Of a stretch of 43,161 nt of DNA, positions 1 through 43,161 are shown piece after piece (position 1 is the stretch's first letter; each line of letters opens with the position of its first letter). The position numbers and the translations under genes were made by a program. The notes under the pieces are model-generated. The model was not told the origin of the DNA. It saw nothing but the letters and a program-made list of their open reading frames with translations, and did no database searches. This DNA comes from Candidatus Electrothrix aarhusensis (lineage in GTDB: Bacteria > Desulfobacterota > Desulfobulbia > Desulfobulbales > Desulfobulbaceae). The DNA is taken from NCBI GenBank assembly GCA_004028505.1, contig MTKO01000085.1, forward strand, positions 1 through 43,161, written 5' to 3'.

Positions 1-454
1 GGGTGGGGTGGTATGGAACTGCTAGCGGAATCTACTCCAGCGTGTCAGGAGGCGTGAAGTCACTGCCAGCGGAGAGACCTCAAGTGTGTCAGGGGGGTAT
101 GCAGGAATTGCCGAAGGACGCTACTCCAGCGTGTCAGGAGGGTACTATGGGACTGCCAGCGGAATCCTTTCCAGCGTATCAGGAGGACTCTGGGGAACTG
201 CCAGTGGGCATATCTCCAGCGTATCAGGAGGAAGCTTTGGGACTGCTGGCGGAGACTACTCCAGCGTGTCAGGAGGATACCATGGGACGACCAGTGCTCA
301 CTACTCCAGTGTATCAGGTGGGTACTATGGGACTGCCAGCGGATCCTACTCCAGCGTGTTAGGGGGGCGAGAAGTAACTGCCAGCGGAACCTACTCCAGC
401 GTGTTAGGGGGAAAGGATACAATAGCTGATGGTTATTACATTGTTGCTCCATAA
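1..454 (+). CDS. C-terminal part of a YadA-like repeat surface protein (5' end outside window, one frameshift)
   Basis: The gene enters from the left edge and ends with TAA at 452-454. The product is a run of about nine 15-residue repeats of the type GTASGxYSSVSGGxx, ending in a degenerate copy (TIADGYYIVAP). Short repeats rich in Gly, Ser and Ala with this spacing resemble the left-handed beta-roll head repeats of trimeric autotransporter adhesins (YadA/Hep_Hag type). The reading frame changes near position 52: bases 3-58 read in one frame and 59-454 in another. One extra base near GGAGGC would restore an uninterrupted repeat (GGREVTASG), matching the later copy at 364-390. No membrane anchor follows the repeats, so a classical YadA C-terminal barrel is absent. 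It may be a fibre or secreted repeat protein. Family assignment rests only on repeat pattern. Confidence 0.6.
9..432 (+). repeat. 45-bp tandem repeats in the YadA-like gene
   Basis: About nine imperfect 45-bp units lie head to tail, each containing a variant of CTACTCCAGCGTGTCAGGAGG. They are in phase with the coding frame, so each unit adds 15 residues. The array is a plausible site for copy-number change by slippage or recombination, and it also makes the assembly here less certain. Confidence 0.85.
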
Positions 455-685
455 CTATTCAGCTTATTAAGAAATCGTGGGCAGAAACATATCCGCAAAG
501 CAGACAGCAGCCAAGCCAAGCTTTCTCGGGTTCAACTGTATTTTCAGGTTAAAGTCGCATAATGGATTTTATGTGGTGTGTGCGGAACATTGGGGTAAGA
601 TAGTATTTGTATGAACTGAACAAAAAAACGATAAATGAAGATGACTACCGGCTTCTCAAAAGGACACTAAGATAATCAAAAAACA

Positions 686-889
686 ATGGCTGATATAACT
701 CGACACAAGTGCGAAAGATGCAAAAAATTTGGTATAGAGTTTCCTACTGACCCTAAACCTAGTGACATAATAACCTGCACGAAATGTAGTGCTACTGTAA
801 CATACGAAAATGCTTATTCTGAGGCCGAGGATATAGTTCGTAAGCTTGCTGACAAAGTCATCCTTAAGAGATTTGGTAAACTCAAGTAA
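686..889 (+). CDS. small zinc-ribbon protein, 67 aa
   Basis: A 67-residue protein has two CxxC knuckles (C9/C12 and C31/C34) separated by a short proline-containing loop, followed by a charged helix rich in Lys, Glu and Asp (residues 44-67). This is a compact zinc-ribbon layout typical of small nucleic-acid-binding or regulatory proteins. No family-specific motif is visible and I do not recognise the gene. There is no strong Shine-Dalgarno sequence; a weak AGGACA lies about 20 bases upstream of the ATG. A strong terminator 80 bp downstream supports a separate transcription unit. Confidence 0.6.
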   Translation: MADITRHKCERCKKFGIEFPTDPKPSDIITCTKCSATVTYENAYSEAEDIVRKLADKVILKRFGKLK

Positions 890-968
890 TTGCTAATAAA
901 TAATATCTATCAAGAGAAGGTCGATATTACACATTGAGCAATGTCGTATAAGCGATCTTATGTGAAAT

Positions 969-1013
969 AAAAAAGGGGGTCACCAGCTTATGCCGGTGGC
1001 CCTTTTTTGTTTT
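969..1013 (+). terminator. Rho-independent terminator (probably bidirectional)
   Basis: The stem GGGTCACC / GGTGGCCC pairs over eight positions with one G-T wobble. It is extended by an A-run on the left and a T6 run on the right (1003-1008). The A and T tracts allow termination in both directions, ending the 686-889 gene on the plus strand. Confidence 0.85.
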
Positions 1014-1437
1014 AGCTGCTAGAATTCGACCCCGCGCCCCCCGACCTGTAATCCGCATCGTTGCGGCCTTTGATTTTGGACTTTGATACCGGTATCACTA
1101 CCTTTCCCCTTGGTGATGACAGCTTTTTTATCGACTCGTTTCGTCTTTAAATGCGGTCAATGTCCCTGTATAACACGTTCCGCATAATTGACTGATCTTG
1201 TAGGCCGTCCCGCCTTAAGTTGGTAGCTCCCATATTTCATATGAATCTGCTGTGTAACGCTTTTTGAGGACATCTTAGCCAATGCTGGATCGTATCGACA
1301 GGCTCATGATCCGAAAAATGCCATTGTTTTTTTTGGGGCAAGGCAACAATTCCAGGGAGCCTCACCAAAAGAAATCAATGCTGAGATGCAGCGTGCAGTA
1401 TCCCATTTTATCCCCCGTACAGGCAAAATCCCGTGTA
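1014..1437. other. gene-free stretch with possible gene remnant
   Basis: No supported gene is present between the terminator and recQ. On the minus strand a frame from ATG 1273 runs 38 codons to a TGA at 1157-1159 and stays open for another 45 codons to TAG at 1019-1021. It has no ribosome-binding site and no recognisable motif. It may be a decayed gene. Nothing else stands out. Confidence 0.4.
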
Positions 1438-3399
1438 TCACGCATGAGCCACAACCCACGCCATAACCTCAGCAAAAGGATACTGGTCCAACTTCCCGAA
1501 GAGTTGATGCTTGCTCAACTTATTTCTGGTCAAACCGGGTGATGAAAGTCCGCAGAGCAGGCGGGTGGTCTGGCGCGGGCTTGCCAAAACCTGCGGATAT
1601 TCTGCACGCAACCGTTGCACCTCTTCGGCCAGCGCCTTTTGCTCCGGCACCCCCGCATCGGTTGCCCTGCCGCTTATCAGTGCATTATCCCCGTGTAGGC
1701 AGAACGAGCAATGCCCGCAGTTCTCCGCTGGTTCCTCACCAAAATATCGCAGCAGGAACCCGGTCTTGCACCCAGCATGATTAACCAGCTCAACTACCAG
1801 TCCCAGCCGATCTAAATCACTGCGTTCCCGCTGCTCAAACCGTTTGACGAGCCCGTCCTTAAGGGCCGCAATATCAAGATGATCAGCAGCAAGCTTTCTG
1901 AAACCAAGGCGCGCCCCGCTGACCTTGAGCACCATATCCCCCTGCTGTTCCAGATAATCTAAGGCCGCGATCACCCGTTTCCTCGGACTACCCGTTCGTT
2001 GGGCAGCCTCGTCAAGATCAATGCTGAACCAAATCTTCTGCCTGACTGCGCAGGAAAGCAATTTTTTGAGAAATACCTGTCGTTCCGCATCAAAGCGAGG
2101 AAGAATCTCCGCAGAAGGTCGTAAGGGCTTAAAGGAGTAGCTGCTGTAAAACGGCCCGGTGGATGCGAGCAACCCCTCAAGCTCCAGATAGGTGAGCAGG
2201 GTTTTCACCACCAACGGTCGCATATCAAACAGACCGGAAAGCTCATAGATCGAGCAGGAGAACACCGCCTCTTGCCCAAGAATATGATCGACAAACTCTG
2301 GCACATGGCCGGGCTCTGGGGTATCGCCGTAGACGAAATTCTCCAGCACATGCAAATCATTGCCGTTGCCGAGCATGATACAGGTTGACGGCAGCCCGTC
2401 CCGCCCTGCCCTGCCGATTTCCTGGGCATAATTCTCCAGACTCTTGGGCAGATTATAATGATAGACCGAACGGATATTACTCTTATCAATACCCATGCCA
2501 AAAGCGATCGTCGCGACCACAATCGCCGTATCCGAGGCCATAAACCAGTCCTGGACCTCCTGTCGTTGCTCATCCTTCATGCCAGCATGATAGGGCTTGG
2601 CTGGTAAGCCCTCCTTGGCAAGCAAAGCGGCCACCTGCATGGCGGTCTGCTGGAGGGTGACATAGACGATGGTAGGACCCAAGGTTCCGCATTCCTTCTC
2701 CTTCTGCTCTGCAAAACAACGTAATAAAGCCTGATCCGGCTCATCAGCCAGTTCAAAGAGCAAGGTGAGGTTGGGACGATAGAATCCGGTTTGGATGCAG
2801 TCAGCGTCAGCAACAGCAAAGCTCTGCCGGATGTCTGCTGCCACCTTGGGCGTTGCTGTCGCGGTCAGGCCCAGCACCGCAGGCACGGCAAAGGTTGTGG
2901 CCAATTCAGCCAGTTTGAGATAGTCAGGCCGAAAATTATGGCCCCATTCGGAGATGCAATGGGCCTCATCAATCACCAGCAGAGAAAGCCGCAGCCGGGT
3001 AACCAAACCCACAAAGCGCTCATTGGCAAAGCGCTCTGGAGCCACATAGAGCAACTTCAGCTCGTTACGGTTCAGCCGGTCATAAATTGCGTTGACTTCG
3101 CTAAAATCTAAGGAAGAGTCCAAGCGTGCTGCTGCAATCCCTTTCCCGATCAAGAAATCCACCTGATCCTTCATCAGGGCCATGAGCGGCGACACCACCA
3201 AGGTCAGGCCGGGAAGATGCAGGGCGGGCAATTGATAACAAAGGCTCTTGCCCTGGCCGGTGGGAAAAATCGCCAAGGCGGAACGGCCCGCCAAAACGGC
3301 AAATATTACCGCCTCCTGCCCCGGCAGAAAGGCATCAAAACCAAAGATCTGTTGCAGGGTTTCCTCGGGCGTACTCGTTATACTCGTCAATATGGTCAT
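1438..3399 (-). CDS. recQ: ATP-dependent DNA helicase RecQ
   Basis: A 653-residue superfamily 2 helicase that unwinds DNA 3'-5' in recombinational repair and stalled-fork processing. Visible motifs: Walker A PTGQGKS (about 46-52, catalytic K51), DEAH box (144-147), motif III GLTATATP, motif IV TIVYV, motif V VATIAFGMGIDK and motif VI QEIGRAGRDG. The RecQ-Ct zinc module (NCGHCSFC) and a winged-helix region follow. The C-terminal part after about residue 570 is short and does not show a clear HRDC domain. The start is placed at ATG 3397-3399, preceded by GGGAGAGAAGG. A longer in-frame version from 3462 exists but adds an unconserved 21-residue tail. The gene is not obviously in an operon with its upstream neighbour, 75 bp away on the same strand. 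Confidence 0.95.
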   Translation of the reverse strand: MTILTSITSTPEETLQQIFGFDAFLPGQEAVIFAVLAGRSALAIFPTGQGKSLCYQLPALHLPGLTLVVSPLMALMKDQVDFLIGKGIAAARLDSSLDFSEVNAIYDRLNRNELKLLYVAPERFANERFVGLVTRLRLSLLVIDEAHCISEWGHNFRPDYLKLAELATTFAVPAVLGLTATATPKVAADIRQSFAVADADCIQTGFYRPNLTLLFELADEPDQALLRCFAEQKEKECGTLGPTIVYVTLQQTAMQVAALLAKEGLPAKPYHAGMKDEQRQEVQDWFMASDTAIVVATIAFGMGIDKSNIRSVYHYNLPKSLENYAQEIGRAGRDGLPSTCIMLGNGNDLHVLENFVYGDTPEPGHVPEFVDHILGQEAVFSCSIYELSGLFDMRPLVVKTLLTYLELEGLLASTGPFYSSYSFKPLRPSAEILPRFDAERQVFLKKLLSCAVRQKIWFSIDLDEAAQRTGSPRKRVIAALDYLEQQGDMVLKVSGARLGFRKLAADHLDIAALKDGLVKRFEQRERSDLDRLGLVVELVNHAGCKTGFLLRYFGEEPAENCGHCSFCLHGDNALISGRATDAGVPEQKALAEEVQRLRAEYPQVLASPRQTTRLLCGLSSPGLTRNKLSKHQLFGKLDQYPFAEVMAWVVAHA

Positions 3400-3474
3400 G
3401 CCTTCTCTCCCTTGCCGACTTTGGACAGATCCTGAACTCCGATCTCTGGAACTGCGGATCAAAAAAGATGCTGT

Positions 3475-4491
3475 CTATGCAACATCCGGGTACTGCGGCG
3501 GGCTATCCCCTTTCCGCTTGATGATTTTCGGATATTTCCCTTTAGGGTCAGGAACAGGCTCTGTTATCGACACCACATTGATCTGATGCCACCAGTCATC
3601 ACCGAAATCAAACCAGTAAGCAAAGGCTTCGCCTTCCTCCAATTCCAGAGATCCTATCTTTATTTCTTCACAGACTCCGTCCGGTTTCGGCTCATCAAAT
3701 CCTTCCCCTGCCGACGATGAAATATATTTTTTATTCTCGGGATCCATGGGGCCGGCTCCTTTAAGCTGGAACTCGTAAAGATGTTCTTCCTCACGATCAA
3801 AGGCCTTGAACAAAATCTTGTGCAGATCTTCAAGGGTCTGATCTCCCCGAATTTCCACGGTCCGACCGATCACTGGATTATTTTCAACAAACTCTTCGGC
3901 CAGCGGCCCACCGATGATAAAGGCCTCAAGGGTGTAGAGCGCATTCCTGACCGTTGCCCTATCTTTTTTCGGTTCGTCCATCTGTCCAGGAATATAGGGA
4001 ATGAATCCCTTTTCATAAGCAACCTCCTGAATATGTAAAGGCATGCTCCGGGCATCCACGGCAAATCCATCCACCGTAATCATCCAGGCCATGTAATTAT
4101 CATCCATTTTGCTCGGCAGGGTCCAATTTGGGTCAAACTGCATCATGTCCATCAGGTCACGAATCTGCTTGGATTTGCTCGCCCCGTTGCTCGTACTGAT
4201 TCCGAAACCTGCGCAGAGTCCCCCAGCAGTCAGAGATGGCTTCTGACTCTTGTCAAAAAGAAAATTAACAAACCCAAGCGCGTAGATAACACCGCCGGCC
4301 CAGCTGTTGGTTTTCCCTCTGGTGAGCGGGGACGGTCGCTTGCGGCACAGTGCAGCGGTCAGGTAACGGGCCATCTGAGCATATTCCTCATTCAGCTGTT
4401 CTTTGCAGAATACGTCGGTCAGGGAGGAAATTGCAGCAAAAGTTTCCTGCATCTTTTTCGGTACATTTTCTGATTTTGTTTTCTTTGCCAT
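3475..4491 (-). CDS. DUF6398 / plasmid pRiA4b ORF-3-like protein
   Basis: A 338-residue protein of two parts. Residues about 15-115 match the pattern of DUF6398 domains (helical, with LNEEYAQMARYL and WAGGVIYALGFVNFLFD). Residues about 190-320 look like the pRiA4b ORF-3-like fold (IRGDQTLEDLHKILFKAF, YEFQL, FDFGDDWWHQI). The second domain is common in mobile and defence-associated genes and in plasmid ORFs, but its biochemical function is unknown. A lysine-rich N-terminus precedes the first domain. The gene lies between recQ and the polyketide synthase, all on the minus strand, with a 178-bp gap to the synthase stop and no clear terminator. No ribosome-binding site stands out before the ATG. 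Confidence 0.75.
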   Translation of the reverse strand: MAKKTKSENVPKKMQETFAAISSLTDVFCKEQLNEEYAQMARYLTAALCRKRPSPLTRGKTNSWAGGVIYALGFVNFLFDKSQKPSLTAGGLCAGFGISTSNGASKSKQIRDLMDMMQFDPNWTLPSKMDDNYMAWMITVDGFAVDARSMPLHIQEVAYEKGFIPYIPGQMDEPKKDRATVRNALYTLEAFIIGGPLAEEFVENNPVIGRTVEIRGDQTLEDLHKILFKAFDREEEHLYEFQLKGAGPMDPENKKYISSSAGEGFDEPKPDGVCEEIKIGSLELEEGEAFAYWFDFGDDWWHQINVVSITEPVPDPKGKYPKIIKRKGDSPPQYPDVA

Positions 4492-4669
4492 GATGTTGCT
4501 GCTGAAAAGCAGTGCTACAGGTTAACCCTCCGTTTTTTTACGAATATCTAAGATTCAAAAAAAGGGGAGCGAGGAAGCAAACTAAAGTATTTTTAAAAGT
4601 ACACCGCAAGCAACAAGTATGAATCCAAGGCTTCGCAAAAAACTCAATAAAAAAAACACCTCACAGATC

Positions 4670-7600
4670 TTACTCGGCTTCACCAATAATCGTCATAAAA
4701 TGAGCCATGTACTCCTCCGGCATTTTTGCCGGATGGATTTCACTGCTCAATTCCTGCACCTCCGGTATCCAGACAGCGCTATGATCTCCATGAGCCAATT
4801 TTCTTAGCCGAGTACCATGCTCACTTACACTATAGTACTCAAAATATAATGTAAAACCTTCTGCAAAAAGTTCATACAAATACATGGATACTTCTATAGT
4901 CTCAAAGGGCATCGCCTCCTGCAGATGATTCACTTCAGCGTATATGCATACAAACTCACTCTTGTTGCTCCACTGAAAAATCTCAGGAAAACGAGTAAAC
5001 AGATAATGATCGCGTAACCTTGCTTGCCAACTGTAATACTGTGAAAAATAAATATTGCCGACCAGGTTCGAATCTTCCGTGGAAGTTAGAAACTCCTGTT
5101 GCTCCAAAAAATATTTCTTTCGTTTTGCAATATCTGGTGCGAATACAGAAGCCATTTTTGAAGTTATCCGTTTTTTTTCATTCAACCATTGTGTATTCTC
5201 AATAAATATTGGAGGAAGTTGAGCCAAATACTCATTTAAGTAATCCGGCAAGGGGGCTTTTTTTACGATTCCATACTGTTCAATGCTTACCCAGGTGGTG
5301 AGAAGTTTGCCGGAAGCGATATGTATCAAGGTGCCGTCTTCTTCTTTTTTTGACCAGTTAAAAGCAAGCGAAATAATAGAGTTTGTCAAATCTGTATCGT
5401 CCATCAGGCGAACTTCTCCGATGACTGCATCATAACTATCTAGATATCTTTCGATTTTGAATGACGACATACTCGTTACCATGCCCCATTGCCGGGATTT
5501 CATATCCATTAACAGCTGCTCTGATATCGGCGATAATGCTAATTCTCTCAACTCTCCCATCCAAACTGGAATGTTGGTAAAATATACTTTGCCGCCCGCC
5601 CCCCTACTGTTAACAAAAGTCGTTGTGAATTCATTTGATGTATTGTTGGACGCAATTAACAGCTCGTCACTGTCAATAATATTTTGTTGAGTATTATGCA
5701 GTTGCCCCATAACAGCCAGCATCCTCTCTTCTTTCAGGGTCAATGTTACCGGAAAGGTGAGAATATGGTGGGCACTGTATTGTTTACCGCATTGGAACAG
5801 AACTGTGCCATCATTCTCTCTTTTCACAATACTCAGCTGAGGGTGCCCTCCCAAGGCCTTGAAAGCTGCTTCTAACGCTGTCCATATCCTTGTCCCAGCC
5901 CTATCCAAGGTGTCCCCCTCCTCAATCATTTGGTTAAGAAGCAGGCTATTATTTCTGCTGAGCAGAGCGACCCAATCTTCTCGACTGCGTGCCGAGACAG
6001 TTTCAAGGTCACATCCCTGAACCCCCTGACCAGCAGTGCAGAGCACAGTGCTTTCATTATCAGAAAGAGAAATATTGATGTCGACATCAGGAGCTGCAAG
6101 ATATGGTCCGCCGGTATCAGACCATGAAAACTCCAGAAGGCTCTCTGAAATATTCAAGAGAGGCCTTACCGTCTCTTGTAACAGCAATAACTCCTGTTTC
6201 CGTCGTTCCCGTTTGTTGACTTGTTTCAGGCTGGGGATAAAACAGGAACCGATCTCCGGTGGAATAAAATCAATCGAGAGCGCTCTCTGTTTTACTTCTT
6301 TCTGCATTATCCATTCATCACGCTGACCGGGATGAGCCATCTCCTCAGCAGTAGGATAATCCTCCCGGTGCTCCATAAATTTCGCCAAGTAGCCCTTCAT
6401 CCGCTCAACAAGTTGTCCCTTTTTATTAAAAAGAGTTACAGTACCGGATATATCCTCAGCAGTACGTCTTTCAATAGTTATCCTTATCCATAGCCGTTCA
6501 TCCGTATCGACTGTCACCGGAAAGCGCTCTATGCTTTCAATCCTACGGGGCAGAGCCAAGTCTTTTGGGACAGCTATTTGTCCTGCTTGCAGAAGAGCAT
6601 CTCTAAGAAAGGGATCACCCAAATACCACGACCAAACTGGAGTTTCTGGATTTTTTATAGTTTCAGGATGCGGTCCTGTTCTAAAAAGACATACATCGGA
6701 AGCAAGATGGATGGTTTGCTGAATTCTTTGAAACAACGGCCCTTGGAACAATAGCCTACCGTTATATAAATCACGGTCTGAGGCAATATCAAGTGGAGCG
6801 CAGCGGACCGGAATTTCCTCTTGAACAGGAACACGGTCAGTGGTCAAAACAAAGGTCGCTGAAAAATGATCTTTGTTAAACCCCGTATGCTCCGACCTTA
6901 TCTGGACATGAACCTGCTGAGCACCCTCATTGCTTTGCTCCAGCACCTGAGCATGGATTTCAATCTCGGTTGCCGTCTCCTCAGTCAGGGTTATCGGTCG
7001 TTCCAACTCGATATTATTAATAGTGACTGTATCAAAATTTTCTGTGCCGGTGACGGCTCGCACCGCCTGAGCCATAGCTTCCAAGCCGAATACCATGGGG
7101 AAAAGATACGTACCACGCCAGATATGGTCCTTGACATATGGATCCCGTTCGAGGTCAAGCGAGTTCTGGAAATGAGTTCAATGCCTTGAGAATAGACCGT
7201 GATTTCTTCAAGAAACTGCAAATTTTCAGGTACCGGCAACGGGGGAGGAGCAAAGGTGTCCAGCTCAGAGGGTCTTGCGGTGACAACAACCTGTTTTTCA
7301 AAGGGATCATGAGTGACAAGGCGCAAAAAACGGGCTGTTCCCTCTTGTACCGGAATAGCATCCATTCCCATCTTACCGAGCCAGGCCGTGCTTCCCATTT
7401 TTACCCCCATACCCACCTCACCCCAGATACTGAAGGCAATGCTGAGCACAGAAGTCTGCGGAAAACGTTCCCCGTACTGCTGCACGACAAGCTCAAGTGC
7501 CTCATTGGAAAAACCGTACCAGCCGTTTTTGATCATACCGGACACACCGGTGATTGACGAAAAAGCGACAAAAAGTTTGGGTGGACGATCCTGCAGAGCT

Positions 7601-10600
7601 GCACAGAGGTTTATTGCGCCAGCCAGCTTAGGCGCTGTTTCTTTTAAAGCCTGATCCACGGATACTCTGCCCAGCTCACCCGGTCTGTTCAAAGCACTAC
7701 CGTGGATTACTCCTGTAATCTCTCCCAGGTCGGTACGTATCTGCCGAACAAGATCATATACGGCATCTGCATCGGTAATATCGCATTGATAATAATGGAC
7801 CGGCAGGTTGATCTCTTGAAAACGTCGTAGTGTCCGGGCAATTTCACTCTGCTCATTTTCTTCTTGGGGGGCGGCGGAACTGCCAACCAAGACCATCTGC
7901 ACCTGCACGGTACGGGCAAGCTCCAGAGCGCATTCCGCAGTAATACCTTTCGCTCCTCCGGTGACCAGAAAAACATCCTCTGCACTCCAAGAAATCTGTC
8001 TGTCCTGATACATCGCCGTATTCTGCAATACAGGCCTGGGAACGCGACGAACCACTTCAGCATCATATCCTGCGGCAGCGTACAGATCCGTCGTGGAGAG
8101 TTCCGCGATTGTCCGGGCACAAAGTTCGTCTGGGGAAATTCGAGGGCAAAAATCGAGAACTCGTATCTTGAGAGCCGGTTTTTCCAGGTGCATACTGGCT
8201 GCCAAAGACTTCGCCGAACACTGTTCAATGTTTGCCGTGACAGGTTGAGTGCCGAAAAAGCCTTCGCCAAACTGAATAACAGCAAGAGTATTGTTGTCGA
8301 GACCGCTGATATGAAAAGGAGTGAAAAAAACGGTGTGCAGTCGGACAACGTGTTCACTGTAATTTTCCCTGTCTATTATTCTGTTTGCTGAATGTCGCGG
8401 CAGCAGGACAATAACAGTGGTGAATCTATCTGAAAAAGAAGCTGCCGCCAAGCGTACCTCTGCAAACGAAGCGCATTCCACTACAGATGCAGCGTCTGCA
8501 AAGCGACGCTTGAGTTGTTCTGCAAGCCGCTGTTCTGCTGGCTCGGAAAGAATTAATATTTTTTCACTCTGCTGAGAGACGTTCTCTGCCCTTCTGTTTG
8601 CAGAAAGAGGCTCTGGCGAATAGGCAATGGTAAAATCACGCACCCATAACGGATATTTTGCAGGTGATGGCTTTTCCGTATCCGAGGCTGCATTCTGCCC
8701 GGCCTGATCATCACATGCCTTTTCTAGTACCTCCGCTATTTCAGCTAAACTGGCATTGGCATATTCTGCAACGTCAATTTGTGTGGCAGCGATACCTAAC
8801 TTTGCTGCCGCTTCGGCAATGAGTTCAGACGCCTTTATAGAATCAAGGTTCAGATCATCCAGCAGACAGAACTCCATAGATAGGCTCTCTTTGGGAAAAC
8901 CGGTTTGCTGTTCAATCAGATCAAAAAGCAATTGGGCAACAGTTGTCACTTCTACAAATGCATCTGTTGCCACCTTGCTAAGCTGATCCGCAGAGGACTG
9001 GATTTTGCCACCTGAGAGTTCTGTCATCGATACCGATTGCGGGTTTACATCCTGCAATTGCAATAGGCCATTCTCAGACATGTTATCAATATCCACTCTG
9101 ATAAGGCTCCCGAGAAATTGGCTACGCCTCTCTAGGTAGAACGCCAACGTTCTCTCTGAAATACCAGCGATGTCTGCTAAAATACGATCTGTCTTGCCAA
9201 ATTTTTCCAGTCCAGATAAATGAGCGCTCGGCACTATAGAGCTCTGCGCTTTTTGCTCTGAAAAATGCTCAGGAAAAGGACGCTCACAGGGATTGGTCAA
9301 AAAAAGGCGCTCATCAGCTGGTGTGAACGGGCGGACAAGACGATCATCATACAGGACATGCCAGTTAATCGTTCCTCCACGGACAAAATAGTTTGCCAGA
9401 AAAATATTCAGATCTCTATCTTGCTCTGGTTTTGTTTCAAGAGGAAAGCAGGTCGGCCCATCTTCTCCCTCTTGTTCATTTTTTTTGTCAATGTCGTTTG
9501 CAAGGATTGAGCGGGCAAGACCGGTCAACACCCTTCCCGGCCCCACTTCTAGCAGCAAGTCGCATTCCTTGCTCATTTCCTGAACTAAGGAAATACAATC
9601 AACAGGCGAGATCACCTGTTTTGAAAAATGCCTCCTCAAATCGCAGGCCAAGTCAACTTTGCCCCTTTGCAAACCACTAAAGAGTGCCGTTGTCAGCTGT
9701 TTCGGGTGTTCAGGAAGAAGTCGGGATTTGGCCAGCACCTGAGCAGCCTGACTGACAAACCGTGAATGGAAGGCATTGGCAACCGGAAGAAGTACACCCC
9801 GTAGCCCCTGCTCATTCGCATGACGGCAAGCCTGCTGAATGCAGGAGGGTTCGCCAGAGATAACCGTTTGAGAGGGACTGTTTTTATTCGCCACAACGGC
9901 ATATCCTTCCCCGGCATCAAGAATGGCCTGAGCCTGGACAGCTGAACAGGCAAGACTTGCCATGATTCCCGCAGTACCTCTGGCATCACCCTGTCCCGGA
10001 GTCATTGCCTGTCCTCGCAGTGCAGCAAAACCGATCAGCTCTTCTCTGGAATAGGCCCCGGCAGCATAAAACGCGGTCAATTCACCGAGACTATGCCCTC
10101 CGACTGCTTCAGGCTGTATCCCAAGTCGGGCCAGTTGCTCTAAACGGAGCATCGATGCCAAACAGAGAGCAGGCTGAGCAATCTCTGTTTGCTTGAGCTG
10201 CTCCTGCCAGCTGTTAACCTGCGATTCATCAAGCGCCCTCTCTATCGGTCGAAAGATAAAATCACTCAGCTGTTTTCCTTCTGGCCAACGCAGAGATTTG
10301 TCCATCGCCTTAACCAGATCCCTTGCCCAATCATGCCGCTGAACAAGCTGATGCCCCATATTAAGCTTCTGCGATCCTGGCCGGGAAATAGGAAGCCAAC
10401 ACGGTGACTCTGCACATCGTTTCCTATACAGATACCTAAACGAGGATCAAAAAAGGTTTGCTGGCCTTTGGGAGGAGATGTACGAAGGATATGGACAATC
10501 TTGGCAAGAGCGTCCAGAAGGATGTCGGGTGATTCCGCTATAACTGCTGCCCGGACCGGACCGCAGGTTGTATTATGCCCATAAAGGGTTGTAAGATGAG

Positions 10601-12204
10601 CAGCAAAGTCAAGGCGTTCCCCCTCACAGATATTGCGGGCAAGGCCTTCTGCCGTTTGCACTCTCCTCAATAATTTCTCAACAGTGGACGCACTGAAAAC
10701 AAAAAGTTCGGTGCGTTGATAATCTGCCAATAGCTTCTGTTCGCGGATTGCAGGCATCAATTTCGGGGAAGGAGCATCACCTGAAGCCAAGGCAAGGTGC
10801 GAATTAATACCGCCAAAGCCCATTCCAGAAACACCAGCTCGTAGAATTTCATGGGGCGGACGGATTTCTCCGTGCAGGAGAGGATAGAGGTTGGTTGCTT
10901 TGTTTGCAAAAACGGAATTGGGTTCAAAACAATTTGCAAGCGGAGGAAGAATCCGTTGATTTAACGCGATCACTGTTTTGATCAGGGCACCAATGCCTGA
11001 TGCCGCCTTGGTATGGCCGATAAGCGACTTTAATGAGGTTATCCCGCAACGACGAAGCGATGTTGTACCCTGTAGGGACACGGCATGCCGTGTCCCTACA
11101 CCGCTGTCCGTATTCATTGCCAGGGCTATGCCTTCCAGTTCGACTTTATCACCGACAGCCGTGCCTGTTCCGTGCCCTTCTATAAAATCAACATCGTTCA
11201 TATTCCAATCAGCTCGTTCATAGGCTCGTTGCAAGGCCCTAGCTTGCCCTTGAGCATTCGGGGCGGTCAAACCACCTTTCCCGTCTGATGAAATACCCCA
11301 ACCGTGCAATACAGCATAAACATAATCACCGTCGGCAACAGCGTCTTCGAGACGCTTCATCACCACAAAGCCGCACCCCTCTCCGGGCATAAATCCGTTT
11401 GCCCTGCGATCATAGACCCGCATATCCTCTGTGGCCAAAGCAGCGGTCTTGGCAAAACCGACCAGTTCAAAGGCGTCCAGACTAATATCCACCCCGCCTG
11501 CCAAGGCCAAGTCCATATCTCGGTTGACAAGATGTGTTGCAGCGGTTGCTGTCGCAATAATTGAAGAGGAGCAGGCCCCGTCAACAGTATAACCGCCGCC
11601 GTGCAGATCAAGATAATTACAGATTCTCCCGGCAATGGTATTGGACAGGCTCCGGCTAAGGTATCTTCTGTGATCGGCGTAAAAAAAGATTTATAATATG
11701 CCTCTGCTGTCCTAAGCAGGTCTGCGGCCTGTTCTGAAGACAAACCTTTTTCAAGGGCTGCTTTTTTCAGTACTCGACGAACAAAAGGCCAGCGGAGACG
11801 CATGCCCTCGGCTCGAGAATATTCACCAGTCAGGGTGTTTCCGAGGATGACCCCTGTTCGTTCCTTGGGCACAGATATTTTGCTGAATTTTGCATCGTTC
11901 AATGAGGCCAGAGCGACCTTGAGCGCCAGCCAATGCACAATATCAGCGGAGTCAAAGGTGGAACGAGGAATACGGTACTGAGCAGGATCAAAAGTAAATC
12001 CATCAATAAATCCGCCTTGCGGCAATATGTTTTGTCCGGTGCAGCAGGATCGAAATCGTAATAATCCGACGCAGGGAAACGGGCTTCCGGAAAAGGACGC
12101 AACTGCCGCCTTCTTGTGAGGATATTTTCCCAAAAAGAGCGAAGATCCTGTGCTCCTGGATAATGGCAGGCCATACCAATAATGGCAATCAAACTTGAAT
12201 TCAT
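4670..12204 (-). CDS. enediyne/polyene-type iterative polyketide synthase with fused thioesterase domains (four frameshifts)
   Basis: Four one-base gaps (near 12020, 11650, 10360 and 7165) split one gene of about 2512 residues; adding four bases makes the length divisible by three. Domains in order: KS with Cys in VDGACSSS (near 11573), His in EGHGTGT and in IGHTKAASG; AT with GHSLGEL (Ser codon near 10090); ACP with DLNLDSIKASEL (Ser near 8840); KR with VTGGAKGIT and YGFSNEAL; DH as a double hotdog, with DPYVKDH and later LRDALLQAGQ; PPTase with GCDLETV and WTALEAAFKAL (near 6016-5870). Two hotdog units follow, GGKVYFTN (near 5590) and NLVGNIYFSQYYSW (near 5050). The second resembles enediyne thioesterases of the CalE7/SgcE10 type. 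KS-AT-ACP-KR-DH-PPTase is the established PKSE order; fusion of the thioesterase to it is unusual. The likely product is a conjugated polyene released by the hotdog domain. The gene is last in a set with three envelope-transport genes. Breaks could instead mean a dying gene, but all catalytic motifs are intact. Confidence 0.8.
11072..11099. repeat. REP-like palindrome inside the KS coding region
   Basis: A perfect 28-bp palindrome runs from GTAGGGACACGGCA to its complement TGCCGTGTCCCTAC. It has the GTAG end typical of REP elements. It is translated in frame as part of VGTRHAVSLQG, a stretch with no counterpart between the VELEGIALAM and ITSLKSLIGHTKAA blocks of the KS. Confidence 0.8.
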
Positions 12205-12373
12205 CGGATATTTTTATAAAAGAAACCCTCCCCTGCACAGAGGTATAAGTAATTAAAGAGAGGTAACCTGTTTTCTTCATTCGAACAGGTCTTTGAACCG
12301 ATTCCCCCTTTTGCCTTTTTCTGGGAAGAGGCAAGGAACTGGCGGTGGCGGCAAGGAACAGGCTATTATTTAT

Positions 12374-13600
12374 TTAAAAAAAATATTGCAATTCAACGGT
12401 GAGCTGGCTGTCCTGTTCAAATGGTAACACAGCATCCTGCTCAGCTGCATCAAAAAGAAACAGGGCCTCCATATGCAGCTTCAGATGCTCACCAAAACGG
12501 CGATCCGCCTCTACTGAAAACATATATGTAGAAAACTCGACATCCTTCATAAGACCTGCCAAGATCTCGGTTCCGGCTGCATCGTTGAGGGCCAAGCGGA
12601 ATCCCCCTATGACATCATTATTAACAACTGTCAAGGATTTGTCCGCACGATCATCAAAGACATATTCCCCGATAATCCCGAGATCAGCCCCGCTCTCATA
12701 AATGCCGTAAAAAGTGTACTCAAAACCGCAAACTGCAGCAGCAAAGCTCCTTCCCTGGCCAGTTCGATACAGGGCTTCCCCTTTCAATAACCAATCACCG
12801 GCAGCCATTTGCACATCCAGACCGGTCTGGCCAATTTGGTGATAAGAGGGGAACAGAACAGGATGACGCATATCACCCCCCAGCAGAAGATTAGGCTCAC
12901 GAGATGTACCATTGAAATGATACAGGCCCAAATCAGCGTTACTAAAAGTATGACTATAACGCAAGGCAAAGTCAAGATGTGACTGCTCGGCAGCACTTTC
13001 GTACTGAGACAGGTTGGTATCAATGATCGGATCACTGCGAAGACGATCTTTTTCTCCAGGAAACGTCCGCTCCCGAAACCAAGGAAGAACAAAGGCCTCA
13101 ATCATGCCTTGCTTCTGCGGAACTGTAAGATGCAGCATGGGCTGCCCGAGTTTTTCCTCTCCAGTAAAATCCTCAACAGAATCTGTCTGATTGATAATAT
13201 CAACAAGATGAACAAACTCGGTAGCACCCCAGAAAACCTTGCTGATGCCAACTTGCAGCTCCCAGTCGTCAGTCGGATAGATAAAGCTTGCTTCCCGAAT
13301 ATCCCAATGGGTACGCTCATCCACATTACTGTCCAGCCGAACAAAGGATTTCAAGAGAACGCTTGATCCGCCTGTGAAGGCATGATACAGCTCAGGCTCA
13401 AGAACCACAGAGGCATTATGCTCCTGCTGGGCAGGGTATTGCGGTTTGTCCGGGAAATAACGCCCTTCAAGGACGATATTTCCAGCGAGTTCGACCCCAA
13501 ACGCCGACAGGTGAAACAGGAGAAAAAGAAAAACAAGAGGCGTTGCCGCTGTTATTAATGCGAATCGTGAATATTTTTTTCTGCGGCTCGTTATCTGCAT
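12374..13600 (-). CDS. outer-membrane beta-barrel protein (DUF1302-like)
   Basis: A 408-residue protein with a basic, strongly hydrophobic N-terminal signal sequence (RRKK, then about 18 apolar residues, cleavage likely near residue 35). Alternating amphipathic strands follow, with a terminal aromatic residue (LQYFF), the hallmark of a barrel inserted by the Bam complex. Motifs such as DDWELQVGISKVFWGATEFVHLVDIINQ recall DUF1302-type outer-membrane proteins. The gene lies between the LolA-like gene and the polyketide synthase on the same strand. Together with the RND gene this suggests an envelope route for a lipid-like product. A GC-rich hairpin just upstream (13636-13657) may lower its expression relative to the transporter genes. 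The exact cargo or pore role cannot be read from sequence. Confidence 0.75.
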   Translation of the reverse strand: MQITSRRKKYSRFALITAATPLVFLFLLFHLSAFGVELAGNIVLEGRYFPDKPQYPAQQEHNASVVLEPELYHAFTGGSSVLLKSFVRLDSNVDERTHWDIREASFIYPTDDWELQVGISKVFWGATEFVHLVDIINQTDSVEDFTGEEKLGQPMLHLTVPQKQGMIEAFVLPWFRERTFPGEKDRLRSDPIIDTNLSQYESAAEQSHLDFALRYSHTFSNADLGLYHFNGTSREPNLLLGGDMRHPVLFPSYHQIGQTGLDVQMAAGDWLLKGEALYRTGQGRSFAAAVCGFEYTFYGIYESGADLGIIGEYVFDDRADKSLTVVNNDVIGGFRLALNDAAGTEILAGLMKDVEFSTYMFSVEADRRFGEHLKLHMEALFLFDAAEQDAVLPFEQDSQLTVELQYFF

Positions 13601-13635
13601 ATCACTGCATATCAGGAATTCATGGAAAATAAATA

Positions 13636-13657
13636 ACCCCGCCCCAAGGGGCGGGGT
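13636..13657 (-). terminator. GC-rich hairpin between the LolA-like and OM-protein genes
   Basis: The arms ACCCCGCCCC and GGGCGGGGT form a stem of about nine pairs with a very small loop. On the minus strand it is followed by TTATTTATTTT, a weak U-rich tract. It lies inside the putative transport-PKS operon, so it probably acts as a partial terminator or mRNA-stabilising hairpin. Confidence 0.65.
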
Positions 13658-13681
13658 ATTAATTAATTATCTCACAATTAA

Positions 13682-14494
13682 TTATCTCGCTCTCTTCAAA
13701 CTGTTCTTATTAAAATCATTATCCGTAAGGCCTGTATGGAATCGATACGTGCTGTAGAGCAAAACTGTGGATTTACCACTCTGATGATTCATCATATGCA
13801 TTTCCCCGGCTCGCCAGTATTTACCCTCATATTGCTTATACCCCTTCATCGTCAGGGTCTTCAGCAGACTGTTTTTGCGATCATAAAAATCCACCTTTTG
13901 AATACGATACTCGTCTTTATCTCGCCACACCATCTGTCGGCTGTAGCCTGAGTTCTCCGCATCAACAGGGTAATATTCAGACACTGTGCAGGCATGACCG
14001 TCAAGCTCTTCATCTCGAAGATACTTATAGGTATATTCCTCAATCTCCTGGCTGGAAATATCCTCATAGGAAAATTCACTCCCGACAAAGGAGCCCGATT
14101 TATTGCGGGAGTTGATACGTTTCACGCGTTTCAGGGCAGGCAAGTATAACCATTGTTCATCATCACCGCTTTTATGGGAAAAGGTCAGCAAGGCTGTCCC
14201 TCGAATATCGCGAGGCGTGTGAAAAACAGACAGGCTCTTGTCGCCGTCACCTTTTTTTTCCAAAACTTTATTAGTCACCTCCCGTCGGCTCTCCTGGCCA
14301 TTTCTGTTCCGCAGAATCATCACCATATCAGTAACCAAATCTCCAAAGCCCTGATCGCGGCGTTCAGCTTCCATAATAATAGCCAAACCTTTTTCTTCAG
14401 GAGTCTCTGCCCGACTGATTTTTTCGCAGAGTGGTGAAAAAAATATACCGAGTAGAAGCACCACTACTCCAGGCCAGTCTGTAAAAAATTTCAT
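13682..14494 (-). CDS. outer membrane lipoprotein-sorting protein (LolA-like)
   Basis: A 270-residue exported protein. The start at ATG 14492-14494 is chosen because AGAGGA lies seven bases upstream and it begins a proper signal peptide (hydrophobic core, cleavage likely after SRA near residue 29). The mature part follows the PF17131 pattern of outer-membrane lipoprotein-sorting proteins, with DMVMILRNRNGQESRR, DIRGTALLTF, QWLYLPALKRVKRI, GSEFSYEDISS and KVDFYDRKNSLLKTL. This family is structurally related to LolA/LolB and is commonly encoded beside MMPL-type RND transporters, where it is thought to shuttle a hydrophobic ligand across the periplasm. It sits 58 bp downstream of the RND gene here. 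Confidence 0.88.
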   Translation of the reverse strand: MKFFTDWPGVVVLLLGIFFSPLCEKISRAETPEEKGLAIIMEAERRDQGFGDLVTDMVMILRNRNGQESRREVTNKVLEKKGDGDKSLSVFHTPRDIRGTALLTFSHKSGDDEQWLYLPALKRVKRINSRNKSGSFVGSEFSYEDISSQEIEEYTYKYLRDEELDGHACTVSEYYPVDAENSGYSRQMVWRDKDEYRIQKVDFYDRKNSLLKTLTMKGYKQYEGKYWRAGEMHMMNHQSGKSTVLLYSTYRFHTGLTDNDFNKNSLKRAR

Positions 14495-14552
14495 AAAACT
14501 ATCCTCTTGTTCTGAATAAGATATTCCCCCTTTGCTCGGGCCCGAAAAAACA

Positions 14553-16895
14553 TTAATCAGTCTGTGCGGGAACAGATGATATAGATGGTGCAGATGGTGC
14601 AGAACGATCGAATTGTAACAGCAGGACAGGAAGAAAAAAGAAATCAAGCAACAGAGCAAAGCTGATGGTGATTGCTGTCATGCTGCCCATATGCGCATTA
14701 ATTTGAAACCCTGAACAGGCAAGAACGATAAAACCGCCGACCAGAGTCACTGTAGAAATCCACATAGGAGCGGCAACGGTCCTGAAGGCAAAACGAATAG
14801 CGTCTTCCGGAGACATAGCCTGTTCAGTTCTTCCCCGCTGATATTTAGAAAGAAAATGAACTGTATCGTCCACAACAATACCCATAGTCATGGCGATGAG
14901 AACAGAAACCGCGAGCCCGACCTGCCCGACGGCATATCCCCACACCCCAAAGCCCATAAATGCCGGGGCAATATTGGGGATCAGGCTGAGCAGACCCAAT
15001 TTAACGCTCCGCAGAACAATGACCATAATTATCGAAATAAGGCCCAGAGCAAATAAAGAGGAAGAAAGCATGGACTTAATATTGCGCTCCGAAAGGTGAG
15101 CAAACATCATGGTTACACCAGAACCCTGTGTATACATGGAAGGCGGGGCGTTTTCCTTAAGCCATCCCCGACCTGCAACTTCCAGCTCGCGCATCTCCCT
15201 GGTACTTGCCCCGACAAGAGAAACAGTCATTCTGCTGGCTGATTTATCAATATTGATTCGGTCGTTTAAATCCAAACCAAAGGGCAAGTTCATCTCATAC
15301 AAAAGCAGATATTGGGCTGCCAGATTCCGCTCTTCCGGGAGCCGGTAGTACACAGGATCGTTATCATGCATGTTGCGGTTAATCTGTTTCATGATGTCCG
15401 TAAAGGTGTATACATGACAGACATACTTTTGACGGCGAAACCAATCGGCAAAGGCCTCAATTGTGTGCTGATACTCGGGTTCGTTGACTCCTCCTTCTCC
15501 TCCTGAATTGAGATCCCAGTCAATCATGTACATACCGGTCAGGTTCTCGGCGGTAAAATCCGTGGCGCGGCGGAAGTCAAAATGCGGACTGAAAAACTTA
15601 ACAAAATCATCATCCAGCTGAATACGAGAAATCCCTGTGGTGGCTCCGATGATCATGATGATCATAGTCCAAAAAATCGCGGTGCGTCTGCGCACGATAA
15701 AATCGGCAAGGCGCTCATAGATGTAAGATGAAGGTGAGATGGATGGAGATGACTTCGCCGCTTTGAGCGGCAAAATAGCGGCCAAGGCTGGCAGGAGCAA
15801 GACTGAATAAAAAAAAGCGGCAATAATACCCATTGCAACAACATTGCCAAGATCGCGAAACGGAGGAGCATCTGAAAAATTCATGGTCAGAAAGCCCACA
15901 GCTGTGGTCAGGCTGGTAACCAGCACCGGTTGAAAATTGATCCTGATGGAATGCTCAATGGCCTGATGCCGGTCAAGTCCGTTTCGCATCTGGTGAAACA
16001 TGGTGGTCAGAATATGGACGGAATCAGCAACAGCCAAGGTAAGTATAATGGTCGGGGCATTGGCTGATGCAGGATTCATGGGAATACCCAGCCAGCCAGC
16101 TAAGCCGAGCCCGGTCAGGGTGGAAAAAACAATCACCAGAAAGGTTAAGCCCATACCCAGTGCGGAACGCAAACAGATGGCCAGTATTAGAAGAAGAAGC
16201 CCGCACATAATAGGAACCAGCAGCGTGATGTCCTCTTCGGTAGCCTGCTCAAAGGTCGTATCAATCATCACCACCCCGGTGACATAGATATCCAGCTGGG
16301 GATATTTCCGCTGCATCTCAGCCTGTAAGGCATAAGCCGCTTCAGAGATCGTATCTGAAACCTTACCGTTTTCATCCGGCTTAATAACATTGACATTCAC
16401 ACCGGTTACATGGCCGGAGAGAGAAATAAGGCGTCCTTTCAGCAACGGCTCGTTCAGAGCGATGTCACGTACTTCCTGAAGTTGCTCATCAGTGAGCTGT
16501 TCTGCATTCTCCACCAGATCTTCAACGATCAGATCATCACCCTCTACCTTGGTATGCTGATAGTTGGTTATGGAATCTACTCTGCTAGAATAGGGCATTT
16601 TCCAGGATTTTTCCGTAAGATCCTGTACAGCACCCAGTACATCACGGGTAAAGACATTTTTGGATTTCGGAGCAATCGTAAAAAAGACGTTCTCGAACTT
16701 GGTATAGGTCTGCTCCAAGGCGTTAAAGGCCTGGAGTTCAGGATTGTCCTCGGAAAAGAACATCCGGCTGTTGCTGGAGAAGGTAAGAAAACGGGTACCG
16801 TAGCCGGTTCCCGCCACAACGAGCAGGGAAAGGAGAATCAGCGGAATGCTGTATTTGATGACAAATCGGCCTAGACGTGCTTCAAATGTTTTCAT
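14553..16895 (-). CDS. RND/MMPL-family transporter
   Basis: A 780-residue inner-membrane protein with the duplicated RND layout: one N-terminal transmembrane helix, a large periplasmic domain, a block of helices (about 215-385 with LLVPIMCGLLLLILAICLR, ALGMGLTFLVIVFSTLTGLG), then a second copy (about 400-770). The two central blocks carry NAPTIILTLAVADSVHIL and AMTMGIVVDDTVHFLSKY, where the acidic residues match proton-relay positions of RND pumps. It belongs to the MMPL/HpnN-like branch that exports lipids. The start has AAGGA at good spacing. It is the first gene of the set ending in the polyketide synthase. The cargo is inferred from neighbours only. Confidence 0.9.
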   Translation of the reverse strand: MKTFEARLGRFVIKYSIPLILLSLLVVAGTGYGTRFLTFSSNSRMFFSEDNPELQAFNALEQTYTKFENVFFTIAPKSKNVFTRDVLGAVQDLTEKSWKMPYSSRVDSITNYQHTKVEGDDLIVEDLVENAEQLTDEQLQEVRDIALNEPLLKGRLISLSGHVTGVNVNVIKPDENGKVSDTISEAAYALQAEMQRKYPQLDIYVTGVVMIDTTFEQATEEDITLLVPIMCGLLLLILAICLRSALGMGLTFLVIVFSTLTGLGLAGWLGIPMNPASANAPTIILTLAVADSVHILTTMFHQMRNGLDRHQAIEHSIRINFQPVLVTSLTTAVGFLTMNFSDAPPFRDLGNVVAMGIIAAFFYSVLLLPALAAILPLKAAKSSPSISPSSYIYERLADFIVRRRTAIFWTMIIMIIGATTGISRIQLDDDFVKFFSPHFDFRRATDFTAENLTGMYMIDWDLNSGGEGGVNEPEYQHTIEAFADWFRRQKYVCHVYTFTDIMKQINRNMHDNDPVYYRLPEERNLAAQYLLLYEMNLPFGLDLNDRINIDKSASRMTVSLVGASTREMRELEVAGRGWLKENAPPSMYTQGSGVTMMFAHLSERNIKSMLSSSLFALGLISIIMVIVLRSVKLGLLSLIPNIAPAFMGFGVWGYAVGQVGLAVSVLIAMTMGIVVDDTVHFLSKYQRGRTEQAMSPEDAIRFAFRTVAAPMWISTVTLVGGFIVLACSGFQINAHMGSMTAITISFALLLDFFFLPVLLLQFDRSAPSAPSISSVPAQTD

Positions 16896-17333
16896 CAGCT
16901 TGTCCTTTTTTTATCGCCTGTGTCAGAGTACCCGGCAGGTCGCGATGTGTATTTATTATACAATTTTACTTCCTACATAATGATATTACAATGTTTTTTA
17001 TATAAAAAAAATTGTACAACTAGACAAGAAAGCACATGTCCCCTGATTGCCTTTCAGAACCCCCGAAAAATACAACACTCCTCCTCATCGTAGACTGAAT
17101 TGAGTATCAAAATTAAGACAGATACCACATAGAGTTTTCTTGAGATGAAATTAAAGCTATAAAAATAAATAATTAAAATAAAAAACTGCGTATTTCTCCA
17201 GAATATCTTTCAGAAAGATAAAAATGTAAGGTACAGGAAAGAAAAATTATTTTTTATAAAAAAACATCGCAAAAAGACGAAAAGAGGGTAATTAACTTTT
17301 TCTTCCTGTTGTGTTACCCAAAAAGAGATAAGC
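16896..17333. other. AT-rich intergenic region with likely promoter of the transport-PKS operon
   Basis: There are no coding signals. On the minus strand a perfect TATAAT lies at 16955-16960, about 60 bp before the RND start, but its -35 partner (ATCATT or TCATTA) is poor, so the promoter would need an activator or another sigma factor. The rest is AT-rich with runs of A and a TTGTACAA palindrome near 17011-17018. Confidence 0.4.
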
Positions 17334-18380
17334 TTATGTCATCAACGTGGTGGGTAGCGTGCAGGGCTGACAAATCTCCGCAATCGCGACCGTCACATTG
17401 GGGAATTTCATTTTTTGTACCAGCAAGGGACCGTTGCCGGAACTCAAGATCGCTGCTGGCTCAGCCACAGCCTTGGCTCCAGTGGCGCGAAGAACAGCAG
17501 CAGACGCTGCTACCCCTTCAACCTGGTTTAGTTGATCAGGGCTATAAAAATCAAGGGGAAGGTTCTGGGCATGAGCAAAGGCGAGCAGACCCGGCTCATC
17601 GTTTTTCAAATCGATTGAGGCCAGATTGCGGACAGACTCTCGGGCCAGCTCATGGGTTCGGCACGCATGATCCAAGGCCTCGCTGATCTCCTCTGCCGGG
17701 GTATTGCGATTGCAGCCGATGCCAGCCACTAAAGCCTTGGGGTAAAGCAGTACCGCGCCTCTATCCTGATCAGTACGGCAACTGACGAGCAAATCAGCAG
17801 TATCCGGGGTTTTGCTTAGCATGATGTCCGGGGGAAAAGGTGGGAGCGGGTACTCACTGTACAGGGTAACCGAACCGGTATTGACCAGCTTTGCCATGAC
17901 ACGGGTCAGGCCCTGTTTATCCGTCACCGTAAACCCCATATCGCGACACCAGATATCAAGGGCGGTGAGCCCTAAAACATCGGATGCCGTGGTAATCACG
18001 GCCTGCCCTCCGAGTAAATTAGCGACCTTTTGCGCCAAGGCATTGCCTCCGCCCAGATGACCGGAAAGGAGGGAAACCGCAAAGTGCCCCTGCTCGTCAC
18101 AGACCACCACTGCCGGATCAACCGTCTTGTCCTGAAGCAACGGGGCGATACTGCGCACGACAATGCCGGTGGCCATGATACAAATCAGGCTGTCGTGATC
18201 TTTCCAGGCCTGCGCCAGGGTTCGGTGAATATTGCCTTGACTGGTGATAACAGTGCTTCCGGGCAGAAGGGTGGTGAGGCGTTGGGCGAGTTGTTTTCCG
18301 CCCTTGGTTAGGGGTATTATGCTGTGGGTGATGGCATGTTTTTTTTGGGGGGAGTAAAACGTAGGGTGGGCAACGAGCAT
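17334..18380 (-). CDS. cbiG: cobalamin biosynthesis protein CbiG (cobalt-precorrin-5A hydrolase)
   Basis: The protein is about 348 residues from ATG 18380. CbiG opens the lactone ring of cobalt-precorrin-5A, releasing acetaldehyde, in anaerobic corrin synthesis. Seen: the N-terminal domain (PLTKGGKQLAQRL), the middle domain with CIMATGIVVRSIAPLL and GHFAVSLLSGHLGGGNALA, and the C-terminal domain with VAGIGCNRNTPAEEI and the ending EPAAILSSGNGPLLVQKMKF. The N-terminus is unusual: the only ATG before the conserved part lies inside a REP-type repeat (18361-18457), and an in-frame alternative at 18467 reads the entire repeat as protein. The native start seems to have been replaced by the repeat, and no ribosome-binding site is evident. 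No other cobalamin genes are nearby, though the corrinoid protein AcsC/AcsD encoded in the window needs the cofactor. Confidence 0.88.
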   Translation of the reverse strand: MLVAHPTFYSPQKKHAITHSIIPLTKGGKQLAQRLTTLLPGSTVITSQGNIHRTLAQAWKDHDSLICIMATGIVVRSIAPLLQDKTVDPAVVVCDEQGHFAVSLLSGHLGGGNALAQKVANLLGGQAVITTASDVLGLTALDIWCRDMGFTVTDKQGLTRVMAKLVNTGSVTLYSEYPLPPFPPDIMLSKTPDTADLLVSCRTDQDRGAVLLYPKALVAGIGCNRNTPAEEISEALDHACRTHELARESVRNLASIDLKNDEPGLLAFAHAQNLPLDFYSPDQLNQVEGVAASAAVLRATGAKAVAEPAAILSSGNGPLLVQKMKFPNVTVAIAEICQPCTLPTTLMT

Positions 18381-18457
18381 AAACAAGAACAACGTTGGCA
18401 ACGCGACAGTTTTTTCATCAAAACAGATTTGGATGAACGAAATATTGCCCACCCTAC
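18361..18457 (+). repeat. REP/BIME-like repeat, copy 1
   Basis: This 97-bp unit is bounded by GTAGGGTGGGCAAC at the left and TTGCCCACCCTAC at the right, which are inverted to each other. Its interior (AACAACGTTGGCAA, then CATCAAAACAGATTTGGAT) is shared with copy 2 at 19059-19155. It lies against the transposase stop and covers the 5' end of cbiG. Confidence 0.85.
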
Positions 18458-18463
18458 CAGGTT

Positions 18464-19012
18464 TCACTCGCCAATATCATGATCTAAAGCAGCAACCGCT
18501 CCACCGCCCCAGTTTACAGGATAAAGACCTGCTGCCACATAACGATGAAAGGTTGAATACGGCCAGTCCTTGACCCGACCTACCAAGCCGTGCTTTACCG
18601 GATTATAATGAATATAATCCATATGCGCCTGATAATCCTCCTCATCCCGAATCAAATGCTCCCAGAACCGTCTTTGCCATACGGTACTTTCCCGATGTTT
18701 TTGTTTGGAAGCATTCATCCATTCGGGTTTATGCAATGTTGTTTTGGTCTGCTTGGAAAAGCGCGATTTGATCAGACTCCAGCGTTTTGAAAAATCAGCA
18801 TCTTCTTGGGGTAATGTCCAGATGCAATGCATATGCTCCGGCAATAACACCCATGCGTCAATGCAAAAAGGGTGCTTTTTTCTCGTCCGTTCAATTTCTT
18901 GTCGCAATATTTTCCGGCATTCGGGTTTATCAAAAAGATGCCGCCGCCGAAAGGTCACCACCGTAAAAAAGAAGGTTCCACCCGGCAAAAACGCTCGACG
19001 ATAATTTGACAT
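18464..19012 (-). CDS. REP-associated tyrosine transposase (RAYT, Y1 HUH family)
   Basis: A 182-residue single-domain transposase of the Y1/TnpA-REP family, which cuts and joins single-stranded REP hairpins. Seen: the HUH-type metal motif PEHMHCIW (H60, H62) and the catalytic tyrosine region MDYIHYNPVKHGLV (Y133 or Y136), with a WPYST motif near the C-terminus. GGAGGG lies five bases before the ATG. The gene is flanked on both sides by near-identical repeats (18361-18457; 19059-19155 and a partial copy to 19210), the usual arrangement of a REPtron. The length is normal for the family and no residues appear lost, so it may be active. Confidence 0.93.
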   Translation of the reverse strand: MSNYRRAFLPGGTFFFTVVTFRRRHLFDKPECRKILRQEIERTRKKHPFCIDAWVLLPEHMHCIWTLPQEDADFSKRWSLIKSRFSKQTKTTLHKPEWMNASKQKHRESTVWQRRFWEHLIRDEEDYQAHMDYIHYNPVKHGLVGRVKDWPYSTFHRYVAAGLYPVNWGGGAVAALDHDIGE

Positions 19013-19058
19013 TCATACCCTCCAGCCCAAGTATTTTTAGGCGTATCACGTATTCAAC

Positions 19059-19155
19059 GTAAAGTGGGCAATGGACAATAACGGGAACAACGTTGGCAAT
19101 GAGTCAGCTTTTTTATCAAAACAGATTTGGATAAACGAAATATTGCCCACCCTAC
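19059..19155 (+). repeat. REP/BIME-like repeat, copy 2
   Basis: This unit has the same orientation and length as copy 1. It begins GTAAAGTGGGCAAT, so its left arm has degenerated, and it ends TTGCCCACCCTAC. The two copies bracket the RAYT gene as direct repeats. Confidence 0.85.
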
Positions 19156-19160
19156 CGGGC

Positions 19161-19210
19161 TTTTTCATCAAAACAGGGTTGGATGAATGAAATATTGGCC
19201 GCCCTGCTAC
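19161..19210 (+). repeat. partial REP-like repeat, copy 3
   Basis: The right half of the same unit is repeated again directly after copy 2. It starts TTTTTCATCAAAACAGGGTT and ends GGCCGCCCTGCTAC, with several substitutions. Confidence 0.7.
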
Positions 19211-19267
19211 TTGGAGGAAAAATAACAGTTCAAACCGCCGGAATAAAAAAACCGACGGCCTGCTCCC

Positions 19268-19582
19268 TTAATCAAGATACGAGCAACAGTAATCGGTCAC
19301 CGTACCAATCTTAATCCCGAACTTCGAATCAGCAGGCACCTCAAAGGAACTCCCCGGCTCAATAACCTGCCACTCCTCAGAACCGGGCAACAATACAGAA
19401 ACCTCACCGCTGAGGATCTCCATCAGCTCTTTTTTCTCGGTCCCGAACTCGTAGTCACCGGGCATCATGATCCCCAAGGTCTTGGTGGTGCCGTCGGCAA
19501 AAGTAATAACCCGGCTGGTCACCTTGCCGTCATAATAGATATTTGCAGCTTTCTTAACTCTGACATTGCTAAATTCCGACAT
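19268..19582 (-). CDS. ppnP: pyrimidine/purine nucleoside phosphorylase PpnP
   Basis: A 104-residue cupin-fold protein of the PpnP (YaiE, formerly UPF0345/DUF1255) family, which phosphorolyses nucleosides to base and ribose 1-phosphate. Family features seen: SNVRVKKAANIYYDGKVTSR at the N-terminus, TLGIMMPGDYEFGT in the middle and SFEVPADSKFGIK near the end, at the usual length. The start at ATG 19580-19582 follows GGAGAAG. A longer in-frame version upstream overlaps the mvhD coding region in another frame and is not credible. It sits 100 bp after mvhD and may be read from the same transcript, though a functional link to carbon fixation is not evident. Confidence 0.92.
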   Translation of the reverse strand: MSEFSNVRVKKAANIYYDGKVTSRVITFADGTTKTLGIMMPGDYEFGTEKKELMEILSGEVSVLLPGSEEWQVIEPGSSFEVPADSKFGIKIGTVTDYCCSYLD

Positions 19583-19682
19583 AATCTTCTCCAATAACGT
19601 GTTGACAAAAAAAAGCGACACTGCCCACGGAGGGACAGCATCGCTTTTACCTTCTCTGCTTTGTTGTAACGAGCCGGGGCAA

Positions 19683-20282
19683 TCAGGCCAAAGCCTTATC
19701 CAAGGTCTTAGCCATCTTGGTTGTGACCACCTCGTCAATATGCTCCGGTGTCCAAACCGCATCCTTGCGCACCGCCTTACTGGCGTTGCCGAAGCTAACT
19801 CGGACCTTCTGATCGGAAACCACCGCAAGGGCTTTTTCCAATCGTTCTTTGATTTCTTCTTTTGACAAACCCTCAGCTTCGCCCAGCGGACCGAGTTCCT
19901 TCATACGCTCGGTAAAGCCGGTGATCAACTGAACAAAGCGCGGTGCTTCAGCAGCTGAAGCCCATTGTAAATCATAACGTTCTTTGCGGATACCCACGTC
20001 TTCCAGTACCTTTCTGACCAGCGCATCCACACCCATTGCATCGTAATTACCTACCTGGTAATGACATTCTCCGTGTTGTCAGCCACCGGTAAAAATACCG
20101 TCTGCGCCTTCGATAAAACCGCGCAGAATAAAAGCCGGATCAACCCGACCGGTACACATCACCCGGATGGTGCGCAGGTTGGGCGGGTACTGAAACCGGG
20201 AAACCCCGGCTGCGTCGGCAGCTGCATAGCAGCACCAGTTACATAAAAAACCCAGAATTTTGGGACTAAAATCGTTGCTCAT
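19683..20282 (-). CDS. mvhD: MvhD-type hydrogenase/heterodisulfide reductase iron-sulfur subunit, selenoprotein
   Basis: A 199-residue protein is obtained by reading UGA at 20079-20081 as selenocysteine (residue 68). MvhD carries a [2Fe-2S] centre and passes electrons between a partner oxidoreductase and HdrA. Conserved blocks seen: FLCNWCCYAAADAAG (14-25), IRVMCTGRVDP (40-49) and GADGIFTGG-U-QHGECHYQVGNY. In the last block most MvhD proteins have Cys at the UGA position, and selenocysteine is known there in VhuD-type and other homologues. The frame continues without a shift for 131 codons, and a SECIS-like hairpin follows the UGA. The C-terminal extension (about residues 95-199) is helical and longer than the minimal family. 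GAGGTG precedes the ATG. It lies 75 bp after hdrA, its expected partner. Confidence 0.9.
20046..20081 (-). promoter_or_regulatory. UGA selenocysteine codon with candidate SECIS hairpin in mvhD
   Basis: The UGA is 20081-20079. Sixteen bases downstream, AUUACC and GGUAAU form a perfect six-pair stem with loop AGGUA (20062-20046). The loop and spacing resemble the E. coli fdhF SECIS, whose loop is AGGUCU. Prediction made by eye. Confidence 0.75.
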
Positions 20283-20321
20283 AAAACACCTCGCGTAGAT
20301 GTTATTTTTTCAAATCAGGTT

Positions 20322-20348
20322 GTAAGGGCGTTCGCGAACCGCCCCTAC
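20322..20348. repeat. REP-like hairpin between hdrA and mvhD
   Basis: GTAAGGGCGTTCG pairs with CGAACCGCCCCTAC, apart from one missing base. The same family occurs at 32754-32781. It lies in the gap after the hdrA stop, where it may stabilise or end the upstream message. Confidence 0.75.
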
Positions 20349-20357
20349 GATATACCG

Positions 20358-23300
20358 TTACGCCTCGACCGGCTCTGCTGCCTTCACATTACCGAAGGCA
20401 GTAATCTGATCCATGATCTGCTCATTGGTGAACCCGCCCATAGTGATAGCAAAGGTCGGACAATGGCTGGAGCAGATACCGCAGGCTTTACAGGATGCAG
20501 CAATGGTCTGCGCCTTGCGCTTCTTGTCCACTTTGATCATCTCAATGGAACCAAAAGGACAAAGACTGGCACAGATACCGCAGCCGATACATTTTTCCTG
20601 CTCCACCACCGAAACAATAGGATCAATGCTGACTGCACCCTTGACCAGCGGGATGGCTGCCTTGGCCGCAGCTGCCTGGGCCTGGGCAATGGTCTCGTCC
20701 ACCGGTTTCGGACCGTGGGCCAGACCGCAGACATAGACACCGGAAACCGGCAGTTCCACAGGCCGCAGCTTGACATGGGCTTCTAGGAAGAAACGATCAT
20801 CGGTAAGCGGTGCCTTGAGCAGTTTACTCATCTCCTCAGTGCCGTCCGGGACAATACCCACGGAAAGGGCCACCATGTCCGGGTGCATTTGCACATCTTC
20901 CTGCAACAGGGCATCAAAGAAGCTGACTGTCAGCTTTTTGCCCTTTGCCGATGCTGAAATCTGCGGTTTCTGCTCCAGCTCGTAGGGGATAAAAATCACA
21001 CCCTTGAGTCGGGCCTCCCGATAGGCATCCTCGGCATAACCGTAGGTTCGCATATCCCGATACAGAACAATAACCTGTGAGGCAGGATTCAGCTCTTTAA
21101 TCGTGAGCGCATTCTTAACCGCATGATTACAGCAGACCTTGGAACAGTACTTCAGATCATCACCGCGTGAACCGGCACACTGCACCATGATAATGGACTT
21201 CGGTGCTTTACCGTCCGCAGCCAGCTGATGCTCCAGCTCGGTCTGGGTGACCACCTTGTCATTTTCTTCCAGCAGATAGCCGTCAGGTCGATACTCATGA
21301 CCACCGGTAGCCAGAACCACAACGCCGTGATCAACCGTATGCTCGGCACCACCCTTTTCTGCAACCACAGAGGAAAAATTTCCGATAAAGCCGGAAAAAT
21401 CTTTCAGCTCGGCATTGGTCAGCACATCAATATGCTTGTTCGCCTCAACCTCGGCCACCAGTTTATGCAGATGCGAAGCTGTTTCATCAAGATTCAGGGT
21501 ATGATTAAGTAGCCCCAGCTACCGCCCAGTTTTTTGCCTTTTTCCACCAGCACAGAGTCAAAACCCTGCGATGCCAAGTTCAGCGCCACAGTCATCCCGG
21601 CAATCCCGGCTCCGATGATCAAGCCTTGGGAGTAACCGGTACGGTCTGCTCCGGCAAAGGCCGCATTCCTCTGGCCTTGGCAACAGCCATACGCACGAGA
21701 TCCTGCGATTTATCCGTGGCCGCTTCCGGCTCGCCAGCATGGACCCAGGAGCATTGATCGCGAATATTGACCATCTCGATCAGGCAGCGGTTCAGGCCTG
21801 CATCCTTGAGCGTTTCCTGAAAGAGCGGCTCATGGGTTCGCGGTGAACAGGCGGCAATAACCACTCGATTCAGGTTATGTTCAATAATCCGATCCTTGAG
21901 CGTCTTCACAGCATCAGCTGAACAGGAATATAGGGAATCGGTATGGTACACAACCCCTTCCATGCCCTCAACCGAGTCTTCCACCTTACGGACATCAACC
22001 ACCGAGGCAATATTGATACCGCAATGGCAGACAAAAACCCCGATGCGGACCTCTTCGTCCATGGGTTTTTCATCAGGATAGGACTTGTGAACAATTCCCA
22101 GTCCGCGCTGTTGTTGCAGCATCCCAGCCACAATACCGGCAGTTGCCGATGCTTGGGTAACTGACTCAGGAATATCCTTGGGTCCCTGGAATGCCCCGGC
22201 CACGACCACCCCTTCCACGCTGGTTTTCAGCGGGTTAAAGGTATCGGTTTTGGCAAAGTCATAGCGATTCAGCTCTATACCGGTGATATCGGCAATACCC
22301 TGAGCATCCTTGGGCGCTTCCAGACCTACAGAAAGAACCACCATATCATAGGGTTTGAACTCATGTTTGCCGTCCAAGGTAGAATACGTCAAGCGAAGGT
22401 TATTCTCCCAAGGAGTCACCCCGGCGACCTTGGCACGGACAAACTTCACGCCCATGTTTTCCGCACGTTCCCTGGCCTTATCAAACTCCTTGCCCTGGGT
22501 GCGGATATCCATGTAGTAGACCGTGATGTCCACCTCTGGATCATGCTCCTTGGCCACCATTGCTTCCTTGATCGCATACATACAGCAAACTGAAGAGCAG
22601 TAGCCGTTATTGCAGCCCAAATCTCTGGAACCAACGCATTGGATAAAGGCAATGGATTTGGGATGGCGACCGTCGGAGAAGCATTTCACCTCGCCGAGGA
22701 AAGGTCCTGAGGCGGTGGTCATCCGCTCAAACTCAACAGCGGTCACCACGTCCGGGTGATCACCGTAGGAGTATTTCTCCAGCGTGGCATCATCAATCCT
22801 GCCAAAGCCCGGTGACAATACCATTGCCCCAACCTTGATCTCAACCTCTTCCGGCTGCTGACTGAAGTCAATAGCATGACTCTGGCAAACCGGTACGCAG
22901 ATCTGGCAGGTATCGTGCTGCACAGACATACAGGCCGACGGATCAATATAATATGTCGCAGGCACAGCCTGGGCATAATCGATATGAATAGGACGGGTCA
23001 GAGACAGTCCTTCATTGTACGCATCTGAAAGATGCTTGGGACAGTATTGAGTACAAAGCCCGCAGGCTGTACACTTGTCCGCATCAATATAACGAGGGCG
23101 TTTCCGTACCTTAACGGTGAAATCACCCGGTTTTCCGTCCAATGCCAAAAGATCTGCATTGGTGATCATCTCTATATTTGGAGACCGACCGGCCTCTACC
23201 AGCTTAGGTGCAAGTATTCAGAGAGAGCAGTCATTGGTCGGAAAGGTTTTGTCGAGCTGGGCCATAACCCCGCCCACAACCGGTGCTTTTTCCAGCAGGT

Positions 23301-23406
23301 AGACGTAATAACCAAGTTCAGTCAGGTCAAGGGCGGTTTGTATCCCGGCGATACCTCCGCCCACGACCATCACTGACCCGGCCCTGTGTTCCATTCCTTT
23401 TCCCAT
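20358..23406 (-). CDS. hdrA: HdrA-type FAD/iron-sulfur electron-bifurcation subunit, selenoprotein (two frameshifts)
   Basis: About 1016 residues after reading UGA (23220-23218) as Sec63 and restoring one base near 21625 and one near 21520; the repaired length is divisible by three. HdrA bears the bifurcating FAD and several [4Fe-4S] clusters. Seen: FAD site [15 protein letters not shown] (12-26); [20 protein letters not shown], where homologues have Cys at the U; ferredoxin motif [12 protein letters not shown]; a [16 protein letters not shown] cluster region; [16 protein letters not shown] and [17 protein letters not shown] second Rossmann unit ([20 protein letters not shown]) then a [11 protein letters not shown] region follow, ending in two ferredoxin motifs ([24 protein letters not shown]). 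This tandem layout is the long HdrA of sulfate reducers and acetogens. GGAGA precedes the ATG. The adjacent mvhD and upstream acs genes suggest coupling to the Wood-Ljungdahl pathway. HdrB and HdrC are not encoded nearby. Confidence 0.9.
23181..23220 (-). promoter_or_regulatory. UGA selenocysteine codon with candidate SECIS hairpin in hdrA
   Basis: The UGA is 23220-23218. Twenty-one bases downstream, GAGGCC and GGUCUC form a six-pair stem (one G-U) with loop GGUC (23196-23181). It is weaker evidence than the mvhD hairpin because a competing CUGG/CCGG stem overlaps. Confidence 0.6.
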
Positions 23407-23537
23407 TGCAATCTCCAGTGTTTATTGATTGGTTAAACTTTACTTTCTGTCAGTATCTCATGCGATAAAACAAGCTATATCGCTCTAAGCACTGTCATAA
23501 TCTACATGTTCACGGATATGTTCAATCACAAATCTTG

Positions 23538-24158
23538 TTAAACGGATGATTCAATAATACCGACAAGAATTCTAAAAATATCTTCGACATCTTCAGGGAT
23601 GGTATAATTATGCATATCCCGTGTGATTTTCTTGTTTTTTCTGTCCAACATGCTAAATACCCACATTTCACCGATGGTAACAACACCATACAATATATTG
23701 CCGCCTTCCTCTTCGTATTGATCCCAGGCGATCAGTTCTGCGGCCAGCTGATTGAATCCTTTGTTAATATCCCCTTTTTTCGCCTCAATAACGATCAATT
23801 CCTGTTTATAACGTATTAAATAGTCCAAATACCCGTTTAACAGCTCACTGACATCTATTGGATATTCTACGTTAATCTTTGAATCAGTTTCTTTGGCTAA
23901 TTTAAAGAGAACAGGGGCGATGAGGAATTCGCGCTTGGCCGTTTCTGAATTAAGAAATATCTTGGGTAATACGTTATAATAGGTGCGCTTTAAATTATTG
24001 ACAGATTCTACATTGCAACTTTCAGACGTAGGTAGCTGAAGCACTTTCAAAGAATATGAATATCCCAGCTCCGCAACGATATCTTCAACGGGATTGGGCA
24101 GGTAGAAATAATCCCTGAAGGTGTATTTCTTACCTTCTTTGAAGATGGGTTTTTTCAT
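23538..24158 (-). CDS. PD-(D/E)XK nuclease-like protein, hypothetical
   Basis: A 206-residue protein with a restriction-endonuclease-like core: a conserved acidic residue in REFLIAPVL (E78), GYLDYLI (D112) and LIVIEAKKGD (E125, K127), which together match the E...D...ExK signature. A helix with NQLAAELIAWDQ follows, then a strand ILYGVVTIGEMWVF. Such compact proteins resemble the N-terminal nuclease of type I restriction R subunits, but no helicase or DNA-recognition domain is present. The target is unknown. It lies 30 bp after the nucleotidyltransferase gene and before hdrA. The base composition is more AT-rich than the acs genes around it, consistent with a later insertion. No clear ribosome-binding site is visible. 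Confidence 0.65.
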   Translation of the reverse strand: MKKPIFKEGKKYTFRDYFYLPNPVEDIVAELGYSYSLKVLQLPTSESCNVESVNNLKRTYYNVLPKIFLNSETAKREFLIAPVLFKLAKETDSKINVEYPIDVSELLNGYLDYLIRYKQELIVIEAKKGDINKGFNQLAAELIAWDQYEEEGGNILYGVVTIGEMWVFSMLDRKNKKITRDMHNYTIPEDVEDIFRILVGIIESSV

Positions 24159-24188
24159 AATGCTGAGAGGATATTCAACCTGTTCTTC

Positions 24189-24488
24189 TCAAACATAGAT
24201 CACCTCTTTCGTAAGGTAATCCCTAATAAATGGCTTAATGTATTTTGCTCGGCATAAATCGACATCTCGGTGAAAAGAGCTTTTTAAAAATTTTTTAAGA
24301 TTTGTCTTCTTTTCGTATATATTTTTTGTACCTGGATGAAACTCAAGTATTATATCTATGTCGCTCTTTTCGTCCTGTTCATTACGGGCGAATGAACCGA
24401 ACAGGCCGATTTTAGAAATATTATATTCTGTCTGCAACTCGGGGAATTGCTTTGAAAGAAATGCTAAGATGTCATTTTGTTTTAACAT
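24189..24488 (-). CDS. minimal nucleotidyltransferase (MNT family)
   Basis: A 100-residue protein with the nucleotidyltransferase fold: GLFGSFARNEQ (GS at 31-32), SDIDIILEF (D43, D45) and HRDVDL as the third acidic position. MNT proteins of this size are often antitoxins that AMPylate HEPN RNases, as in MntA-HepT. The start is placed at ATG 24486-24488, preceded by GGGGAG. A start 12 bp further up (24500) would lie inside the repeat element. The GGGGAG ribosome-binding site is the end of the inserted MITE-like element, so the present start region was shaped by that insertion. The gene lies between a HEPN-like gene (upstream, same strand) and a nuclease-like gene. The pairing with HEPN is inferred from proximity. 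Confidence 0.85.
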   Translation of the reverse strand: MLKQNDILAFLSKQFPELQTEYNISKIGLFGSFARNEQDEKSDIDIILEFHPGTKNIYEKKTNLKKFLKSSFHRDVDLCRAKYIKPFIRDYLTKEVIYV

Positions 24489-24492
24489 TACT

Positions 24493-24728
24493 CTCCCCAT
24501 TCGCTCATTTCAAAACGCAGTTCGGAGAATTTCACCAAACCTGACTAAAAAATCCTGATTTCGATGTCGGAAAGGGTGAAATTCGTTTATGTGGCAACAA
24601 ATTTCTCGCTCTTCAACATGTGGAGCGAAAAACCATCTGGAATTGATTTTGCGCAAAAAAAAGCAAATCACGAAAGTACAGTGAGTTAAAAATTCCTCAA
24701 ACTACAAAAAAAATAAGCGAATGGGGAG
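24493..24728. mobile_element. MITE-like element with terminal inverted repeats and 6-bp target duplication
   Basis: A 236-bp non-coding, AT-rich segment begins CTCCCCATTCGCT and ends AGCGAATGGGGAG, a perfect 13-bp inverted pair; weaker similarity continues inward. It is flanked on both sides by ATTACT (24487-24492 and 24729-24734), as expected of a target-site duplication. No transposase is encoded inside. It sits between the HEPN-like and MNT genes. Confidence 0.75.
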
Positions 24729-24804
24729 ATTACTTCAACTCGTTATAGACTGTTTGTCAATACTGCATCAATCGCGGGTGTACGCAATCGCATCCTACTC
24801 GACT

Positions 24805-25260
24805 TCATTCCTTGGCGTTTAATGCGTTCAGAACTTTTTCTACATGCTTAACCTCTTTGAAAAGTTCTGCTAAGGATTCTTTAGCTTGAACAATTGTACT
24901 TTTTAATTTTTCAACTTCATTTTCGAAGTATGCTGAACGATGTTGTTGCTCATAGGTGAGTAAATATGCTTCATGTGCGCAACGATTTCTTTCTTTTATT
25001 AATTTCTCAATTTTACTAGCGAGCTTTTTGTTGTTGGAAAACTTTTTAAATTTCCTTAACAGAGTACCAAGAGCGTCTTTTTCTAAATCTTTATATGTAA
25101 AATTAAAAGATATATGACCTGTCACTTTATTGGCAATGATGTTGTAACAGTATGAAATGTACATCCGGAAAGCTTCTTCGATAAACTGAAATTCCATCAA
25201 TGATTGGGAAACGAGATCAAAATACTCTTCATGTTTGCTCTTTGTATTATCGCTCATCAT
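24805..25260 (-). CDS. HEPN-like helical protein, possible RNase
   Basis: A 151-residue, largely helical protein. The segment IEKLIKERNRCAHEAYL contains R91-N92-x3-H96, matching the Rx4-6H catalytic motif of HEPN RNases, placed after a long helical bundle as in that superfamily. The C-terminal 40 residues (about 105-148) look like a coiled coil. It is not a typical HepT toxin by sequence, and relation to Abi-like or RiboL-PSP-type HEPN proteins is possible. The gene is AT-rich with no clear Shine-Dalgarno sequence. It lies between acsC (upstream, 150 bp) and the MNT gene on the same strand. Function as a toxin is inference from the motif and neighbour. Confidence 0.6.
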   Translation of the reverse strand: MMSDNTKSKHEEYFDLVSQSLMEFQFIEEAFRMYISYCYNIIANKVTGHISFNFTYKDLEKDALGTLLRKFKKFSNNKKLASKIEKLIKERNRCAHEAYLLTYEQQHRSAYFENEVEKLKSTIVQAKESLAELFKEVKHVEKVLNALNAKE

Positions 25261-25413
25261 TTAAAAAAAAATTAACCGTTTTAAAAGTGGCCTCTACTCA
25301 CCTTCAGGCTATAATCTCCCCACGCCCGAAAAGAAACTCAGTACCAAACAGCCCCATCATCTTGCGACGACAGGGCTGTCTTGTACAAAGCAAAACTGCA
25401 CCGTCAGCCCAAT

Positions 25414-26763
25414 TTAAGCAGCTGGTTTCCATTCCTTAAGGAAAGCAGGTAGATGCCCGGCTTCACGAGGACCGATGGTGATGGTCCAGTCAGGCAGCTC
25501 TTCTTCCAGCTCACCCTTGATGGTGGCCAGATACCCCGGAATAATCAGCTCACGATGTTTTACTTTGTCCAAAATTCCGGACTTGTTGACAAACATGGCG
25601 ATCAGATCAGCACCGAATTTACCAGCAGCCCAAGCAGTCAACACAGACAGACCTTCAGTATCCTTAATCAACAACCAGCTGGGCACCTTCGAGCCTTCAA
25701 TCTCACCAGAAACGATAAAGTAGGTGAGCGAGAAGTTACAGGTGATCAGTACCGGTGAATTCTCATCAGGTCCGGTGACCGGATAGATGTCCTCAGCCAC
25801 AACCATTGGCCGCTGCGGATCAGTAAAGATGTTCAGCTGCTCAAGCAGAAGCGGGAACAGGATGTCACCCTGAAGATCGGAGAAAACGGTAATGCCTGCG
25901 TACTTGGCGATCAGAACAGAGCCAATCATGGCCTCCATCATCAGATCATCACACATCTCACAGGGAAAGGCGATGGTCGGAAAACCAAGCGGCTTGAACT
26001 TCTCCTTAACCGCAGAGCGACGAGCCACAACATTATCCTCAAAGGCTCCCTTAAGGGTCCGAGCACCGGTGTCGATGACCATATCCTTGACCCCGGCGGC
26101 AAGCAGCTTATCAGCTGTCTCTACCAGATCATCAAGGTTTTTGCCCTTCACACCGATCGCACAACCGGTTGTCTTGGCAAGGTCGACAAAGGCATCAACA
26201 TTTTCGCCGGTGGCACCGTAAAGCAACGGCTTATTCGCACCGCAGGCCTCGGCTCCGGCCTTAAGGCTCTCCACATTATCACTCATCAGAATGATAGCCT
26301 GCTGAGGAGCACCTTCCATAACCTTCTTAGCCATATCAGCCAGAGAAGCACCACCGTTGTCCTTGATAGCGACCAAATTATTGCGCATCATCACCCCGAC
26401 ACGCTCGTACACAAAATCGTTGGCCCGCTTAATTTTGCCATCAATCGAGGCGGCATCCTCGTCTGTCGCAATCAGGACAGCCAAGCCGGTCTGGTTTTCA
26501 AACCGCTTCTCATGCCGGAATTGGCAGGTTTCACCGCCTGCGGTGAACTGCGCATCACCGGCACCAATTTTGATGGTACGAATCGGAGGAGCCGAAGCCT
26601 CGCCGATGGTAGCCTTTGCCTCATCACTTACATAAGGACATGCTTCTATTTCGGCCTGCCCGGCAGCCACTTTCATGGCAAAGGCGAGACAGGTAGGTAT
26701 GTCACACTCGCCGCAATTCTTCTTGGGCAGCATCTTGAGTATCTGTATACCGGTTAACGCCAT
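25414..26763 (-). CDS. acsC: corrinoid iron-sulfur protein large (gamma) subunit, AcsC
   Basis: A 449-residue subunit of the corrinoid iron-sulfur protein, which carries the methyl group from methyl-THF to acetyl-CoA synthase on cobalamin. Seen: the N-terminal [4Fe-4S] motif PKKNCGECDIPTC (C17, C20, C25, C42), a TIM-barrel middle with TGLAVLIATDED and DNGGASLADMAKKVMEG, and a C-terminal cobalamin-binding region ending near YLATIKGELEEELPDWTITIGPREAGHLP. The length is normal. AGGAGG lies seven bases before the ATG. It is in the carbon-fixation cluster, but a nuclease-like gene separates it from acsB, and three accessory genes separate it from hdrA. Confidence 0.96.
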   Translation of the reverse strand: MALTGIQILKMLPKKNCGECDIPTCLAFAMKVAAGQAEIEACPYVSDEAKATIGEASAPPIRTIKIGAGDAQFTAGGETCQFRHEKRFENQTGLAVLIATDEDAASIDGKIKRANDFVYERVGVMMRNNLVAIKDNGGASLADMAKKVMEGAPQQAIILMSDNVESLKAGAEACGANKPLLYGATGENVDAFVDLAKTTGCAIGVKGKNLDDLVETADKLLAAGVKDMVIDTGARTLKGAFEDNVVARRSAVKEKFKPLGFPTIAFPCEMCDDLMMEAMIGSVLIAKYAGITVFSDLQGDILFPLLLEQLNIFTDPQRPMVVAEDIYPVTGPDENSPVLITCNFSLTYFIVSGEIEGSKVPSWLLIKDTEGLSVLTAWAAGKFGADLIAMFVNKSGILDKVKHRELIIPGYLATIKGELEEELPDWTITIGPREAGHLPAFLKEWKPAA

Positions 26764-26865
26764 TATCTATCCTCCTGTTCAAAAACCAGAATCAAAACAC
26801 CGGGGATACGTTTCCCTGTCTGCCCGGTTGCTGTCAATTTATTCTTACGTACTTTTTCGATTTCT

Positions 26866-27465
26866 TTAATTATGCTTACGGGTATCGGCTTGGCTGAACA
26901 GCCAGTTCAATACCTCAAGAATTTTTTGTAAATTTTCTGTGGCTGATATCTGCGTCGGGTCTTTAGTAAAAACGTTGTGCTCAAACTTACCGAATTCCCA
27001 AGCCTTACCAGTTGTTACGACGCCAAAACAAATTTCCGCCCCCTGTAACGATGCTGCATACATTTCCGCCAGAGTCTGTGCCCAGCCTTCGTTCCATTTT
27101 TCCTGTTTGGCCTCCATAACACACAGAGGAGGTATGGCCATCACCCCGTACTTTGTTTTCGGTGCAATCAGGTAATCTGGCTCGCCGACCAAACTCTGTT
27201 CCTGGTCAACATTAAAGGGAACATGCGACCAGACAAGGAGCTGTTTGTGTTTTTCCGACACTGCATCTAATATCTGGCTGATAATATGTTCGCAGATAGA
27301 GAATTCGTTAACAAAATAGGCATCTTCTCGTAACTTCTCTTCAATACGGGAAAAAATATACTCCAGTACCTGAATTTCTTTTGTTTCTATAAAAGATTCG
27401 GCTCGTACTTCGATATCAAATTTCTGGCTTACTTCGCCGACTGATTTGAAGGCACTGTATGGCAT
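26866..27465 (-). CDS. PD-(D/E)XK nuclease-like protein, hypothetical (inside the acs cluster)
   Basis: A 199-residue protein. An acidic helix (VNEFSICEHI), then SLVGEPDYLIAP (E95, P96, D97), then PLCVMEAKQEKW (E118, K120) give a PD-ExK signature. A helix follows, WAQTLAEMYAASL, and a strand with CFGVVTTGKAWEFGKF. This layout resembles small hypothetical nucleases widespread in cyanobacteria and filamentous sulfur bacteria. It shares architecture with the gene at 23538-24158 (ExK strand, helix, then a strand around GVVTxGxxWxF), so the two may be distant relatives. It sits between acsB and acsC with gaps of 162 and 102 bp on the same strand, and probably rides on the acs transcript. The substrate is unknown. 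Confidence 0.65.
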   Translation of the reverse strand: MPYSAFKSVGEVSQKFDIEVRAESFIETKEIQVLEYIFSRIEEKLREDAYFVNEFSICEHIISQILDAVSEKHKQLLVWSHVPFNVDQEQSLVGEPDYLIAPKTKYGVMAIPPLCVMEAKQEKWNEGWAQTLAEMYAASLQGAEICFGVVTTGKAWEFGKFEHNVFTKDPTQISATENLQKILEVLNWLFSQADTRKHN

Positions 27466-27627
27466 GAAATATTCTCAAGTTTAAAGTATGACGTTATATC
27501 TCAAGTCATTCGATTATTCCTGCGAAAAGATATATCAAAAATCCCAACCCTCAATTTGGGGCGATAAACAGGGGCAAATAATTACATCTGCCCCTGCTCC
27601 AGCATATCCTCCTCAAAAAGAAGATAA

Positions 27628-29835
27628 TCACCCCATAGCTGCTTCCATTTCCAGAGCAGGATGACCTTTCTCCTTCAGGAAGGCAAGAATCTCTTCCTCT
27701 GTGGTGCCCTGCTCTTCTGTGGCGATCATGTCGTAAAGCTCCGGCATGCCCTCAAACTCACATAAGGCCTTGAGCTTCTCGCTGATCTCATCCTTGAGGA
27801 TTTTCGGCATCCAGACCATACGCTTAACGCCACCTTCAGACTTGAACAGTTTTTTACTGGACATGTAATGCTTGGACACACCCATGAAACCCGGAGTCTG
27901 CATACCGCCGCCAGCCATACCAGCCAAGGTGGTAAACTTCATACCGGAAGGGGTCATACCCATGTAATCACGGTTCACCACCATGATTCCATTACATTGC
28001 GGCAACATGGCTGCAATAGCCTCAAAACAACCACAGGCGGTCATGGGATTATTCATCAAAGAATAGCAACTGACCTCAGGCACTGCTCCTCGGGAAGCTT
28101 GGTTAACAAACTCATTAATCCCTGTAAAATAGCCGTTATCCGGATCCGTACACTCGCCTTTATCAATGGGCTGATTCGGGCCTGTCGGATTGATCTGATA
28201 AGAAGCCTTGCCGTCCAACCAGTTATAAGCACCGCACATCCCGATACGCTCCGGTGTGATCACGCAGACATGGCTGGGGGCAAAGGACTGGCACAGGGTA
28301 CAGGAGTAGAAAACATCTTCGGTCTCATCCGTCATGGAGCCAAGGCGCAGGTCACGCTCTTCATAAACCTGCTTGGCGATCTCCATAACCTCTTCCACCT
28401 TGTCCTGCACAGTGTAGATTTTTACCTGCACCTTGTCTAAAATCGCACCAAATTCCTGATGCAACTTACCGTGCAGGACTACACCGAGATGCTTAAAGGA
28501 AAAGCCTTTTTCTACAGCTCCCTTGCCGATACGAACCCACATGATATTTCGCTGACCGATATGCATGATGCCCTGGACATAGTTCATCAGATGATGAAAC
28601 TGACGCTCCAAGATAGGCTCGAAATCCGACTGCATTTCGCGACCAGCAACCTCGACCAAGATACCAATGGGCAGATTCTGCCCTAATTCGATGTCGGAGA
28701 TATCCGGTCCTTCCAGAGTCACCAGACCGTCTTCAATCTCGTCCATGTCTTTGGAGATCAAAACCTCCACGCCGGTGGTCCGTCCACCGCCGCATTCCAT
28801 GAACAGGTCATCCTTACGGATACGCTCACCCTCAAAGGCCGGACCAAAGGACATGGGAATATCAATTTTGGCAATATTGACCTTCAGGCCACGCACCTCA
28901 ATGGCCTTCTGGACGATCTCGTCATGGGGCACGTTGGAGACCACATGCTCGTAGGTACAGATACCTGTAGGCAGAATCTCAGGAATATCATAGTCTGAAA
29001 TGGTCGGAAATCCCCAGTTAATGGCACCAGCTGCATTGGCATACCACTCGTCGCTGACCTGACCAAAAGGCATAACAAAGGCGTAGGTTCGGTCTTTATT
29101 GTAAATAAGGTTCGCTCTGGAATCACCCGGCTTCACACCACCGAAGGCCATAGCCACACGACAGGCAAAACCGATGGAGAAAACCACGGAGGTATAGCGC
29201 CTACCAAAGGGCACCAGACGGGTGTTCCAACCAACCTGCACGCCGTTTTTTACAAGCATATCAGGCATATAATTCCCATCGGAATCAGTATGCATGAAGA
29301 TGTAAAGATTTTTCTCTTGCAATTCCAAGGCGATTTTGGAGGCAACTTCAGGATCTGACGGAGAGCCAACAATAGCAGCAAAGCCCGGAGCCGTGCCATC
29401 AACAAACTCGACGCCGCGTTTCCGGAAGATCACGTCGTCTGCTGCACCCAGCCAGATATTATCTGCGGTGGGATCTTCGGTCTTGGTGTAATAATCCGGT
29501 GAATTCAGGTACTCAATTGCCTCGTACATTTCTTCGGCAAAATAGGTAGCCATTCCAGCGTCCAAGGCAGGTGCCAAGTAAGGCAGCCAGATACCTTCGG
29601 AAACAACAGCTGGCAAGAGCTTGCGACATTCCTGAAAAATATCTTTCATATCGCCGAGTTTTTCCACCTTAGCACCAAGCATGGAATAAATAATCGGCAA
29701 ATAGTATGCAGTATTTGGAAAGGAAACTTCCTGTTCAGGGCCGTACTTCTTTAAGGCCTCCTCGTAGGACGCTTCAGCCATATCCACGATTTTTTGAGCA
29801 CCGCGTATCGCTGCGGAACAGATGATCTTCGACAT
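27628..29835 (-). CDS. acsB: CO-methylating acetyl-CoA synthase, AcsB
   Basis: A 735-residue catalytic subunit that joins a corrinoid-bound methyl, CO and CoA to acetyl-CoA at the nickel-iron A-cluster. Cluster ligands are visible in DVFYSCTLCQSFAPSHVC, RIGMCGAYNWLDG and MTACGCFEAI, the last being the CGC motif that holds the nickel sites. The N-terminal domain starts with SKIICSAAIRGAQKI. The C-terminal block GMTPSGMKFTTLAGMAGGG is typical of bacterial AcsB. The length matches the family and no lesion is seen. The gene follows metF-acsD by 125 bp, where a short hairpin lies, and has AAGGGAG upstream of its ATG. Confidence 0.97.
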   Translation of the reverse strand: MSKIICSAAIRGAQKIVDMAEASYEEALKKYGPEQEVSFPNTAYYLPIIYSMLGAKVEKLGDMKDIFQECRKLLPAVVSEGIWLPYLAPALDAGMATYFAEEMYEAIEYLNSPDYYTKTEDPTADNIWLGAADDVIFRKRGVEFVDGTAPGFAAIVGSPSDPEVASKIALELQEKNLYIFMHTDSDGNYMPDMLVKNGVQVGWNTRLVPFGRRYTSVVFSIGFACRVAMAFGGVKPGDSRANLIYNKDRTYAFVMPFGQVSDEWYANAAGAINWGFPTISDYDIPEILPTGICTYEHVVSNVPHDEIVQKAIEVRGLKVNIAKIDIPMSFGPAFEGERIRKDDLFMECGGGRTTGVEVLISKDMDEIEDGLVTLEGPDISDIELGQNLPIGILVEVAGREMQSDFEPILERQFHHLMNYVQGIMHIGQRNIMWVRIGKGAVEKGFSFKHLGVVLHGKLHQEFGAILDKVQVKIYTVQDKVEEVMEIAKQVYEERDLRLGSMTDETEDVFYSCTLCQSFAPSHVCVITPERIGMCGAYNWLDGKASYQINPTGPNQPIDKGECTDPDNGYFTGINEFVNQASRGAVPEVSCYSLMNNPMTACGCFEAIAAMLPQCNGIMVVNRDYMGMTPSGMKFTTLAGMAGGGMQTPGFMGVSKHYMSSKKLFKSEGGVKRMVWMPKILKDEISEKLKALCEFEGMPELYDMIATEEQGTTEEEILAFLKEKGHPALEMEAAMG

Positions 29836-29909
29836 TGAGACAACTCCCTTATTGGTATACCTTATGGTATAGACGGTTCAGAGTTCAGGTTCAAGACTTG
29901 AGCCTTGCA

Positions 29910-29941
29910 TTACGTAATTACTTTATTACGTTATTACGTAA
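29910..29941. repeat. inverted repeat between acsD and acsB
   Basis: The arms TTACGTAAT (29910-29918) and ATTACGTAA (29933-29941) are perfect complements around a 14-base AT-rich loop. The hairpin lies in the 125-bp gap upstream of acsB. It may be an mRNA processing or stability element, but no protein site is recognised. Confidence 0.5.
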
Positions 29942-29960
29942 AACAAGTGGGCAATCTTCA

Positions 29961-32677
29961 TTAACCGGCCAAGCCATTAATGAGCGCCTTGGTCATATTG
30001 ACCGCCTTGGGATGGCGCATGATCAGGACTTCACCACCAGCCATAAGCATACAGGATGCTGTAATCGCCTCCATCATAATGCCGCGACTTTCCTGGTCAC
30101 CCAACATCTCATCAGTGGGCAGCCCAACCTCTTTGGCCTTCCAAACCTCACGTCCGAGGTTACAGATAATCGGCACCTGAAGTTTTTCATCTTTCTGAGT
30201 CAATGCAGCAATACGAATACGCTCCATAACGGAATAGGTATATTCAATACCGTAGCCCAATGCACCGACTGACGGATCCATCATCACCGTATCAAGAGGT
30301 ACACCGAGATTTTCCAAAAGGATGTTTAACTGCTTAGCTAGGTTGACATCAATGGGGGAGGCTGCAACCATGGGATGCTGAAAGGCCATTGCCGTTGCAC
30401 CGATAGCGCGATAATTTGCATCTTCCAAGGGAGCCAAACAGACTTTTTTATCACCGATCAGCGAAGTAATTTCACGAAGGGTCTCGGTATCCTTTTCAGC
30501 ATTACCGCAACCCCAGACGATGATCGGTACATCAACAGCCTCAATTACAGCTGCTGCGTCCTTTGCTGCATCTGCTGCCGAGCGATTTTCTCCGTTAGGA
30601 TCTGTCCCGTTGAGCCAGATATTTAGGGCATCAGCTTTATAGACATCGACACATTTTTTCGCCCAATCCACCGGGCTGTCCATAACATCGTCAAAGTATT
30701 GGGTCAGGGTGTCAGGCCAGTTATCCGGGCGAACATCCATGATTTCCATAGCGATGAGCGGCTTATTGCCCATCTCGCCTTCAAAGAGATGGAAGGGCAG
30801 TGAGGTAGCTCCACCAACGGTAACTGTGTTGTCGCCATTACCCATAGTTACTTCGCGGATCGCGCCGGAATACGCCGTCTTGTAGCTGGCAGCTGGCACC
30901 TTGGTCACGCGCTCGGCAAAAGGTGTTTCATCGGTGGACAGAACCGGAGCATCCAGATCAGAAGGAGCAGCAACCGAGGCTGCCTTTGCTTCAGCGGCCT
31001 TCTTTTCTGCTTCTGCTTTTGCTTTTGCTTGAGCAGCAGCTTCTGCGGCAGCCTTTTTCTTTGCTTCCGCCTCAGCCTCTGCCTTTGCTTGAGCTTCAGA
31101 TTTTGCCTTGGCCTTAGCTTCTACCTCGGCCTTGGCAGCGGCTTCTGCTTTTGCCTTGGCTTCCGCCTGAGCCTCAGCTTCGACCTTTGCCTTGGCTTCT
31201 GCCTCGGCTTTGTCAGCCGCCGCCTTGACAGCGGCATCGTCTGTTTTCTCTTCAACCGCAGGTGCAGCCGGAGCGGCAGGTGCAGATACAGGTGCAGGAG
31301 TTGCTCCGGCAGGTTGTTGTGTCAGCACCTCCGGTTCTTTATTCAGTACCGAAGCTGCATCAACAAAGTTCATCAATGCATCAAACTGATCATCGCTCAG
31401 GCCATAGGCCTTTTTCAAGGCATTCAGGCCCTGATTGACTGATTCCAATGCCGCACGGCGGCCTTTTTCATTCATCGCATGTTCTCCTGCATCATCTGGT
31501 GTCAATGTACATGTGCAATGTCCAATAACAGCAGTTTTACTTGTCGCTTCGCCGGACTGAGCAATCTGACCGGCAAAAGCGGCAGCTTCAGTCCGGGCAG
31601 CAGCTATAATCTTCTCAGCTTCGGCCTTGGCTTGTTCCAGAACATCATCAGCAGCACCCTGGTCAACAGCAGTTCGTACCTCTATGGTTTCCCTAACTGT
31701 TTCTCCAGCCGCAACAGTGGGTTCAGGTACGCTTGCGTCAGGTGCGCTTGCTGCATCATCAAAGGTCGGACGCGGCAGTAGACCCGCTCTCTCACAAATC
31801 TCAGGAACCGCCTCCTCCCACTCGATGGCCATGACATGAACACCGGCCACACCGGGAATCTCTTTGACCTGATTGATAATATCAACACAGATATTAATTC
31901 CTTCCTGCTTTTTATCCTTTGCCCCCTGCATCCGCTTGATAACTTCATCGGTTACATCCATGCCTGGCACAAATTTCTTCATGTAGCGTGCCATTCCCAC
32001 CGACTTGGGTGGAGTAACGCCAGCAAGAATATAGCCTTTTCATGCAGGCCCAGCTCGCAGGCCTTTTTCATGAACTCGGCAAAGCGATCCAGGTTATAAA
32101 TTATCTGGGTCTGAATAAAGTCAGCGCCGTTGGCAATCTTTTTTCCCATCCGCACCGCTCGAAACTCATGGGGGTAGGCAAAGGGATTGGCAGCAGCACC
32201 AAGGAACATATCTGTTGTCTTACCCTTGATTTCCTCGCCGCACTGAAATTTTTTCCCGTCCCGCATATCCCGGATCATCCCCAACAGCTGGATAGAATCC
32301 ATATCAAATACGCCTTTTGAACCGGGATGATTACCGAACTTCTGATGATCGCCGGTCAGGCAGAGCAAGTTTTTCAATCCCAGTGCAGATGCAGCCAGTA
32401 AGTCCGACTGCATACCGATCCGGTTTCTGTCCCGACAGGTCATCTGAATAACCGGCTCCACGCCTTCAGCCTGGGCCAACAGCCCAGCACCGATAGACGA
32501 CATCCGGACTATCGCAGTCTGACAATCCGTGATATTAACCGCATCCACATTACCTTTCAGGATTCTCGCCTTCTCTCTGACCACATCAGGGTCACTGTTC
32601 TTCGGCGGTCCTAGCTCACCGGTCACGGCAAATGCGCCGCTCCTGAGCACCCGCTCCAAATTGCTCCCCGATTTCAT
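29961..32677 (-). CDS. metF-acsD: MetF (methylene-THF reductase) continuous with AcsD, corrinoid protein small subunit (one frameshift)
   Basis: One missing base near 32035 (before YILAGVTPPKS) splits the gene; restoring it gives about 905 residues and a length divisible by three. Residues 1-300 are MetF, which reduces methylene-THF to methyl-THF: AVTGELGPPKNSDPDVV, VDAVNITDCQTA, NLLCLTGDH and GADFIQTQIIYNLDRF are visible. Then come a helical region, a segment of about 90 residues made almost only of Ala, Lys and Glu (30975-31247), and AcsD, the corrinoid-protein small subunit (from about 30930: PLIAMEIMDVRPDNWPDTL, NIWLNGTDPNG, PLDTVMMDPSVGALGYGIEYTYSVMERIR). No stop separates the two parts. 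An internal ATG at 31475 with AGGAG upstream could produce AcsD separately. The start ATG 32677 follows AGGAGG. Separate MetF and AcsD are normal, so the fusion is unusual. Confidence 0.85.
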
Positions 32678-32753
32678 CAATCCTCCTTATGCCTGATCCG
32701 CCCTGCGGGCAGAAATTTGTTCTGCAGAACTCAATGCCTTAACTTTTTGTGCC

Positions 32754-32781
32754 GTAGGGGCGGTTCGCAAACCGCCCTTAC
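32754..32781. repeat. REP-like hairpin between cooS and metF
   Basis: GTAGGGGCGGTTCG pairs with CAAACCGCCCTTAC with few mismatches. It belongs to the same sequence family as the hairpin at 20322-20348, and has the GTAG end of REP elements. Confidence 0.75.
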
Positions 32782-32797
32782 AGTATCAATGCCCTTT

Positions 32798-34783
32798 TCA
32801 ACCGCCGCAACCGGCACCGGTAACACCTTTGCCTGCTTCCAGATCTCGACGCATGGCCATATCCATGAGTACGCGTTCTTTCTTCTTGTTGATACCCAAG
32901 GCCTCGCGTTTTTCATCAATAGCCGCAATCATAGCTTTGGCAATATCTTGAGGCGTGCTTTGAACACCCCAACAGGCACCGAATTCCTCCTTAATATCCT
33001 TAAGAAGATATTCAGAGAATTTCTTAGCCCCGTTGATGGGCAAATCCTGGAAAATAACATGAGCACCGCTGGCAACAAAATAGTGCCCGATGGCAACAGC
33101 TTTTTCGCTCATCCATAAGGGCGCGGATCCTACCGCAGGCAGGTCAGCAATGTCATCACCCAATCCTCCCTCTTTAACCATAGCGGTCAAGGCAATAAGA
33201 AGGCGGGAGTTATCAACACAGGAACCGACATGAAGAACTGGCGGCATACCCACGGTTTCACAGACTTCGCGCAATCCGTCTCCGGCATACTCAGTGGCTG
33301 CTTCCGGACGCATCAATCCCCGACGGCCAAGGGCCTGGGCCGCACAACCGGTGGCCAGCACCAGCACGTTGTTTTTGATTAACTCTTTGGCGATCTCAAA
33401 ATGCACATCATCGGAATGCTTATAATGCTCACAACCGACAAGAGCACCGACTCCGCGAATACGACCGTTGATGATATTATCATTCAGCGGACGGTAGGAC
33501 TGGCGGAAACGACCACCGAGCATGTAATTAATGCTCTCATGAGAAAACCCGACAACCACATCGAATTTCTCGTCTTTCGGGATATAGCACGCGCCCCGTT
33601 TCTTAAAGTTGCCAACGGCACGGGTCAAAATTTCCTTGGCCGAGTTGTAGGCGTCATGCTCATCAAACTGAATATGAACACCGTCCGGCATCTTGGCGCG
33701 GTAGTTGGTGGTGATAATATCGGTATGCTTGCCTTTCACGACCTGGGCCAGCGACTGCATAACGCACTGGACATCAACGACCATAGCCTCTACCGCACCA
33801 GTGGCCAGAACCATTTCCTGCTGGATAAAGGAGCCTGCTACCGGAATACCCCGACGCATCAGGATTTCGTTTCCTGTACAGCAGACACCAGCCAGATTGA
33901 TTCCTTTGGCACCCACTTTTTTGGCCAGAGCGAGTATTTCCTCGTCCTCAGCTGCCAGACAAAGGGACTCAGCCAACAGCGGCTCATGACCATGCACGGT
34001 CACGTTGACCATATCTTCCCGGAGTACGCCGAGATCGATAATGGCTCGCTTGGGTACCGGCGTACCAAACATAATATCGGTCAGCTCGGTGGAAAGCATG
34101 GAGGCTCCCCAACCGTCAGCCAAGGCGCAACGGCTGGCCTGCTTTGTGATATTATGATACTCCTGATCCACACCCATATGGGTACGATGCATCATCTCCA
34201 CAACTTCGCGATCAATACCGCGCGGCTCAACCCCTTGTTCCTTCCAGATCTTCTGCTGCTTGAGCGGAGCCCGCTTCAGCATGGTCAGCGGTGAGCTGTC
34301 CTGCTTACCGAACTCGGCCAAGGCTCGCTCACCCAGCTCAAGAGCGATCTCGTTTTTATCCCGGCCTTCGGTTTCAACCTCGAAAAGCTGAGCCATGTCG
34401 TGCAGTTTTGCAACGTCCTTGATCTCGTGTGGGGTTTCCCCTTTTGCCGTGGCAATAAAACCGCGCACCATTTCGCGAGCATGATCAGTATGAGCCGAAG
34501 TACCGCCTGCCACGGTCCGGGCAAAATTTCGGGCCGCAACCGTATCCGCTGTGGCACCGCAGATTCCGACCATAGATTCAACACCGTCAATGATCTGACA
34601 GGGTCCCATATTGCAGTTCCGGCAGCAGGTGCCTCCTGAGCCGAACAGACAGGCGGACATCCCCCGATCCTCAATACGGTCATAGGCGGTACGCACCTGC
34701 TTGGCAAGATCCTGGTTCAGCAGGTCGCGTGTTGAGCTGGTGGTTATATCGTTGCAGCTTTCGCAGCGATTAGGCTTAGCCAT
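32798..34783 (-). CDS. cooS: anaerobic carbon-monoxide dehydrogenase catalytic subunit, CooS/AcsA
   Basis: A 661-residue Ni-Fe CO dehydrogenase that reduces CO2 to CO for AcsB or oxidises CO. Seen: N-terminal cysteines C7 and C10, then the B- and D-cluster set C45, C53, C54, C57 and C62 in CLFGSGGTCCRNCNMGPC. HTDHAREMVRGF and the C-cluster region with GVCCTGNEIL, GCEHYKHSD, LATGCAAQALG and HVGSCVDNSR follow. The C-terminus GVTGAGCGG has an extra cysteine of unknown role. The length is normal for the AcsA/CooS group. GAGGAG precedes the ATG. It sits between folD and metF, as expected for a Wood-Ljungdahl operon; the nickel-insertion ATPase CooC is not in the window. Confidence 0.97.
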   Translation of the reverse strand: MAKPNRCESCNDITTSSTRDLLNQDLAKQVRTAYDRIEDRGMSACLFGSGGTCCRNCNMGPCQIIDGVESMVGICGATADTVAARNFARTVAGGTSAHTDHAREMVRGFIATAKGETPHEIKDVAKLHDMAQLFEVETEGRDKNEIALELGERALAEFGKQDSSPLTMLKRAPLKQQKIWKEQGVEPRGIDREVVEMMHRTHMGVDQEYHNITKQASRCALADGWGASMLSTELTDIMFGTPVPKRAIIDLGVLREDMVNVTVHGHEPLLAESLCLAAEDEEILALAKKVGAKGINLAGVCCTGNEILMRRGIPVAGSFIQQEMVLATGAVEAMVVDVQCVMQSLAQVVKGKHTDIITTNYRAKMPDGVHIQFDEHDAYNSAKEILTRAVGNFKKRGACYIPKDEKFDVVVGFSHESINYMLGGRFRQSYRPLNDNIINGRIRGVGALVGCEHYKHSDDVHFEIAKELIKNNVLVLATGCAAQALGRRGLMRPEAATEYAGDGLREVCETVGMPPVLHVGSCVDNSRLLIALTAMVKEGGLGDDIADLPAVGSAPLWMSEKAVAIGHYFVASGAHVIFQDLPINGAKKFSEYLLKDIKEEFGACWGVQSTPQDIAKAMIAAIDEKREALGINKKKERVLMDMAMRRDLEAGKGVTGAGCGG

Positions 34784-34880
34784 AGTACGGTCTCCTCAAA
34801 AACAGAAATCTGAGAGCAGGCATCCTTGATGACACGAAGGCCGCCTGTTTCTATATCCTTAAAAATTATTTCTTAACGCG

Positions 34881-35762
34881 TTACGCCAGTCCGGCAAACT
34901 GTCTCGCAGACTGCACGGTGTTTTTCATCAGCATGGTGATAGTCATCGGGCCGACACCGCCAGGCACCGGCGTGATGGCGGAGGCTTTCTCTTTAACTGA
35001 CTCGAAGTCGACATCACCGGCCAGCTTGGCCTTACCGGATTCAGTTACCCCGATGCGATTCACACCGACATCAATGACAACCACGCCTTCTTTTACCTGA
35101 TCCGCCTTGATCATATTGGCAACACCGGCAGCAACGATCAATATATCAGCCCGCTTGGTATGAAAATCCATATCCTTGGTTCGGGTGTGACAGAGCGTGA
35201 CCGTGGCATTACCTGCAGCACGTTTTTGCATCATCAAGTTAGCTACCGGCTTACCGACAATATTGGAACGTCCGATAACCACCACCTCAGCCCCGGAGGT
35301 TTCTATCCCGGAACGGGTAAGCAGCTCCAGCACCCCATGCGGTGTGCAGGGCAGAAAGCATTGCTCGCCGACCACCATTTTACCGACATTGACCGGATGA
35401 AAACCATCCACATCTTTATCCGGATTAATGGCATATAACACCTTACCCTCGTCAATATGCTTAGGCAGAGGAAGCTGCACCAGAATACCGTGAATTTTAT
35501 CGTCGTTATTATATTTTTCCACCAGAGCCAGTAAATCTTCCTCACTGGTCTCGGCATCCAGGGTAACCTGCTCAGAATGAATTCCTAGAGCGTGCGCCGT
35601 TTTATTTTTGGCTGCCACATAGGACTGAGAAGCAGGATCTTCTCCCACTAGAATAGTAACCAAGCCCGGAACCACCTTACCGGCCAGCTCGGCAACTTCT
35701 TTCTTCAGTTCTTCCCTTATCGCTTTTGCGGTTTCGGTTCCGCTGATGATTTTCGCGCTCAT
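34881..35762 (-). CDS. folD: bifunctional methylene-THF dehydrogenase / methenyl-THF cyclohydrolase FolD
   Basis: A 293-residue enzyme that interconverts formyl-THF, methenyl-THF and methylene-THF, the middle steps of the methyl branch. Seen: SQSYVAAKNKTAHALGI with the catalytic lysine region, KIHGILVQLPLPKHI, DKDVDGFHPVNVGKM, VIGRSNIVGKPVA (NADP-binding loop) and TPVPGGVGPMTI. The start is set at ATG 35760-35762 because AAAGGAG lies six bases upstream. A longer in-frame version (to 35876) would translate the promoter leader. It is the first gene of the carbon-fixation cluster, 97 bp before cooS, and follows a strong promoter at 35886-35914. Confidence 0.96.
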   Translation of the reverse strand: MSAKIISGTETAKAIREELKKEVAELAGKVVPGLVTILVGEDPASQSYVAAKNKTAHALGIHSEQVTLDAETSEEDLLALVEKYNNDDKIHGILVQLPLPKHIDEGKVLYAINPDKDVDGFHPVNVGKMVVGEQCFLPCTPHGVLELLTRSGIETSGAEVVVIGRSNIVGKPVANLMMQKRAAGNATVTLCHTRTKDMDFHTKRADILIVAAGVANMIKADQVKEGVVVIDVGVNRIGVTESGKAKLAGDVDFESVKEKASAITPVPGGVGPMTITMLMKNTVQSARQFAGLA

Positions 35763-35885
35763 GGCTGCTCCTTTAAATAGTCTGTAAGAGGCTCTATCAA
35801 TTCGCCTACATACAGCAAACCGGCAAACAAGAGGCAGCCGGCTTATGGATTCTTTGATATTGACTACTTTTGACAAGAATTTGCC

Positions 35886-35914
35886 ATTATATTCTTTTTT
35901 AGTTTCTTTTTCAA
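35886..35914 (-). promoter_or_regulatory. sigma70-type promoter of the carbon-fixation operon
   Basis: On the minus strand, TTGAAA (35914-35909) and TATAAT (35891-35886) are separated by exactly 17 bases. The predicted transcript starts near 35879 and leaves an untranslated leader of about 117 bases before folD, containing a CCGGC/GCCGG inverted pair. Confidence 0.75.
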
Positions 35915-36151
35915 GACGAATTTCATTTTCGTAAGAAACGACTCACAGTTTTGTACTGATTATTCTGAACCTTTTTTTCAGGGACAACCATTTTCAACCG
36001 ATACAATATCACTCAAAATATAAAGAATTCTTCTCCGGTAGATCACACAACGTGTCACTGATTTCACTTTTCAATTCTGTTAGACCTTCCTTCGTGCCAA
36101 TTTCACCGAGATCATATATCTTTTCCTTACCCCGACATCGACAAAAAACAC

Positions 36152-36180
36152 TTGACTTTCAAGCTGTTGTCCTGTAATTC
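36152..36180 (+). promoter_or_regulatory. promoter of the SGNH hydrolase gene
   Basis: TTGACT (36152-36157) and TAATTC (36175-36180) are 17 bases apart. It diverges from the carbon-fixation promoter. Transcription from near 36187 excludes the longer reading of the downstream gene from 36181 and supports its start at 36331. Confidence 0.5.
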
Positions 36181-36330
36181 TTGAGAGAGAATTCTTTCTG
36201 GAATACTTTGCGGAATATAAGGGAAAACCGTCGAGCAATGCAACCCGATCCGCCCAGAGGGACAATTTTTACATTTTTGCGATTTCCATTAACAGACCTT
36301 AAGCGAGCTGAGATAAGCCGACAACACAAC

Positions 36331-36897
36331 ATGACCACACAGATTGCGCAGACCACAAAAACTGCGAAAACCCTGCTCATGCTCGGCGATTCACTGATCG
36401 AATGGGGAGACTGGGAGAGCCTACTCCCGGACATACCGGTTATTAATCGGGGTATTGCTGGTGAGCACACCGAAGACCTGTCAGCTCGGCTGGTCAACGA
36501 AATTGACGCTGTTCTTGACGCCGGTACGGAACCGCAGTATATCCTACTTATGACAGGAACCAATAATCTACTCATGGGTAGTCCCTATTTTCCTGTCATT
36601 TTGGGAAGCATGCTGCCGAGACTGATTGATCTCTGCCCGAGCAGCAGTATAACGCTGAACTCACTCATGCCCATGCAGATACGGGGCTTGGCCCTGGAAT
36701 CCATTACTGCTGCGAATAATGAACTGCGGGGCGTGGCAAAGCAAAGCGGTTGTCGCTTTCTCGACATGACCGACCCCTTCACCGAACAATGCCTCCCTGT
36801 GACCAAACCCTGTTTCCTCAACGACGGGGTGCATCTGGCCACCCGTGGCTATCAGGTCTGGGCCGGGGCTATCAGAACGCATCTTGATGCGCTGTAG
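36331..36897 (+). CDS. SGNH/GDSL-family hydrolase
   Basis: A 188-residue esterase or lipase-type hydrolase of the SGNH superfamily. Block I is LMLGDSLIEWG (Ser21, nucleophile), block II has the glycine in NRGIAGEHTEDL, block III is MTGTNNLL (Asn in GTNN, 76-79), and block V is FLNDGVHLATRGY with the Asp and His of the triad. This is close to the platelet-activating-factor acetylhydrolase-like group. No signal peptide is visible, so it is probably cytoplasmic. The start is ATG 36331; 50 extra in-frame codons upstream overlap the promoter and look non-coding. No ribosome-binding site is strong. The substrate cannot be told. Confidence 0.88.
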   Translation: MTTQIAQTTKTAKTLLMLGDSLIEWGDWESLLPDIPVINRGIAGEHTEDLSARLVNEIDAVLDAGTEPQYILLMTGTNNLLMGSPYFPVILGSMLPRLIDLCPSSSITLNSLMPMQIRGLALESITAANNELRGVAKQSGCRFLDMTDPFTEQCLPVTKPCFLNDGVHLATRGYQVWAGAIRTHLDAL

Positions 36898-37074
36898 AAG
36901 AATCATATGATATGACCTTGAATTTTTTCAGTGAATCGAGAAGTAAAAATAGAAAAAAAAGCGAAAAATGAAGCATCACTAAGGGTTGTTTCTTGCCGCA
37001 ACATCATGCAAAACAGGCAGAAGGGTTGCGCAAGGACAACAAAAAACTAACGTTACTTTTTTTTGTGAGGTTAA

Positions 37075-37593
37075 ATGATGAAGAACGGAAAAGCATTGCA
37101 CAAAATCATAGGGTGCGGGACTGTTATGCTCGCCGTGTTTGCCTTCGCGAGCACCGGGTACAGTCGCTCATCCTGCAATACCTGTCAATCATGCGACCAA
37201 TCGCGGTACGTAGCACCGCCTGTGGTTGAGGAGTATGCAGAACTGCAATACCGTGACGGGTTCCCAGGCAAACGGATGTACAAGCGTCAGCAGGTGAAAA
37301 AACTCCAATGTATGCTGTCAGCCCTTGGCTACTGCTCCGGCCCCATTGATGGCTGGTACGGTAATTCAACCGCTAGAGGCGTTATGCTCCTTCTTGCCGA
37401 CACCTTTCAGGATATCGGTTACGGCAAAAAGTTGACTACGGAGCACTGGGACTATCTTGTCAACTGGGTCGGCAACCGTTGCAGCAAGTATGACCCGCAA
37501 AAGGAGACCTACCAGTACCGGTATAAATACAGAACTCCTGAATATCAGCAACCGCAATACACAACTCCTGACTATTACCAGTATAAATATTAA
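37075..37593 (+). CDS. secreted protein with peptidoglycan-binding-like domain and Tyr/Gln-rich tail
   Basis: A 172-residue exported protein. Residues 1-30 form a signal peptide (KNGKALHKIIGCG, then a hydrophobic core, cleavage near STGYS). A cysteine-rich piece follows (SSCNTCQSC). Residues about 70-125 contain VKKLQCMLSALGYCSGPIDGWYGNSTARGV, the pattern of PG_binding_1 domains that bind peptidoglycan. The end (about 140-172) is rich in Tyr, Gln, Pro and Lys with a loose repeat (YRTPEYQQPQY, TTPDYYQYKY). It may anchor to the cell wall or take part in surface structures. GTGAGG lies five bases upstream of the ATG pair. A hairpin terminator follows directly. Confidence 0.75.
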   Translation: MMKNGKALHKIIGCGTVMLAVFAFASTGYSRSSCNTCQSCDQSRYVAPPVVEEYAELQYRDGFPGKRMYKRQQVKKLQCMLSALGYCSGPIDGWYGNSTARGVMLLLADTFQDIGYGKKLTTEHWDYLVNWVGNRCSKYDPQKETYQYRYKYRTPEYQQPQYTTPDYYQYKY

Positions 37594-37603
37594 TGTTGAT
37601 CAA

Positions 37604-37642
37604 GGAGAGGGCATACCGCGCCGTTCGGTCGGTATGCTCTCC
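37604..37642 (+). terminator. hairpin after the secreted-protein gene
   Basis: GGAGAGGGCATACCG pairs with CGGTATGCTCTCC with one bulged base, giving about 13 pairs. The following CCTGCCCTCCTTTCCTTT is pyrimidine-rich but not a clean T-run, so termination may be incomplete. Confidence 0.6.
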
Positions 37643-37742
37643 CCTGCCCTCCTTTCCTTTGCTCATTCCCGTAGCGTCTTTTCTGGCCGGATAGTAATCA
37701 ATTGTACAGTACCAATCGCACAGCAAACAATCGCACAGTCCT

Positions 37743-38030
37743 GCCCGGCGTTAAAACACCGGGCTATGATCGTGCGGTACCTTTGGGACGCTGCTTCTAT
37801 CCCGTAGGGATTACCGATAGATAATAAGCCCAGTGATTTATCGCTGGGTGTAATGGGTTATTTTTACAAGATATTGCAGGGGCACGGCGTGCCGTGCCCT
37901 GACAGAGCATTACGCAGCACAGCACAGGGTGTTACCCTGCGCTGGATAAAGATAGCCCCTTTGGGGCAAAAGGGCGCAGCCCGCATGTCCTGAAGGGACA
38001 ATATGTATCAGCCCGGTGCAACGCGCCGGG
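37743..38030 (+). repeat. leader with seven consecutive small hairpins upstream of the ROCO gene
   Basis: There is no gene between 37594 and 38072. Seven separate palindromes lie at 37743-37764 (GCCCGG/CCGGGC), 37829-37848 (CCCAGTGA/TCGCTGGG), 37879-37900 (GGGCACGGC/GCCGTGCCC), 37922-37941 (CAGGGT/ACCCTG), 37955-37967 (GCCCC/GGGGC), 37986-38000 (TGTCC/GGACA) and 38011-38030 (CCCGG/CCGGG). The third belongs to the same family as the palindrome inside the KS gene. Confidence 0.7.
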
Positions 38031-38072
38031 GAACAGGGTTGCGGATTAAAAACAGGAAAGGAGGAACAGGCG

Positions 38073-40019
38073 ATGGGGTATCAAGAGGCGTTGCGGAGGA
38101 TTGAGGAGGCTAAGGAGACAGGGGCAACGGAGCTTGATCTTGAAGGTCAAGGATTGACCGAGTTGCCTCCTGAGCTGTTTTCGCTGAAGCTGTTGACGGA
38201 GCTTGACCTCAGCTTCAATAGCCTTGCCTCATTACCACCACAGATCGTTCAGCTCATCAATCTCCAAAGGCTTACCATGTGGGGCAACACACTTTCCAGC
38301 CTTCCCCCTGAAATCGTTCAATTGCCTAAGTTAGAATGGGTTGAATTTTTCCCTAATCCCCTAACCTGCCCTCCCTACGAACTCGCATTCCAAGGCATAG
38401 ATGCCATACGCGAATACTTCGCCTCAGCCGAAGAAGGCACCCGAACAGTCTCCGAGGTCAAGGTCATCCTGGTAGGAGAAGGCGCATCCGGCAAGACCTC
38501 GCTCACCCGCTGTCTCCGGGAAGAGCGTTTTAACGCGCACGAAGAAACCACCCACGGAATCCGCATAAAGAACTGGAAGCTCAAAACCGGTGACCAATCA
38601 CTGCGCTGCAACCTCTGGGACTTCGGCGGACAGGAGATCATGCACGCCACCCACCAGTTTTTCCTCTCCCGACGCAGCCTCTATGTCCTGGTACTGGACG
38701 GCAGGCGGGACGAGCGGCCCGAGTACTGGCTGCGCTATATCGAATCCTTTGGCGGCGGTTCGCCGGTACTGGTGGTGCTCAACAAGTACGACACCAATCC
38801 CGGCTTTGATCTCAACCGCCCTTTTCTCAAAAAGAAATACCCCTTCATCGTCGATTTCTTCCGCACATCCTGCCGCACCAACAACGGTATTCGGAATTTC
38901 CGCCAAGCCCTGCGTGAGGAGTTGGGCAAAGTCCCGCTGACTCGCAATGAATGGCCCGCAAGCTGGTTTCGGGCCAAGGCGCGGCTGGAGGAGATGAACG
39001 ATCCCTGCATCAGCTATGAGGACTGCGAAACCGTATGTCGGGAAGCCGGGGTGACGGGCGAGATCAGCCAAAAGGTACTGGTAGATTTCCTCCACGATCT
39101 GGGCATTGTCATCCACTTTACTGAATTCGATCTGGCGGATAATCATGTTCTGGATCCCAAATGGGTGACCGAGGCCGTGTATAAAATCATCAATGCGCCC
39201 TCCATTGCCGAGCGCAACGGTCTATTCAGCAAGGATGATCTGCGGCAGATCCTCCGCTTTCAGGAAGGTGACACCTATCATTACCGCTGGCAGGATCACG
39301 GCTATTTCATTGAGCTGATGCGGAAGTTCGAGCTGTGTTATGAGCTGGAAGACGGACAGGTGCTTATCCCCGATCTGCTGGAGGTATCGGAACCGCCCTT
39401 TGATTTCGATGAACAAGGTACGCTTGGCTTCCTCCTGGAATATAAAGATTTCCTGCCTCCCTCGGTCATGCCCCGCTTTATCGTCAAGCGGCATAAGGAG
39501 ATCAAGGACAGCCTGCGCTGGCGTAGCGGGGTGGTGCTGGAGCATCCTCTGCTGGAGAGCACCGCAGTGATTCGGGCGGATAACGAGGCCCGGCGTATCC
39601 ATATCGCAGTCACCGGCACCCAGCCCAAGGCCTTTCTCACCGTGATCATGCTCACCCTACGAGAAATCAATGGAGGTTTTGAAGGATTAAAGGTGAGCGA
39701 ACGCATTCCTCTCCCGGATGACCCATCACTCAGCGTGGATAGCGAAACCCTGCGTGTTAATCTGGGGGCGGGTGTGGAACGCTTTGTCCCGGAAGGAGCG
39801 AAAAAGGCCTATTCGGCCCTTGAGTTACTCAATACCGTGGATGAAGAAAAAATGCTCAAGCTGCTGGAAAACGCACCTGCGGGGATTGAGAATAAGGAGT
39901 CTCTGATAAAAGCAATAGGAAAGCATGTCATGGTTGAGCCAAACTTTTTTGGCTTAGGAGGAGATCTGAAGGGATTGGCTGGGGAACTATGGCTGCGCTA
40001 TCAAGCAAAACGGGGCTGA
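38073..40019 (+). CDS. ROCO-family GTPase (LRR-Roc-COR)
   Basis: A 648-residue bacterial ROCO protein. A short leucine-rich-repeat block (about 20-100; three to four repeats such as LPPELFSLKLLTELDLSFNS) precedes the Roc GTPase: G1 GEGASGKTS (135-143), G3 DFGGQE (183-188) and G4 NKYD (237-240). The COR dimerisation region follows, from about 320 to 540 (VLVDFLHDLGIVIHF, VLDPKWVTEAVYKII, YHYRWQDHGYFIELM). The last 60 residues are a short helical tail without a recognised effector domain. Bacterial ROCO proteins switch between monomer and dimer with nucleotide state, but their pathways are mostly unknown. GGAGG lies eight bases before ATG 38073. An in-frame GTG at 38016 would translate part of the repeat leader and is rejected. 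Confidence 0.93.
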   Translation: MGYQEALRRIEEAKETGATELDLEGQGLTELPPELFSLKLLTELDLSFNSLASLPPQIVQLINLQRLTMWGNTLSSLPPEIVQLPKLEWVEFFPNPLTCPPYELAFQGIDAIREYFASAEEGTRTVSEVKVILVGEGASGKTSLTRCLREERFNAHEETTHGIRIKNWKLKTGDQSLRCNLWDFGGQEIMHATHQFFLSRRSLYVLVLDGRRDERPEYWLRYIESFGGGSPVLVVLNKYDTNPGFDLNRPFLKKKYPFIVDFFRTSCRTNNGIRNFRQALREELGKVPLTRNEWPASWFRAKARLEEMNDPCISYEDCETVCREAGVTGEISQKVLVDFLHDLGIVIHFTEFDLADNHVLDPKWVTEAVYKIINAPSIAERNGLFSKDDLRQILRFQEGDTYHYRWQDHGYFIELMRKFELCYELEDGQVLIPDLLEVSEPPFDFDEQGTLGFLLEYKDFLPPSVMPRFIVKRHKEIKDSLRWRSGVVLEHPLLESTAVIRADNEARRIHIAVTGTQPKAFLTVIMLTLREINGGFEGLKVSERIPLPDDPSLSVDSETLRVNLGAGVERFVPEGAKKAYSALELLNTVDEEKMLKLLENAPAGIENKESLIKAIGKHVMVEPNFFGLGGDLKGLAGELWLRYQAKRG

Positions 40020-40153
40020 GTTTACAGGAATTATCATTGAACAACTTACAGGTCTTCGTTATGATGTGCAGATGCCGACTCTTGCTTCACTATAGCCTGC
40101 GAGGCTGCATCGAAACAAACCGGAAACCTACCTTTCATTGAGAAATCAAGCCC

Positions 40154-40564
40154 ATGAAACCCTGCCGAGAATGCCGCCATACCGTGTCAGAACAGGCAAT
40201 GGCCTGCCCACAATGCGGGGCCCCGGTTCCTGCCAAAGCGCAATGGAACGGCTGGGGCTTTGAGTATAAGTCCAAGGCAACCGTGCTCGGAATTCCCTGG
40301 CTGCATATCTCCTTTAAGTACAGTCCGGCGCGATGTCCGATGCCAGCAAAAGGTGTCGTTGCCATAGGGCAGTTCGCCTGTGGGATATTTACCCTCTCGC
40401 AATTCGGCATCGGCCTGATCTCGGTCAGCCAATTCACCGTTGCCGGTTTCGCGCTGGCCCAGTTCGCTCTAGCCTACTCCCTGATTGCCCAGCTGGGTCT
40501 TTATGTTAATCAGGGCTACGGGCAGCTGGTCAAAAGCATTACCGAACTTGCAGGCATGTTCTGA
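40154..40564 (+). CDS. zinc-ribbon protein with 10-residue QF repeats
   Basis: A 136-residue protein. An N-terminal zinc ribbon (C4, C7, C18, C21 in CRECRHTVS and ACPQCGAP) is followed by a segment beginning GWGFEYKSKATVLGIPWLHISF. Residues about 78-125 repeat every ten positions with QF or QL at the start of each unit (QFACGIFTLS, QFGIGLISVS, QFTVAGFALA, QFALAYSLIA). The period and apolar pattern suggest a small solenoid or a membrane-associated sheet, not a classical helix bundle. I do not know the function. It stands between the ROCO and fucose-synthase genes on the same strand, with gaps of more than 100 bp on both sides. Confidence 0.65.
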   Translation: MKPCRECRHTVSEQAMACPQCGAPVPAKAQWNGWGFEYKSKATVLGIPWLHISFKYSPARCPMPAKGVVAIGQFACGIFTLSQFGIGLISVSQFTVAGFALAQFALAYSLIAQLGLYVNQGYGQLVKSITELAGMF

Positions 40565-40674
40565 TCCGGCAAGGAAATCCTGATACCTTGACACCGTACA
40601 AACAAGCCCCCTTCCTCCTGTTTTCTCAGAAAAAGGATGGGGAGATAGATAAACTCAAGTCCTTGTTACCTCTC

Positions 40675-41636
40675 ATGTCTACAGCACCTTCTTCATCCCT
40701 GAGCGAAGCACTCATCTATGTTGCAGGCCACCGAGCCTAGTCGGTTCTGCCATATGTCGTGCCCTGAAACAGCAAGGCTGCGACAAAATCCTGACCCGCA
40801 CCCATACTGAACTGGACCTGACCGATCAAGCTGCTGTCCACGCATTCTTTGCCGACAACCGGCCTGACTATGTCTTTCTCTCTGCAGCAAAGGTCGGCGG
40901 TATCCATGCCAATAACAGCTTTCCTGCCGACTTTATCCGCGACAACCTTCTGATCCAAACCAACATCATTGATGCCGCCTATCAATGCGGGAGCAAGAAG
41001 CTCCTTTTTCTCGGCTCTTCCTGTATCTATCCAAAATTTGCTCCCCAACCCATGCAGGAAGAGCATCTCCTCACCGGTGAGCTGGAGCCCACCAATGAGT
41101 GGTACGCCGTGGCCAAGATCGCCGGTATCAAGATGTGCCAAGCCTATCACAAGCAACACGGCTTTAATGCCATCAGCCTGATGCCCACTAATTTGTACGG
41201 ACCCGGAGATAATTTTGATCTACAAAACTCCCATGTCCTACCCGCCCTGATCCGCAAATTCCATGAGGCAAAGCTACAGGCTCTCCCGGAAGTTGAAATC
41301 TGGGGAACAGGCACACCGAAACGGGAGTTCCTTCATGTGGATGACCTTGCTTCCGCTTGTCTCTTCCTGATGGAAAACTACAACGAGCCTGCTATCGTCA
41401 ATGTGGGGTCTGGGGAAGAGGTGCGTATTGCTGAATTGGCCGGGCTTGTTGCCGAGGCGGTGGGCTTCCAGGGGACTGTGCGCTATAATAAGGACATGCC
41501 GGACGGCACGCCGAGAAAATTTCTTGATGTCTCCAAGCTCTCAGCCCTAGGCTGGAACAGTCAGATCTCCCTCCAACAGGGTATAGCAGATACCTATGCT
41601 TGGTTTTTAGCCAATGAAGATAGGTTGAGGAAATAA
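40675..41636 (+). CDS. fcl: GDP-L-fucose synthase (one frameshift near the 5' end)
   Basis: About 320 residues once one base is restored near 40735. The enzyme epimerises and reduces GDP-4-keto-6-deoxymannose to GDP-L-fucose for surface polysaccharides. The NADP-binding motif VAGHRGLVGSAI is split exactly at the lesion: CGAGCCTAG reads into a TAG stop, while CGAGGCCTAG would restore R-G-L-V. Downstream are [31 protein letters not shown] with the catalytic Tyr-Lys pair, [14 protein letters not shown] and [14 protein letters not shown], all intact. The ATG at 40675 lacks a good ribosome-binding site. The partner enzyme GDP-mannose dehydratase (Gmd) is not in the window. The gene is probably functional in the organism and damaged only in this sequence. 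Confidence 0.88.
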
Positions 41637-41645
41637 GGTATGAAA

Positions 41646-41671
41646 GGGGTGATCACAAGGATCGCCCCCTA
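41646..41671. terminator. hairpin between the convergent fcl and cysS genes
   Basis: GGGGTGATC and GATCGCCCC pair over nine positions (one T-G) around ACAAG. Its CCCCCTAC end matches REP-type hairpins. Its position between two convergent stop codons suggests a shared 3' end, although no T-run follows on either strand. Confidence 0.55.
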
Positions 41672-41677
41672 CAAACC

Positions 41678-43159
41678 CTATGCCTTCACATCCCAAGTTG
41701 TTCCGTACGGGCCATCGTGTAACTCTACATTATGCGTCAACAGCTTATCCCGAACCGCATCGCTTGCATCCCAGTCTTTCTTCTCCCGAGCCGCATTCCT
41801 ATCCTCGATCAAATTATTGATTTCCTCCTCTGAAAGGGAGATTGAGGCCAAGAGATTGTCTTTTTTCTCCTGGAGATACTGCATCGGGTCTTGTTGCAGC
41901 ACACCGAGCAGCCCGGCCAACTCCTGTAACGTTACTCCAGCCTGTTGAAGAAGCTCCAAGTCCTCAACAGCAGCTTGCTGTGAGTCCAACAGCCTGCACG
42001 CCTTATTTAAGACCTTGACGCCGTCAAAGAGATGCCCCATGGCCTGGGCCGTATTAAAATCATTATCCATTGCTGTCTCAAAACGCTGCCGCAATGATTC
42101 GATTTTTTTCCGATCTTTCTGCCCGATCACCGAGATGCCCGCATCAACACCGCCTGAACCGGTATCTGCTGCTTGAACAAGTCCGGTAATTCCAGCCAGG
42201 CAATCATACATTCTGTCAAGACCGACTTGGGCATCCTGCAGAGCAGTCTCGCTAAAATCTAAGGGATTACGATACTGGGTGGAGAAAATAAAGAGTCGCA
42301 GAGTCTCTGCCGGGTATTCCCTCAGCACGTCCCGGATGGTCAAAAAATTCCCCAAGGACTTGGACATCTTTTCGTCCTTGATCGTGACAAAGCCGTGGTG
42401 CATCCAGAGATTGGCAAAGGAGCAATCATTGGCTCCAACAGACTGGGCCAGTTCGTTCTCGTGATGGGGAAAAATCAGGTCCTTGCCTCCACCGTGGATA
42501 TCAAAACTGGCCCCGAGGTACTTCCGACTCATAGCCGAGCACTCAATATGCCAGCCCGGACGCCCCTCCCCCCAAGGACTTGCCCATTTGGGCTCCCCAG
42601 GCTTTGCTCCCTTCCAAAGGACAAAATCCATAGGGTCTTCTTTCTGCTCATTAACATCTATTCGGGCACCGGCCTGCATATCTTCCAGTTTCCGCCCGGA
42701 AAGCGTACCATACGTGGTGAATCTCCTCACTCGATAATAGACATCCCCCCCAGAAGGATAGGCAAGCCCTTTCTCAATCAAATCCTGAACCAGCTCAATC
42801 ATCTCTTGGATATGCTCAGTGGCCTTGGGCTCAATATCAGCCCTAAGCGCCCCAAGCGCATCCATGTCCGTATAAAATTCATCAATAAATCGTTCAGCAA
42901 GTTGCTTGGAATCAACGCCCTGCTCTGCGGCTCTGGCGATTATTTTATCATCAATATCGGTAAAATTACGTACAAAAGTAACCCTATAGCCGTGATACCG
43001 CAGATAACGGACCACCATATCAAAAACCAAAGCTGAGCGGGCGTGCCCGATATGACAATAATCGTAGGAGGTTATCCCGCAGACGTAAAGCCGGGCATGC
43101 CCCTCCTCAAGAGGAACGAACGTTTCTTTTTTTCGTGTCAGTGTGTTATATATCTTCAT
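41678..43159 (-). CDS. cysS: cysteinyl-tRNA synthetase
   Basis: A 493-residue class I aminoacyl-tRNA synthetase, apparently complete, with its start two bases from the right edge. Seen: YVCGITSYDYCHIGHAR, with the zinc cysteine and the HIGH signature as HIGH in YCHIGHAR; FVRNFTDIDDKIIARA; GWHIECSAMS; FDIHGGGKDLIFPHHENELAQS; and KMSKSLGN (the KMSKS loop). A helical anticodon-binding domain follows, and the C-terminal part has the usual ALADxRNxAR-like helix (IEDRNAAREKKDWDASDAVRD). The upstream region lies outside the window, so the promoter cannot be described. Confidence 0.97.
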   Translation of the reverse strand: MKIYNTLTRKKETFVPLEEGHARLYVCGITSYDYCHIGHARSALVFDMVVRYLRYHGYRVTFVRNFTDIDDKIIARAAEQGVDSKQLAERFIDEFYTDMDALGALRADIEPKATEHIQEMIELVQDLIEKGLAYPSGGDVYYRVRRFTTYGTLSGRKLEDMQAGARIDVNEQKEDPMDFVLWKGAKPGEPKWASPWGEGRPGWHIECSAMSRKYLGASFDIHGGGKDLIFPHHENELAQSVGANDCSFANLWMHHGFVTIKDEKMSKSLGNFLTIRDVLREYPAETLRLFIFSTQYRNPLDFSETALQDAQVGLDRMYDCLAGITGLVQAADTGSGGVDAGISVIGQKDRKKIESLRQRFETAMDNDFNTAQAMGHLFDGVKVLNKACRLLDSQQAAVEDLELLQQAGVTLQELAGLLGVLQQDPMQYLQEKKDNLLASISLSEEEINNLIEDRNAAREKKDWDASDAVRDKLLTHNVELHDGPYGTTWDVKA

Positions 43160-43161
43160 AA

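Follow-up and report, generated by a model that had tools for sequence, protein, structure and literature searches.

The minus strand of contig MTKO01000085.1 of Candidatus Electrothrix aarhusensis (assembly GCA_004028505.1) carries, at 4670-12204, a gene for an iterative type I polyketide synthase (PKS) with the domain order KS-AT-ACP-KR-DH-PPTase-HD1-HD2, in which HD1 and HD2 are hotdog units, as judged from reading frames, Pfam matches and intact congeners. We read its product as a self-activating, iterative, self-releasing synthase that would make a conjugated polyene within one protein, and give this reading a probability of about 0.75, with the polyene and the domain roles as predictions. 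The window analyzed is the whole stretch of 43,161 nt (positions 1 to 43,161 of the contig). The PKS gene was present in all eight Electrothrix genomes searched, and in five of them it forms a single unbroken frame of 2456-2601 codons. Because the same domain order recurs as one unbroken frame in these five congeners, it is beyond chance.

Domain organization of the synthase gene

In the window, the PKS reading frame starts at 12204, stops at 4670, and is interrupted by four frame breaks, leaving five readable pieces on the minus strand (11902-12204, from its ATG, and 11363-12373, 10269-11690, 6994-10446 and 4673-7177, each from stop to stop). The pieces were searched separately and without gap repair, and unbroken copies of the gene were available in congeners. 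Matches to ketoacyl-synt and Ketoacyl-synt_C were spread over three pieces. The N-terminal KS piece (11902-12204) matched PF00109 positions 4-64 (49.7 bits), the second (stop-to-stop frame 11363-12373) matched PF00109 positions 53-127 (25.5 bits) through residues 98-172 of the ORF from 12334, and the third, which includes the KS-AT linker (10269-11690), carries the DGACSSS nucleophile (11562-11582), EGHGTGT (11160-11180) and GHTKAAS (10998-11018). Also on the minus strand are the AT domain (9418-10446; PF00698, Acyl_transf_1, 86.8 bits; GHSLGE at 10081-10098), the ACP domain (8644-8955; PF00550, PP-binding, 18.3 bits, below the 20.8-bit cut-off; LDSIKA at 8830-8847), the KR domain (7225-8001; PF08659, 100.9 bits; TGGAKGIT at 7939-7962 and YGFSNE at 7501-7518), the DH domain (6335-7177; PF14765, PS-DH, 54.7 bits; GLEAMAQ at 7067-7087), and a fused PPTase (5717-6319; PF01648, ACPS, 17.6 bits, below the cut-off of 25; QGCDLE at 6002-6019), the last also placed by alignment with SgcE. 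Pfam detected a single PP-binding stretch, so one ACP was seen, and an ER domain is absent from the protein.

When intact congeners were aligned with SgcE of C-1027, the KS Cys and two His, AT GHSLGE, ACP Ser, KR Tyr, DH His, and the CDxE and W..E...K motifs of the PPTase all matched, and the sub-threshold Pfam domains of the window gene are borne out by this alignment. In the window's own frames, 13 of the 14 motif patterns were readable, the DH His pattern being the only one missing. The KS-to-PPTase order proposed in the initial annotation was thus recovered both in the window pieces and in the intact congeners, and the two in-frame hotdog units it had placed after the PPTase are borne out by the eight domains in identical order, unbroken in five congeners.

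Hotdog 1 (5192-5659, minus strand) is enediyne-thioesterase-like and degenerate, and hotdog 2 (4673-5191, minus strand; SNLVGN at 5054-5071) is the predicted release thioesterase. The 4HBT_2 match in the window pieces, at 20.9 bits, was below the 25.5 cut-off, and hotdog 1 searched alone against Pfam gave no match. Profiles built from six relatives of each unit were compared with the PDB, where the six best matches of both hotdogs were thioesterases of the CalE7, DynE7 and ACP-polyene type, in keeping with the likeness to enediyne thioesterases first claimed for these segments. The hotdog 2 profile found CalE7 at E 1.6e-23, while that of hotdog 1 found 5VPJ at 4.7e-9, with six thioesterase sequences between 4.7e-9 and 2.4e-6 and the next match at 0.89. 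Profile comparison gave a probability of 97.5 that the two units are homologous. Electrothrix hotdog 1 has Gly at the position of the conserved Asn of hotdog 2, and from this replacement it is probably structural; it is most likely a degenerate copy that pairs with hotdog 2 as an internal double hotdog.

Predicted product and neighboring genes

On established domain chemistry, the fused PPTase would arm the ACP serine, the AT would load malonyl units, and the KS would condense them repeatedly. The KR and DH would act in every round and, without an ER, a double bond would be left each time, after which hotdog 2, being of the enediyne type, would hydrolyze the chain. Hydrolysis followed by CO2 loss, giving a linear polyene or polyenone, has been reported for enediyne systems. 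The chain released in Electrothrix may lose CO2 in the same way, as was also proposed for RerAB (PMC11563203).

RerA and RerB of Rhodococcus erythropolis PR4 make conjugated polyenes, up to C22 nonaenes. These were formed in vitro as well as in E. coli, and joining RerA and RerB artificially into one protein deepened the color of the cells (PMC11563203). Their domains, KS-AT-ACP-KR-DH and then PPTase, an unnamed domain Y and a thioesterase, follow the same order as the Electrothrix PKS, and RerB, at 61.5 kDa (PMC11563203), is comparable to the 549 residues of PPT-HD1-HD2; the likeness was set by domain order. By analogy, domain Y may be the counterpart of hotdog 1, and we infer a chain of six to nine double bonds. 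RerA/RerB are two proteins of an actinobacterium with two tandem ACPs, whereas the Electrothrix synthase is a natural fusion in which one ACP was seen. The initial annotation had known of no described product for such an enzyme in this kind of organism; polyenes are described for the same domain set, though made by two proteins and in another phylum. CexF, the celluxanthene synthase of cellulolytic anaerobes, is likewise an iterative type I PKS that yields a polyene in anaerobes. It uses an aryl starter and a separate PPTase gene, and the word thioesterase is absent from the text that describes it (PMC12144888), whereas PPTase and thioesterases are fused in Electrothrix.

Relatives were found by scanning genomes with two peptide patterns, and 80 of 208 were kept, so that counts out of 80 refer to part of them. 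All eight domains lay in one frame at 41 of the 80 fetched loci, in about ten phyla (by record title), and a fusion unique to this organism was accordingly rejected. Carotenoid-oxygenase-type genes lie near the PKS in cyanobacterial relatives (five fetched loci, all without hotdogs, and Gloeothece), which fits a polyene product; these neighbors were counted within the fetched stretches, and the Pfam assignment was checked for one locus.

On the other side of the PKS start lie, all on the minus strand, an outer-membrane-protein-like gene (OMP; 12374-13600; C-terminal Phe, no Pfam match), a gene for a LolA-like protein (13682-14659; PF17131, 219 bits), and an MMPL/RND transporter gene (14553-16895; PF03176, 127.7 bits). 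For aryl polyenes, export to the outer membrane by ApeM/ApeL has been proposed. The trio could by comparison be a dedicated exporter that places the polyene in the outer membrane, an idea that we regard as tentative and doubtful. It stands directly upstream of the PKS, on the same strand, in six of the eight genus genomes, and E. coli aryl-polyene clusters, which make a conjugated polyene and include a thioesterase, also contain an RND transporter and a LolA-like chaperone (PMC8253772). Those clusters use dissociated KS, KR, DH and ACP enzymes with an aryl starter and no type I megaenzyme, whereas Electrothrix has one multidomain protein. However, the trio was found without the PKS at all seven non-genus loci fetched, five of these loci lying in genomes that gave no PKS match. 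One congener (G002) has kept the PKS while the OMP gene beside it is reduced to a remnant, and another (G005) has no PKS between OMP and recQ, with a PKS fragment on another contig. Since trio and PKS can each stand without the other, a dedicated exporter was rejected and the trio is read as a separate cassette, the OMP-like gene is not dedicated to the PKS, and the idea of an envelope polyene is weakened.

Rather unlikely, in our view, is that the released polyene is an intermediate, oxidized further by a separate flavoprotein. A PF01593-type amine-oxidase domain is fused behind the hotdogs at 6 of the 80 loci and encoded by a separate neighboring gene at 3, and genome G000 has PF01593 matches elsewhere. 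Next to the Electrothrix PKS, however, no amine-oxidase gene was seen, and PF01593 is very common, with matches in 14 of 14 control genomes.

Frame breaks and apparent mosaic structure

The four frame breaks fall within 7.5 kb, while the adjoining MMPL, LolA, OMP and recQ genes are unbroken, a pattern that could reflect a decaying pseudogene, used by congeners but not in this strain. We consider decay unlikely. In the same assembly, alaS lies in two frames and contig C80 has its KS and amine-oxidase genes in pieces, indicating that indel errors occur elsewhere in it. All but one of the motif patterns can still be read, and dN/dS between the window PKS and that of congener G003 was low in two of three pieces (0.19 for the KS piece and 0.25 for the AT-KR piece), the third being saturated; the same comparison gave 0.10-0.16 for four neighboring genes. 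The identity profile and AU tests also point to a mosaic block in the half from ACP to HD2 (5000-9100, ends approximate, minus strand). A divergent allele seems to have taken the place of this half (AU p about 5e-5, with clades chosen after the identity profile was inspected).

Kinship and the cable bacterium setting

A KS phylogeny against PKSE and PfaA sequences had been suggested at the outset, and it placed the Electrothrix KS on the side of SgcE (C-1027), apart from the PfaA-type rows, which formed one group at 100/100 and in 200 of 200 bootstrap trees. The comparison covered PKSE- and PfaA-type sequences. In a quick tree of 89 rows, a PKSE-type group of 75 had an SH-aLRT of 96 and the 10 PfaA-type rows one of 91, with rows L139 and L140 very long and long-branch joins flagged; only L124 among the 10 came from a genome above the curated PfaA cut-off. 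For the AU-tested tree, 52 of the 89 rows were dropped. The trees left out duplicates (L036, L037, L039, L040, L043, L103, L131, L133 and L135-L138), loci numbered below L025 (except L001 and L002), and rows with fewer than about 380 aligned KS residues. The Electrothrix KS fell outside the actinobacterial enediyne clade, an exclusive clade of Electrothrix and actinobacterial PKSE was disfavored (p-AU 0.021), and the SgcE KS sat on a separate long branch. Electrothrix and PfaA on one side was not rejected (p-AU 0.43), but with PfaA as sole outgroup the test addresses no more than the point at which the PfaA branch attaches to the PKSE-type group.

It is very improbable that the gene encodes a true enediyne core synthase with its tailoring genes elsewhere in the genome. 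Such an origin would agree with the position and shared motifs of the KS, and with the E10-type thioesterase in hotdog 2; SgcE (NZ_CP013739.1) and CalE8/CalE7 resemble Electrothrix in their KS-to-PPTase order, motifs and thioesterase family. SgcE, however, ends after the PPTase and its thioesterase is a separate single hotdog, whereas the E10-type unit of Electrothrix is fused and doubled. The enediyne PKS cassette is given as E3/E4/E5/E/E10 (PMC5181780), and E3, E4 and E5 genes adjoin that of SgcE. None of the three was found in the eight Electrothrix genomes, and the PKS neighbors are a transport cassette and recQ. The E3 (DUF1702) control matched in three of six sequence sets (C-1027 and two cyanobacterial genomes), and the E4 and E5 controls were both strong in a second Streptomyces plasmid, with E5 weakly positive in two cyanobacterial genomes. 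With E3, E4 and E5 not found, we rejected this alternative, and of the enediyne/polyene type originally assigned we keep the polyene part.

A PfaA-like polyunsaturated fatty acid synthase is scarcely credible and was rejected by the KS trees: TIGR02813, the PfaA model, matched an intact congener at 559.7 bits, far below its 1010.1-bit cut-off, and the KS-AT is distantly related, but the KS lies in a separate group, the PPTase is fused, the thioesterases are of the enediyne type, one ACP was seen where PfaA systems have several and a PfaD partner (PMC3098273), and PfaD was found in none of the eight genus genomes, a weak negative since the same model gave nothing over its cut-off in four genomes that do have PfaA-type genes.

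The host had been called a Gram-negative anaerobe, but cable bacteria are not strict anaerobes, and part of the filament reduces oxygen (PMC7873302). A full-text search of an open-access library returned no paper pairing 'cable bacteria' with 'polyketide synthase'. Aryl polyenes have a role in protection against oxidative stress, and by analogy a cell-envelope polyene protecting against oxygen stress is a plausible use. In a wider scenario, which we offer as speculation at long odds, one-piece double-hotdog polyene synthases would be an old and wide family of about ten phyla, the actinobacterial enediyne synthase with its separate E10 would be a split, specialized offshoot, and marine cable bacteria would keep one synthase throughout the genus while its processing half is swapped by recombination, for a conjugated polyene of the current-carrying envelope, protective at the oxic end. 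Their conductive envelope has made cable bacteria an object of study, and a genus-wide polyene synthase predicts a colored, redox-active class of lipids that would be detectable by extraction. The fused family may also serve as a one-polypeptide model for the hand-over of a polyene from an enediyne-type synthase to its thioesterase, and it makes an origin of enediyne synthases outside the actinobacteria conceivable.

Domain order and integrity of the synthase gene

The synthase is a type I polyketide synthase (PKS) that occupies minus-strand positions 12204 to 4670, and in the window it is readable in five pieces separated by four frame breaks. When the pieces were searched separately, Pfam matches followed the order KS, AT, ACP, KR, DH, PPTase and 4HBT_2 hotdog, with the ACP, PPTase and hotdog scores below the curated cut-offs. 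A pattern search of the pieces recovered 13 of 14 motif patterns in the window frames, the DH histidine pattern being the only one absent from them. In a residue-level alignment of intact congeners with SgcE, the enediyne PKS of C-1027, the KS, AT, ACP, KR, DH and PPTase motifs line up. Together with the unbroken congener frames, these results bear out the order proposed in the initial annotation, KS-AT-ACP-KR-DH-PPTase followed by two hotdogs (HD1 and HD2).

To place the gene within the lineage, its C-terminal half was searched in 57 relatives and matched in 10: all 8 genomes of the genus (Candidatus Electrothrix, marine cable bacteria), 1 of 28 other family members and 1 of 21 other order members. 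Five of the 8 genus genomes carry the synthase unbroken, in frames 2456 to 2601 codons long, and it is otherwise present as two frames (G006), as a fragment (G005), and in the pieces found in the window, which corresponds to contig C71 in a genome of 3.7 Mb and 143 contigs. Other KS genes were also observed. On a second contig of the window's genome (C80, L148, 8937-14711), a KS gene and an amine-oxidase-type gene, both in pieces, lie adjacent and adjoin a two-frame alaS; the E. gigas genome encodes a 2698-codon Condensation-KS-AT-DH-ER-KR-ACP hybrid (L150:5601-13697, G002:C106); and a single-contig, 3.6-Mb genome from another genus of the family, possibly Electronema (G012:C1, L151), has PfaA-type (PUFA synthase) KS genes without a synthase match. 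Our open-access literature search returned no paper joining cable bacteria and polyketide synthase, and a term search did not find the word "polyketide" in three cable-bacterium genome papers (PMC12093952, PMC10926707, PMC10030654).

Because alaS is split over two frames in the window's assembly, indel errors are present in it, and we lean toward assembly error as the source of the synthase frame breaks. In comparisons of the window with congener G003, dN/dS was 0.19 for the KS piece, 0.25 for the AT-KR piece and 0.10-0.16 for neighbour genes, and the DH-HD piece was saturated.

With its nearest congeners, G003 and G006, the window shares 79-92% identity from the upstream MMPL transporter gene to AT, and in recQ. 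Over the ACP-to-HD2 half, from ∼9000 to ∼5300, identity is ∼64-71% over shortened stretches or alignment fails, apart from a few short pieces of higher identity; by 4700 it has risen again to 83-87%. The KS tree groups the window with G003/G006 (96/95), and the AT tree has them nearest to the window in a grouping without resolution. For KR and DH-HD2 the window falls outside a group of the five others, and its grouping with G003/G006 was rejected (p-AU 3.5e-5 and 5.1e-5, respectively). We regard the ACP-to-HD2 half (∼5000-9100) as a divergent allele, produced either by intragenic recombination or by an assembly chimera, and recombination fits better because identity recovers to the expected level on both sides.

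Kinship and spread of the fused family

In an 89-row KS tree, a PKSE-type (enediyne-synthase-like) group of 75 rows (42 fused-hotdog, 11 cyanobacterial without hotdog, 9 split, 7 Electrothrix, 4 actinobacterial and 2 other) was separate from 10 PfaA-type rows. A careful 37-row tree recovered the PfaA-type, Electrothrix and actinobacterial rows, the last including SgcE, each as a single group (100/100). The actinobacterial group joined five fused synthases, mostly from Desulfobacterales (98/97), rather than Electrothrix; its branch is long (1.07), and its placement is therefore provisional. The separation from the PfaA type agrees with the enediyne-synthase kinship suggested initially; an exclusive pairing of Electrothrix with the actinobacterial PKSE is disfavoured (p-AU 0.021).

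Enediyne cassettes consist of E3/E4/E5/E/E10 (PMC5181780). E3 (DUF1702), E4 and E5 were each found in 0 of the 8 genus genomes searched. The DUF1702 search matched its positive controls, C-1027 and two cyanobacterial genomes holding relatives; another Streptomyces plasmid gave a strong match for both E4 and E5, and these two cyanobacterial genomes gave a weak one for E5. With these controls positive, an enediyne cluster is very unlikely. PfaD likewise had no match in any of the 8 genus genomes, but this is a weak negative: its model matched in 3 of 14 control genomes, yet stayed below cut-off in four genomes that do have PfaA-type genes.

A scan with two peptide patterns, using one genome per species across 84,980 species, yielded 208 relatives, and the best 80 were kept. 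Among these best 80 of 208, all eight domains occupy one frame in 41; PPTase-HD1-HD2 share a frame in 21, whose other domains lie elsewhere or are cut or broken; HD1-HD2 occur without PPTase in 1; and 17 have PPTase without both hotdogs in frame, some of them at contig ends. Judged by record titles, which may mislead for MAGs, the 41 full fusions come from Desulfobacterota, Thermoactinomycetaceae, Cyanobacteria, Caenarcanales, Omnitrophota, Myxococcota, Bdellovibrionales, Nitrospirota, Bacteroidales and several Proteobacteria. In 6 of the best 80 of 208 the hotdogs are followed by a fused amine-oxidase-type flavoprotein domain, which in 3 others is a separate neighbour; loci L031, L033, L034, L038, L041 and L097 have an extra C-terminal flavin amine-oxidase-type domain, with one frame of up to ∼3200 codons. 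The cyanobacterial relatives, largely of the hotdog-less kind, neighbour DUF1702, carotenoid-oxygenase-type, halogenase-like and aldehyde dehydrogenase genes. No paper describing the fused family was found in the open-access literature searched; a methanotroph with enediyne-type genes was noted previously (PMC8788690).

The MMPL-LolA-OMP neighbours

Genes for an MMPL transporter (14553-16895), a LolA-like protein (13682-14659) and an outer-membrane-like protein (OMP, 12374-13600), all on the minus strand, lie directly upstream of the synthase in 6 of 8 genus genomes, and the trio resembles the export set proposed for aryl polyenes (PMC8253772). OMP was matched in 21 of 57 relatives, including all 8 genus members. 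At all seven non-genus loci fetched among Desulfobulbales (L164-L170), the three genes adjoin without a PKS, and in 5 of these the genome itself lacks a PKS match; the MMPL at the trio locus of one genome, G008, is only 30% identical. Within the genus, G002 (L171, G002:C95) retains the PKS beside a remnant of OMP, and in G005 (L156, G005:C69) OMP and recQ are separated by ∼1 kb that contains no PKS, a PKS fragment being on another contig. The PKS and the cassette thus come apart in G002 and G005; the PKS may use the trio. Elsewhere, the window holds CO dehydrogenase/acetyl-CoA synthase and folate genes (CdhD, CdhC, Prismane family, THF dehydrogenase/cyclohydrolase; 25414-35876), a bacterial LRR-Roc-COR (Roco) protein (38016-40019), and a tandem 45/90-base repeat encoding SSVSGG-rich repeats (12-408).

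Release domains and predicted chemistry

For each hotdog, a profile built from six sequences was compared with the complete set of PDB sequences. The top six matches to HD2 were CalE7 (1.6e-23), the ACP-polyene thioesterase 4I4J, 5VPJ and 9CCR (both labelled only "Thioesterase" in the PDB listing) and two DynE7 entries, followed by a 4-hydroxybenzoyl-CoA thioesterase at 1.1e-3. With HD1 these six scored between 4.7e-9 and 2.4e-6, and its following match was at 0.89. Both segments therefore match CalE7/DynE7/ACP-polyene-type thioesterases best, in agreement with their original assignment as thioesterase-like domains, and hhalign finds them homologous to one another (probability 97.5, E 5e-12). 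The NLVGN motif of HD2 is identical in 6 of 6 rows; its first Asn is catalytic in CalE7. At that position, placed by eye, the three Electrothrix rows of HD1 have Gly, L041 and L074 have Asn, and Laceyella L045 has Thr. This pattern suggests that HD2 releases the chain, with HD1 as a structural partner.

Characterised systems offer close parallels. Polyenes made by CalE8 are released by CalE7 (PMC3107222), and in Rhodococcus, RerA (KS-AT-ACP-ACP-KR-DH) and RerB (PPTase-Y-TE) produce polyenes that contain 6 to 9 double bonds. In RerAB, mutation of the KS or the PPTase abolishes colour, mutation of the RerB TE gives an orange colour that may come from chains still bound to the enzyme, and a man-made RerA-RerB fusion gives stronger colour (PMC11563203). 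RerA and RerB have the same domain set as the Electrothrix synthase, but are two proteins, whereas the latter is one natural polypeptide. Because KR and DH are present without an ER domain, a conjugated chain is predicted: the fused PPTase would arm the ACP, KR and DH would each act as the chain grows conjugated, and the fused thioesterase would let it go.
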